Source: Capsulimonadaceae bacterium
GTDB taxonomy: Bacteria > Armatimonadota > Armatimonadia > Armatimonadales > Capsulimonadaceae
Direction: 5' to 3'
Length of the DNA: 46,314 nucleotides
Assembly (NCBI GenBank): GCA_031292625.1
Contig: JARLGU010000002.1
Coordinates: 1-46,314 of the forward strand
Position numbers and translations under genes: made by a program. Below, one piece after another: positions 1 through 46,314 of the stretch (positions are counted from its first letter, which is position 1; each line of letters opens with the position of its first letter). The notes under the pieces were generated by a model, which was not told the origin of the DNA, did no database searches, and saw only the letters and a program-made list of their open reading frames with translations.

Positions 1-141
1 GCGCCTCGTTCACTGCGGTGTTTTACGATGCTTCGACGACACGCGTACAGCCCTTTGCCGCCATCGTCCGCCGGTCACGGACCGGTCTCGCTCGCGCCTC
101 GTTCACGGCGGCGATTTACGATGCTTCGTCAACACGCGTAC
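1..141. repeat. Imperfect direct repeat, two copies of about 48 bp
   Basis: Positions 1-48 and 94-141 share the pattern GCGCCTCGTTCAC, TTTACGATGCTTCG and ACACGCGTAC with a few substitutions, giving a period of 93 bp. The element may continue to the left of the window. No coding frame is evident. It could be the end of an intergenic repeat family or a decayed duplication. Confidence 0.5.
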
Positions 142-658
142 GGCGTTTGTAGCTAACGTCCGATAGCGGCACGCATCGCGAAGTCACGAAAGCGCTGCGT
201 CGGCCCTTTTTCAAAAACGGCCACGGCGGCCGGGGAGCCGTCCTACAAGTTTTACACACGCTCCTACAAAGCGAATGTCCCAATCAGATTGAATCGAGCG
301 CGAGAACGAGACGATTCCGTAATTGGCTAGCGACGTGACGCATGGGAATGCGCGTCGCATTTAAAGACTTCCCACAACGCGGCTAAGATCCGCTGCGGCG
401 ATATTCTTGCGCGGATGGGATTGCGAAACCGGGCGCGAATTTGCCACGACGCATTCGCGATAACGGACCTGTGCAAACCTACCCAAGTCGGCAGGTAAAG
501 ACCGCTCATTCGGGCAGCGCATGTTGTCCAGACGTCCTGACATAATATATCAAAGCGATCCACATCAGCGGCATGTTGGCTTACTCGGATCGCTTCAGTT
601 ATAAGGATTGTGGCCGCCAAGCACGAGATAATCAGTCGACAAAGAGGAGTGGAAACTA
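142..658. other. Intergenic stretch without a convincing gene
   Basis: Short overlapping open frames exist on the minus strand, but they lack ribosome binding sites and recognisable protein character (Arg/Ser/His-rich translations typical of shadow frames). The octamer TCCTACAA occurs twice, near 242 and 261. The last 20 bases carry the ribosome binding site of the next gene. Confidence 0.5.
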
Positions 659-1009
659 ATGGCAACAGCTGAAGTGAATGCAACCGACCGGTACGCTTCC
701 AGCGTGGCGAAACGCTATACGGATGCTTACCGGGTCGCGAAGATCTTCGCATTCTTCGGAGGTTTCACGAAGGTCCTTGGATTCCTGATTGCGGCCCTCA
801 TGGTTGCGGCAGGATGCGTATCCTACAATCCCAATCAAACGATGGCGGTCGCGGCCGTTGGCGTTGGGATCGTAGTGTGGATTAGTTCCTTCGTTGCAGG
901 CATGCTGATTTCGGCACAGGGGCAGGTTCTCAAGGCTAATGTCGATACCGCGGTGAACACGTCGCCTTTTTTGTCCGACAGTCAACGTGCAACAACAATG
1001 TCGTTGTAA
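659..1009 (+). CDS. Small membrane protein, unknown function
   Basis: A 116-residue protein with two predicted hydrophobic helices, roughly residues 35-55 and 61-84. The charged N-terminus (about 30 residues) and the polar C-terminus would lie on the same side of the membrane. A good Shine-Dalgarno (GAGGAG at 644-649) precedes the ATG. I do not recognise the family. It opens a run of same-strand genes for exported or membrane proteins, which suggests a surface role, but no function can be assigned. Expression from its own promoter is likely, since more than 600 bp upstream lack genes. Confidence 0.6.
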   Translation: MATAEVNATDRYASSVAKRYTDAYRVAKIFAFFGGFTKVLGFLIAALMVAAGCVSYNPNQTMAVAAVGVGIVVWISSFVAGMLISAQGQVLKANVDTAVNTSPFLSDSQRATTMSL

Positions 1010-1296
1010 GCCGCGAAAATGTCGCACGCAACGGATGTGCGGATATGTGGCCAGGCTGGCGCAACCACGCCGTCGCTCCTGACGCTCCATCGCCATCTAC
1101 TGGAGTTTATGATACGCCGTCGTGCGACCGGCCGCAGACCACGCGCTAGGCTTGTCGTCGAACAATGGCGGCTTTAGGCCGCCTCGATTGAGAACCGCCC
1201 TGTGAGTCCGACGCGTTCAAGAAGCCGTGGCGCGCGTGCGCACTTAGATAGACGATGCTGCTCACGCCGAGCGCGCATCGTAGAGGATTTTGCATC

Positions 1297-1971
1297 ATGA
1301 ATACGAAGGCGCGTTGGATTGCGCTTACACTGCTGCCGGCAATATACGCGGGCTTCGGCATCTTGGCTCTGACGACACATCCATTGCCCGCAAATGCCGC
1401 GGCGTCTAGTCGCCCGAGCAAGGGGCAGATCGTGGATGAACTCAACAAGATCGTTCCTCTGGACAGTTTCGACGCCTCTCATCCCATCAGTCAGCAAGCC
1501 CTTTGCAAGTGGTTGCTGGATCTCGGATCGTTCTGTGCACTCCCAGGAGACAGGGATGCGCCCGCCAGACCAAATTGCGACGACAGCATCGGCAAGGCGA
1601 GCGCAAAGCTGTTCGTGAGGCGCCTGGTCGGGCAGGACCTGGCATCGTGGCCTTCCCCAAGGTCGGCGACGCCGCTTCAGGTGACCGAGGACTACGTCGG
1701 CTGGACTGGCGACTCAGCGAACTCGGTCTGGTTCCACCTCCCCACTGTAGAACTGACGGCGAAGCCGCGCGAGGCAGCCGGACAACTTTTGGTCAGCTTC
1801 CGGGTTGTTAACGCGTGGAATAAGGGAGTTCTCTCGTCGACTGGTGGAAGCGTTTTAGAGACTGTCGCAACCGGCAGCGCCGTGATCGAGTACCGCGAAG
1901 GCAACTGGACCGTGACGAGTTGGCACGTCATGCGTAACCGGAAATGGAAGCACGTTACCCTGAGGGCGTAG
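1297..1971 (+). CDS. Exported protein of unknown function
   Basis: A 224-residue protein. I chose the ATG at 1297 (MNTKARW) rather than the upstream in-frame ATG at 1255, because it has a GAGG motif about 10 bases before it and begins directly with a signal peptide (two basic residues, hydrophobic stretch, cleavage near ANAAAS). The mature part has four cysteines in its first third (CKW, FCAL, NCDD region), which could form disulfides outside the cytoplasm. The C-terminal half looks like a small beta-rich domain (repeated V/T-rich strands ending TSWHVMRNRKWKHVTL). No family is recognised. The next gene follows after about 100 bp on the same strand and is also exported. Confidence 0.55.
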   Translation: MNTKARWIALTLLPAIYAGFGILALTTHPLPANAAASSRPSKGQIVDELNKIVPLDSFDASHPISQQALCKWLLDLGSFCALPGDRDAPARPNCDDSIGKASAKLFVRRLVGQDLASWPSPRSATPLQVTEDYVGWTGDSANSVWFHLPTVELTAKPREAAGQLLVSFRVVNAWNKGVLSSTGGSVLETVATGSAVIEYREGNWTVTSWHVMRNRKWKHVTLRA

Positions 1972-2078
1972 GCGGTTCCCCGCGTGCACGTTGAAACCAT
2001 GCGAGCCGGGTACGGTTTCCCGGCGCTTGCCCTGATTGGGGACTCTGTAGTTCGATTATATGAATGAGGATGGGCACT

Positions 2079-2675
2079 ATGAAGCAATTGTCTGGAATCT
2101 TGCTCGTTGGAGCGATACTGGCAGCGTCGTTGGGCGTCGTTTTCGCTTCGCCGACCGGCGGTCCGTTTAATACGTATCGGGCCGCAAAGGATCTTGCGAG
2201 TGGCCTCCTGTCCGTGTCCGGACCGAGTAATACGGCAAAAGCATCGACCTTCGACCTCGTGTTTTTTGGAGTTTACAGCGCGCTGTTAGATACGCCGGAA
2301 GGCAAGAGCTTCCCCGAAATGACCGATCACGCGAAGGTTCCCGCACAGGCGGCAGCGAAGCGCGTCAGGTTGCTTCTTGGCGTTCAAATGCCGCTCAAGA
2401 GCGCTAAGTCGAAGGACGTCGCGATCAAACTCAAGAATGGCTTCTTCCTAGCGCCCCAGGAGGATGACCTTGGGACGGAACTCAAGGATGTCCGCGTCAG
2501 ACTACGTGCCGGCGGTCTTTACGAAATAGTGTGCCAGTCAGAAGACAACGCAGGAGACCCGGTATTCGCGGTAATCAACGCGCGCAGGGTTAAAGACGAT
2601 CTTGGCGAACGTCTGGTATCAGTTACGTGGAGCGTTGATCGAAAGCGCAATGGGCTTCCGTCTTGGCCGATATAG
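2079..2675 (+). CDS. Exported protein of unknown function
   Basis: A 198-residue protein with a clear signal peptide (MKQL, hydrophobic core, cleavage near VFASP). The ATG at 2079 is preferred over 2064 because GAGGA at 2066-2070 lies eight bases upstream. The mature region is mixed alpha/beta with a lysine-rich central segment. Its C-terminal strand pattern (YEIVCQ, VFAVINA, LVSVTWSVDRK) suggests a compact secreted domain. No known family. It is separated from the next gene by only 30 bases and is probably co-transcribed with it. Confidence 0.55.
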   Translation: MKQLSGILLVGAILAASLGVVFASPTGGPFNTYRAAKDLASGLLSVSGPSNTAKASTFDLVFFGVYSALLDTPEGKSFPEMTDHAKVPAQAAAKRVRLLLGVQMPLKSAKSKDVAIKLKNGFFLAPQEDDLGTELKDVRVRLRAGGLYEIVCQSEDNAGDPVFAVINARRVKDDLGERLVSVTWSVDRKRNGLPSWPI

Positions 2676-2705
2676 TTTCGCAACAGGCGACGAGTAAATT
2701 GTCCG

Positions 2706-3914
2706 ATGAACACGATAAGCTCTTCGGTATCCGACCGGCGAACTGCAACTTGGAATCCGAGAGGCAACCGGCGTAAGCTGTTCGGCGTCATCGTCGCCTT
2801 TGTCCTGGTCGGCGCGGTTGCGGCGCCGGGGTTAATTCTCACAAAGTTTCCCGGCGTGGCCGCGCATTTGGTGGACGATTTCCTGCGACCGGCATTCGGC
2901 GACGAGCATGTCGCGCGGCTTGAGCGAGTTCTCTTCGATGCTCAGGATTGCTTTGACAGGTTGCGCGGTAAGCGGGTAGACCTGAGGGCGATCGCGCCCG
3001 AGGAGGCGTCTGCCGCTGCTCCGCCGAGTCGTCACCGCGACCAAGAGCGCGATAACAAGGCCGCCGTTCCGCTCCCGATGAACCTGCATTTTGGGTTGCC
3101 AGATGTCAAGGCACTTCCCGGCGAGGGCGTTTGGAAGCGAATTGGCAGGGATGGCCTTGTCGCAACCTTTGTCCGCACGGATAAAGTGCGCCCTTACGCC
3201 GTCGTTTCCATAGTCCGCATGCCGATGCGCTCGCTTCGGCTTGGCATGGCGGCCGGTCTGAAACAACCCGGCGGTCAATTTGGCTTCCCTGGCCCTGGCA
3301 AAATCACGACGGACCTTCAGCGTAACGGACGCCTAGTCGCCACATTCAACGGCGGCTTTCGTTACGGCGACGGCCACTACGGTATGCAGGTTGAGAACGC
3401 CCGCTACGCCCCAATCGTCCCTGGCTTCGCAACCGCAATGATTTATCGTGACGGACATGCGTATATTGCGAAGGTCAACTCCGACCGCTTGCCGAAACAA
3501 GTTATAGCCGCTCGGGAGAACGGACCGCTTCTTGTGGCGAACGGCAGGCTGGATCCGAGAACGTCGAAACAGATCTGGTTGTGGGCGGGCGATCGAGGCG
3601 GCGTCTATGTGACCTGGCGCTCGGGACTTGGCGTGCTGCCCAATGGCGACCTCGTGTGGGCTGGCGGACCGTCGTTGACTCCGGCTGCGCTCGGAAAGGC
3701 GTTCGTGCTCGCTGGCTGCGTCAATGCAATGGAGTTGGATATCAACCTTTTCTGGGTGAGGTTTACGCTTTACGACTGGGATGGACACAAATACAAATGG
3801 CGCCCGCTCAACAAAGAGCTTCCGGACCAGGGGGCCGTTTACCTGCACGGGAACGAAAAGGATTTCTTCTATCTGTATCGTCCTGAATCTCACATTGGCA
3901 ATCGATCAAAATAG
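2706..3914 (+). CDS. Membrane-anchored phosphodiester glycosidase-like (NAGPA/DUF2233) protein
   Basis: A 402-residue protein. A basic N-terminus is followed by one transmembrane segment (about residues 25-45), a variable linker, and from about residue 125 a domain resembling the NAGPA family (phosphodiester glycosidase, PF09992/DUF2233). Family-like signatures are the ATFNGGF motif near residue 215, a GPLLVANG strand, a VYVTWRSGLGVLPNGDLVW segment, and the C-terminal LAGCVNAMELD motif, where the family carries an active-site-region aspartate. Relatives hydrolyse phosphodiester-linked sugars on glycans or process exopolysaccharide. The domain should face the periplasm. It ends the leading cluster of exported genes and converges on the AraC-type gene, leaving only about 20 bases between them. 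Confidence 0.7.
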   Translation: MNTISSSVSDRRTATWNPRGNRRKLFGVIVAFVLVGAVAAPGLILTKFPGVAAHLVDDFLRPAFGDEHVARLERVLFDAQDCFDRLRGKRVDLRAIAPEEASAAAPPSRHRDQERDNKAAVPLPMNLHFGLPDVKALPGEGVWKRIGRDGLVATFVRTDKVRPYAVVSIVRMPMRSLRLGMAAGLKQPGGQFGFPGPGKITTDLQRNGRLVATFNGGFRYGDGHYGMQVENARYAPIVPGFATAMIYRDGHAYIAKVNSDRLPKQVIAARENGPLLVANGRLDPRTSKQIWLWAGDRGGVYVTWRSGLGVLPNGDLVWAGGPSLTPAALGKAFVLAGCVNAMELDINLFWVRFTLYDWDGHKYKWRPLNKELPDQGAVYLHGNEKDFFYLYRPESHIGNRSK

Positions 3915-3934
3915 GGTTCAACGGCGACCCCGCG

Positions 3935-4858
3935 CTACGCAGGGGAAACGTTTCGCATCTGCCTGACGTCGCTCATGGGAGGAGCGCCGAAGAAGCGCTT
4001 GTACTCTCGGTTAAATTGCGACGCATCGTCGTAGCCGACTTTAAAGCCCGCGCCGGCAGCGTCAAAATCACCGTTGAGCAAAAGCCGGCGGGCCTCTTGC
4101 AGGCGGAGTTGTTTCTGGAACTGCAGGGGGCTCATCGCGGTGACCGCCTTGAACTGGCTGTAGAATGACGACGGGCTCATTCCTAGCTCGCCGGCGACGT
4201 CATCCATACGCAGCGGCTTGTCGAAGCCGTTGCGCAGCTTCTCGATTGCTGTCGTGATGCTGTCCGTGTATCCGGTGAGCATTGCGATATGGCGAAGCCG
4301 AGCGCCCTGGTCGCCGAGAAGGAGCCGGTAGACGATTTCGCGCATGATCATTGGGGCGAGTACGCGGGCATCGCCGGGGCTGTCGATGAGGCGAACGTAT
4401 CGCACGACCGCGTCGAGAAGATCCTCATCCAGGGTGTTCACCGCCATCGCCTTGACTCCGGCGCAGTTTTGTGACACGACCTGTCCGGCCTCCACAATAA
4501 CGGATCCGACCAGAGCCGGATCGAAGTCTAGCCGGACGCCAAGGTAAGGGCATTCCGGCGACGCGTCGACAATCTGCCCCGTGTACGGGAGCTCAGCGGT
4601 CACGATCAGGTACTGGAACTTGCGGTAGGTAAGCCGGTCGTCGCCCAGCAGGAGGATCTTGGCCCCCTGCGCCAGGATGCAGATCGACGGCTCCGAAACC
4701 CCGTGGATCGGTTCCGACGGCCTGGAATAGCGGTTTAAATGCAGCCCCTTTACCGGCTCCAAAGTCCCATCCGCCTGAGCGACGGCCTCGATCCGGCCGT
4801 GAAGCTCCTCCTGCAACGCTTCGAGCCTTTGCCGGGCATATATTTCAGATTGTGCCAT
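3935..4858 (-). CDS. AraC-family transcriptional regulator with AraC_N cupin
   Basis: A 307-residue protein. The N-terminal ~190 residues match the AraC_N type of effector domain (EPIHGVSEPSICILAQGAK...LLGDDRLTYR, then the ELPYTGQIVDASPECPYLG segment). The C-terminal ~100 residues carry the two helix-turn-helix motifs of AraC proteins (RMDDVAGELGMSPSSFYSQFK and the conserved AAGAGFKVGYDDASQFNREYKRFFGAPP). An AGGAG Shine-Dalgarno lies about ten bases before the ATG. In this subfamily the target is often an adjacent oxidoreductase, but none is present here; the nearest divergent genes are the small membrane ORF and protease fragment. The target is therefore unknown. Confidence 0.9.
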   Translation of the reverse strand: MAQSEIYARQRLEALQEELHGRIEAVAQADGTLEPVKGLHLNRYSRPSEPIHGVSEPSICILAQGAKILLLGDDRLTYRKFQYLIVTAELPYTGQIVDASPECPYLGVRLDFDPALVGSVIVEAGQVVSQNCAGVKAMAVNTLDEDLLDAVVRYVRLIDSPGDARVLAPMIMREIVYRLLLGDQGARLRHIAMLTGYTDSITTAIEKLRNGFDKPLRMDDVAGELGMSPSSFYSQFKAVTAMSPLQFQKQLRLQEARRLLLNGDFDAAGAGFKVGYDDASQFNREYKRFFGAPPMSDVRQMRNVSPA

Positions 4859-5078
4859 GACGAGAACTTTCTCCTGCTACGACGCCGTCTGGGCGACTGA
4901 CACGGCTTGCGGGATCGTACAATAGTGAAGCAATCACGTTCGTTCTCAATCTCGCGTTTGAGTGTAATATAGCATTATATATCCGCTAACGCGTGTAGAG
5001 TCTTCCAGCTGACAGGGATTTGTATACAATGGCGATTCCTCTGCAGGAGGGCGACGAACATGTATGGCGTCCCGGACG

Positions 5079-5222
5079 TCAGCGACGTGGGGATTTAATT
5101 AAGTTAATTACGATACCAATAAATAGTAAGAGTGAAATTACCGCAATAACAATAATGATGGGCGGGATCGTTTCGCAAAAGTCTTTAAGTCCTTGTGTCA
5201 ATTTTCTTAAAAAGTTCGCCAC
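5079..5222 (-). CDS. Short single-span membrane protein, GTG start
   Basis: A 47-codon frame on the minus strand starts with GTG at 5220-5222, preceded by AGGAG with eight bases of spacing, and ends with TGA at 5079-5081. It encodes a basic/amphipathic N-terminus (VANFLRKLTQGLKDFCETIPP), a strongly hydrophobic helix (about residues 21-42, rich in I, V and L), and a basic tail ending KSPRR. That design is typical of small inner-membrane proteins. The stretch is visibly AT-richer than its surroundings. Its ribosome binding site abuts the truncated protease fragment on the other strand, so it marks the junction of that remnant. Function is unknown; the evidence is only frame, start signal and hydropathy. 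Confidence 0.5.
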   Translation of the reverse strand: MANFLRKLTQGLKDFCETIPPIIIVIAVISLLLFIGIVINLIKSPRR

Positions 5223-5237
5223 TATAAACGCTCCTGA

Positions 5238-5696
5238 AGCACTCTCGTCTCACAGGCGACGGCGATCTGGCAGCCACAGGCGAATGTCATCTTCTACAAT
5301 GCTAGCGGTCCTTCGCCCATTAATGATGAGAACGTTAAAATATCCGATGCCGCGCTAACGGAAGCGGACCTCGCGGCAATCGCGAGCAGTGAGAAGATCC
5401 AGACACCGTCAGGCGCAGACAAAGCGATCAACGTGTTCTTTGTCTGGAGCTTGCCGAAGGCAGACGACGGCGCTGATGTCATAGGCAAAGGTCAAGTGGG
5501 TGGCAATGCCATCTGGCTCATTGATGGTGGTGGCGAAAGTGGGACGTTGGCGCACGAGGCCGGGCACACGTTCAATCTCCATCATCCTGACCTGGCCGCA
5601 AAGCTAGGTAATGAGAGGCTGATGTGGTACCAGGGAAGTCCCATTGACCGAATTAGCAATGCTGAGGCAACGACAGCTCAAGGACTTGGGAAGTAA
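5238..5696 (+). pseudogene. 5'-truncated metzincin-like zinc metalloprotease fragment
   Basis: The frame is open from just after a stop at 5235-5237 and contains no ATG, GTG or TTG until GTG at 5433. Protein-like sequence (SQATAIWQPQANVIFYNASG, then EADLAAIASSEKIQ) already runs through that upstream part. The conserved core is HEAGHTFNLHH, an HExxHxxxxxH zinc-binding motif of metzincin type, with Asn where many families have Gly. No signal peptide or N-terminal domain is present, so the gene appears to have lost its 5' end. Alternatively a short protein starts at 5433. It ends five bases before the next coding sequence, an exported HEAT-like protein, with which it would be co-translated. Confidence 0.6.
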
Positions 5697-5701
5697 CTAT
5701 T

Positions 5702-6847
5702 ATGAGCATAACAGATCGTCACCAACACTCAGTGTCACGTACGCTGGTAATACCTGTGGTATTCCTGGTGATCAGTTTTCATGCCCTCGCCGATGGGCTC
5801 GCGCGGGCCGATTCACGGCCGACCGATTTGGCCACATTGGTGGATCAGGCGGTCAACGCGTATGTGCGTAAGGACGGTGCGGCCAAGATCGTTGAGTTGG
5901 GCCCTTATGGCGACGCCGTTCTTCCATATCTAAAGAAATATGTGTCTAACGCAAATATGGATGTGCGATACGCAGCTGCGATGATCGCTGCCAACGCAGA
6001 GTCCGAGGCGGCAATTCCAATCCTGGACTCAACCCTTCGGGGCGATACTGCCATGTGCGATTTCCTATTCGAGTGTTTCAGTCCCGAGATCGTACGTAAT
6101 CGCGGCGGGATACCGGTTCGGGATAATCTCATTTGGTGCATTCTGCACGGCAACGGTCACGGCCGGATCATCGTGTATCCGCTTTTGCTTACATCTTTTC
6201 GCAACGATCCAGTTGTGCTCGAATTCTTGAAGGGCCTCCAGCGGATGGAAATTGTGGCTCCGAGCAAGATCGTGTCGATGCCGCCGTTAGCGCCCCCGGC
6301 AGCCATCGCCCGTCTGGGGGCCGTCGCTCCTCCCATGTCCATTCCGGACTTGGGCGAATGTTACGTCGTCGAAGGTCACGAGGTTCCTTATGAGTTCGGG
6401 CTTCATTTGGCTCTCGCCAACCTTCACCAAAGAAGCGATGAAGAGGCAGTACTTTGGAGGTTGCGTCACAACGACGTTACCAGCATTAACTGTACACTCT
6501 ATTGCGCGCGGTATGTAACTAACAAGCGACTTTTGCTGGCCCTCGTCGAGCTGACAAAAAACCACACGTTGACCGATATCCCCAAGCCCGGCACGTTGGG
6601 CGGCGATACAATGACCGACGCCAGTTATATGCGCGTGTGCGACTATGCCGTGGGAATGCTTACGACGACTTTGCAGGTTGACGTTGGCATCCCCGACCTA
6701 ACGGCGGTAGCGCTCAAGAAGCAGCCAGATCACTATCGGCGGATCACGTTCGACTCGCTTCCCCCTGTACGCCAATACACCGAACCGGAGCTCAAGATGG
6801 CGTACGATCGGCTCAAGGCCGCGGTAGAGAAGATGAAGGACCAGTAA
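5702..6847 (+). CDS. Exported HEAT-repeat-like protein
   Basis: A 381-residue protein with a signal peptide (hydrophobic segment at about residues 14-30, cleavage near HALADG). The mature region contains helical hairpins of HEAT/PBS type (PYGDAVLPYLKKYV...DVRYAAAMIAANAESEAAIPIL), later helical segments (FGLHLALANLHQRSDEEAVLWRL), and a charged coiled C-terminus. Such repeats serve as protein-binding scaffolds. It begins five bases after the metalloprotease fragment, so it may be translationally coupled to it; an inhibitor or immunity role toward that protease is conceivable but unproven. Its stop codon is followed at once by a headless Ig-repeat gene, which is an unusual junction. Confidence 0.6.
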   Translation: MSITDRHQHSVSRTLVIPVVFLVISFHALADGLARADSRPTDLATLVDQAVNAYVRKDGAAKIVELGPYGDAVLPYLKKYVSNANMDVRYAAAMIAANAESEAAIPILDSTLRGDTAMCDFLFECFSPEIVRNRGGIPVRDNLIWCILHGNGHGRIIVYPLLLTSFRNDPVVLEFLKGLQRMEIVAPSKIVSMPPLAPPAAIARLGAVAPPMSIPDLGECYVVEGHEVPYEFGLHLALANLHQRSDEEAVLWRLRHNDVTSINCTLYCARYVTNKRLLLALVELTKNHTLTDIPKPGTLGGDTMTDASYMRVCDYAVGMLTTTLQVDVGIPDLTAVALKKQPDHYRRITFDSLPPVRQYTEPELKMAYDRLKAAVEKMKDQ

Positions 6848-6938
6848 CAGTCGCGCCTCAGCACTTGGCGACTACATCATCCTGGTCACGGGCACGGATG
6901 CGAACGGCAACACGACCTCGTGCTCGGTCGAGGCCCAG

Positions 6939-9134
6939 GTGCAGACGGCCAGCTTCACGATCTCGTCAGATCCCGGCTACCTCGACGTCTCTGCCGGCGA
7001 TACCGGCGGCGACTGGAGCGACATCACGGTAACGCCGATTGGTTCGTTCACCGGCCCGGTTACGCTTTCCGTGACATCGATCACCGATGCGAACGGTGCG
7101 GCGGCGAGCGGCGTCTCGGCCGCGTTCGAGTCGTCGAACGGTCCTGCATCCAGCGGTGTCAGCGTGCCCGGCAACGCAAGCGATACGCTTTGGGTAACCG
7201 CATCGTCGTCGGCTCCGCAAGGCAGCTATACGATCACGCTGACAGGCACGGACAGCGGTGGCAACACGACCACGACGCAGCTGACCGTGCAGGTGGACGC
7301 GGGCTTCAACCTGTTCGCGACGCCGCAGAATGTGACGCTCGCGCCGGGCAGCAGCACGGTCGCGGGCGGTAGCGGGCTGAACGCATCGCCGGTGATCACG
7401 GCGACATCGGCAGGTGACGCGACGGGGGCTACAATCACGATCCTGCAGGCGAATATCTACGACGAGAACGGCGATGAGGTAACCGACGGGAGTGTTAGCA
7501 TTTCGGCCCCAGGCTCGGTCACGGTCGGCGGGGCAGGCAGCCCAGCGACGATCACCGTCGGTAGCGGAGCCGCAAACGGCTCGACGTACACGGTGGCGAT
7601 CACTGGCCAGGATGCGGCCGGGAATACCAGCTATGCGTGGATAAGCGTTACGGTTGGCGCACCGGGGCTGTCGCTGCAGGCGAACCCGAGCACGGTGAGC
7701 GTAAACGCAGGAGATACAACCGGTGCGCTGAGCGTTGTGACGGTCACTCCGACTGGCGGCTTTGCCGGATCTGTGGGCCTTTCCTATACTACGACAAGGC
7801 CGAGCGGTTACGCGGGGACACTGCCGGTCGTGATCTTCTCGCCAACATCGGTCAGTATTACGGACACGAACAGTCAGACCAGCAATGCAACGATCACGGC
7901 TGACGCGACCGTAGTACCCGGCCAGTACGCGATAACGTTGACCGGAGCGAGCGGCGCCGTAACAGCGAGCAAGCAGATCACTGTGGTCGTCAATTCGGCC
8001 GGCTCGCAGACGCTATCGATCACGACAGGCAGCAATAGCGGAAACGTGGACTTGCCAATCGATCTGACAGCAACTGGCAGCCTAGCGAGTACCACAGGCT
8101 ACAGGTGGAGCACGGGAACAGTCTGGCGTTCCGATACGGCGTCGGGCACCTACAGCGTCTATACGGGCAACGATATTACTTACAATCTGATCGACCAGAA
8201 CGATCCAAGCAATACTGCGACGAACGCAGCCAACCCCTTGTCCGGTGCGACGCTCAACAATGCGAGCAATGCGCTCGAAGTTCAGGCGACCTTCGGTACA
8301 CCCGGGTACTACATCATTCAGGTGAATGCGACGGCGGCGGTCAGTGGTAAGACTTATACGGCGACGGGGTATATCGGCGGCAATCCGCCGAGCGGCTCGT
8401 CAAGCTCGTCATCCCAGAATGCGAACGCGAAGACCGCCAACGCCGCCACGGCCAATGACAGCACGCCGACACCGAATACTCCGGTAACGGTAAGCGGGTG
8501 GGCATTTGGCTACTCCTTTAGCGACGCGTGGGGACAGTTCATAGCAAACCAGTGGTTCTATGGTGGCGGAAGAATGGTTAACTTGTATCAGGGAGATACA
8601 TACAATTCCAGCAAATATGGTAAGAGCCAGCCAATTGAGGTGTATATGATGGCAAACGACGACTTCACCAGCTTGGCACACAATGCGATCCTACCCTTTA
8701 TACAAAATTTCAGCCATACTGCCCTAAAGGGAACGACTTCCATACGATTCCATGGTGAGGTCCAAAACGACACCATGGGGCCAGCGCAGCTTCGCGGTAA
8801 GATTCCATACGACTTGACCGGCTATAATCTCATGCATGGATCGAAGGCGAGCGTGGGGGATGTTCAGGCATCTGTTAGCTTTTCGAGATCGTCCCCGCTT
8901 TCGCCAAAGGTGAATTATCAGATTAACTGGAGCTGGAATGACATTATAGATGTCAACTCGTCGTATTCCGTAGACATTGTTGTTGCGGCCGTTTCCAAGA
9001 TTTTCGGTTGGATCATATCCGGTAATCCCACGGATTTCCAGTATCGAATTCGGTGGTCTACAAATGGGTATTTTGTGCAGGGTAGCGGTCGATCTCTTGG
9101 AAATGTAACTGGCTGGCCTTTAACTTCACCTTGA
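6939..9134 (+). CDS. Headless Ig-like repeat protein with unique C-terminal domain
   Basis: About 731 residues if GTG 6939 is the start. The same frame is open back to the HEAT gene's end and already encodes repeat sequence (GDYIILVTGTDANGNTTSCSV), so the true 5' end, including any signal peptide, is missing. Residues 1-470 hold four or so Ig-like beta units with recurrent motifs (GSYTITLTGTDSGGNTT, GFNLFATPQNVTLAPGSSTV, SYAWISVTV). A Ser/Asn/Ala/Thr-rich linker follows at about residues 485-520. The final ~215 residues form a different, aromatic-rich domain (YQINWSWNDIIDVN, YRIRW). Base composition drops sharply there: I count 45 G+C of 60 at 7321-7380 but 25 of 60 at 8581-8640, which suggests separate origin. 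The gene end touches the next frame, as expected for a tip/partner pair. The function of the C-terminal domain is unrecognised. Confidence 0.6.
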   Translation: MQTASFTISSDPGYLDVSAGDTGGDWSDITVTPIGSFTGPVTLSVTSITDANGAAASGVSAAFESSNGPASSGVSVPGNASDTLWVTASSSAPQGSYTITLTGTDSGGNTTTTQLTVQVDAGFNLFATPQNVTLAPGSSTVAGGSGLNASPVITATSAGDATGATITILQANIYDENGDEVTDGSVSISAPGSVTVGGAGSPATITVGSGAANGSTYTVAITGQDAAGNTSYAWISVTVGAPGLSLQANPSTVSVNAGDTTGALSVVTVTPTGGFAGSVGLSYTTTRPSGYAGTLPVVIFSPTSVSITDTNSQTSNATITADATVVPGQYAITLTGASGAVTASKQITVVVNSAGSQTLSITTGSNSGNVDLPIDLTATGSLASTTGYRWSTGTVWRSDTASGTYSVYTGNDITYNLIDQNDPSNTATNAANPLSGATLNNASNALEVQATFGTPGYYIIQVNATAAVSGKTYTATGYIGGNPPSGSSSSSSQNANAKTANAATANDSTPTPNTPVTVSGWAFGYSFSDAWGQFIANQWFYGGGRMVNLYQGDTYNSSKYGKSQPIEVYMMANDDFTSLAHNAILPFIQNFSHTALKGTTSIRFHGEVQNDTMGPAQLRGKIPYDLTGYNLMHGSKASVGDVQASVSFSRSSPLSPKVNYQINWSWNDIIDVNSSYSVDIVVAAVSKIFGWIISGNPTDFQYRIRWSTNGYFVQGSGRSLGNVTGWPLTSP

Positions 9135-9160
9135 TTGCCGCTTACTTGTTAGGTCTAATA

Positions 9161-9664
9161 GTGAATATTAAAAAATTTCTAATTATAATTATCAAAACAG
9201 TGGCATTGCTACTGCTGCTATTCTTCGTTGTTTTCGCGTATATTAGCTTCCAACCGAGGGTGTCATATGCCGAGCAATCAGACACACGCTTACAGGCTAT
9301 GGCTAGTCTGGTGCGGCTATACGTGAGTGAACGTGATGCACCACAATGCGGGGAGGTTGGTCCGTATATTGACGCTTCCACTTTGACGAGAGCCCTATCA
9401 GAAGGACTACCACCAGCCAGCCGATATATTGAGTTTAAGCAGCCGCCGTATGGTTGCTCGTACATCGTAAATACCTCATTTTCAAGCGTACGGGGCGCAC
9501 GCGTCGATCAACATACGATCGTAGTGGCAGAGGCCCGAGAAGCTCCAGATGGAACGCGCGGATACGCATGCTTGTCTGGACAGGTTTATCGCGTCAGCGG
9601 TGGCAAGTGGTCGGGCATTTACAGCGCCCAACTCAAGAGCGCATATCCATTAAGGATGCCATAG
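9161..9664 (+). CDS. Membrane-anchored extracytoplasmic protein, possible immunity protein
   Basis: A 167-residue protein from GTG 9161 (VNIKKF, lysines directly before the membrane helix). An alternative TTG at 9131 would overlap the upstream stop by four bases. There is one N-terminal membrane helix (about residues 5-28), then an extracytoplasmic domain of about 135 residues with three cysteines (QCGE, YGCSY, ACLS) and strand-like segments (HTIVVAEA, GQVYRVSGGKW). Its low-GC composition matches the C-terminal domain encoded just upstream, so the two probably travelled together. Immunity proteins against toxins that act outside the cytoplasm often have this anchored design, but no homology is recognised. 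It could simply be a small envelope protein. Confidence 0.6.
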   Translation: MNIKKFLIIIIKTVALLLLLFFVVFAYISFQPRVSYAEQSDTRLQAMASLVRLYVSERDAPQCGEVGPYIDASTLTRALSEGLPPASRYIEFKQPPYGCSYIVNTSFSSVRGARVDQHTIVVAEAREAPDGTRGYACLSGQVYRVSGGKWSGIYSAQLKSAYPLRMP

Positions 9665-10077
9665 TGACTCGTCGCCAATGTGACAGCACGTCCACGCCGC
9701 TGAGCGTTCCCGGTAACTCAACCGACACCCTGTGGGTGACCGCTTCGGCCGCAACTCCGCAGGGCGAGTACACGATCACGCTGACAGGCAAGGATAGCGC
9801 GAACAACACGACTTACACGCAGCTGACTGTGCAGGTGGACGCGGGCTTCAACCTGTTCGCGACGCCACAGAATGTCACGCTCGCGCCGGGCAGCAGCACG
9901 GTCGCGGGAGGCAGCGGCGCGAACGCGTCGCCGGTGATCGCGGCAACCTCGGCAGGCGATGCCTCGGGGACGGCAATCACCCTCCAGCAACCGCTGGTCT
10001 ATGACAGCAACGGCGACCTGGTTACCGACGGCGCCGTGACGGCAACTGTTCCGGGCTCGGTCGCGGTGACGGTTTGA
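9664..10077 (+). pseudogene. Truncated second copy of the Ig-repeat gene
   Basis: About 135 codons closely match the protein encoded at 7130-7550: VPGNSTDTLWVTAS, TPQGEYTITLTGKDS and GFNLFATPQNVTLAPGSSTV occur in the same order. Long DNA stretches (for example 9835-9905 against 7292-7362) differ at only a few bases. It lacks a signal peptide and any tip domain, and ends in tandem stops (TGATAA) inside a repeat unit. It begins at the stop codon of the preceding gene, exactly as the larger copy begins at the stop of the HEAT gene. Best read as a remnant or silent donor cassette, not a functional gene. A GTG at 9664 could allow translation. Confidence 0.65.
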
Positions 10078-10926
10078 TAAACCGTGTCACTTGCACATTC
10101 AATCGAATTGGATTTCAATCGGGTAAGACATGAAAGTGTCGTTTCGCGGCAATTCTTTATTTTCTACATTGTCATGTTTGCGCCAGCGCGAATTTGGGGT
10201 AATCCTATCGTTGTGAAGCGCTTAGTTTTCCTTGCGTTTTGCGCCAAAAAAGAGACAAGCGTTCCTTGAGATTGCTGGCGGCCGGTCAGGCCGTATCGAT
10301 TGACCGATCGTCGTTGTTGGGGCGGATTGGTTCTCGGAGGTGCTGGCCATGCGAGACGAGACCAACCCTTCATGCGAGGGGGGCGAGGGAATTGCGGGGC
10401 TTTCCCGGCGGCGCCGCCGTGCTTATGTCTTCCGCCATTTCCTCCGCTGTGCGACATCCTCCGGATCTCACGCGAGTTTGCGCAACTGCGTCTCCGCCAT
10501 GCGTCCTGATCCTGCCGCGAACCCCCAAGGACCTACGTGCACCAGCGGCGACAGTCGTGGCAGATGCGCGCCATCTTTACCCGTCATCTCACCGCCAGCG
10601 ACCCGCTTCGCGCGATCTTCACATATGCAGCTCCTACGAGCGCCGCGCGGCGCGCAAAGCCTGACGCCGGTCTCTCCGGTCGTTCAATTCGTCGCAGGAG
10701 CCAGGCAATATGCCCCCACGAACTTCGTGAGACCCTCCGTTTCGACACAATGCTTGCCGAGCCGGAAAGGGGGTTCGTGCAGGTTAGGGCAGGCTATCAG
10801 CGCAATGGAGGCGCACAGCGCCGTCGTACCTGGCAAGGCACACTTTAGGAATGTGAAGCCATTGTAGGAAAGTAGAACGTTCGGTTTCTGTTACCCGCCA
10901 GAGGCGGAGGAAATGGAGGCCGGTAT
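10078..10926. other. 849-bp stretch without a convincing gene
   Basis: The first ~190 bases are AT-richer than what follows. From about 10,260 the DNA is GC-rich and several long overlapping frames occur in all registers, but their translations are Arg/Ser/Cys/Pro-rich and lack domains or start signals. No tRNA, terminator or attachment site is apparent. Its last bases provide the Shine-Dalgarno (GGAGG) for the next gene. Confidence 0.5.
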
Positions 10927-11490
10927 ATGATTCGCGACAGTGCAGGATCATTTGGCGAATTCTTGGACCAATATCCGAGAGGCGAAAAGACCATTGCTTG
11001 TTTTTGTGCCGATGAAGGGCATCAGTACCTCCTATTTCAGGTCAGGAAGAACAATGGACACTTTTTAACTTACCGGGAAGAGTTTGCCGGGCAGTCCCAT
11101 GCGGTGATTAAGCGGCGGACGGAGGATCTTGCCGACGAGCTTGTGGGGCATTTGAAGCGCCTGGGCGTTTGTGACGATTGTTTTGTACGGCTAATGGACG
11201 TCACGCGGAGCAATGTTGACAGCATTGACCGGTTCGCTCAGATGTTGCCAAATGGGGCAGTGGTTGTGCCGGTCGTCTGCCCGGATACAGGCAAGCAGTA
11301 CATCCTGCTGCACACGAAGCTCGCAGACGGCCGGAAGCTGGAGTACCGCGAGGACTGTATCGGTCAGTCGCATGAACAGATAACGCGACGGGTGAACGAC
11401 CTGATTCGATATCTGGGACGGGCGGGAATTGTGCTTTACGAGGTGCAGGAGGTTGCGGAGCCAGCGGAAGGATATGCGGCCGCGGTGTGA
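10927..11490 (+). CDS. Internally duplicated soluble protein of unknown function
   Basis: A 187-residue protein with GGAGG about nine bases before the ATG. It consists of two homologous halves offset by 91 residues: YREEFAGQSH at residue 49 corresponds to YREDCIGQSH at residue 140, HQYLLFQVRKNNG to KQYILLHTKLADG, and DLADELVGHLKRLGV to DLIRYLGRAGI. Each half reads as a beta hairpin plus a long helix. There is no signal peptide or membrane segment, so it is probably cytoplasmic. I do not recognise the family. It precedes the TonB receptor by about 140 bp on the same strand, but nothing links them functionally. Confidence 0.65.
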   Translation: MIRDSAGSFGEFLDQYPRGEKTIACFCADEGHQYLLFQVRKNNGHFLTYREEFAGQSHAVIKRRTEDLADELVGHLKRLGVCDDCFVRLMDVTRSNVDSIDRFAQMLPNGAVVVPVVCPDTGKQYILLHTKLADGRKLEYREDCIGQSHEQITRRVNDLIRYLGRAGIVLYEVQEVAEPAEGYAAAV

Positions 11491-11633
11491 GAGTGCCGTA
11501 TCGGGAGGATCATCAAGGGAGTACGCCACTGATGCGTTGGTTAGGCGGAACGTAATCGGGGTAGGAAAGCACCGGGGATGCTTTCTGTTTAGGCTTGGCC
11601 GTCGATAAGTGAAGCAAGGCCGGAGGCGTGTTA

Positions 11634-13865
11634 ATGGAGACACGATATAATCTGTGCGGACGTGATCGTCGCTTCGTTTGGCTGTCGAGACGGCGCGCCC
11701 TCCTCATTCCATCTTGCCTGCTGAGCGCTTGGTTCGGTCTCTTCGCACTTCTCATTACACTGGTCGCGATACGGGCCGATGAGCTTCCTGCTCACAAATC
11801 AGTTTCCGATATGAGCATCGAGGAATTGATGCAGGTTCAAGTCGCCACGGTCACCACTGCGTCGAAACTCCCGGAGAAAGCGACCGTGACTCCGGGAACC
11901 ACGATTGTTATCGATGCGCGCGATATTGAATTGCGTGGCTATTCAACGCTCAAGGATGTGCTTCGCGACCTTCCGGGCATGGAGACGACCGAAACGTATT
12001 TCTCGGAGATCGGGACGAATGTGCCCGTTCGCGGCATCGTTGGCAACAACACGATCATTCTGCTGGTCAACGGTATGCGAGTGAATCCGCCCGGCGGCGA
12101 GGACTTGCCGATCCATACGGATATTAGTGTACGGGAGGCGGAACAGATCGAGGTTGTCTACGGGCCTGGGTCGACATTGTACGGCCAGGATGCGATCAGC
12201 GCGGTGATTAACATCAAGACGCGCCAATACACAAAGAATGCCGCCGATATTGGCGTGGATGCGGGCATGTATGTGAGCCGCGAAGGATGGGCGGGCGGCG
12301 GCGCTTCCTTGGGACCGAGCAACAAGATCAAAGTCTCCGGCTATATTCAGGATGACAGCTCAAGTCTGGATCGCCTCGATCAGGACTATCCGGCGTTTTG
12401 GAAAAGCTATTACGATACGGCTGCCGCGCGCGGCGAGGGCGTCGTTCCCTGGCGCGCGGATCGTGGATTGAACGCCTTTGGACGCATTGAATTGGGCCCC
12501 GATACATCGGCGCAAATATGGCGCCGGCAGTCGATGCGCAGCAGCGCTGAAGGCTATGGAACCGATCTTGGATACTTGGATCAGGCCCGCTGGGGCGATA
12601 TTTCCACGGTCGGGGAGATCAAGAACATCCTCCACCTTTCTAGCCGGACGACGCTCGAATCCGCGTTCACCGCGAACGAGTACAAGACGGACCCGGAAAA
12701 CGAATATGTGCCGACTCTGAACGCGACGCAATGGAACCTGAACGACTTCAAATACGCCAAAGGCGACAGCGAAACCCTGGAGGAAACGGTCCACGCTCAA
12801 CCCCGGACAAACGTTTCACTGCTCGCTGGCGTCGTTGCTGGAACGTATGATATCTACCCTAAGTCCACCGTTCCTGCCGGCGCGAACCCTTCGGACGCAG
12901 GCGATTTCGTCTATTACACGGTCGCGGGAGATCCTTCGTCGATCCATTACATTCCGCGTGTTGTTCATGAAAGTTACCAGACGTACGGCGCATACGTCGA
13001 GTCCGGGTGGCAGGCGACTGATAGATTCAAGTTGGTCGCCGGCGCAAGGCTCGATCGGGATACGCGCTTGGATGAAACGCCGTTCCTGCCCAGGATTGCC
13101 GCAATGTACGATGTTGCGCGGGATGTTAAGATCAAGTACACATATACCCGAGCGTATATTGCGCCCGCCGCGTACTTCGGTTACGCAACCTATGACAATG
13201 GTTCGCTGCTCGCAACGTCTAACGCGAATCTGAAGCCGGAGACGGCGCAGTCCGATGAAGTGAACGTGAGTTGGACGCATCGTAAGGCGAACGTCGGACT
13301 CAGTCTGTACGAAGGAACGCAACAGAATCTGATCCAGGTCTCCGACGCCGGGCTGCCCCAGAACATTATCCTTCAGACCGTCTATCTTGATGTCGCGGGA
13401 AAAGAGGCTCGGACGCTCGTACACGGAGTCAACGACGGAAACAGCCGGAACAAGGGGCTGGACCTATATGGCAAGCTGGACTTTGGGCGGCTAAATCTGT
13501 GGTTCTCCTATTCGTATGTCGATTTTGCCGAAAACACCGGCGGCGCCGAGAGCGGACTTCAGGGCATCTCGCGCGACAATTACCGCATTGGCGGCACGTA
13601 TGCCATAAACCCGCGCTTGTTCGTAACGCCAAGTTTGGTGTTGCGCTCTACTCCGGAAAACGTGGACGCGGGAGCCTTGGGAGCAGATTTGACTAATCCA
13701 TATACGGTGAATCTGCATATCGCTTATTCCGCGAGTAAACGCCTGAGCGCGTTTTTCGACGCAACGAATCTGACCGATCACAAGTACGCTCTTGACGGCG
13801 TTGCCGGGCAAGCAATTCCGCAAGAGCCCTTGCGTCTTACCGTTGGGTTGCATGAGACATTGTAG
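11634..13865 (+). CDS. TonB-dependent outer-membrane receptor
   Basis: A 743-residue protein. ATG 11634 is preferred over GTG 11628 because GGAGG at 11622-11626 lies seven bases before it. An unusually long basic N-terminus precedes the hydrophobic export signal (about residues 27-47). Next come the short SIEELMQVQVATVTTASK segment and a plug domain (TTIVIDARDIELRGYSTLKDVLRDLPGM, VPVRGIVGNNTIILLVNGMRV, EQIEVVYGPGSTLYG). The rest is a ~22-strand beta-barrel ending in a TonB-receptor C-terminus (FFDATNLTDHKYALDG...PLRLTVGLHETL). It imports a ligand across the outer membrane with TonB energy; the substrate is unknown. It heads an apparent unit with a YfiR-like protein and a hybrid kinase, which suggests sensing of its substrate or of envelope state. 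Confidence 0.9.
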   Translation: METRYNLCGRDRRFVWLSRRRALLIPSCLLSAWFGLFALLITLVAIRADELPAHKSVSDMSIEELMQVQVATVTTASKLPEKATVTPGTTIVIDARDIELRGYSTLKDVLRDLPGMETTETYFSEIGTNVPVRGIVGNNTIILLVNGMRVNPPGGEDLPIHTDISVREAEQIEVVYGPGSTLYGQDAISAVINIKTRQYTKNAADIGVDAGMYVSREGWAGGGASLGPSNKIKVSGYIQDDSSSLDRLDQDYPAFWKSYYDTAAARGEGVVPWRADRGLNAFGRIELGPDTSAQIWRRQSMRSSAEGYGTDLGYLDQARWGDISTVGEIKNILHLSSRTTLESAFTANEYKTDPENEYVPTLNATQWNLNDFKYAKGDSETLEETVHAQPRTNVSLLAGVVAGTYDIYPKSTVPAGANPSDAGDFVYYTVAGDPSSIHYIPRVVHESYQTYGAYVESGWQATDRFKLVAGARLDRDTRLDETPFLPRIAAMYDVARDVKIKYTYTRAYIAPAAYFGYATYDNGSLLATSNANLKPETAQSDEVNVSWTHRKANVGLSLYEGTQQNLIQVSDAGLPQNIILQTVYLDVAGKEARTLVHGVNDGNSRNKGLDLYGKLDFGRLNLWFSYSYVDFAENTGGAESGLQGISRDNYRIGGTYAINPRLFVTPSLVLRSTPENVDAGALGADLTNPYTVNLHIAYSASKRLSAFFDATNLTDHKYALDGVAGQAIPQEPLRLTVGLHETL

Positions 13866-13928
13866 CTTCTGTGTTCGCTCGACCGCGATAAGCACGGCGA
13901 GCCACGATCGTATCGGCGGAAGTGACCT

Positions 13929-14627
13929 ATGGCAGAGGAAACGGACGATGGATATAGCGTGCGGGGGAACGCGATGCGGGCGCTGGGGGCGCGTCCGCGC
14001 GCTGCGCTATTCCGCGTTTGCCGCAAAAGCAGCCGCCGGTACCGCGCAGAGGCGTTCTTCGCCAAATGGGGCGCATGTCTAATCCACGGGCTCGCAATTG
14101 CAGCAATTTTTGGCGTGTTGAGCGTCGCTGCCGCCGCCGCGCCCGCGCCGGAGTATTTGGTCAAGGCGGCCTTTCTGTATAATTTCGGCAAGTTTGTCAG
14201 CTATCCGCAAATCTCTGCTTCGGGCGATAACGTAGCATTCTCAATTGGCGTTCTGGGCGACGACCCGTTCGGCGCGGCTCTCGATCAAACGGTGCAGGGC
14301 AAGACCATCGACGACCACAAAATCGTGATACGGCGCTCGTCGAACCTTGACGATCTCAAGACTTGCCAGATCCTCTTCATCGGTTCATCGCATAAGCGGG
14401 ATTTCGCGGCGATCCTTGCGCGGCTCAAAGGCGACAATGTCCTGACTGTAGGCGAGTGCGACGGATTTGCGACGCAGGGAGGGATGATCAACTTCTTTAT
14501 TGAGGAGAACAAGGTCCGGTTCGAGATCAATCCGAGGGCGGCCGAGCGCGCCAATCTTCAGATTAGCGCGCAGCTTCTACGGCTCGGGCGTGTCGTCGCG
14601 GATGAACAATCGGCAAATGGTAGTTGA
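13929..14627 (+). CDS. YfiR/DUF4154-family periplasmic protein
   Basis: A 232-residue protein from ATG 13929; a later ATG at 13974 is also possible. A long basic leader precedes a hydrophobic signal (about residues 52-75, ending AAAAAPAP). The mature part matches the YfiR family (DUF4154): EYLVKAAFLYNFGKFVSYP, FSIGVLGDDPFGAALDQTVQGKTI, CQILFIGSS, LTVGECDGFATQGGMINFFIEENKVRFEINP. In known systems YfiR-type proteins sit in the periplasm and restrain a membrane-bound signalling enzyme. The kinase gene 127 bp downstream, with a periplasmic sensor domain, is the natural partner here, and the TonB receptor is upstream. There are two cysteines in the mature region (TCQ, GECDG), as in redox-sensitive YfiR relatives. 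Confidence 0.85.
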   Translation: MAEETDDGYSVRGNAMRALGARPRAALFRVCRKSSRRYRAEAFFAKWGACLIHGLAIAAIFGVLSVAAAAAPAPEYLVKAAFLYNFGKFVSYPQISASGDNVAFSIGVLGDDPFGAALDQTVQGKTIDDHKIVIRRSSNLDDLKTCQILFIGSSHKRDFAAILARLKGDNVLTVGECDGFATQGGMINFFIEENKVRFEINPRAAERANLQISAQLLRLGRVVADEQSANGS

Positions 14628-14629
14628 AC

Positions 14630-14741
14630 CAGCGTGACGCTTTGTGAGCCGAAGACGGCTCGGTTTACGCTGGGTACATTTCACGGAGCTTGCTCCGCTA
14701 CCGGCCAGTCCGGAATCTTGATACCGCGTAGCTTGCTGCGG
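14630..14741 (+). other. Cluster of three stem-loops in the YfiR-kinase intergenic region
   Basis: Three inverted repeats lie in tandem. The first is GAGCCG(14646-14651)/CGGCTC(14656-14661), nested inside CAGCGT(14630-14635)/ACGCTG(14667-14672). The second is CGGAGC(14684-14689)/GCTCCG(14692-14697). The third is CCGC(14724-14727)/GCGG(14738-14741) with an inner AGC-TT-GCT. The last two share the core AGCTTGCT. There are no T-runs, so they are not classic terminators. They may tune expression of the kinase relative to the receptor and YfiR genes, or be a processed RNA element. Confidence 0.5.
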
Positions 14742-14754
14742 GAGTAGTTCATTT

Positions 14755-17616
14755 ATGACAGTATTTAGAAACCTGCCGATTCGGAGAAAGCTAACGATCG
14801 TTATTATGGCGACAAGCACGCTTGCTCTGCTGTTTTCGCTCGTTGGCCTGCTCGCATACGACCTGGTCTCTGTTCGCGAGGCGATGACACGCGAACTCGT
14901 GACCCTGGAGAGGATACTCGCAAGCAACAGTGCGGCCGCTATTATGTTCAATGATCCTCGCGACGCCGAGCAGACGCTCTCCGCCCTCTCATCAAGGCCG
15001 ACGATAGTCTGCGCTCGCATCTTCGATCGAGAGGGCGCGCCGTTCGCCTCGTATGTTCGGAGGACGCCGCCCCTGGAAACGTCCGCTGATGTTCGTCGTT
15101 TAGCGCCTTCATGGGGGAACGCATCGAGAGGGAAAGACGAGTCGGCTGCGGCAAGACTGGAACTACCGAATCGGCCTCCCGTGGATGGGGATCACTTTAC
15201 AAAGACGCGTCTCACTCTGACTGAGCCGATAATCTTCAAGGCCGAAAGGATCGGCGCAATCTACCTGGCGGCGGATACGTCGGATCTACAGAATCGGCTC
15301 AGACAGTACGCTTATATGGCGGGAATGGTGCTCGTAGCGTCCCTGTTGCTTGCGCTGATGGTGTCAAACGTACTCCAGCGCGTCGTATCGAGTCCAATCC
15401 AGCATCTCGCGGCCGTCGCCGAGGGGGTGGTGCGCGAACAGAATTATGCCATACGCGCGGAGAAGACGGGAGCCGACGAGACCGGAATGCTGATCGATGC
15501 CTTCAACCAGATGCTGGCGCAGATCCAGGCGCAGGATGCGGAACTCCGCAGCGCCAATGAACTTCTAGAACGAAGAGTTGAAGAACGCACGCGGGAGTTG
15601 CGCGCTTCGCAGATGAGTCTGGAGGCGAACCTGGCTCTCGTTGAGGCCACGCTTGAAGCCACGACGGATGCGATTCTGGTTGTCGACAACGCTGGACGGC
15701 TGATGGACTTTAACCAGAACTTTGTCACATTGTGGGGTGTTTCTCCCGAGACCCTCGAAGGGCGCGACGTGCAGGCGGTACGCTCCTACATGTTGAGTCT
15801 CGTCAGCGATCCCACGGCTTACATGGCGACAATGGACCAGCTTTCCAGCAATCCCGATACGGAGAGCTTCGATATTGTTTCGCTCAAAGACGGACGCACG
15901 ATCGAACGCTATTCTCGGGCTCAGCGCACCGCGGGGACTAGCGTTGGCCGGGTGTGGAGTTACCGGGACGTTACAGAGCGTCTGCGCGCCGAGCAAGAGA
16001 TACGGACCGCGCGGGACGCCGCCGAAGCGGCGGCGCGCGCAAAGAGCGAGTTCCTTGCCAACATGAGCCATGAGATTCGGACGCCAATGAACGGCATTAT
16101 CGGTATGACGGATCTGGCGCTCGACACGGAACTGACGCCGGAACAGCGTGAATTTCTGACAATGGTAAAAGTGAGCGCGGATTCTCTGCTGTCGGTCATC
16201 AACGATATCCTCGATTTTTCGAAAATCGAGGCTGGGAAGATGGACCTCGACGAGATCGATTTCAGCCTCCGCGACTGCCTGAGCGACACCATGCGCTCCC
16301 TGGCGCTTCGGGCGGATGCCAAGGAACTCGAACTTGTCTGCCACGTAGCGTGGGACGTTCCCGACGCGTTCTTTGGGGACCCGCACCGCTTGCGTCAGGT
16401 TCTGATCAACCTGGTCGGAAATGCGGTCAAGTTCACCGATCACGGCGAGATCGTTGTCGGCGTCGATGTGACAAGCGTTGTGGACGACGAAGTGGAACTG
16501 CAGTTTTCGGTCAAGGACACCGGACCTGGCATTCCCGAGGAGCGCAAGCAGGTCATCTTCGACGCCTTCGTCCAAGCCGACAGCTCGACGACGCGCAAGC
16601 ACGGCGGAACAGGACTGGGACTGACAATATCCAGTAAACTCGTCGCGATGCTTGGGGGGCGCATTTGGGTTGAAAGCATGGTGGGGCTTGGAAGCATATT
16701 CTACTTCACGGTGCGTTTGACACGATCCCGCGTAATCGTCACGCAGCATTCCGCTGAGCCGAAGGACGTTGAAGACCTTCGGGTACTGATCGTAGACGAC
16801 AACAGCACTAACCGGCGTATTCTCGCCGAGATGCTTCGCAACTGGCGCATGGAGCCGACCGCGGTTGCGGATGGCGTGGAAGCCCTGGCGATCTTAGAGA
16901 AAGCGAGCAACAACAATCGCCCGTATTCGTTAGTTCTACTCGACGGGAAAATGCCAAATATGGATGGCTTTCGCGTCGCCGAAGAGATCCACCGTCGCGG
17001 CACGCTCGTCGGTCCGGCGATCATGATGCTTTCGTCGGCAGGACAATCCGGCGCAATCGCGCGGTGTAGAAGGCTCGGAATTGTCGAATACCTAGCAAAA
17101 CCCATCAAGCAATCCGAGCTGCTCGACGCAATTCTGCGCGCCGTTGGCAGCGACGGATCGACAGAGACTCCGCAAATCGAGCAACCCGGTCGACTGGAAA
17201 CCAATGGCGGGCAGGGCTTGTCCATCCTGGTGACCGAGGACAACGAGGTTAACCAGCGGCTTGCCGTCAGGTTGCTCGAAAAGCGTGGGCACCGGGTGAG
17301 CGTGGCCGCAAATGGCAAGGAGGCGCTTGCCGCCGTCGCCAGGGAGCATTTTGACGTCATTCTGATGGACGTACAGATGCCGATCATGGATGGTTTCGAG
17401 GCAACTGCCGAGATCCGACGCTCGGAGGCGGCCCTTGGCCGTCGCACCCCGATTGTTGCGATGACCGCTCATGCCATGATCGGCGATCGCGAACGATGTA
17501 TCGCCGCGGGCATGGACGGCTACGTCTCGAAACCATTGCGCGTCGATGAACTTCTCGACGCCATTACCGCTGTCGTCAACGCGCCGGTCATGACTACTGG
17601 GGCGCGATCCGACTGA
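14755..17616 (+). CDS. Hybrid sensor histidine kinase (CHASE8-HAMP-PAS-HisKA-HATPase-REC-REC)
   Basis: A 953-residue protein. First membrane helix at about residues 14-40; a periplasmic CHASE8-like region to about 185 (LERILASNSAAAIMFNDPRDAEQTL); second helix at about 187-207; HAMP; a coiled coil (ELLERRVEERTRELRA); a PAS domain (about 300-420). HisKA has phosphoacceptor His439 (MSHEIRTPMNG). The ATPase domain shows NAVKFTD, DTGPGIP and GGTGLGL. Two receiver domains carry phosphoacceptor Asp730 (LLDGKMPNMDGF) and Asp872 (MDVQMPIMDGFEA). No HPt domain is attached, so phosphotransfer must use a separate protein. With the upstream YfiR-like protein it probably forms an envelope-sensing phosphorelay linked to the TonB receptor. 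Which output regulator it controls is not visible here. Confidence 0.95.
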   Translation: MTVFRNLPIRRKLTIVIMATSTLALLFSLVGLLAYDLVSVREAMTRELVTLERILASNSAAAIMFNDPRDAEQTLSALSSRPTIVCARIFDREGAPFASYVRRTPPLETSADVRRLAPSWGNASRGKDESAAARLELPNRPPVDGDHFTKTRLTLTEPIIFKAERIGAIYLAADTSDLQNRLRQYAYMAGMVLVASLLLALMVSNVLQRVVSSPIQHLAAVAEGVVREQNYAIRAEKTGADETGMLIDAFNQMLAQIQAQDAELRSANELLERRVEERTRELRASQMSLEANLALVEATLEATTDAILVVDNAGRLMDFNQNFVTLWGVSPETLEGRDVQAVRSYMLSLVSDPTAYMATMDQLSSNPDTESFDIVSLKDGRTIERYSRAQRTAGTSVGRVWSYRDVTERLRAEQEIRTARDAAEAAARAKSEFLANMSHEIRTPMNGIIGMTDLALDTELTPEQREFLTMVKVSADSLLSVINDILDFSKIEAGKMDLDEIDFSLRDCLSDTMRSLALRADAKELELVCHVAWDVPDAFFGDPHRLRQVLINLVGNAVKFTDHGEIVVGVDVTSVVDDEVELQFSVKDTGPGIPEERKQVIFDAFVQADSSTTRKHGGTGLGLTISSKLVAMLGGRIWVESMVGLGSIFYFTVRLTRSRVIVTQHSAEPKDVEDLRVLIVDDNSTNRRILAEMLRNWRMEPTAVADGVEALAILEKASNNNRPYSLVLLDGKMPNMDGFRVAEEIHRRGTLVGPAIMMLSSAGQSGAIARCRRLGIVEYLAKPIKQSELLDAILRAVGSDGSTETPQIEQPGRLETNGGQGLSILVTEDNEVNQRLAVRLLEKRGHRVSVAANGKEALAAVAREHFDVILMDVQMPIMDGFEATAEIRRSEAALGRRTPIVAMTAHAMIGDRERCIAAGMDGYVSKPLRVDELLDAITAVVNAPVMTTGARSD

Positions 17617-18068
17617 CGGAGCGCTTCTTGCAAAGCCGTTTGGCCGACTGCCTGTGTTTTCCCCGAATGGTTCTTCGACCGGCAGAAGGATTCCGCAAGT
17701 CGAGGGGTGTTTCGCGGTTTTCACACCGAGCGTCTCGACATGACCTTCAGCGAGTGCCGTGTCCACGTCGCCATGAGTATCGCGAGGTGCATTCTTCTTG
17801 CGCCTTCAATACGTAGGTTTGGCGCGGCGAGGTCATTGTTCTGCTTGCCGGTGCGGATCGTTACGCCGCCGTTGTTCCCCGCGTGTCCCATTCGCCGCGA
17901 TCCATGGTGTAATACAAGCTCAAATCAAGCTGGACAGGGCGCGCTTGTTCGGGGTAGTCTAGTGACCAGCGTCAATCCCATTGTCGTTACGCGGTGGGAA
18001 CAACGCATCGAACTTACTTCGCGGATGAGAGCTCTCGCCCTGCGTGATCTCTCCAAGGTAGATCAACA
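17617..18068. other. 452-bp intergenic stretch
   Basis: No supported gene. A 121-codon frame from 17707 has no ribosome binding site and overlaps the start of the following esterase; its translation is Arg/Cys/Pro-rich. No strong terminator hairpin follows the kinase. The promoter of the esterase gene presumably lies here, but I see no convincing hexamer pair. Confidence 0.45.
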
Positions 18069-20000
18069 ATGAAATTGTCCTCTCTTTTCGGGAATCACAT
18101 GGTATTGCAACAGGGTACTCCTGTGCGGGTCTGGGGCTGGGCCGAGCCTGGCGAGGCGATCACCGTCGCAATTGCGGGGCAGAATGCGGGCGCTCGCGCT
18201 GGCGTTGACGGACGATGGAATGTACGCCTCGATGCGTTGGATGCTGGCGGGCCATACGAGATGACCGTGTCCGGCGCACGCGATCGCATTGTGTTGAATG
18301 ATGTTCTGGCCGGCGAAGTCTGGGTCTGTTCGGGCCAGTCGAACATGGAAATGGGCGTAGAGCTCGTCGACAACGCGGATGCTGAAATCAGGGACGCGAA
18401 CCAGCCTCTCATTCGCCTCTTTACCGTACCGAAGAAGATCGCGATGGAGCCGCAGGAAGACGTCGTCGGACAATGGTATCCATGCACGCCGGAGAACATT
18501 CGGCGCGGAGAATGGGCTGGATTCTCCGCGGCTGCCTATTTCTTTGGGAAAGAGTTGGCGCGCAACTTGAAGACGCCAATCGGCCTGGTGCACAGCTCAT
18601 GGGGGGGAACTGTCGCAGAAGCCTGGACGAGCCGTGATGGTTTGCTCGGCGTAGAGGCGCTGCGTCCCTTCGTGGAAAGACTCGACGAATCGGCTAAACA
18701 GCCGTCCATGTATCTTCAATCACTGCGAGACTTCGAGGCAAAGCTCTTCGGAGACGGCGATCGCAATATTGGCTTGGAGCAAGGTTGGCCAAATCCCATT
18801 ACCGATACGTCAACGTGGCCCAAGATGCAGCTTCCGAGTACGTGGCAGGCTGCGGGACTTGGGTTCAGCGGCGTTTTGTGGTTCCGAAAGGAAGTTGAGT
18901 TGCCGCGCAATTGGGCGGGCCAAGATCTTAAACTTCATATTGGCGCCTGCGACAAGAATGACATTACCTACTTCAACGGCGAACGGGTGGGGGCGTTGAG
19001 TTATATGGATCAGCTCGATTCATGGCAAGCCCCCCGGGAATACGATGTTCCCGGGCGCCTGGTTAATGGTGGCGTGAATACTATCGCGGTGCGGGTGTCA
19101 AGCTACGCTTATGACGGCGGTATGCGGGGACCGGAAGATCAGATGTTCATCGAGCCCGCGGGTGTACACGACAATCCAAGCATAAGCCTTTCGGGCGCGT
19201 GGCATTATAATGTCGAAAAGAACATTGGGTTCGTCGACACGTCAACTATTCCCCAGCCGCCCTATGGGGAGGAGAATCCGAACTCTCCGACCGTGCTGTT
19301 CAACGGAATGATCGCGCCGCTGCTTAACTTTGCCATTCGCGGAGCAATCTGGTATCAGGGCGAATCCAATTCGTCTCGCGCCGAGCAATATCGGACTCTC
19401 TTTCCCTCGATGATACGAGATTGGCGTCGCAACTTTGCGCAGGGCGATTTTCCGTTCTACTTCGTACAACTGGCTAATTTCATCCCAGGTGGAGCGGAGG
19501 TGGACTGTTGGGCCTTTTTGCGAGAGGCGCAATTGCTTACCCTCAACGAACCAAATACAGGCATGGCCGTTGCCGCGGATATTGGTTTACCGGCGGACGT
19601 ACACCCGACCAACAAGCAGGAGGTGGGACGGCGGCTTGCGCTCAATGCTCTGGCGCAGGCGTACGGCGACAAAGATCTGGTGTATTCGGGGCCGATTTTC
19701 CGGTCGGCGAAAGTGGAAGGGAGCGCAGTGCGCCTTTTCTTCGACCATGTGGCGTCAGGCTTGCGCGCTCATGGTTCTCTGACCGGATTTGTGATCGCCG
19801 GCGACGACGGAGAGTTCGTTGCCGCCGACGCTTGCCTTGACGGTGAAAGCGTGCTTGTCTCCAGTCCGGCTGTTAGGAAGCCACGTTCTGTCCGGTACGC
19901 GTGGGCTGACAATCCGGATTGCAGCCTTTATAACAGCGCCGGACTCCCTGCCTCGCCGTTTCGAACGGATATGCCGTCGTTTCCCCTCGCCTCATTGTGA
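18069..20000 (+). CDS. Sialate O-acetylesterase-like carbohydrate esterase
   Basis: A 643-residue protein matching the SASA-type esterases (PF03629) in length and layout. An N-terminal beta domain (SSLFGNHMVLQQGTPVRVWGWAEPG) precedes the SGNH hydrolase core with nucleophile Ser91 in CSGQSNMEMG. A jelly-roll-like insertion spans about 240-380 (FRKEVELPRNWAG...GGVNTIAVRVSSY). Then come the block with NGMIAPLLNFAIRGAIWYQGESN and the DVHPTNKQE motif containing the catalytic histidine near residue 511. These enzymes remove acetyl groups from sialic acids or from plant cell-wall sugars such as xylan. No signal peptide is seen, so it may be cytoplasmic, or its start lies elsewhere. The stop codon is embedded in a long stem-loop. 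Confidence 0.9.
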   Translation: MKLSSLFGNHMVLQQGTPVRVWGWAEPGEAITVAIAGQNAGARAGVDGRWNVRLDALDAGGPYEMTVSGARDRIVLNDVLAGEVWVCSGQSNMEMGVELVDNADAEIRDANQPLIRLFTVPKKIAMEPQEDVVGQWYPCTPENIRRGEWAGFSAAAYFFGKELARNLKTPIGLVHSSWGGTVAEAWTSRDGLLGVEALRPFVERLDESAKQPSMYLQSLRDFEAKLFGDGDRNIGLEQGWPNPITDTSTWPKMQLPSTWQAAGLGFSGVLWFRKEVELPRNWAGQDLKLHIGACDKNDITYFNGERVGALSYMDQLDSWQAPREYDVPGRLVNGGVNTIAVRVSSYAYDGGMRGPEDQMFIEPAGVHDNPSISLSGAWHYNVEKNIGFVDTSTIPQPPYGEENPNSPTVLFNGMIAPLLNFAIRGAIWYQGESNSSRAEQYRTLFPSMIRDWRRNFAQGDFPFYFVQLANFIPGGAEVDCWAFLREAQLLTLNEPNTGMAVAADIGLPADVHPTNKQEVGRRLALNALAQAYGDKDLVYSGPIFRSAKVEGSAVRLFFDHVASGLRAHGSLTGFVIAGDDGEFVAADACLDGESVLVSSPAVRKPRSVRYAWADNPDCSLYNSAGLPASPFRTDMPSFPLASL

Positions 20001-20008
20001 GGCGAGGG
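19984..20008. terminator. Bidirectional stem-loop between convergent genes
   Basis: A perfect 11-bp inverted repeat (CCCTCGCCTCA / TGAGGCGAGGG) with a 3-base loop overlaps the TGA stop of the esterase and lies 60 bases past the end of the minus-strand gene. There is no T-run on either side, so termination would depend on the strong stem or on Rho. Confidence 0.55.
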
Positions 20009-20067
20009 CGCAAACCATGCAATTCGCCAACACTGGAATGGGCCTCGGTCGTGGCGAGGAAAGGGCT

Positions 20068-20697
20068 CTACGGTTCGCTGGGCTTGCGGAACGTTTGGAT
20101 GGCTGCTTCCATGATCGGAAGCGACGACGCGCTGTACGGCTCAATGTCTTGAGCGCCGGCCATGCAAATCATTTTGCCGCTTATAGTCAAATAGCAGAGA
20201 CCGTGACGCATGAGATTCAGTCTGTCGTGACCTTTCCAATAGAACCGAGCGGTCGCGAGACCGTTTACGGTTCCGTATTCCGGCTTGCTGAATATGGCGT
20301 CCGGTTCGTGCTTGCGCTGGCTTCGTATCTGCGCCGCAACGCCATCTTCAAGGGTCAAATTGGTCTGGTCGTCAGGAGGTATGGCGGCAATCGTGAAATA
20401 CAGCGCAGGCAATATCCCATTTGGATGGGGCGCGCCGGTCCATCCGTATGCCATGTTCGGCCCTTGCTGCATCGATACGAACTTGTAATTCAGCGGCGGG
20501 CGGATTGAAAAGGCATCGATCTTCGTTTCAGCGCCAAGTAGCTTCAGCGCCCCTTCGGCTGGACGCCAGATCTGAGGCGCGGCGTCGCCGCGCGCGGGAA
20601 CGGCGAACGGCGACAAAGCGAACCCGATGGGCCCGATCAGCGCGGCCAATCCAATGAAATGGAATCGATGCTTTACGGTTTTCAAAATGCCGCGCAC
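20068..20697 (-). CDS. Exported protein of unknown function
   Basis: A 209-residue protein. GTG at 20697 was chosen because a GAGGGGGG Shine-Dalgarno lies about nine bases upstream and the signal peptide follows directly (KTVKHR, then a hydrophobic stretch to about residue 30). The mature domain starts with PAEGALKLLGAETKIDAFSIRPP and has alternating strands and helices ending in SSLPIMEAAIQTFRKP. That pattern resembles small secreted domains of the PsbP/DUF1795 type, but I cannot assign a family. Two cysteines (LCYLT, ICMAG) lie close together. It stands alone between convergent and divergent neighbours. Confidence 0.55.
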   Translation of the reverse strand: MRGILKTVKHRFHFIGLAALIGPIGFALSPFAVPARGDAAPQIWRPAEGALKLLGAETKIDAFSIRPPLNYKFVSMQQGPNMAYGWTGAPHPNGILPALYFTIAAIPPDDQTNLTLEDGVAAQIRSQRKHEPDAIFSKPEYGTVNGLATARFYWKGHDRLNLMRHGLCYLTISGKMICMAGAQDIEPYSASSLPIMEAAIQTFRKPSEP

Positions 20698-20944
20698 TTG
20701 ATAGGTCCCCCCTCGGCAGACTCGAATTAAGGTCTGCGCAAATTGCAGTCTGGCAACAAGGCGCGTACGTACGCGGAGACAAATTAGGCTAGGCAGTTCC
20801 ACCGATCAGATTACCCGCCCGCAATCGCCGTTGACGGGCCGCTCAGGCTCCCGTACGGAACGAAGACAAGCACTGTCGCGTACTCCTGGGATAGTCGACC
20901 GATCTTCTCCATCGCGGCCCCGTCGCCATCCACTCGTCCGATTT

Positions 20945-20966
20945 GCCTGCGCAATGCTGCGCAGGC
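20945..20966. repeat. Perfect 9-bp inverted repeat upstream of the phosphofructokinase gene
   Basis: GCCTGCGCA (20945-20953) and TGCGCAGGC (20958-20966) are separated by four bases. The repeat sits about 50 bp upstream of a TATACT box at 21014-21019, in an otherwise gene-free interval (20,698-21,114). It could be an operator or a stem-loop; no T-run follows. Confidence 0.4.
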
Positions 20967-21114
20967 TCGGCGCTTTCGAGGCGACCAAAAAATCAAATTA
21001 ACTGAGCACTAGGTATACTATACCCGTGACGTCGCCGTCATCCATGTCCCCCTTTTTCGAGAGCGTAAGCCCTGCGTGAGAGGGCAATCCATATTCTATC
21101 TACGAGGTTATGAA

Positions 21115-22773
21115 ATGAGTTCACAGATATCCGCGCTGCAGAAACATCGCGCCGCATATCAGCCGAAACTGCCCAAAGCACTGCGAACCGGGACAATTGC
21201 TGTCCAACTCGGCGCTTCGACTGCGCCGCCCACCGACCAGGACGAGATTCGCAAGGCATTCCCCAACACCTACGGTCAGCCGGAAGTCAAGCTGGTCGAG
21301 GGGAAGGGAAGCCTGAAGAGCGGCGCGCTCAAGGTTGGCGTCGTTCTGTCGGGCGGGCAAGCTCCCGGCGGACACAATGTGATCGCTGGTTTGTACGATG
21401 CGTTGATTGCAGCGAACCCCGCATCTGTCCTATACGGCTTCCTCAAAGGGCCTGGCGGCGTGATCAAAGGCAAGTATGTCGAGCTGACCGCTGGCATTAT
21501 CGACGAGTACCGTAATACGGGGGGCTTCTCGATGATTATGAGCGGCCGCGACAAAATCGAGAAGCCTGAAGAGCTTGCGGCATGCAAGAAGAACTTTGAG
21601 ACGTTGGGGCTTGACGGCCTCGTGATAATCGGCGGCGATGACTCTAACACCAATGCCGCCGTGCTAGCCGAGTATATCAAGGCCAGTGGTTGCACAACGT
21701 CCGTCGTCGGCGTTCCGAAAACGATTGACGGCGACATGAAGAACGAGCAGATCGAGGCGTCATTTGGTTTCGATACCGCAGCGCGCACCTATTCCGAGCT
21801 GATCGGCAATATCGCTCGCGACGCCCAATCCGCCGTGAAGTATTGGCACTTTATCCGGCTCATGGGACGCGCCGCGAGTCATGTTACGTTGGAGTGCGCA
21901 CTTCAAGTTCAGCCGAACATCTGCCTCATCTCCGAAGAGATCCAGCAAAAAGGAATTTCATTGGATCAAATTGTCGATAGCATTGTCGACACGATTGTCA
22001 AGAGAGCGGAAGCGGGCAAACAGTACGGCATCCTGCTGGTTCCCGAAGGGCTCTTGGAGTTTATCGGCGATATCAAGGTGATGATCGAAGAGCTGAGCAA
22101 TATTCTTGCCGCCGATGAAGCGAGCTTGAAGAGCCTGGGCGATCAGACTGACCGGTCAAAGTTTATCACTGGCAAGCTTTCCGGACACAGCGCCAGCGTC
22201 TACAACTCCCTTCCCGCCGCCATTCAGGCAGTCCTGCTGGAGCGTGACAGCCACGGCAACGTCCCGTTGTCCCAGGTTGAAACCGAGCGGCTCTTGATGG
22301 ACCTTGTCGCCGCAAAGATCAAGGTTCTGCAGAGCCAAGGCAAGGCGGAAAAGGTCAAGTTCGCCCCGCTAAGCCATTTCTTCGGCTACGAAGGGCGTTG
22401 CGCCGCCCCGTCGAATTTCGACGCGGACTACTGCTACTCCCTCGGATATGCGGCGGCCCAACTCGTGCGAGCGGGCTTGACCGGCTACACGTCCAATGTC
22501 GAGAATATGACGAAGTCGAGCGATGCGTGGATTGCCGGCGGAACGCCTGTCACCATGATGCTTAACATGGAGCAGCGCAAAGGGAAACCAACGCCTGTCA
22601 TCAAGAAGGCGCTTGTGGACCTCGACGGCGCCCCCTTCAAGTTCTTCGCCGCCAATCGTGCGAAATGGGCACTTGAAGATGCCTACGTTTTCCCCGGCGC
22701 AATCCAATACTTTGGCCCGTCGGAAGTCTGCGATGCCCCGACCAAAACGCTCGCTTTGGAAAAGGGCGCGTAG
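21115..22773 (+). CDS. pfp: Pyrophosphate-dependent 6-phosphofructokinase
   Basis: A 552-residue enzyme of the long PPi-PFK group. It interconverts fructose 6-phosphate and fructose 1,6-bisphosphate using pyrophosphate, a reversible step of glycolysis. ATG 21115 (MSSQIS) is preferred over 21076 because GAGG lies about nine bases upstream. The diagnostic GGDD (residues 173-176, where ATP enzymes have GGDG) and PKTIDGDMKN with Lys202 indicate pyrophosphate as donor. The MGRAASHVTLECALQ segment and C-terminal GYEGRCAAPSNFD are as in this group. A TATACT box at 21014-21019 may be its -10 element, though no good -35 is seen. The gene is monocistronic: divergent upstream, with a clear terminator downstream. 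Confidence 0.93.
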   Translation: MSSQISALQKHRAAYQPKLPKALRTGTIAVQLGASTAPPTDQDEIRKAFPNTYGQPEVKLVEGKGSLKSGALKVGVVLSGGQAPGGHNVIAGLYDALIAANPASVLYGFLKGPGGVIKGKYVELTAGIIDEYRNTGGFSMIMSGRDKIEKPEELAACKKNFETLGLDGLVIIGGDDSNTNAAVLAEYIKASGCTTSVVGVPKTIDGDMKNEQIEASFGFDTAARTYSELIGNIARDAQSAVKYWHFIRLMGRAASHVTLECALQVQPNICLISEEIQQKGISLDQIVDSIVDTIVKRAEAGKQYGILLVPEGLLEFIGDIKVMIEELSNILAADEASLKSLGDQTDRSKFITGKLSGHSASVYNSLPAAIQAVLLERDSHGNVPLSQVETERLLMDLVAAKIKVLQSQGKAEKVKFAPLSHFFGYEGRCAAPSNFDADYCYSLGYAAAQLVRAGLTGYTSNVENMTKSSDAWIAGGTPVTMMLNMEQRKGKPTPVIKKALVDLDGAPFKFFAANRAKWALEDAYVFPGAIQYFGPSEVCDAPTKTLALEKGA

Positions 22774-22818
22774 AAACAAGGAGCCGCTCGCCCCAATATG
22801 GCAGCGTCGGACAATATT

Positions 22819-22857
22819 GCGTCCTCGGTCAGCAATGACCGGGGGCGCTCATTTTTT
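22819..22857 (+). terminator. Rho-independent terminator of the phosphofructokinase gene
   Basis: A 13-bp stem (22819-22831 with 22836-22848, including G-T pairs) with a 4-base loop is followed by TCATTTTTT. It lies 45 bases after the stop codon. Confidence 0.8.
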
Positions 22858-23004
22858 ACGATGCCTCGTTTATTGAAACGGACAATGTCCCGTATCTTGC
22901 ACGGAATTCTTTCATAATCCCTTCGTGGCCGTCCAAGCACGAGGGGCTTCCATTGTCCCTGATCGCTAAAGATGCGATTGTTTTGCAATCAGCTTGAGAC
23001 CCCG

Positions 23005-23033
23005 TTGACAGCGAACAACGCCAGTGGTATACT
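23005..23033 (+). promoter_or_regulatory. Consensus sigma-70-type promoter of the LacI-prepilin-glycosidase operon
   Basis: TTGACA (23005-23010) and TATACT (23028-23033) are separated by exactly 17 bases. The expected start of transcription falls at about 23040, inside the palindrome at 23038-23057. Such a strong promoter with an overlapping operator fits tight repression. Confidence 0.8.
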
Positions 23034-23037
23034 TCTT

Positions 23038-23057
23038 TTACCTCACCGGTGAGGTAA
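23038..23057. promoter_or_regulatory. Perfect 20-bp palindromic operator
   Basis: TTACCTCACC and GGTGAGGTAA form an uninterrupted palindrome with a central CCGG. It lies over the predicted transcription start and 22 bp before the LacI-family start codon. LacI proteins typically bind palindromes with a central CG pair, so autoregulation of the operon by the encoded repressor is the simplest reading. Confidence 0.75.
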
Positions 23058-23079
23058 CCTCGTGTGAGATGGCTTATCG

Positions 23080-24144
23080 ATGACTGAACTGATGAACAAT
23101 TCGCGCAGCGTCCAGCGGCGACGGCCTACCATCAAGGATATCGCGGCGCGCGCAAATGTATCTTCCTGGACCGTATCGCAGGTCCTGCGCGGGCAAACAG
23201 GCTCCGCGTTCTCGCAAGCGACGCGAGACCGGATTCACGCCATTGCCCAAGAGATCGACTATCGACCCAATCTTGCCGCCGTTGCGCTCAATACGTCGAA
23301 GACAGCGCTCGTCGAGGTTTGGGTCTGTACGGCTATCGAGTACTCGCCCTTTTCAGGATGGATCTTTCACACGCTCCAAAAGGTCGCCGCGCAGCACGGT
23401 TATCGGTGCATTGCAGAAAACATCCCTATGGACCAGTCGTGGCGCGACAACGACCTGAGCCTGCAATGGCCGGTCGACGGAATCATCGCCATCGACTCGG
23501 GAGGACCGGTGCGCGGGCATCTGAAGGCCCATCCGAACGACACGACGCCGATCGTCAACATGGGCGCGGGGTCCGGAACTGAAACCGACCGCGTGTACAT
23601 CGATCTTGGACCCGGATATCGCGCGGCCTGTCAGCATCTGCTCGAACAGAATTGTCGCCGCGTCGCCTATTTGGGGCGCCTTCCTGAAGACGTGAGGTGG
23701 AGGGCGTACGAGCAGGTCATGACGGAAGCGGGCCGCCCGGTCGAGGTGATTTTGGCGAATGACGACACGACTCCTTGCGCTTATGAAACCTTCCGCAACT
23801 ATGTCCGCGAGCATGGTGCGCCCGATGGGCTCGTCTGTCACAACGATTCAACGGCCCTAGGCGCTTTCGGCGCTGCATGCGCGCTCGGACTGAGCATTCC
23901 CAGCGATATCGCCTTCGTCGGATGCGATGGGCTGCCTGACACTCTCTACAACGCATCGCCGCTAAGCACGGTGCAGCTAGACGCGCAAGAATATTGCGAA
24001 CTCGGCTGGCAGATGCTTTTGTCGAGGATGGAAGATCCCAATTTACCCAAGCGCGAGTGGATCGTCACGCCGGAGCTTGTCGTCCGCGGATCGTCGCAGC
24101 GGCTCTGGAAACCGTCGGTAATTCGAGAACGGAGTAGACCATGA
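23080..24144 (+). CDS. LacI-family transcriptional regulator
   Basis: A 354-residue protein. The N-terminal LacI helix-turn-helix has the usual signature (PTIKDIAARANVSSWTVSQVLRG, then TRDRIHAIAQEIDYRPN) after a ~15-residue basic extension. A periplasmic-binding-protein-like sensor follows (ALVEVWVCTAIEYSPF, GLVCHNDSTALGAFGAACALGLSIPSDIAFVGCDGLP) and should bind a sugar or glycan fragment. Its promoter carries a perfect palindrome, which implies autorepression. The stop codon overlaps the ATG of the prepilin gene (ATGA), so the two are translationally coupled. With the glycosidase downstream, it looks like the sensor for a carbohydrate-degradation unit. Confidence 0.93.
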   Translation: MTELMNNSRSVQRRRPTIKDIAARANVSSWTVSQVLRGQTGSAFSQATRDRIHAIAQEIDYRPNLAAVALNTSKTALVEVWVCTAIEYSPFSGWIFHTLQKVAAQHGYRCIAENIPMDQSWRDNDLSLQWPVDGIIAIDSGGPVRGHLKAHPNDTTPIVNMGAGSGTETDRVYIDLGPGYRAACQHLLEQNCRRVAYLGRLPEDVRWRAYEQVMTEAGRPVEVILANDDTTPCAYETFRNYVREHGAPDGLVCHNDSTALGAFGAACALGLSIPSDIAFVGCDGLPDTLYNASPLSTVQLDAQEYCELGWQMLLSRMEDPNLPKREWIVTPELVVRGSSQRLWKPSVIRERSRP

Positions 24145-24977
24145 AACCAGATAATACAAAAGCATTCACCTTGATTGAGTTGCTCGTTGTTATCGCAATT
24201 ATTGCGATTCTTGCAGCAATACTATTTCCAGTCTTCGCTACGGCCCGCGAAAAGGCCCGCCAGACTGCCTGTGAGAGCAATCTGAAGCAGTTCGGTCTTG
24301 CCCTCCAGCAATATGAGCAGGACTATGACGAATACGTTCCGAGCGGCAACGGCTATCTCGCCGGCTGGGGCGGCCAGCTCTACCCCTATGTCAAGTCGAC
24401 CGCAGTGTATTCGTGCCCGAGCGATCCGACGTCGCCTTCATCCACGGGCAACTGGTCTTTGATATCGTATGCGATCAACCAGAACATGATCGCCGCTCCC
24501 ATCGCGAAATTTGCCTCTCCTGCTTTGTCGGTGTACTTAACCGAGGTGGAAGGATATTACTGTACGATCACAAATCCGATCGAATCCTCGTCGCCTTTCA
24601 CGAATGGTTATATGCAATGGAATTCGGGACACCCTGTCGGATATACGCTCATCCCGAACCTGTCTTCGCCGACCAACAACAGCCTCGGCTATCATGCCGC
24701 CGGGAATATCGGCTCTCGGACCAGTTGGCAAATCGCCGTACTTCCGCGCAACAACGGTGTCCGGCATGGCACCGGATCGAATTTCCTTCTCTCGGATGGC
24801 CATGTCAAGTTCGCACTCCCGACGCTGGTCTCGACAGGTTATACGCCAACCGGCGCCGCCTGCGCGCAGGACCAGAGCGGCTGTAACCCATCGCCACAGA
24901 ACAACAGCGCCGCGTCGACAGACAGCCTGATTATCGCCGGCAATGCGAAGGCGATCATGACGTTCAGCATCCTCTAG
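24141..24977 (+). CDS. Type II-secretion-style prepilin-like protein (H-x9-DG type)
   Basis: A 278-residue protein with a class III signal peptide. A short basic leader ends KA before [20 protein letters not shown], with the conserved Glu at +5, followed by [22 protein letters not shown]. The body resembles the prepilin-like proteins that are very numerous in Planctomycetes and Armatimonadota, including the C-terminal RHGTGSNFLLSDGHVKF motif. It would be cleaved by prepilin peptidase and assembled in, or anchored to, the inner membrane. Translationally coupled to the LacI gene; GGAG lies six bases before the ATG. Nine bases separate it from the glycosidase. Its N-terminal 40 residues are almost identical to the second prepilin at 42,371-43,189. 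Confidence 0.9.
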   Translation: MKPDNTKAFTLIELLVVIAIIAILAAILFPVFATAREKARQTACESNLKQFGLALQQYEQDYDEYVPSGNGYLAGWGGQLYPYVKSTAVYSCPSDPTSPSSTGNWSLISYAINQNMIAAPIAKFASPALSVYLTEVEGYYCTITNPIESSSPFTNGYMQWNSGHPVGYTLIPNLSSPTNNSLGYHAAGNIGSRTSWQIAVLPRNNGVRHGTGSNFLLSDGHVKFALPTLVSTGYTPTGAACAQDQSGCNPSPQNNSAASTDSLIIAGNAKAIMTFSIL

Positions 24978-24986
24978 GAACGCACG

Positions 24987-25994
24987 ATGAAAACAATATT
25001 TCGCACGCTCGTCCTTGGTCTTGCCGCGTTCGCTCTTGCAGCGCCACAACGCGCTCTCGCACTCGAGTGGGGCGTCTGTGGGCACCCGTTTACGCAGGCT
25101 GGCTATACGCAGATTTCGCTCAAAACGCAGTTTTCCCTCATGAAGGAGCTCGGCGCGACGTGGTACCGGGACGAGTGGGACGAGTCTAGCTACGCAAATG
25201 ACCCTAAACGCTATGTCGAATTGGTTGAGCAAGCGCGGCACAGCGGCATTCAGGTCTTGCCGATCCTTCGCCCCAAACGACTCGGCGTCGACACCGATCC
25301 GCAGGTTGTATACAGCCGGGCTTACGCATACGGATATTCTGTCGCGCAGGCAACCGTAGGGCTCGCGAGAGACTACGAGATCGAGAATGAGCTTGACGGT
25401 TGGTCGCTCAACAAGGGAATTAAAGGAAACAACGGACTGAAGCAATCGGACTACGACTCCGTTAGGCTCTCGTACTCCGCAGCCGAACTCCGCGGCCTCA
25501 GGGACGGAGTCAAGGCCGCCGATCCCGCAGCAAAGACAATGATCGATTTCGGCTGGCTCCATTTCGGCTACGTGGACGCCATGGTTGCGCAGGGCGTCTC
25601 GTTCGATATCCTGGCGTGGCACTACTATGCGGGCGATTGGTTCGACAACGACTGTACGCGCATTCCCGGTTTTGGCGACGCCTGGAGCAAGCTGCGGTCC
25701 TACGGGCGCCCAATCTGGGTGACCGAGTGCAACCATTTGAACTCGTCCGATGACGATCCGCGCGAGGGCGCTGAGCTCGCAAACCTGGCTCGGCAGTTCC
25801 AGCGCCTCCCCAACTGCGAAGTCGCCTTCGTCTATGAGTTACTCGACGAGCCGTGGGTCGCGAAGTGGGCAGGGCAGCAAGAGGCCTGGTATGGGCTCGT
25901 GCACACGGCGGTGGACGCGAGCGGGACCGTACGCATGGGCGACAAGAAACCGGCGTACGATGCGCTCAAAAGGGCGATCGCCAAAGTTCGCTAG
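24987..25994 (+). CDS. Secreted clan-A-like glycoside hydrolase
   Basis: A 335-residue protein with a signal peptide (MKTIFR, hydrophobic core, cleavage near ALALEWG). The rest is a compact TIM barrel (FSLMKELGATWYRDEWD, GIQVLPILRP, TMIDFGWLHFG, FDILAWHYYAGDW). Likely acid/base Glu135 sits in EIENELDGW, the Asn-Glu motif of clan GH-A. The likely nucleophile is Glu247 in IWVTECN. The exact GH family cannot be told by eye (GH5/GH39-like folds are candidates). AGGA precedes the ATG. It is the third gene of the LacI-prepilin operon, so its substrate is probably the sugar sensed by that repressor. Confidence 0.8.
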   Translation: MKTIFRTLVLGLAAFALAAPQRALALEWGVCGHPFTQAGYTQISLKTQFSLMKELGATWYRDEWDESSYANDPKRYVELVEQARHSGIQVLPILRPKRLGVDTDPQVVYSRAYAYGYSVAQATVGLARDYEIENELDGWSLNKGIKGNNGLKQSDYDSVRLSYSAAELRGLRDGVKAADPAAKTMIDFGWLHFGYVDAMVAQGVSFDILAWHYYAGDWFDNDCTRIPGFGDAWSKLRSYGRPIWVTECNHLNSSDDDPREGAELANLARQFQRLPNCEVAFVYELLDEPWVAKWAGQQEAWYGLVHTAVDASGTVRMGDKKPAYDALKRAIAKVR

Positions 25995-26287
25995 CCCCCG
26001 GACAAGTGCAACAGCGCCGCCGTCGAGAGGACCGGAAACGTACCGGGTCCTGGTGGGGCTGCGAGACCAATGCTTTCACCTCCACAATCCACGCAACGTC
26101 GAGGATGACGACATCAGTCAAATCGGCGTGACGCAGGACTCAATATGCAATCCATTGGCCCGAAGCGCTGATTTCGCGCTCCGGGCCAACCTGTCTTTGC
26201 GCGGCAATGCTCGCCGCCGAAAAAACTTCTTGCGAACCGCGACACTTCTGCAACGAATTTCTCGTCCATATTAACAGAGGCATAGGG

Positions 26288-26581
26288 ATGAGTATGACGT
26301 GCGATCAGGTGCGAGAGCTGCAGAGCAACTATATCGACCACGAGTTGATCGATCCAATGCGCGAACGCGTGGATCAGCATCTCGCAACGTGTCCGGCCTG
26401 CCGGGCGGATTTCGCGACGGTGGCGCAACTCGTCGCCCGTTTGCGCGGGCAACCAGCCAGCGAAGACGCCGCGCCATGGTTCACCGATCGGGTCATCGAA
26501 AGGCTGGCGCGCGATAACGATACCACCGACCTATCGTCGCTCGCGGACGATCCCACGCAACTCGCCTTTCGCGATCTCTAG
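26288..26581 (+). CDS. Zinc-finger anti-sigma-like protein (zf-HC2)
   Basis: A 97-residue protein starting at ATG 26288, with AGAGG about eight bases upstream. It matches the anti-sigma zinc finger: an early Cys (MTCDQVRELQSNYIDHEL), then HLATCPACRADF giving the H-x3-C-x2-C cluster at residues 39-46. Members bind ECF sigma factors and release them on stress. Unlike most, this one has no membrane helix, so it would be a soluble, possibly redox-responsive type. No sigma-factor gene is next to it. dnaN follows after 63 bases on the same strand, an unusual neighbour; co-transcription is possible. Confidence 0.75.
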   Translation: MSMTCDQVRELQSNYIDHELIDPMRERVDQHLATCPACRADFATVAQLVARLRGQPASEDAAPWFTDRVIERLARDNDTTDLSSLADDPTQLAFRDL

Positions 26582-26644
26582 CGACGCGAGAGGGCAAGTC
26601 ATTCAATATTTTCGATACAATATTTACCTGGAGGAATTCACACG

Positions 26645-27844
26645 ATGGCAACCAAAGGCGGACTAACGGCGACTACGCCGCGCAAGGATCTTTTTGACGG
26701 CATTCAGATGGTCGGCAAGGCGGTCTCTACAAGGACGACGCTCCCGATATTGACCCACGTACTAATCAAGAAAGATGCCGAGACCGGCAAGATCTCGATT
26801 ACCGGCACCGATCTTAACATGTGGATCGAGCACACGCTGCCCACGGCCGCCAACGCGGCGCTTGGCGGACTGGGCGTTGGCGGAGCCGCGACCGCCCCCG
26901 CGCGCAACTTGACCGAATTGCTTTCCGCCATGCCGGAAGCAAATGTCGAGCTGCATGCCGAAGGCAGCGATGGACCGTCGTATGCCCTCCATCTGCGCTG
27001 CAACAAGGCGAACTACAAGCTGCTCGGTCTCGCGCCGGATGAGTTTCCGCCGGTCCCCCAGCTGCGCGCCGACACGACGTTCAAGGTGAAGCGCTCGGAC
27101 TTGCGCGAGGCGGTTAAACAAACGCTGTTCGCGGTAAGCGCCGATGAGTCGCGCCCGATCCTGACCGGCATCCTGCTCTCCTATAGCGCCGGCATCCTCC
27201 GCACGGTCGCCACCGACACGCACCGCCTCGCGGTTCGCGAGATCGAGACGATCGACGGCAACGGTCCTGACACGCACGGCGTCGCCCCGTCATCGGCCAT
27301 GTCGGAAATCCTGCGCATGGCGTCCGGCGACGACGGCTTCGTGACGGTTACGATCTGCGACAACCAGATCCAGTTCCGCGTCGACGACGAGAAGACCGGG
27401 GCCGGCACGACCCTGATTACGCGCTTGATCGAGGGCCAGTTCCCGTCGTATGAGCGTGTCATCCCTCAGGCCTGGGACAAGCGTCTTACGATTGAGCGCG
27501 AAGCCTTGCTACAGGCAATCCGCCGCGCCGCGATCGTCGCCCGCGAAGGCAGCGCGAACCGCGTCATCCTTCGATCGAGCAAGGAGGACGGCGAAGACAC
27601 GCTGACGATCACCGCGCAGAGCGGCAACATCGGCGATGCGCTCGAGCAGATCGAAATCGCCCGCGACGCCGACGAGCCCGATGTCGAGATTGCGTTCAAC
27701 GCCAAGTACCTGATCGACGTCCTCAGCGTCCTCGACTGCGCCGGTCTCTACCTGGAGCTCACCGAATCCCTCCGCCCCGGCGTCGTGCGGCCGACCGAGA
27801 GCACGGACTACTTCTGCGTCCTGATGCCGATGCAAGTCGTGTGA
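26645..27844 (+). CDS. dnaN: DNA polymerase III beta subunit (sliding clamp)
   Basis: A 399-residue protein with the three-domain clamp architecture: DLFDGIQMVGKAVSTRTTLPILTHVLI at the start, YKLLGLAPDEFPPVPQ and ESRPILTGILLSYSAGILRTVATDTHRLAVRE in the second domain, and YLIDVLSVLDC...STDYFCVLMPMQVV at the end. The ring-shaped dimer holds the polymerase on DNA and recruits partners through its cleft. A GGAGG Shine-Dalgarno precedes the ATG, and a TACAAT box lies at 26616-26621. dnaA and recF are not adjacent, so this is not the classical dnaA-dnaN origin arrangement, at least within this window. A short Gly/Ala-rich insertion (about residues 72-85) enlarges the first domain. Confidence 0.95.
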   Translation: MATKGGLTATTPRKDLFDGIQMVGKAVSTRTTLPILTHVLIKKDAETGKISITGTDLNMWIEHTLPTAANAALGGLGVGGAATAPARNLTELLSAMPEANVELHAEGSDGPSYALHLRCNKANYKLLGLAPDEFPPVPQLRADTTFKVKRSDLREAVKQTLFAVSADESRPILTGILLSYSAGILRTVATDTHRLAVREIETIDGNGPDTHGVAPSSAMSEILRMASGDDGFVTVTICDNQIQFRVDDEKTGAGTTLITRLIEGQFPSYERVIPQAWDKRLTIEREALLQAIRRAAIVAREGSANRVILRSSKEDGEDTLTITAQSGNIGDALEQIEIARDADEPDVEIAFNAKYLIDVLSVLDCAGLYLELTESLRPGVVRPTESTDYFCVLMPMQVV

Positions 27845-27868
27845 CCAGCGCTCCGTTGGACCGTTCTG

Positions 27869-27889
27869 CCCCGCGCGCCGAGCGCGGGG
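27869..27889 (+). terminator. GC-rich stem-loop after dnaN
   Basis: A perfect 8-bp stem (CCCCGCGC / GCGCGGGG) with a 5-base loop begins 25 bases after the dnaN stop. No T-run follows, so it is only a probable terminator. Confidence 0.45.
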
Positions 27890-27954
27890 ATGAAACGCGG
27901 CGGATATGGGCAAGAAGTGAAAGCATGAAGTAGCATGCCGAGGCCGCGACCCTC

Positions 27955-28578
27955 GTGAGGCTGACTCAAGAAATGTTTGATTATGACGTTGCGTTGTCCT
28001 TCGCGGGCGAAGAGCGAGATTACGTTAGTGCAGTGGCTGATGTTCTTCATCAGCTAGGCGTAAAGATATTTTACGACGAGTATGAGGCTGCAGGTCTTTG
28101 GGGAAAAGATCTGTATGAGCACTTGGACGACGTCTATCAGCGACGGTCGCAGTACTGCGTCTTATTCGCATCGAAGGCCTACGCCGAAAAAGTCTGGACA
28201 AACCACGAGCGGAAATGCGCCCAGGCGAGAGCCATCAGTCAAAAGGAGGAATATATATTGCCGGTGAGGTTCGACGAAACGCAGATACCAGGTCTTACTA
28301 CGACCGTTGGTTATCTAGACGCGAGGAAGCTACAACCATCTGAGGTTGCCCATTGCTTCTTGAAAAAGCTAAGCATAAACGCCGAGCTTGACGACCTATT
28401 AACGTACTTAAAGGCCGAACTTGTCGATTACGAGATCAACGTCACCGGTACGGAATTGACATTTAAATGCCCGTCCGAGCAATTCGAGGCGTCTTTTTCA
28501 GTGCGACTGATGTTGGAAATGCACCGCGCAAAAATGATTGACGAGATGTTTCTTGGCCCCTCGATTGTTCCATATTAG
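27955..28578 (+). CDS. TIR-domain protein
   Basis: A 207-residue protein from GTG 27955; ATG 27973 (MFDYDVALSF) is an alternative. Neither has a strong ribosome binding site. Residues 1-140 are a bacterial TIR domain: YDVALSFAGEERDYV forms the first strand and BB-like region, VKIFYDEYEAAGLWGKDLYEHLDDVY holds the likely catalytic-glutamate helix, then RSQYCVLFASKAYAEKVWTNHE and EYILPVRFDETQIPGL. The last ~60 residues form a small alpha/beta domain with no recognised match. Many bacterial TIR proteins cleave NAD+ in antiphage defence, but no classical Thoeris ThsA or other effector gene is adjacent, so it may act alone. It lies in a patch with two broken genes and toxin-antitoxin remnants. Confidence 0.85.
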   Translation: MRLTQEMFDYDVALSFAGEERDYVSAVADVLHQLGVKIFYDEYEAAGLWGKDLYEHLDDVYQRRSQYCVLFASKAYAEKVWTNHERKCAQARAISQKEEYILPVRFDETQIPGLTTTVGYLDARKLQPSEVAHCFLKKLSINAELDDLLTYLKAELVDYEINVTGTELTFKCPSEQFEASFSVRLMLEMHRAKMIDEMFLGPSIVPY

Positions 28579-28747
28579 GGCGCGAATGGCATTGCGATGG
28601 GAGGCTGTCCCGGCTTAGCGAACGGTCGGTGCTAATTCAAACGGCGTAAGCGGCGATCCTCGTCGGTAATCTTTCCAACTCAGAAGCGCAAGAAAATATC
28701 TACACAGCCTTACCGTTCCTTGCCCCACCTTTCACATAACCACCACC

Positions 28748-29322
28748 ATGCCTCAACTCAAACCAAAATCCGCCGACATATACCAGCTCAAGATAACGCT
28801 CTCTGGCACACGGCCGCCAATCTGGCGGCGGGTGGAGGTTCCAGCTACGATCCTCTCGGCGATGTCCACGACGTCATTCAGGCGTCAATGGGCTGGCATG
28901 ACATTCACCTTCACAGCTTTGTAACCTCCGATGGAGAGGAGTTCTCTCGCTCCTTCGCGGATGTCGAACTGGAGGCGGGCGTACGCGATGAGACGCGAAC
29001 GCCGTTGCGGCGAGTTTTGCCACGCGCCGGGGCGTGGATCCGCTATGTTTACGACTACGGAGACGATTGGGAGCACAAGGTTCTTTTAGAAAAGATCCTT
29101 CGCGCCAATCCGTTGGCAGTTTACCCGCGTCTGACCGCAGGGCGGCGCGCCTGTCCGCCGGAAGACTGCGGCGGCGCCTACGGATATGCGAGGTGGATCA
29201 GCCAAATTTCGGATGAGGATATGGTCAACGATGGCTTGATCCCGGCGAATTTCGATCCCGGAGAGTTCGATCTGCTTGAGTTCAACCAGCGACTATCCTC
29301 GTGGGTACCGATGCGAAAATGA
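28748..29322 (+). pseudogene. Frameshifted pRiA4b ORF-3-like protein
   Basis: The N-terminal part is encoded in the frame of ATG 28748 (YQLKITLSGTRPPIWRRVEVPATIL). The rest is encoded in the frame one base back (LGDVHDVIQASMGWHDIHLHSF, RYVYDYGDDWEHKVLLEKIL, RRACPPEDCGGAYGY, NFDPGEFDLLEFNQ). Together they give a complete pRiA4b ORF-3 family protein (PF07929). The switch falls at about 28849-28856 in ATCCTCTCGG, consistent with loss of one base in a CT-repeat. This is either a real inactivating mutation or a sequencing error. The family is common in accessory DNA and its function is not known. No good ribosome binding site precedes the ATG. Confidence 0.75.
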
Positions 29323-29572
29323 TCGCCTCACGACGCGGAAACGGAAACAGCCGCAGACGTTTCGCCGTCCACGGCAGCCGTGCTGCGTCGCCGGCAACAG
29401 GACGGAGCGTGGAGCCTGATGGCTCCGAGCGAGGTCGTCAGGCTTAACCGCAGGAAGGTAGCATGTGGAATACCGCGCGGAGGGCTTCTAACCAAACGTC
29501 CGAAATCCGGTCGTCATCGCCACATTTTGCGCGCGGCGCTCGTGACATGTTAGGCGGCGATTAGCGAGTTGG

Positions 29573-29578
29573 TATAAT
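29573..29578 (+). promoter_or_regulatory. TATAAT -10 box giving a leaderless BrnT-like transcript
   Basis: A perfect TATAAT lies only six bases before the GTG start of the BrnT-like frame, so transcription would begin at or next to the start codon. This matches the lack of a Shine-Dalgarno. The -35 region (TTAGGC, 29550-29555, 17-base spacing) is weak. Confidence 0.55.
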
Positions 29579-29584
29579 CAAGCT

Positions 29585-29866
29585 GTGGAGTTTGAGTGGG
29601 ATGAGGAAAAAGCGGCATCGAACGCCCGAAAGCACGGGGTGACTTTCGCGGAGGCTGCAATGGTCTTTGGCGACCCACTCGCAATCACATTCGGTGATCC
29701 AGATCACTCCGGCGAGGAGGAGCGATTTATTACTATCGGCTAATCCGTGCGTATCCGCCTGGTGGTCGTGTCCCACACCGATCGGCAGGGACGCTTGCGG
29801 ATAATCAGCGCGCGAAAAGCCACTCGAACGGAGCAAGCAATATACGAAGATGAAAAAGCACCCTAG
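29585..29866 (+). pseudogene. BrnT-like toxin gene interrupted by a stop codon
   Basis: The frame from GTG 29585 encodes a BrnT/DUF497-type ribonuclease toxin: VEFEWDEEKAASNARKHGVTFAEAAMVF, then DPLAITFGDPDHSGEEERFITIG. It is then stopped by TAA at 29741-29743. The same frame continues with the family's C-terminal half (SVRIRLVVVSHTDRQGRLRIISARKATR) up to TAG at 29864-29866. One base change in the codon after ITIG would explain it. The downstream antitoxin-like gene overlaps its end (ATG 29850), as in intact loci. The truncated 52-residue product lacks the second half of the fold, so the toxin is probably dead, unless the stop is an assembly error. Confidence 0.75.
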
Positions 29867-30050
29867 AAAGAGCGACGAACTTAGGCCCGAATACACTGCT
29901 GACGTGCTCGGTCGCGGCGTGCGCGGCAAATACCTTAAGCAGTTCAATGCTGGCACGAATCTGGTGCTTTTGGCGCCTGATGTCGCCGCTGCTTTTCCGA
30001 CCGAGCAAGCAGTAAACGAAGCACTCCGCTCGCTTTTGAAGTCCGCTTAG
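29850..30050 (+). CDS. Antitoxin-like partner of the BrnT-type toxin
   Basis: A 66-residue protein (MKKHPRKSDELRPEYTADVL, then GVRGKYLKQFNAGTNLVLLAPDVAAAFPTEQAVNEALRSLL) of the type often found directly after DUF497/BrnT toxins. The C-terminal part probably forms a ribbon-helix or helix pair for DNA binding, with the N-terminal part contacting the toxin. Its start overlaps the 3' end of the interrupted toxin frame by 17 bases, so translation would normally be coupled. It appears intact although its toxin is broken, which is a stable end state for a decaying toxin-antitoxin pair. Confidence 0.75.
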   Translation: MKKHPRKSDELRPEYTADVLGRGVRGKYLKQFNAGTNLVLLAPDVAAAFPTEQAVNEALRSLLKSA

Positions 30051-30242
30051 GACGTCTTGCGCCCGATGATCTCGTTCGCCGGCGCGTTCGTGAAGACGAT
30101 GCCGACCGGCGCACTTGAATCCCGTACGCCTGAACGTGAACGCCGGAGATCGCCGGCAAACCTTGCACACCACGCAAGTCGTGCTCGCCGCGAAAAGGAT
30201 GGTTTGGGACGGCAGCGGCTGGCACGCGGTTGCCGCCGATTG

Positions 30243-30279
30243 AAAAAGCGGCTCATCGCGCTTCTGACGCGATGAGCCG
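30243..30279 (-). terminator. Rho-independent terminator of the giant repeat-protein gene
   Basis: Read on the minus strand, a perfect 12-bp stem (CGGCTCATCGCG / CGCGATGAGCCG, 7-base loop) is followed by CTTTTT. It lies about 30 bases after the stop codon at 30307. Confidence 0.85.
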
Positions 30280-30306
30280 GATACGATTCCACCAGCCGCC
30301 TGCTCC

Positions 30307-33300
30307 CTACGTAGACGATTTGCCGGCGCCGGGCTGGATGGCGATGATCTGGGTCGAAACACCGCCCGCGGTAATGTTGACCTCGGTGCCAGTGCTCGTT
30401 CCCGTGTAGTATCCGAAGAGCGTAACGGTCGCCGTTGTTGTGCCTGCCGGTACGGTTATGGTTGGCGGGACACTCACGTTCGACGGCGAACTGCTGGTTA
30501 GCGGCACGGCGAAGCCTCCCGTCGGCGCGGGGCTCGACAGGTTGACGGTGAATTGGAACGATTGCCCGCTCTGAATCTGCCCCTTGTTGATGCTGGTGCT
30601 ATAGACTGTAGGCGCTGTAATCGTGAACTGCTGCGTCATCTGCTGGCCGTGATAGCTTGCGGTTATGGTGACGAGCGTGTTTACGGCGACAGGTTGGGTG
30701 AGGATCGTGAACATCCCGATCGTTCCGTTGGCGGGAACGGTGACGGTCGTCGGGCTCACGGTCGCAGTCGCGTTGCTTGATCCAACCGTGACCGAGATGC
30801 CGGGGTTCGATACGAACTTGGTTGTGACCGATCCTGACAGCGACTGCCCGCCGACTACGACCGTGTTGGCTAGCCACAGATTAGACAGCTGTGGAACGCC
30901 AACATTGATCGGCGCGCTCGTTCCGGTCACGGCGGCGCTTGTCGTGTCGGTTGCGGTGAGCGTTTGGTTGCCAACCGTATTAAGCGTAGCGGTGAACGTC
31001 TTGACGCCGTTCGTGAGCGTGGAGTTGGCCGGGAGCGACGCCGCGCCATCGCTCGACTTGAACTTGACCGTTCCCTTATAGCCGGTCGCCGTGTTGCCGT
31101 AGGCATCAAGCGCGGTTGACGTGAAGCTGAATGATGAACCGGTCGTCGCGAACGCTGGGACCGAGAGGCTAAAGTGCGTCGCCGCCCCTGGAGCGACGTT
31201 GATTGGTGCGCTCGTGCCCTTGATACTGCTTGTTGTCGTATCCGTCGCCGTGATGGTCTGGCTGCCAGCCGTCACGAGTGTCGCGCTGAACGTGCCGGCG
31301 CCGCTCGTAAGCGAAGAGTTCGCAGGCAGCAAGACGCCCGCGCCGGAATCTGTTGACGTAAATCCGACAGTACCGCCGTAGCCCGTCGCGGTGTTGCCAT
31401 ATGCGTCGAAAGCGGTGACTGTGAAGCTCAACGCCGTCCCGGCCGTTGCCGTGCTCGGAGCCGAGAGCGTAAAGTGAGTCGCCGCGCCAGGCCCGACGGT
31501 GATCGTGCCGCTGGTTCCAGTGATGCTCGACGTTGTCGCGTCGGTCGCGGTAATCGTCTGGCTGCCAGCGGTTTTCAGCGTCGCGCTGAAAGTGCTCGTG
31601 CCGTTGGTCAACGTGGCGTTCGCGGGAAGCGAGGCCGCGCCGTCGGTCGATGTGAAGTGGACCGTGCCGCCGTATCCGGTTGCCGTATTTCCGAACGCGT
31701 CAAGCGCGGTGACCGTGAAGCTCAACGCCGTCCCTGCCGTTGCCGTGCCTGGCGCCGAGACCGTAAAGTGAGTCGCCGCACCAGGGTTGACGGTGATCGG
31801 CCCGCTGGTTCCGGTGATGCTCGACGTTGCCGTGTCGGTCGCGGTAATCGTCCGGCTGCCAACGGTCTTGAGCGTCGCGCTGAAAGTGCCCGTGCCGTTG
31901 GTCAACGTGGCGTTGGCGGGAAGCGAGGCCGCGCCGTCGGTCGATGTGAAGTGAACCGTGCCGCTGTAGCCGGTTGCCGTATTTCCGAACGCGTCAAGCG
32001 CGGTGACCGTGAAGCTCAACGCCGTTCCGGCCGTTGCCGTACCTGGCGTCGAGAGCGTAAAGTGAGTCGCCGCGCCAGGTCCGACGCTGATCGTGCCAGA
32101 CGTACCGCTGATGCTCGATGTCGCCGTATCGGTCGCCGTGATTGTTTGGGAGCCGGCCGTGACGAGGGTCGCGCCGTTCGTGAACGTGTGGAGGCCGTTG
32201 TCGCCGCTGGTAAACGTGTAGTCGGATGGCAGCGATGAACCCGCTCCAGAGTCCGTCTTCGTGAAGTGGACCGTGCCCCGGTAGCCGGTTGCCGCGTTGC
32301 CATACTGGTCGAGCGCGGAGACTGTGAAGCTCAACGCGGTCCCGGCCGTTGCCGTGCCTGGCGCCGAGACCGTAAAGTGCGTCGCGGCTGCCGCGCTCAC
32401 GCTAATCGATCCGCTGCTCCCCTTGATGGTGCTCGTCGACGCGTCGGTTGCCGTGATTGTCTGGCTACCGGCCGTGACGAGGGTCGCACTGAAAGCGCCC
32501 GTGCCATTGGTCAGGGTTGCGTCTGCCGGAAGCGTCGCCGCGGCGTCTGTCGATGTGAAGTGGACCGTGCCGGTGTAGCCGGTCGCGGTGTTGCCGTTTG
32601 CATCCAGCGCCGTGATCGTGAAGCTGAACGCTGTGCCTGCCGTTGCCGTGCCCGGAGCCGAGAGCGTAAAGTGAGTCGCGGGGCCTGGACCAACGGTTAT
32701 TCCGCTGCTCGCGCCTGTGATGCTTGAATTGCTCGTATCTGTTGCCGTGATCGTCTGACTGCCAGACGTAACCAACGTGGCGCTTAACGTGCCCGTTCCG
32801 TTCGTAAGCGGTCCGTCCCCAGGCAGCGAAACTCCACCGGCCGCGTCTGTAGTCGTGTAGTGAAGGACGCCGCTGTAGCCGGTCGCGGTGTTGCCGAATT
32901 GGTCGAGAGCGGTAACCGTGAAGCTGAACGCCGCTCCGGACGTTGCGGTGCTCGGCGCAACGACGCCGATGTGCGTCGCGGCAGCCGGGCTGATGGTAAA
33001 TGTGTTGCTTGTCACCGTCATGGAAGCATTTGCCGTATCGGTTGCCGTGATCGTCTGACTGCCGGCAGTGACGAGGGTCGAGATGAACGCGCCGAGACCT
33101 GAAGTCAATGTCGAGTCGGCCGGTAACGACACGCCAGCTCCAGAGTCGGTGCACGTGAAGTGAATCGTTCCCGCATATCCGGACGCGACATTGCCATAGG
33201 CATCCAAGGCCGATACGCTCAATGAGAACGGTATTCCGGCCGTCGTATTCGGGATCATTGACATCGCTAAATGAGTCGCGGAGCCGGGACTGACATTAAT

Positions 33301-36300
33301 CGATCCGCTGGTTCCCTTAATGCTGCTCGTCGTCGTGTCGGTTGCTGTAATTGTCTGGAGCCTCGACGTTTTGAGCGTTGCGCTGAGCGTGCCGGCGCCG
33401 CTTGTCAGCGCTGCGTCTGCCGGCAGCGTCGCCTGGCCGTCCGTCGACGTATAGTGAACGACGCCCGTATAACCCGTCGCGGTGTTGCCGGCGTCGTCGA
33501 GCGCAGTTACCGTGATGCTAAAGGCAACTCCGGCCGTTGCGCTGCTTGGAGCGGAGACGGCAAAGTGAGTCGCCGCGCCTGGGCTGACAGTGATCGTGCC
33601 GCTGGTTCCGGTGATGCTCGACACGTCCGTGTCGGTCGCTGTTATCGTCTGCGAACCGACGCTGTCAAGCGTCGTCTGGAAAGACCCCGCGCCGTTTGTG
33701 AGCGTGCTGCTCGAGTGGAGGAGGGCGGCGGCGGCCGTCGTTGAGAATTCAATAGTACCGCCATACCCGGTAGCCTTGGCTCCGGTCGAGTCAAGGGCCG
33801 TAACCGTGATTAAGAACGGCGTGCCAGCTGTCGCGGTTGTAGGAGCGGATACGCTGAAGTGCGTCACGACGGTATATGTCGCGACTGCCGCCGAGCTGCT
33901 CGTATAGCCAGTCGCGACCGCAATGGCCTTAACCGTCTCATTTGCGGTTAAAGTGAGCTCGCCCGTATAGCGAGTCGAGCCCGTGGTTGGCGTCGAGTTG
34001 TCAGTCGTGTAGTAGATCGCGAACCCGGGCGCACTGGATATCGAGCTGTCGGTGATCGCCACGGTCTGGCCCGAGCTGACCGTTCCCGAGGCAGGTCCAA
34101 TCGTAGGCGTCGGCGCAGTTTGCACAACCACTGCCGTGCCGAACTTCGCGACGAAGCCAGCTTCGTTGCCGCTCGCCGTCCTGATCGTCGTATCGTAGGC
34201 GCCTGCTGTAACCGGGAAGTTGGTGGACGTCGCGTAGCCCGCAATGTAGACATTGTTGTTTGAGTCGACCGCGATAGCGCTGCTAGTATCGGACCCGGAA
34301 CCTCCCAGATACGTCGAGTAGACGAGCGATTTGCCGTCTGGAGCGAGCTCAGTCATGAATGCGCTGTCGGCGCCCTTTAGAGTGGTCTGATACGCGTCCG
34401 TGGTCGTCGGCCAGTTCGTGCAGGTCGTGTTGCCAGACACATACACATTGCCGCTTGAGTCAACCGCGATACTGTTTGGGTTATTGAACGGTCCGGCGCC
34501 GTTGAGAAAAGTCGAAAAGACAAGAGCCATACCTGTCGAATTCAACTTGGTGACAAATCCTCCCTCGTCGGTGGATAGAAAGGCCGTTTGGAACGCGCCG
34601 AAGGTAACAGGATACGTATTCACATCCGTATTTCCGCAGAAGTAGGCGTTACCGCTCGTATCTATGCAGAGCGCATAAAGCTCGTCGGCGACCGTGCTGC
34701 CAACGAGCGTGCCATAGACTTCCGCGGAACCTGCTGGATTTAGCTTAACCACGAAGGTGTTGGCAAGTCCGCTGAGAGACCGTTGATAGGCGCCCGATGT
34801 TGTCGGGAAGTTCGATGATTCCGTAAAGCCGCCAACATAGGCGTTGCCGCTCGAGTCGACCGCAATGGCGTTCGCGCCATCCTGACCATTCCCGCCTAAG
34901 TATGTCGAATACACGAGTCCCGTGCCGGTCGAGTTTACCTTGCTCACGGCTGCGTGGTACTGCGTGCTTTGAGGATCGGTTGATTGGAAAGAACCCGAGG
35001 TTGTTGGATAGTCCGTTGAACCTTCGAAAACAGATATATACGCATTCCCGTTTGAATCCACGGCAATGCCGGTGCCCGAATCCCCGCCGCTTCCACCCAC
35101 GAAGGTCGAGTAAAGCAGCTCGGAACCCGACGCGCTCACCTTGGCGACAAACGGCTTATAGTTAGAGCCAACACTCCTCTGAAACGCGCCTGACGTGGTC
35201 GGAAAGTTCGTGGAATACGCGGTCCCCGTAATGTACGCATTGCCGCTTGAATCCAGCGCAATGCCCGCGCCAGAATCGCCGCTGCCGCCGCCGATGTACG
35301 TCGAAAAAACCAGGCCTGAGCCCGCTGCATTCAGTTTGGTTACGTATGCGTTCCCGCCGCCGTTAACGGTCTGATAAGAACCGGATGTGGTCGGAAAGTC
35401 GCTCGACCCATCAGCGCCGGTCACGTATGCGTTGCCGCCGGAGTCTACGGCGATTCCGTTGCATATATCATTGCCATCGGAGCCGCCGAGGTACGTGGAA
35501 TACGCCAGCGCTGGGTCGATCACGAGGGGGCGCGCCGCATCGTACTTTGCGACCGCGAAACGAACAGAGGAACCGTTTGCGGCGAGCACGTAGCTACCCG
35601 CGACCGGCTTGCGACGCCCGGCGGAGTCCAGCTGATAGACAACCGGCTTCTTCCAAACGACATCGCCATTAGGCAGGCCAAGCGCTAGATCGCCGCTCCC
35701 CGTTAGGCGCACGGATTTCGCGCCAGAGAATGTCAGCTCAACTCTAGACGGATCGCCTCCCGGCATGACGACGAAATCGTATTCCAATCGGCCGTTCGTG
35801 TCGTAATAAACCAGATCGACGCTCTTGTAAATGTCCCGGAATGCAATTCGGCGGTAAGTCGGAATATTCGTGTGCCACTTCTTGGGGTCGTTGCCTATGA
35901 AATAATTGACCTTGCCCGGCAACTCGTCCAGGCCGCAAGCCTTTGCGTCGGCATTCGCGCCAGCAACGCCCATTCTAAGCACTGTAATCGTACGCTTTGC
36001 TTGCGTGCGCCGGAAGCGGGCTCCCGGATCCTTTGGGTCTAATCTTCGAGGCTGGGGCGACGAATGGGTCAAGCTCAGGACGGCTTCCGTGCCGGTAAGG
36101 TAGAGCGTTTGACCCGCGCCATGCGTAATGAACTTGACTCGCTTATCCGTCTGACCTTCGTTGGGCTCGAATTGCAGCGGCAGCCGGCCATACCCGGCCG
36201 CCAGAGACTTTCGCATCGCCGAATTGCTGTCAATCCGGCCTGCGGCCCTTGCTGGCGGAGCGACAAGCAAAACAAGGGCTACGATGGCCGCTGCGATTGT

Positions 36301-36330
36301 CGAGACGGATGCTTGAGATACGCGATTCAT
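30307..36330 (-). CDS. Giant secreted SBBP beta-propeller / Ig-like repeat protein
   Basis: A 2,007-residue protein. ATG 36330 (MNRVSQ) is chosen because AGGAG lies six bases upstream and a signal peptide follows (cleavage near ARAAG). Order of parts: a DUF7948-like domain (LPLQFEPNEGQTDKRVKF, VNYFIGNDPKKWHTNIPTY); about seven SBBP propeller repeats (YSTYLGGSGSD...IAVDSNNNVYIAGYATSTNFP) over genome positions ~34,120-35,510; a CHB_HEX_C-like unit (YYTTDNSTPTTGSTRYTGEL); ten tandem ~98-residue Ig-like repeats; and two further beta domains. It would be an extracellular or surface adhesin-like protein. No sorting motif was recognised at the C-terminus (GAGKSST). Transcription is monocistronic, with its own terminator. 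Confidence 0.9.
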   Translation of the reverse strand: MNRVSQASVSTIAAAIVALVLLVAPPARAAGRIDSNSAMRKSLAAGYGRLPLQFEPNEGQTDKRVKFITHGAGQTLYLTGTEAVLSLTHSSPQPRRLDPKDPGARFRRTQAKRTITVLRMGVAGANADAKACGLDELPGKVNYFIGNDPKKWHTNIPTYRRIAFRDIYKSVDLVYYDTNGRLEYDFVVMPGGDPSRVELTFSGAKSVRLTGSGDLALGLPNGDVVWKKPVVYQLDSAGRRKPVAGSYVLAANGSSVRFAVAKYDAARPLVIDPALAYSTYLGGSDGNDICNGIAVDSGGNAYVTGADGSSDFPTTSGSYQTVNGGGNAYVTKLNAAGSGLVFSTYIGGGSGDSGAGIALDSSGNAYITGTAYSTNFPTTSGAFQRSVGSNYKPFVAKVSASGSELLYSTFVGGSGGDSGTGIAVDSNGNAYISVFEGSTDYPTTSGSFQSTDPQSTQYHAAVSKVNSTGTGLVYSTYLGGNGQDGANAIAVDSSGNAYVGGFTESSNFPTTSGAYQRSLSGLANTFVVKLNPAGSAEVYGTLVGSTVADELYALCIDTSGNAYFCGNTDVNTYPVTFGAFQTAFLSTDEGGFVTKLNSTGMALVFSTFLNGAGPFNNPNSIAVDSSGNVYVSGNTTCTNWPTTTDAYQTTLKGADSAFMTELAPDGKSLVYSTYLGGSGSDTSSAIAVDSNNNVYIAGYATSTNFPVTAGAYDTTIRTASGNEAGFVAKFGTAVVVQTAPTPTIGPASGTVSSGQTVAITDSSISSAPGFAIYYTTDNSTPTTGSTRYTGELTLTANETVKAIAVATGYTSSSAAVATYTVVTHFSVSAPTTATAGTPFLITVTALDSTGAKATGYGGTIEFSTTAAAALLHSSSTLTNGAGSFQTTLDSVGSQTITATDTDVSSITGTSGTITVSPGAATHFAVSAPSSATAGVAFSITVTALDDAGNTATGYTGVVHYTSTDGQATLPADAALTSGAGTLSATLKTSRLQTITATDTTTSSIKGTSGSINVSPGSATHLAMSMIPNTTAGIPFSLSVSALDAYGNVASGYAGTIHFTCTDSGAGVSLPADSTLTSGLGAFISTLVTAGSQTITATDTANASMTVTSNTFTISPAAATHIGVVAPSTATSGAAFSFTVTALDQFGNTATGYSGVLHYTTTDAAGGVSLPGDGPLTNGTGTLSATLVTSGSQTITATDTSNSSITGASSGITVGPGPATHFTLSAPGTATAGTAFSFTITALDANGNTATGYTGTVHFTSTDAAATLPADATLTNGTGAFSATLVTAGSQTITATDASTSTIKGSSGSISVSAAAATHFTVSAPGTATAGTALSFTVSALDQYGNAATGYRGTVHFTKTDSGAGSSLPSDYTFTSGDNGLHTFTNGATLVTAGSQTITATDTATSSISGTSGTISVGPGAATHFTLSTPGTATAGTALSFTVTALDAFGNTATGYSGTVHFTSTDGAASLPANATLTNGTGTFSATLKTVGSRTITATDTATSSITGTSGPITVNPGAATHFTVSAPGTATAGTALSFTVTALDAFGNTATGYGGTVHFTSTDGAASLPANATLTNGTSTFSATLKTAGSQTITATDATTSSITGTSGTITVGPGAATHFTLSAPSTATAGTALSFTVTAFDAYGNTATGYGGTVGFTSTDSGAGVLLPANSSLTSGAGTFSATLVTAGSQTITATDTTTSSIKGTSAPINVAPGAATHFSLSVPAFATTGSSFSFTSTALDAYGNTATGYKGTVKFKSSDGAASLPANSTLTNGVKTFTATLNTVGNQTLTATDTTSAAVTGTSAPINVGVPQLSNLWLANTVVVGGQSLSGSVTTKFVSNPGISVTVGSSNATATVSPTTVTVPANGTIGMFTILTQPVAVNTLVTITASYHGQQMTQQFTITAPTVYSTSINKGQIQSGQSFQFTVNLSSPAPTGGFAVPLTSSSPSNVSVPPTITVPAGTTTATVTLFGYYTGTSTGTEVNITAGGVSTQIIAIQPGAGKSST
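30893..33864 (-). repeat. Ten tandem ~297-bp repeats encoding Ig-like domains
   Basis: Each unit encodes a ~98-residue domain that starts THFTVSAPGTATAG, contains SFTVTALDAFGNTATGYSG and ends GSQTITATDT...GTSGTITV. Units 7 and 8 (about 31,481-32,069) are almost identical at DNA level, which indicates recent duplication or gene conversion. The outer units are more diverged. Unit 6 carries a short insertion (DNGLHTFTNG). Unequal recombination here could change the protein's length. Confidence 0.85.
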
Positions 36331-36820
36331 GAGATCTCCTAGGGCTAAGCACCGAACAGGCGCACAGACGCACACAAGGGGGAATAGGGCGATGCTGTTT
36401 TAGGCTCGCAATATCCCCGTCAATTGGTCGCAAGTTCTTTCGGTTTTACGATTGCCGCAGACGGGGGAGCGATACTGCTGCGCCTACTTGTCTACAGACA
36501 ACCGCTATTACCCAGGAATCCAAACTCATCAAACACAATTGAATCATTTTGTGATAAATCTTCGTGCAATGGAGTGCCCAACGCAGAGGCAATCCGGACA
36601 ATTGGGCGTAAAGAAGTGCGAAATTTGCAGAATATAAACACGAAAAAAAATGTTGCGCGATCGCCAAGGGCTTAGGCTGCGGCGGCGTAAGTGTTTGGGT
36701 ACAGCGGACAGTGGCCGGGTATTGAGTGGCAATTTCAGGGAAGTTGAGGATAGGCTGTCGCGCAATATGCGCCACATGGCCTTGAACAAATCCCGTGCAA
36801 TGAAAGAACGATACAGTTGC
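36331..36820. other. Intergenic stretch between the giant gene and fumC
   Basis: About 490 bases, AT-richer than the surroundings. A 128-codon minus-strand frame (36,446-36,832) has no ribosome binding site and low-complexity Cys/His/Gln-rich sequence, so it is not called. The AGGAG Shine-Dalgarno of the giant gene lies just above 36,336. The promoter should lie here; a TTGACG on the minus strand near 36,420 is a possible -35, without a clear -10. Confidence 0.45.
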
Positions 36821-36864
36821 AAAAAAATCCACCCGCCATCGAGCTTGGTCCCGCGGCGGGTGGA
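36821..36864 (-). terminator. Rho-independent terminator of fumC
   Basis: On the minus strand, a perfect 10-bp stem (TCCACCCGCC / GGCGGGTGGA) is followed immediately by seven T residues. It lies about 20 bases after the fumC stop. Confidence 0.9.
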
Positions 36865-36884
36865 GGAATCGGCTTCGCGAACGG

Positions 36885-38294
36885 CTATTCGCCGCCTGCG
36901 CCGACTCCCGGTTCGGTCATCTTGCGCGGATCGAGCAGCGCTTCGAGCTGGTCGATCGGAAGGATACTTTCGCTGATGCACAGATCCCGGACCGTCCGGT
37001 TTTCGTGCACCGCGCGCTTGGCGATCGCGGCCGCGTTGTCGTAGCCAATCACCGGGGCCAGCGATGTCACCATGCTCATGGACCACTCGACCAACGATGT
37101 GGCGCGCTGTTCGTTGGCGACGAGGCCGCGAACGGCTTTAGAAGTGAACGCGCGCACCGAGTTGGAGAGATAGGTCAGGCTTTCAAGGACGTTTCGAGCC
37201 ATGACGGGCAGCATGACGTTCAGGTCCAGGTTGCCGTGAGTTCCGGCGACCGTGACAGTCACCGCGTTTCCGATTACCTGAGCGCTGACCATGATCAACT
37301 GCTCCGCCATCACGGGGTTGACCTTGCCCGGCATGATCGATGAACCGGGCTGGACCGCGGGAAGTTGAATCTCGCCGATGCCGCAGCGTGGCCCGCTCGA
37401 CATCCAGCGGATATCGTTGGCGATTTTGAGGAGGGATGTTGCGACGGTCGACAACTGATTGGAAAGTTCGACGATGCCGTCCTGCGCACCCTGCGCCTCG
37501 AAATGGTTGGCGGCCTCGACGAAAGGCAGACCGAACCGCGCGGCAAGCCGGTTCGAGATCTCCGTGCCGAAGCCGGCAGGGGAGTTGATGCCGGTGCCGA
37601 CCGCCGTTCCGCCGATTGCGAGTTCCATTAGGCGCGGCTTGACTCCTTCAAGCCGCTGGACGGCAAGCTCCACCTGTCGCGCCCATCCGGAGGCTTCCTG
37701 GCCCAAGCGGATAGGGGTTGCATCCATCAGGTGGGTACGGCCGATCTTGACGATATTATCCCACTGCTTGGCCTTGGCGGAGAGCTCGCTCTGCAACTCG
37801 CGGAGAGCCGGTAGGAGGTTCCGTTCAAGCACGAGGGCGGTCGAGACATGCATCGCGGTCGGAATGACGTCGTTCGAGGACTGCCCCTTGTTCACGTGAT
37901 CGTTTGGGTGAACGGGGTCCTTGGAACCGATGACGCCTCCGAGGATCTCGCATGCGCGGTTGCCGATTACCTCGTTGGTGTTCATGTTTGTCGACGTACC
38001 GGATCCCGTCTGGTAGATGTCGACCACGAACTGACTGTCGAGCTTGCCGTCGATGACTTCCTGCGCCGCCTGTTTGATTGCTCCAGCGCGGCGCTCATCG
38101 AGGTAGCCTCCTGCTAAGTTGGCCTCCGCGGCTGCGTACTTGATTGCGCCGAGCGCCTCGATAAACGGTCGCGGAAATCTCAGACCTGATATCGGGAAGT
38201 TGTCGACGGCTCGCGCGGTTTGCGCGCCGTAGTAAGCGTCGCTGGGAACCTGGAATTCTCCCATCGAGTCTTTTTCGGTGCGAGTGCTACTCAT
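36885..38294 (-). CDS. fumC: Fumarate hydratase, class II
   Basis: A 469-residue enzyme that interconverts fumarate and malate in the TCA cycle; oxygen-stable homotetramer. Full family length and all signatures are present: MGEFQVPSDAYYGAQTARAVDNFPISG, TGSGTSTNMNTNEVIGNRA, HPNDHVNKGQSSNDVIPTAMH (catalytic His region), GRTHLMDATPIRLGQE, and the superfamily loop GSSIMPGKVNP with the catalytic serine. An AGGAAAG Shine-Dalgarno precedes the ATG. It lies 89 bases downstream of rex on the same strand, so NADH-dependent control by Rex or co-transcription is plausible, although I see no Rex palindrome in the gap. Confidence 0.97.
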   Translation of the reverse strand: MSSTRTEKDSMGEFQVPSDAYYGAQTARAVDNFPISGLRFPRPFIEALGAIKYAAAEANLAGGYLDERRAGAIKQAAQEVIDGKLDSQFVVDIYQTGSGTSTNMNTNEVIGNRACEILGGVIGSKDPVHPNDHVNKGQSSNDVIPTAMHVSTALVLERNLLPALRELQSELSAKAKQWDNIVKIGRTHLMDATPIRLGQEASGWARQVELAVQRLEGVKPRLMELAIGGTAVGTGINSPAGFGTEISNRLAARFGLPFVEAANHFEAQGAQDGIVELSNQLSTVATSLLKIANDIRWMSSGPRCGIGEIQLPAVQPGSSIMPGKVNPVMAEQLIMVSAQVIGNAVTVTVAGTHGNLDLNVMLPVMARNVLESLTYLSNSVRAFTSKAVRGLVANEQRATSLVEWSMSMVTSLAPVIGYDNAAAIAKRAVHENRTVRDLCISESILPIDQLEALLDPRKMTEPGVGAGGE

Positions 38295-38383
38295 TTTGCT
38301 TTCCTTATCTCGTATGAATGGTTCGTGGGGAATTTCGCGTGCGTTGCGTTTCGCCAGCGAAATCTATTGAGGGGTTTGCGGCA

Positions 38384-39022
38384 TCATTTCTGGGCGTCAA
38401 CGGCCAGATAATATGACAGCACGGCAAGCTCCTGCAAAAATGAAACATTGCGAACGACGATTCGGTTCGGCACGCGAAGAATAATCGGCGCAAAATTTAG
38501 AAGGGCCTTGATCCCGGACGCGATCGCTTCGTCCGCGACGGACTGGGCAACGGCGGCGGGTACGGCGACAATGGCGATCCGCGCGCCAAGTTGGGCGTTC
38601 GATTCCCGTAAAGTCGCGATATCCAGGATCTCATGATCCCATAGACGGGCGCCAATTTTCGTGGGGCTGGAATCGAAGACGCCGACCATCTGGAACCGGT
38701 GCTCGCGCAGGCCATGGTAGCCGACAAGAGCAGAGCCAAGGTTGCCTGCGCCAAGCACGATCATGGGTTGGTCGCGGTCAACTTTCAGGATACGGGCGAT
38801 CCGGTTTTGCAGTTCGACAACGTTGTAGCCGACGCCCGGTTTGCCAAACTCGCCGAAGTACGAGAGGTCTTTGCGGAACTGAGCCGCATTGACGCCCGTT
38901 TGGCGCTCAACTTCCGTGGAGGATATGGTTTCCAGACGCATTGCCTGGAGGTCGATCAAGAATCGTAGATAGGTTGCGAGGCGTTCAAGGGTTGCTATGG
39001 GAACTTTGGGGTTCATGTTCAC
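38384..39022 (-). CDS. rex: Redox-sensing transcriptional repressor Rex
   Basis: A 212-residue protein of standard Rex length. A winged-helix DNA-binding domain covers residues 1-80 (IATLERLATYLRFL, ISSTEVERQTGVNAAQFRKDLSYFGEFGKPGVGY). A Rossmann NAD(H)-binding domain follows (MIVLGAGNLGSALVGY), and then the C-terminal swapped helix (LQELAVLSYYLA). Rex leaves its operators when NADH rises and so couples respiration and fermentation genes to redox state. Its neighbour on the same strand is fumC. No TTGTGAA-N4-TTCACAA-like site was found nearby, so its local targets are unclear. Confidence 0.96.
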   Translation of the reverse strand: MNMNPKVPIATLERLATYLRFLIDLQAMRLETISSTEVERQTGVNAAQFRKDLSYFGEFGKPGVGYNVVELQNRIARILKVDRDQPMIVLGAGNLGSALVGYHGLREHRFQMVGVFDSSPTKIGARLWDHEILDIATLRESNAQLGARIAIVAVPAAVAQSVADEAIASGIKALLNFAPIILRVPNRIVVRNVSFLQELAVLSYYLAVDAQK

Positions 39023-39200
39023 GAAGTCGCCGAATCCCTATCGCCGCGCCAATCCCGCGCGGCTGGTCGTCACCGTAATCGATGCGCATCGGAAACGTCG
39101 CGCAACGATGGCCTCATTATACCCCCTTCGTTGTCGCCGCGGAACGCGGAAGAGTGCTTGCCTGCTTGGTCGTTATTTTACGTGCCCAGCCCTCGAGAAT

Positions 39201-39236
39201 CGGTAAGCGGAGTTCCACGTAGAACTCCGCTTACCG
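39201..39236. terminator. Perfect 15-bp stem-loop after the glycosidase operon
   Basis: CGGTAAGCGGAGTTC and GAACTCCGCTTACCG flank a 6-base loop. It lies 40 bases past the end of the minus-strand glycosidase gene and upstream of rex. No T-run follows. A stem this long should stop polymerase or protect the 3' end of the mRNA. Confidence 0.55.
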
Positions 39237-39276
39237 GATAGGGCTCGACTGATTGTCTTGTCTGATGCCAGGATCT

Positions 39277-42267
39277 TTAGTCTTTTCCCGTCATCCGCAA
39301 AAAGACCCGCTGCCCCGAGGACTCCGCCGCCCAGAACTTGTCGCCAAGATCGAGGTATGTGCCCCGGATGCCGTTGGGGTGGGCGAACCGGTCGAAATCA
39401 AGCCACACCGTTGGCGCGGGTAGGGGAGCGCGGTTGAGGAAGTCCTGAGCCTCTCGTTGGATGACGAGCGCTGCTTCCCGATCGGTTCCGTCGGGGTTAA
39501 CCAGGCCGAAGTCGCTGTTTTCATTGACCCGGTAGCCCCCTGGATACCACCAGAAGATGATCCCGTCGCCGTCGCTCAGTCGTAGCGATTTGAACAGGTC
39601 GGCGTAGAACGACGTTTGTGTTCTCATCAGCGCAGGCGAAGGAATGGCGTCCGTCCGGTCCCACACTTGCTTGCCGACCTCGGCCCAGACGACGGGTTTG
39701 CTTGGCGCCGCGGATCTAGCGTAGGCAACCTCAAAACTGGCAGCCTTGACGCCTTCGTCGCCGGTCGGGAGCGCATAGCCCTCGGGGCTTAAGAAGTCGA
39801 CCGCTTTCGCAACGCCAGCAATCTCATATGGCAGCCACTTTTGATCGTTGATCGGACTGCCCGCATCCGACATGCGGAAGCTTACCGCGTGACGCGGGTC
39901 GGCGTCGTGCAGCGCCTTCGCCGCCTCGCCGTAGCGCGTGGCCAGCCAATCGCTCAGGAAGCGGCGGTAGTCGGCTACCATGTGGTCGAAAGCGCCGGAC
40001 ATTGAGGAGAGCTGCGCGTCTGACGGGCCGATTAATCCGGCGCTGTCGAGCGCCGGGGTGAAGTTCCATGCCTTACCGGCGGCATCGACGCTCCCATATT
40101 TGTGGTTTACCCAGTTGCGCCATTCCGGGTCGAGGGGGATCCGCCTGGCGCGTCCCCCGAAGATCGGTTCCCATGCGATGTCGTATGCGAAGACGGTGTC
40201 GTTTTGCTGAAGACGGTATGCGCTCAGAATGCCGAGAAGATCGCTTGCGACGAACTGGGACGGCATTCCCGGTCGCAGGGCTAGATTGACGCGCAAGCCG
40301 AGATCGCGCGACATTCGCAATATGTCGAGCAGATTGCGTGATGGGATGCTGCGTACGTTGATGAAGATGCTAATCTCGTTGAAGCCCAGGCGAGCGATGT
40401 GCCTGAGGTCGCGTTCGACAATCTCAGGATCGTATGCCTTCTTTTCGATCCAGTATTCAAACTGTTCGTGGTCGTTGAGTCCGATGCCGGACGACGGCAT
40501 ATAGTTCACGCCGCAGACGCGCCAGACCTTGCCGTTCAAGTGGAAATGACCGTCCTCGCCAATCGTAATAAACGAGGGCTTTGCGGATGGCTTCCAAACG
40601 TGGATTTTGTGCTCAAGACGATCGACCGGTTTGTCGCCGTCGTATAGCGTCGTTGTGACGGTATAACCCTCTTCGGGCCATGTCGACGGCTTCCATTTAT
40701 CCGAGAATTGCGCAACTCCCGTGGACGCGATCGTTACTTTCCAGCGATGCTCATAGGCAACCTTCCCATCAGGCGCGGTAACCGTTAGCTGCAGGGAGGC
40801 ATCCGAGGAACTGGACGCTGAAACTCGCTCACACGCTCCGCCGAGCGTCACTTCGTCGCCTTCAAAATAGGTGAATGCGTCCGTGCCGCCTTCGTTAAGG
40901 AAGAGGCCTGTCCGGAGGCGTCTGGCGAACGAGGCGATCAGGCTGCGAGCCCCTGCCGTTTCGTAGAATGCAGGATCTTGGATCGAGAACGTTTCCCAAA
41001 CACTATTTGGAAATGACGGGTCGGTTGCATTGTGGACAACCATGACCACCGGGCTTCCGCGCCATTCGCCGGTCTTGGCATCGACGGCCGTGACGACGGG
41101 TTGCCAGCGGGAAAAGCGTTCCTTAAACAGGCCCGTTCCCGATGGACGCGGTTGCGATGCGTAAATCTCGGCCGGCGCGGACAGGCTGGGTTGATCCGAG
41201 CCGGTTTGCCCCGCGACTGCCCGAAGACTTACGGAACCATGGATTGGATAGACCTTATACGACGGAAATAGGGTGTCGAGAATAGGGGGCGTCGCCTGTT
41301 CGGCCGGCGCGATGACATCCGGCATCGTACCAACCCCCGCGAACCAGTATTCGTGGGGGCCTGGGCTTGATTCCGTGTGTGAGCGGGCTACGCCAAAGCC
41401 GATCCGTGTTGCGTTTTCAGGCTGAAATCCCTTGGCGGCGCGTTCCGGCGAGTTTTGCCAGCTGTGAAATCGTTGCGGCTCCAAGACGTATCGCTTCCAC
41501 TCCGTGCCGATTGGCTGAATTGCGATCCATCGGCTGCCGTCCCGCTCGTCCCATTCTATGGCGATTTGGGTTGTGTTTATATCGCCCTTCGCCCAAAACG
41601 CGGTCAGCGTATCGCCCTGAGGAAATAGCGAAGCCTTGGCGTCGGAAGGGCTGCAGATCGTATCCCAGCTGTCGAGGTTGCTAATCGCCACGTCGGCAAC
41701 GCCCAGGACTTTTAGATTTTGGGGCGCAGGCACGATCTCAAATGTCGTCTTGCGATCCGGCGTGTCGGTTGACCGGCGCCAAGTACTCGCCTTCGATGCG
41801 TCAGCGGTATCGAGGATAACGCCATGGAGCGGCTGGCGGAGGCGAAGACGCTGAATTTGTGCGTCCGTGATCCAACTGCCGTCCTTGCCCCGGACCGGCG
41901 CCTCGCTCCATGCGGGCGCTCCCAAGGTCAGAAGATTTCCGCCGGCGCGTAAGTAGACGTTGACCGGTTGGCCGAGAGCAGTAGGGAGGTGTCGCGCGTC
42001 TGGCAATACGAGCACGGTTGTGTTCGTCCTTGTGATCTCGCCGCCGGCGATTTCGGCGGTGGAAACTCGCTTTGCGATGTAACCCTCCGCGCGAAGCGTG
42101 CTCTCAAGACTGACGATCAACGATTCATGGTATCCGGGAAGGCTGGGGTCCGCGAAGATCGCGGCGACGGGCTGCGAAGACGAGGCGGGCGTATCCGCTA
42201 GGCAGACCGGGGCGCACAGCAGAGTGGAGAATAGAGCCAAGACGCAAAAGCGGACGAAAGGAGTCAT
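39277..42267 (-). CDS. Large secreted clan-A-like glycoside hydrolase
   Basis: A 996-residue protein. ATG 42267 (MTPFVRF) is chosen over much earlier in-frame starts that would read through the prepilin region. It has GGAG about nine bases upstream and begins with a signal peptide (cleavage near CLADTP). The first ~450 residues are beta-rich and glycan-binding-like (SWQNSPERAAKGFQPENATRIGFG resembles a carbohydrate-binding module). A beta-sandwich follows, then from about residue 600 a TIM barrel (HLNGKVWRVCGVNYMPSS, IARLGFNEISIFINV). The likely acid/base is Glu700 (DIAWEPIFG) and the likely nucleophile Glu863 (VVWAEVGKQ). The GH2/GH5-type fold suggests a mannan or galactoside target, but the substrate is not determinable. 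It is the last gene of the GntR-prepilin operon. Confidence 0.82.
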   Translation of the reverse strand: MTPFVRFCVLALFSTLLCAPVCLADTPASSSQPVAAIFADPSLPGYHESLIVSLESTLRAEGYIAKRVSTAEIAGGEITRTNTTVLVLPDARHLPTALGQPVNVYLRAGGNLLTLGAPAWSEAPVRGKDGSWITDAQIQRLRLRQPLHGVILDTADASKASTWRRSTDTPDRKTTFEIVPAPQNLKVLGVADVAISNLDSWDTICSPSDAKASLFPQGDTLTAFWAKGDINTTQIAIEWDERDGSRWIAIQPIGTEWKRYVLEPQRFHSWQNSPERAAKGFQPENATRIGFGVARSHTESSPGPHEYWFAGVGTMPDVIAPAEQATPPILDTLFPSYKVYPIHGSVSLRAVAGQTGSDQPSLSAPAEIYASQPRPSGTGLFKERFSRWQPVVTAVDAKTGEWRGSPVVMVVHNATDPSFPNSVWETFSIQDPAFYETAGARSLIASFARRLRTGLFLNEGGTDAFTYFEGDEVTLGGACERVSASSSSDASLQLTVTAPDGKVAYEHRWKVTIASTGVAQFSDKWKPSTWPEEGYTVTTTLYDGDKPVDRLEHKIHVWKPSAKPSFITIGEDGHFHLNGKVWRVCGVNYMPSSGIGLNDHEQFEYWIEKKAYDPEIVERDLRHIARLGFNEISIFINVRSIPSRNLLDILRMSRDLGLRVNLALRPGMPSQFVASDLLGILSAYRLQQNDTVFAYDIAWEPIFGGRARRIPLDPEWRNWVNHKYGSVDAAGKAWNFTPALDSAGLIGPSDAQLSSMSGAFDHMVADYRRFLSDWLATRYGEAAKALHDADPRHAVSFRMSDAGSPINDQKWLPYEIAGVAKAVDFLSPEGYALPTGDEGVKAASFEVAYARSAAPSKPVVWAEVGKQVWDRTDAIPSPALMRTQTSFYADLFKSLRLSDGDGIIFWWYPGGYRVNENSDFGLVNPDGTDREAALVIQREAQDFLNRAPLPAPTVWLDFDRFAHPNGIRGTYLDLGDKFWAAESSGQRVFLRMTGKD

Positions 42268-42370
42268 TTTATAGGTCTCCGGAAGTGTGGGGATTGGTAT
42301 ACCGTAGAACGGCCAGCCTTGTGTGATTTTACCCATGCGGGAGCAAATTGGTCGAGACATAACGGCTGCT

Positions 42371-43189
42371 CTATTCGTGAAACATGGTTGGATTGGCGCC
42401 GAATGTACGCCAATTCGTTGCAGTAGCGCTTGTCGATGGACACGTGCCGGTTGACGCGGCGCTCTCGAGCGCAAGCTGTGCGGAAAGATACCCCTTGGAA
42501 TACCATTTGGCGTGTCCGTCGGCATAGGATGCGTTTCCGCCATTGCTGTGGCCGGTCGCGAGTTCGGGGCAGGCGACATACGCGCTCCCATTGTACATAT
42601 TGGCGTTGGGCGACCCTTCCATCCGCGAACCAAAGTTGCCAACGTTATCGATCAGCCAGTACCAGCTAACGTTGGTTCCTCCAGCCCATGCTCCAGAGAA
42701 TACCATGTCGCTCGACGGCGTCTGCAGCTGCGAGATCTGGAGGGGCGTTAGGTTCTGTGGAGAACTGTCCGTGCTGCAAGGCTTCGATAGCAGCATAAAA
42801 TAGAAGTTGTATGCATAGCTGACGTTGTTCCATCCTCCGCCCGTGCCGCTGGTTGCTACTGGGGCCGTCGCAACGGAGTCGCTTGGACATCGCCAAACGG
42901 CGGCCGTTTTGATGTAGGGGTTGAGCAGATACCCCGCCGTGGTGCTGGAAGCTCCGCTGGAACCGCACGGCGACGAGCCATAGCAGGCGTATGGGGTTGT
43001 TTCATCGTAGTCCTGGCAGTACTGGATAAACGCCAAGCCAATTTGCTTGAGATTGTTCAAACAGCTGGATTGACGGGCCTTTTCTCTCGCAGTGGCAAAC
43101 ACCGGAAAGAGTATTGCGGCTAATATCGCGATGATCGCAATGACAATTAACAGCTCGATAAGTGTAAAAGCCTTTTTATAAGTCATCAA
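42371..43189 (-). CDS. Type II-secretion-style prepilin-like protein (H-x9-DG type)
   Basis: A 272-residue protein. A short leader (MMTYKKA) precedes [20 protein letters not shown], with Glu at +5 and [24 protein letters not shown] after it. The body has several cysteines and the C-terminal motif [22 protein letters not shown] lies six bases before the ATG (ATGATG, so 43186 is equally possible). The first ~45 residues are nearly identical to the other prepilin in this window (24,141-24,977) while the rest is diverged, as expected when only the export/assembly segment is constrained. Position between regulator and glycosidase mirrors the LacI unit. Confidence 0.9.
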
Positions 43190-43259
43190 AGTCTCCTTTA
43201 CGCTAACTCGTCATGCCGCGGATTAGCGACGGCCGATTTGTTCTCATCTGAGTTCTCGC

Positions 43260-44339
43260 TTAGCTGAGCGGCTTGCGCGCCGTGACGACCGTCAGGTCTG
43301 CGGGAGCCGCGCCGGTTGATTCCCCGACAAGAAGAGGGATCTCATCCGGCTGGACGAGCAATGGGCCTGTCCATGGGCCAGTTCCGAGCATCCATTCGAC
43401 GGCCGTCCGCAGAAACAGGGCGCGCGGCGGCGGGTTAAGCGTCGTCAGCGTCTTAAGCTGATATCTCCCGACGCCTTCATCGTTTGTCGTGCACACCGAT
43501 ACGTCCTTGCCGATCTCCAGCCCGCCTTCGTGAAGCGCTCTCATCGCTCCAATCGCTGCCGGTCCCGTCGTGCACAGGAGCGCCGTCGCAAGCGGATACC
43601 CTTTTTCGAGACAGTCGCGCACGCCAAGATAGGCTGTCTCCATCGGACGACGCAAATGCCACGATCGCAGTTGCCCGTCGATCCCCATTTCTTCGATGAA
43701 CCTACGCCAGACTGCAATCCGGCCCATGATAATGGGGTTCTCGTTCTGAGTATTGATGCAATCGATGCGTTTGTGTCCCAACTCAAGCAAATGGACCAAC
43801 AGGCTGCGTTCGGACTCCGGGGGAAACATGATGACGGACGGAATACCGGATGCGCTCTGATCGTGATCGAGTACGACAATGCGGCACGGGGCTTCCCTGA
43901 CCTTCCTTGCCAGCCACTGCGGCATTTTGTCCGGCGGCGGCACAAGGAAAATCCCGTCGAATCCATTCATTGCTTCATGCAAAACTGGATCTTCCCATTG
44001 GACGAACGTTACCGGACGCAGCTTGACCGCGTGGCCTTCAAGGGCGGCGCGGACGCCATCAGACCAGAGCTGATGGTCGGTCGATACCTCGGGACTGCTG
44101 ACGAAGGCAATCGACTTGCACTGTCGAGCGCTTGTGGACGGAGCGACATGAAGGCGGCCGTTGTCGTGCCTGGCGAGCACCCCTTGCTCGATCAGGCCAC
44201 GAACAGCGGAGCGCACGGTGTCCCGGCTTATGCCGAGCTCGGACGCAAGCTGCCGTTCGCTTGGAACTCCCGCAAGCACGTGATCTGCACGGGCAATTCT
44301 TTTCCAGATTACCTGCTCGGCGACCTGCGATTTTCTCAT
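43260..44339 (-). CDS. GntR-type regulator with LacI-like sugar-sensor domain
   Basis: A 359-residue protein. The N-terminal GntR winged helix (VAEQVIWKRIARADHVLAGVPSERQLASELGISRDTVRSAVRGLIEQGVL) is joined to a periplasmic-binding-protein-like domain (KSIAFVSSP, ALLCTTGPAAIGAMRALHEGGLEIGKDVSVCTTNDEG), the AraR-like layout. I place the start at ATG 44339 (MRKSQV). The longer frame from ATG 44378 begins within a TTGACT-17-TACAAT promoter whose transcript would start downstream of that ATG. The ribosome binding site of 44339 is weak. A prepilin and a glycosidase follow on the same strand, so the sensor probably responds to the sugar released by that enzyme. Confidence 0.88.
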   Translation of the reverse strand: MRKSQVAEQVIWKRIARADHVLAGVPSERQLASELGISRDTVRSAVRGLIEQGVLARHDNGRLHVAPSTSARQCKSIAFVSSPEVSTDHQLWSDGVRAALEGHAVKLRPVTFVQWEDPVLHEAMNGFDGIFLVPPPDKMPQWLARKVREAPCRIVVLDHDQSASGIPSVIMFPPESERSLLVHLLELGHKRIDCINTQNENPIIMGRIAVWRRFIEEMGIDGQLRSWHLRRPMETAYLGVRDCLEKGYPLATALLCTTGPAAIGAMRALHEGGLEIGKDVSVCTTNDEGVGRYQLKTLTTLNPPPRALFLRTAVEWMLGTGPWTGPLLVQPDEIPLLVGESTGAAPADLTVVTARKPLS

Positions 44340-44369
44340 GAACAGTCTGTTTGCCCCAATCTCACGGGA

Positions 44370-44398
44370 ATTGTACATCGATGCTGGGAGATAGTCAA
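44370..44398 (-). promoter_or_regulatory. Promoter of the GntR-prepilin-glycosidase operon
   Basis: On the minus strand TTGACT (44398-44393) and TACAAT (44375-44370) are separated by 17 bases. Transcription should start near 44363, downstream of the in-frame ATG at 44378, which argues for the later start of the regulator. Confidence 0.65.
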
Positions 44399-44403
44399 GA
44401 CAT

Positions 44404-44445
44404 TTTTGGTATGATTAGAGAAATTAACAGTCCAATTTTGGTATG
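44404..44445. promoter_or_regulatory. Twin TTTTGGTATG repeats upstream of the GntR promoter
   Basis: TTTTGGTATG occurs at 44404-44413 and again at 44436-44445, 32 bp apart, about three helical turns. The first copy sits just upstream of the -35 box. The spacing on one face of the helix suggests two bound protein dimers, perhaps the GntR-type regulator itself. Confidence 0.5.
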
Positions 44446-44525
44446 TTTTACCGCGATGCGTCAAACGAGGCGCGAATTCAGGAAATTACGAGGAAAAGCG
44501 TGGGGCCGAGCGACCATCGGAACTG

Positions 44526-44567
44526 TTGCATCCCGCGCCGTCGATGGTTTCGCGGCGCGGGATGCAG
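44526..44567 (-). terminator. Strong stem-loop after the CsgG-like gene
   Basis: A perfect 12-bp stem (GCATCCCGCGCC / GGCGCGGGATGC, extended by flanking T-A) with a 14-base loop starts about eight bases after the stop codon on the minus strand. No clear T-run. Confidence 0.6.
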
Positions 44568-44573
44568 GCCAGT

Positions 44574-45551
44574 CTACCAGCGCGCCTGGACGATGTCGCG
44601 TGGCAGGAACTTGCCGCCCTCGACGACGTCGCAGTACGATGCGTTATGCTCGACGCGAACTACGCGGATGCGGCCAACTCTCGTTCGGTCGCCAGCAGAG
44701 ATTATCTGCCCTGTGTCGGGATCGATGACCGGATGACCGGCTCGGAAGACGTCAAACGTCATGCCTTCGGATACGCCTGCCAGATCGCCAGCGTTGATGA
44801 TGACCCGTCTCGTCTCCGGGTCCTGTGCGGCGACCGACGCCCGCCACGGCTCTTTCGAGAGGCGGCCGATGATCTTGCTCACGGCATCGTCCAGCGCGTC
44901 GTTGACGGCCTTGCCTGCCGGGCTCTTGTTAAAGTCCGCCATGCCGAAGCGCGTTCCGTTGATATCGCCGGCGACGCCGATGCCGCCCGATTCGGCTTTC
45001 CCGCTAGCCGTCTGCGTATCAAGGATCTCGCTGGTTTGGGCGTTGGAGATACGAATGTTCAGGGTGAGAGTCGCTTGGGATTTCTTCGCGCCGATCACCA
45101 GGTTGCCGAAGCCAATGCCTCCTCCGCCCGAGTTTGTTTGTTTGAAACCGAATACGGACGGGGTGATGATGTAGTCGGCGGCGGTGCGCACCTGACGCGG
45201 CGCGACCACGCCGGAGTCGGGGCCAAGGCTCGCGCGCCGGTTGGCATCAATGGCGTTCTCGTCCGCGCCCTGGCGGACTGCGCCGCCTTCGCGTTCCAGG
45301 ACAATAAAGTAACCGGATTTCTGCAGCTTATCGATAAGCTGCGCTTGGATCCCGTTTGAAACGTCTGGCGGCAGGCTCCAGCGGTCCGTGTGTATCTCTT
45401 CCCACTTGCCCTGATCGACGACGATCCGGTAGCGCAAGCGCGGCTGTGCATTGTCGGCTGATGCCGGCTGGGCGGCTAACGCCGCTGTCGAAACGAGGAG
45501 CGCGCCAAGCCAGACGGCAATGATAGGACGATTTGGGCGTCGTATGTTCAC
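44574..45551 (-). CDS. CsgG/HfaB-like exported protein
   Basis: A 325-residue protein with GTG start 45551 (AAGGA seven bases upstream) and a signal peptide (cleavage near ADNAQP). The body resembles the CsgG family: a GKWEEIHTDRWSLPPDVSNGIQAQLIDKLQKSGYFIVLERE segment, then TAADYIITPSVFGFKQ, TLTLNIRISNAQTSEILDTQTASGKAE and a helix before the C-terminus. A C-terminal FlgT-like beta domain follows (VIINAGDLAGVSEGMTFDVFR). True CsgG forms a lipoprotein pore that secretes curli. Here no lipobox cysteine follows the signal and no curli genes are nearby, so it may be a periplasmic relative rather than a secretion pore. Confidence 0.8.
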   Translation of the reverse strand: MNIRRPNRPIIAVWLGALLVSTAALAAQPASADNAQPRLRYRIVVDQGKWEEIHTDRWSLPPDVSNGIQAQLIDKLQKSGYFIVLEREGGAVRQGADENAIDANRRASLGPDSGVVAPRQVRTAADYIITPSVFGFKQTNSGGGGIGFGNLVIGAKKSQATLTLNIRISNAQTSEILDTQTASGKAESGGIGVAGDINGTRFGMADFNKSPAGKAVNDALDDAVSKIIGRLSKEPWRASVAAQDPETRRVIINAGDLAGVSEGMTFDVFRAGHPVIDPDTGQIISAGDRTRVGRIRVVRVEHNASYCDVVEGGKFLPRDIVQARW

Positions 45552-45951
45552 TTGTTTATCCTTTCAGGCGAATCCCTGTAGTTCTGGATCGGACTCAAAT
45601 GAAACGAGTTTCGTTGGAGCCCGCAACTGTTTGGGCGGTCAGAGGCAATCATTGCCTGTGACTGGGACGCAACAGGATTTGGAATCGTTCTCCATATGGC
45701 TAATGGAAGTATACCGCAATCCCACCCCGCGAAATCACCGGCAAGAGCGAGCGGGGCTGTCGTTGGAGGAGTAGGTTAGCTCCGATGCTAATCTGAACTT
45801 CGCCTCAGCGAACTTTGAAATCAAGAGATTTCTACCGCGTATGCCGGATGGATGAGAACACGTACCCTTTTGCAGTCAAACGCATTGATTGACAAGAGTT
45901 CTTGAAGCCAGGTAGATGTCTTGGAGGATTTTCCTATAAAAGACCACCCTT
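45552..45951. other. 400-bp intergenic stretch with divergent promoters
   Basis: No gene is supported. On the minus strand TATACT (45713-45708) may serve the CsgG-like gene. On the plus strand TTGACA (45889-45894) with TAGATG 18 bases later, or TATAAA at 45935-45940, may serve the small peptide gene. None has a fully convincing partner box. Confidence 0.4.
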
Positions 45952-46152
45952 ATGAAGTTTGCAAAGATTATATTGGCAATATTGCCGCTTATGGTGATTG
46001 CGGGCGGCATTGTTGCTGTGCAACCCGCCACTGCCAATCCGGCGGGATCTGTTAGTATTGGCGCGAATCCGGCCGGACACGGCGTTCCATCGGCCGTTCG
46101 CCATCATCGCCGGAAGCATGATCAGGCGCTCGCGATCTCGATCCGCTTGTAG
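45952..46152 (+). CDS. Small secreted peptide, unknown function
   Basis: A 66-residue protein with a clean signal peptide (MKFAKIILAILPLMVIAGGIVAV, cleavage near ATANPA). It leaves a ~36-residue mature peptide with a Gly/Ala/Ser/Pro-rich half and a basic His/Arg-rich stretch (RHHRRKH). No ribosome binding site at normal distance is visible; GGAGG lies about 24 bases upstream. TATAAA is 12 bases before the ATG, so a very short leader is possible. The family is unknown. Confidence 0.45.
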   Translation: MKFAKIILAILPLMVIAGGIVAVQPATANPAGSVSIGANPAGHGVPSAVRHHRRKHDQALAISIRL

Positions 46153-46277
46153 GTCGTGGCATTTGACATTAGCTACGTAAGGTGTCAGCTAAGAATCTGA
46201 CCAAAGGTTAGTGGTTGCCTCATTTACGAATCTTACCCAAGACGAGTCTTGAGGGTGGTCTCCTTTCCTGGGATTCA

Positions 46278-46301
46278 GCGGTGTGAACCGCCCTTTATTT
46301 T
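46278..46301 (+). terminator. Possible weak terminator near the right edge
   Basis: GCGGT and ACCGC form a 5-bp stem with a 4-base loop, followed by CCTTTATTTT. It is about 125 bases past the small peptide gene. Confidence 0.35.
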
Positions 46302-46314
46302 GGCTTGATGGTAA

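Follow-up and report, generated by a model that had tools for sequence, protein, structure and literature searches.

Three truncated units in one array

The window, that is, the whole stretch of 46,314 nucleotides analysed here and all of contig C56, carries three consecutive plus-strand units (A, B and C) between positions 5238 and 10077 (Table 1). This arrangement, proposed in an initial annotation, was borne out by the open frames and by sequence comparison. The Ig cores of units B and C had also been said to begin immediately at the preceding stop codon; the spacing is indeed close, but there are real gaps of about 15-40 nt. The genus of the source organism is represented by one genome.

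Table 1. Features of the array, with positions in the window and the basis of each assignment
Feature	Position	Strand	Basis
Unit A, headless metalloprotease fragment, candidate displaced tip	5238..5696	+	HEAGHTFNLHH; stop-to-stop frame, 152 codons
Unit A, HEAT-type protein, candidate immunity gene	5702..6847	+	hydrophobic N-terminus, apparently exported
Unit B, 5'-truncated Ig-repeat scaffold fragment	6849..8390	+	open frame; Ig-type Pfam matches below cut-off; similarity to C25
Unit B, Ser/Asn/Thr-rich linker	8391..8474 (about)	+	translation
Unit B, C-terminal tip, unnamed putative ColM-like clade, motif WNDIIDVNSSYSVD	8475..9134	+	HMM, alignment A4, AF2 model, Foldseek, VIA
Unit B, small gene with membrane-anchored product, candidate for immunity	9131..9664	+	overlaps tip stop; hydrophobic N-terminus
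Unit C, second truncated Ig-core fragment, tipless	9664..10077	+	similarity to unit B; frame stop at 10077

In unit A, the earliest possible start of the protease frame is a GTG at 5433 and its first ATG lies at 5622. Pfam matches fell short of the cut-off both for the protease fragment (Reprolysin_5, E 0.0029) and for the HEAT-type gene (HEAT_2, E 0.00037), the latter opening with an ATG at 5702, 5 bp past the protease stop. Matches to the protease fragment were confined to the HExxH stretch and occurred in six other genomes (291 searched), and the HEAT-type gene had a single weak match besides itself among 61 genomes. By its form and by analogy, unit A can be considered a candidate tip/immunity pair.

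Unit B is an intact frame of 765 codons, open from 6837 to 9134, with a GTG at 6939 as its earliest start; without a good start it may be silent. No RHS repeats or CdiA domains were found in the core, searches of 6849-9131 against Pfam and NCBIfam giving weak, mostly Ig-type matches. An Ig-repeat protein encoded on contig C25 of the same genome is 33-37% identical to unit B, the similarity starting about 15 nt past the stop at 6847, and it is matched by the Ig cores of both unit B and unit C; its C-terminal end reads like WD40 repeats and not like a toxin tip. Apart from this distant paralogue, no close full-length parent was found in the genome (65 contigs, 96.41% complete), which in an assembly of this state neither clears the displaced-tip reading nor cleanly refutes it. 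A search of genome contigs for the unit B protein with peptide patterns returned nothing. A second match in the same genome (C34, E 0.0077) was rejected as parent, since the protein reads, by eye, like a glycosyl hydrolase. Weak Ig matches in five other genomes (L007-L011) were likewise set aside: by eye they are other Ig-type proteins, and this tip was absent from the one strand read in all five and the other strand read in three of the five.

Unit C, which had been counted among the tip/immunity cassettes, holds neither a tip nor an immunity gene and is an Ig-core fragment alone. Its similarity to the core of unit B, about 330 nt long, begins about 39 nt past the stop at 9664, and positions 9703-10031 are 81.7% identical to 7161-7489 (333-column alignment, E 2.9e-76).

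The tip of unit B, its relatives and the adjacent small gene

The tip has a GC content of 0.477 versus 0.622 in the core, and an equally low value is reached in 1.0% of the same-length stretches of the window. No Pfam or NCBIfam model matched it, and nothing was found when it was sought in phages, plasmids and viral contigs, or when the tip of one relative was sought in plasmids. Relatives are encoded at 17 loci elsewhere; because these were retrieved with short motifs, the conservation of the tip motif is partly selected. In the 17-row alignment A4, 16 columns are invariant throughout, the window tip included, and an HMM built from the 16 other members recovered the window tip at E 1.5e-24. 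One locus (L020), equal in length to G243:C128 and carrying the same decayed sequence, was excluded from A4 and from the 16 intact loci, which are not fully independent because L013 and L016 share one genome and L019 and L021 are nearly identical. In the tree the window tip pairs with L014; each of the two is a long branch, so that the placement is unsure.

Among the 16 intact loci, nine have scaffolds named by Pfam (six RHS_repeat, two WXG100 and one T7SS_signal) and one has its tip behind VgrG and PAAR genes, while L028, from a Balneolaceae genome, was read by eye as a similar array with Rhs-type cores. At the level of encoded domains, these loci show an unnamed tip clade that is common to Rhs and WXG100/T7SS proteins and also occurs behind VgrG-PAAR genes. 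That the tip of unit B is a transferable C-terminal module is thus supported by sequence comparison, and to this extent the displaced-tip reading of the initial annotation stands, although the full-length parent that it implied was not found. The proposed order of truncated core, tip and immunity gene likewise fits unit B but not unit A, in which an Ig core was not detected.

The small gene after the tip has a TTG at 9131 as its first start and a GTG at 9161 as an alternative. Its overlap with the tip stop does not exceed 4 nt, and it encodes a strongly hydrophobic segment near the N-terminus (Kyte-Doolittle 3.12 over 15 residues). It had no family match in Pfam, NCBIfam or PHROGs, matched none of the immunity families found, and scored no better than its own shuffles with a type-1 immunity HMM; one other genome out of 61 searched gave a weak match. 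A small, apparently exported gene directly follows the tip at 15 of the 16 intact loci, a raw count taken at these loci alone, in which L014 is the sole locus where no such gene was found and L013 is included despite a gap of 170 nt. The 9131-9664 product is a candidate immunity protein.

Likeness of the tip to colicin M

An AF2 model of the tip (pLDDT 76.8, pTM 0.76) was used for fold comparison, and a single-sequence fold (pLDDT 41.9) was left unused. In Foldseek against the PDB, the five best matches were colicin M (ColM) bacteriocins, with a best probability of 0.94 and E-values all above 1e-3. In VIA, ColM proteins filled 10 of the first 11 rows with Z-scores of 4.6-7.0, the next unrelated row reaching 3.8; all rows lie under Z 8, where the tool warns of a possibly mere common arrangement. 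A fold search of BFVD with the tip gave nothing.

Profile comparison points in the same direction. In hhalign, A4 scored 30.2 against four ColM domains, compared with maxima of 20.5 when the ColM columns were shuffled and 20.9 when the tip columns were shuffled (200 shuffles each); with the window row removed from A4 the score was 32.7 against a maximum of 24.2 in 150 shuffles. Two unrelated control profiles scored 13.8 each. The HH-suite probability of the pair was 17.6% (E 0.0014), or 29% without the window row, and the window tip alone reached 0.8% (E 0.074). A joint alignment of four ColM proteins with 15 of the 17 tips (L016 and L021 left out) has as its sole invariant columns the two Asp of the ColM DXYD element, and the YLxGxG and DxxD elements are colinear between the two groups. 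The full signature DXYDX5HR is not kept: the tips retain both Asp, have Ile in place of Tyr and lack the HR, and they carry an HG[STP] motif, with its His present in 15 of 17, plus a conserved Asp further on. With E allowed up to 10, Pfam Colicin_M (PF14859) matched none of the 17 members, and a scan of the own genome to E 0.001 was likewise empty. A PDB sequence search with the single tip sequence gave nothing useful, and the tip profile run against PDB sequences up to E 10 yielded two matches only, both to proteins other than TelC.

Alternatively, the tip would be a displaced toxin of another kind, a different envelope-acting enzyme whose fold or target is not ColM-like, the ColM match reflecting a common half-barrel arrangement. 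The Foldseek E-values, the VIA scores under 8, the low HH-suite probability with the window tip alone not significant, the missing Tyr and HR and the empty Pfam search would all agree with this, but ColM rows stand well above the next VIA row, the profile score exceeds all 550 shuffles in three runs and is more than twice that of both unrelated controls, and the shared elements are colinear. We regard such an enzyme as unlikely. On predicted fold and profile, a distant family with the ColM fold is the most probable identity of the tip clade, and the tip of unit B is read as a ColM-like, envelope-acting toxin domain of predicted activity, with a non-canonical active site and displaced from an Ig-repeat carrier.

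With the colicin M family (colicin M, pectocin M1/M2, PaeM and syringacin M; PF14859) the tip shares its best fold matches, both DXYD Asp and a YLxGxG-type element; unlike that family, it occurs as a polymorphic tip, with Rhs, T7SS and Ig proteins as its scaffolds. Its neighbour has a predicted extracytoplasmic, membrane-anchored topology like that given for Cmi in PMC5821083. Two other papers (PMC11148199, PMC12135965) describe DUF3289 T6SS effectors as proposed ColM homologues, one of them with an immunity protein that has a signal peptide and membrane helices; they resemble the tip clade as ColM-like envelope toxins outside bacteriocins, but DUF3289 (PF11692) matched neither the 17 tip members nor the 291 genomes of the phylum, the own genome included. 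TelC, described with its immunity protein TipC as a T7SS-exported lipid II phosphatase (PMC6193138 and PMC5821083), is similar in being a T7SS-delivered toxin that works outside the cytoplasm, and its fold is said in PMC5821083 to differ from ColM. TelC as the identity of the tip was unsupported, with no match among PDB sequences and none among the Foldseek and VIA matches listed.

Proposed displacement of tips from an Ig-repeat carrier

The explanation that we favour, at a probability of roughly 70%, is that C-terminal displacement left units A-C behind as remnants of a polymorphic toxin system built on an exported Ig-repeat carrier and bearing a ColM-like, envelope-acting tip. The exported Ig-repeat protein would take the place of CdiA or Rhs. 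Through recombination in the shared core the parent would repeatedly acquire another toxin tip, and each swap would shove the previous tip downstream together with its immunity gene and the end of the old core; unit B would be a remnant that retains an intact tip frame. The tip would attack the envelope of neighbouring bacterial cells, its probable target there being lipid II or an undecaprenyl-linked precursor like it, and the membrane-anchored 9131-9664 product would shield the producer outside its cytoplasm.

The array resembles orphan Rhs/CdiA tip-immunity modules in its truncated homologous core, compositionally distinct tip and small gene right after, and differs from them in a core of Ig repeats without an RHS match in Pfam or NCBIfam and in the full-length parent not being found. 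PMC5727410 describes C-terminal displacement and orphaned tips, as well as truncated Rhs copies that lie at the 3' end and lack a tip, and a tipless truncated core copy comes last in the row both here and in the Snodgrassella Rhs loci of that account. Orphan tips from C-terminal displacement are thus of an already known kind; the tip clade and the Ig-repeat scaffold are new.

Ordinary decay would leave pieces of a large Ig-repeat surface protein beside unrelated neighbours, with no toxin role and the tip perhaps a normal C-terminal domain. The headless frames, the missing parent, the weak matches of the HEAT-type and small genes to one other genome each of 61, and the WD40-like end of the C25 paralogue would suit this account, which we consider highly unlikely given that the tip is common to Rhs, T7SS and T6SS-linked genes, there with small, apparently exported genes next to it, and that its frame is intact with all 16 columns invariant across the 17 rows kept. 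Assemblies can break at repeat-rich genes and this genome is split into 65 contigs, but a wrong joining of parts from a single long, repeat-rich gene cluster is scarcely credible with the unit B frame intact over 765 codons, and a simple collapse of units B and C is unlikely because they are only 82% identical.

A wider proposal is put forward tentatively, as a possibility and not as an expectation: the tips may form an uncatalogued ColM-fold branch whose active site has been rebuilt (both Asp retained, Tyr and His-Arg gone, HG[STP] His in 15 of 17). In several phyla this branch would serve as a common tip of Rhs, T7SS, T6SS-linked and Ig-repeat carriers; it would have exported immunity families of its own and a substrate that may be other than lipid II, while exported Ig-repeat proteins would be a polymorphic-toxin scaffold in their own right. 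The tip clade has a clear motif. If the displacement reading is true, ColM-like toxins, so far bacteriocins and DUF3289 effectors, would extend to the weaponry of T7SS and Rhs systems, one or more new candidate immunity families would be added, and an Ig-repeat protein would act as a recombining carrier in an uncharacterised genus.

Layout of the three units and their Ig-repeat core

The initial annotation had described three consecutive units on the plus strand at 5238-10077, an arrangement borne out by the open frames and by alignment of the cores (the Ig-repeat part preceding the tip, which is the C-terminal toxin-like domain of unit B). The units comprise truncated shared cores, a transferable tip and an adjoining membrane-anchored gene. 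In unit A the first possible start of the protease frame is GTG 5433. Unit B runs from Ig-type repeats through a Ser-rich linker to a tip of approximately 220 residues, followed by a small gene overlapping the tip stop by at most 4 nt. The core copy of unit C is 81.7% identical to 7161-7489 of unit B (E 2.9e-76). The tip has a GC content of 0.477, equally low in 1.0% of window stretches of the same length, compared to 0.622 and 0.657 for the cores; that of the small gene is 0.489 (2.2% of such stretches).

Features of units A, B and C
Feature	Position	Strand	Characteristics
Unit A, protease frame	5238-5696	+	152 codons open; HEAGHTFNLHH zinc-protease motif
Unit A, HEAT-type gene	starts 5 bp past protease frame	+	hydrophobic N-terminus
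Unit B, open frame	6837-9134	+	765 codons; earliest possible start GTG 6939
Unit B, tip	8475-9134	+	
Unit B, small gene	9131-9664	+	
Unit C	core copy 9703-10031; frame end 10077	+	partial repeat of unit B core, without tip

Past the tipless core of unit C, some 850 nt (10078-10920) hold no convincing gene but may contain what is left of a lost tip and an immunity gene. The unit C stop at 10077 lies within a near-palindrome. On the minus strand, 30307-36375 encodes a 2022-aa protein with many Ig-type repeats that by eye resemble one another, which was absent from the matches of the unit B core searches.

A full-length parent gene had been placed outside the window, which is a complete contig (C56) of a host genome of 5.77 Mb in 65 contigs (completeness 96.41%), the only genome of its genus. 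The search of this genome did reveal an Ig-repeat homologue, but one that is a paralogue of the unit B and C scaffold and not the parent: the only other good match to units B and C was a 1119-aa ORF on contig C25, with the same Ig repeats at 33-37% identity and a hydrophobic N-terminus, the sole criterion by which export was judged for all scaffold proteins. Since its C-terminal end consists by eye of WD40 repeats, the same Ig core is here joined to a non-toxin C-terminus. In this region (14-3571 and 3690-7049 of the locus C25:20000-32000) the paralogue adjoins genes resembling WD40 and caspase types by eye. Among 291 genomes of the phylum, the unit B protein was matched in seven, including its own; the other six matches were weak, and that of one of them, G243, falls in the tip, not the core.

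The tip family and its downstream genes

Searching a genome collection with a two-row tip alignment identified 17 loci, sixteen of them intact; the remaining one, L020, is the decayed copy of G243. The tip profile was found in two of the 291 phylum genomes, the host and G243, where a fragment that is Rhs-like by eye, with no RHS match in Pfam, precedes the decayed relative. At locus L006 (about 1064-1800), from a phylum genome other than the host and with the same sequence as L020, the decayed tip relative carries an internal stop and lies between fragments Rhs-like by eye.

Among the intact loci, Pfam identified RHS_repeat in the tip frame at six (L013, L016, L018, L022, L023 and L024), WXG100 above the cut-off in L026 and L029, and T7SS_signal in L025, while L019 was WXG100-like below the cut-off; L021, nearly identical to L019, stood outside the scaffold scan. 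An Rhs-associated core was recognised by eye, with no Pfam support, in L017 and L028, Pfam yielded no scaffold family for L015 and L027, and the L014 tip frame is preceded by VgrG and PAAR genes. The tip is thus a transferable module. The record of L017 is titled as a Klebsiella pneumoniae MAG; its sequence is unlike that species by eye, probably owing to a binning error.

Among 925 window frames, an HMM built from the 16 other members found the window tip at E 1.5e-24 and no second frame at E up to 1. The motif WND[IV]IDxNxx[YH]xxD is present in all 17 rows of the alignment of the window tip and its 16 intact relatives, partly through selection, as the loci were fetched by short motifs overlapping it. 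The His of HG[STP], a motif that played no part in fetching, is kept in 15 of the 17 rows and replaced by Tyr in L023 and Asn in L027. No Pfam or NCBIfam model corresponds to the tip, the 17 members giving scattered single-member matches only at E up to 10.

A small exported-looking gene follows the tip in 15 of the 16 intact loci, none being found in L014. In 14 loci it has 131-166 codons and a hydrophobic or lipoprotein-type N-terminus, and its start lies anywhere from 16 nt ahead of the tip stop to 170 nt past it; in L017 it starts within the tip. Twelve of the 15 have a VWVYSGDVG-like motif in common and were grouped by eye into a single family, type 1 (11 aligned, plus that of L017); those of L013, L016 and L018 differ and were not matched by the type-1 HMM. 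The window small gene has a similar topology, yet matches neither type 1 nor these three genes. Such variety would fit, though not prove, the situation in colicin M (ColM), for which PMC5821083 reports several unrelated membrane-associated immunity proteins.

Likeness of the tip to colicin M

An AlphaFold2 model from the 17-row alignment reached pLDDT 76.8 and pTM 0.76. In a Foldseek search of the PDB, colicin M and pectocins were the top five hits; the best of them reached E 4.2e-3 at a probability of 0.94, and no hit had an E value under 1e-3. When the Foldseek hits were re-ranked by VIA-align, ColM proteins filled ten of the first eleven rows at Z 4.6 to 7.0, values which, being below 8, may reflect a mere common arrangement; the remaining row was the T6SS effector BtpeA (Z 5.6), and the next unrelated row scored 3.8.

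Sequence comparison agreed with the fold search. Using hhalign, the tip profile scored 30.2 against four ColM domains, compared to a mean of 13.1 (s.d. 2.3, maximum 20.5) for 200 ColM-column shuffles, a maximum of 20.9 for 200 tip-column shuffles, 15.5 for the reversed profile and 13.8 for each of two unrelated control profiles. The HH-suite's own probability was low (17.6%, E 0.0014). Leaving out the window row gave 32.7 (probability 29%; maximum 24.2 in 150 shuffles), and leaving out the Rhs-borne ColM row gave 32.2. As the window tip alone scored 18.6 (E 0.074, probability 0.8%), it is the family, and not the window sequence by itself, that carries the link to ColM.

When 15 tips and four ColM proteins were aligned, the invariant columns were the two Asp of DXYD, the first of which is said to bind magnesium in PaeM (PMC8469651). 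Unlike in ColM, the remainder of the DXYDX5HR signature (Tyr, His-Arg) is not kept in the tip family. This signature is described as required for the ColM hydrolase, with degenerate forms in some ColM proteins (PMC5821083). The tip is regarded as ColM-like and not filed as a ColM member.

Related arrays and proposed origin

An array like that of the window, with Rhs-type cores, occurs at 3591-10812 of L028 (Balneolaceae), its domains being named by eye. First comes an exported-looking gene whose tip is metalloprotease-like (HELAH), with a membrane gene behind it; the later core copies, sharing the core end SPYVYAGNNPxxL[ST]DPTGMSTECNEGE, carry in order the tip of this family and its small gene, a different tip paired with a lipoprotein-like gene, and a second metalloprotease-like tip (HEFVH) ahead of a membrane gene. 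The array holds four or more tips belonging to three or more kinds, including the two that are metalloprotease-like, and behind every one of them lies a membrane or lipoprotein-like gene; Pfam gave no match for either metalloprotease frame at E up to 0.01. The copy bearing the family tip may be broken, because its core (5537-5911) and tip (5797-6318) lie in different, overlapping frames. That both arrays have a metalloprotease tip next to a ColM-like one is striking, though it may be due to chance. A true ColM tip (PF14859, E 2.6e-10) is present in an Rhs-like gene in one of the 291 phylum genomes, G222, where (L043, 394-2626) the gene is followed by one with a hydrophobic N-terminus and by a further Rhs-like fragment.

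Orphan tip arrays are already known: Rhs loci likewise carry orphaned tips and truncated tipless copies at their 3' end, described as C-terminal displacement in PMC5727410. Ig-type parts in toxin carriers also have precedent, as bacterial Ig domains are mentioned beside Rhs toxins (PMC3482391), while TANFOR toxins occur together with Fn3 and PKD domains (PMC7073777). Searches of the accessible literature, thin in subscription journals and seen mostly as listings, covered polymorphic toxins, colicin M, TelC, DUF3289 and orphan tips and showed neither the tip nor a recombining core made of Ig repeats; a search of PMC3482391 for strings of the tip motif gave no match.

We infer that a parent gene recombined within its Ig core, which exchanged the tip and moved the old end downstream and would have produced units A-C. 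Unit A would fit the pairing of a protease tip and an immunity protein of HEAT type; for other toxins, Imm-HEAT is given in PMC3482391. Unit B may be silent, as it is without a good start. Because the neighbour genes of the family look exported and ColM acts there, the tip would act outside the cytoplasm.
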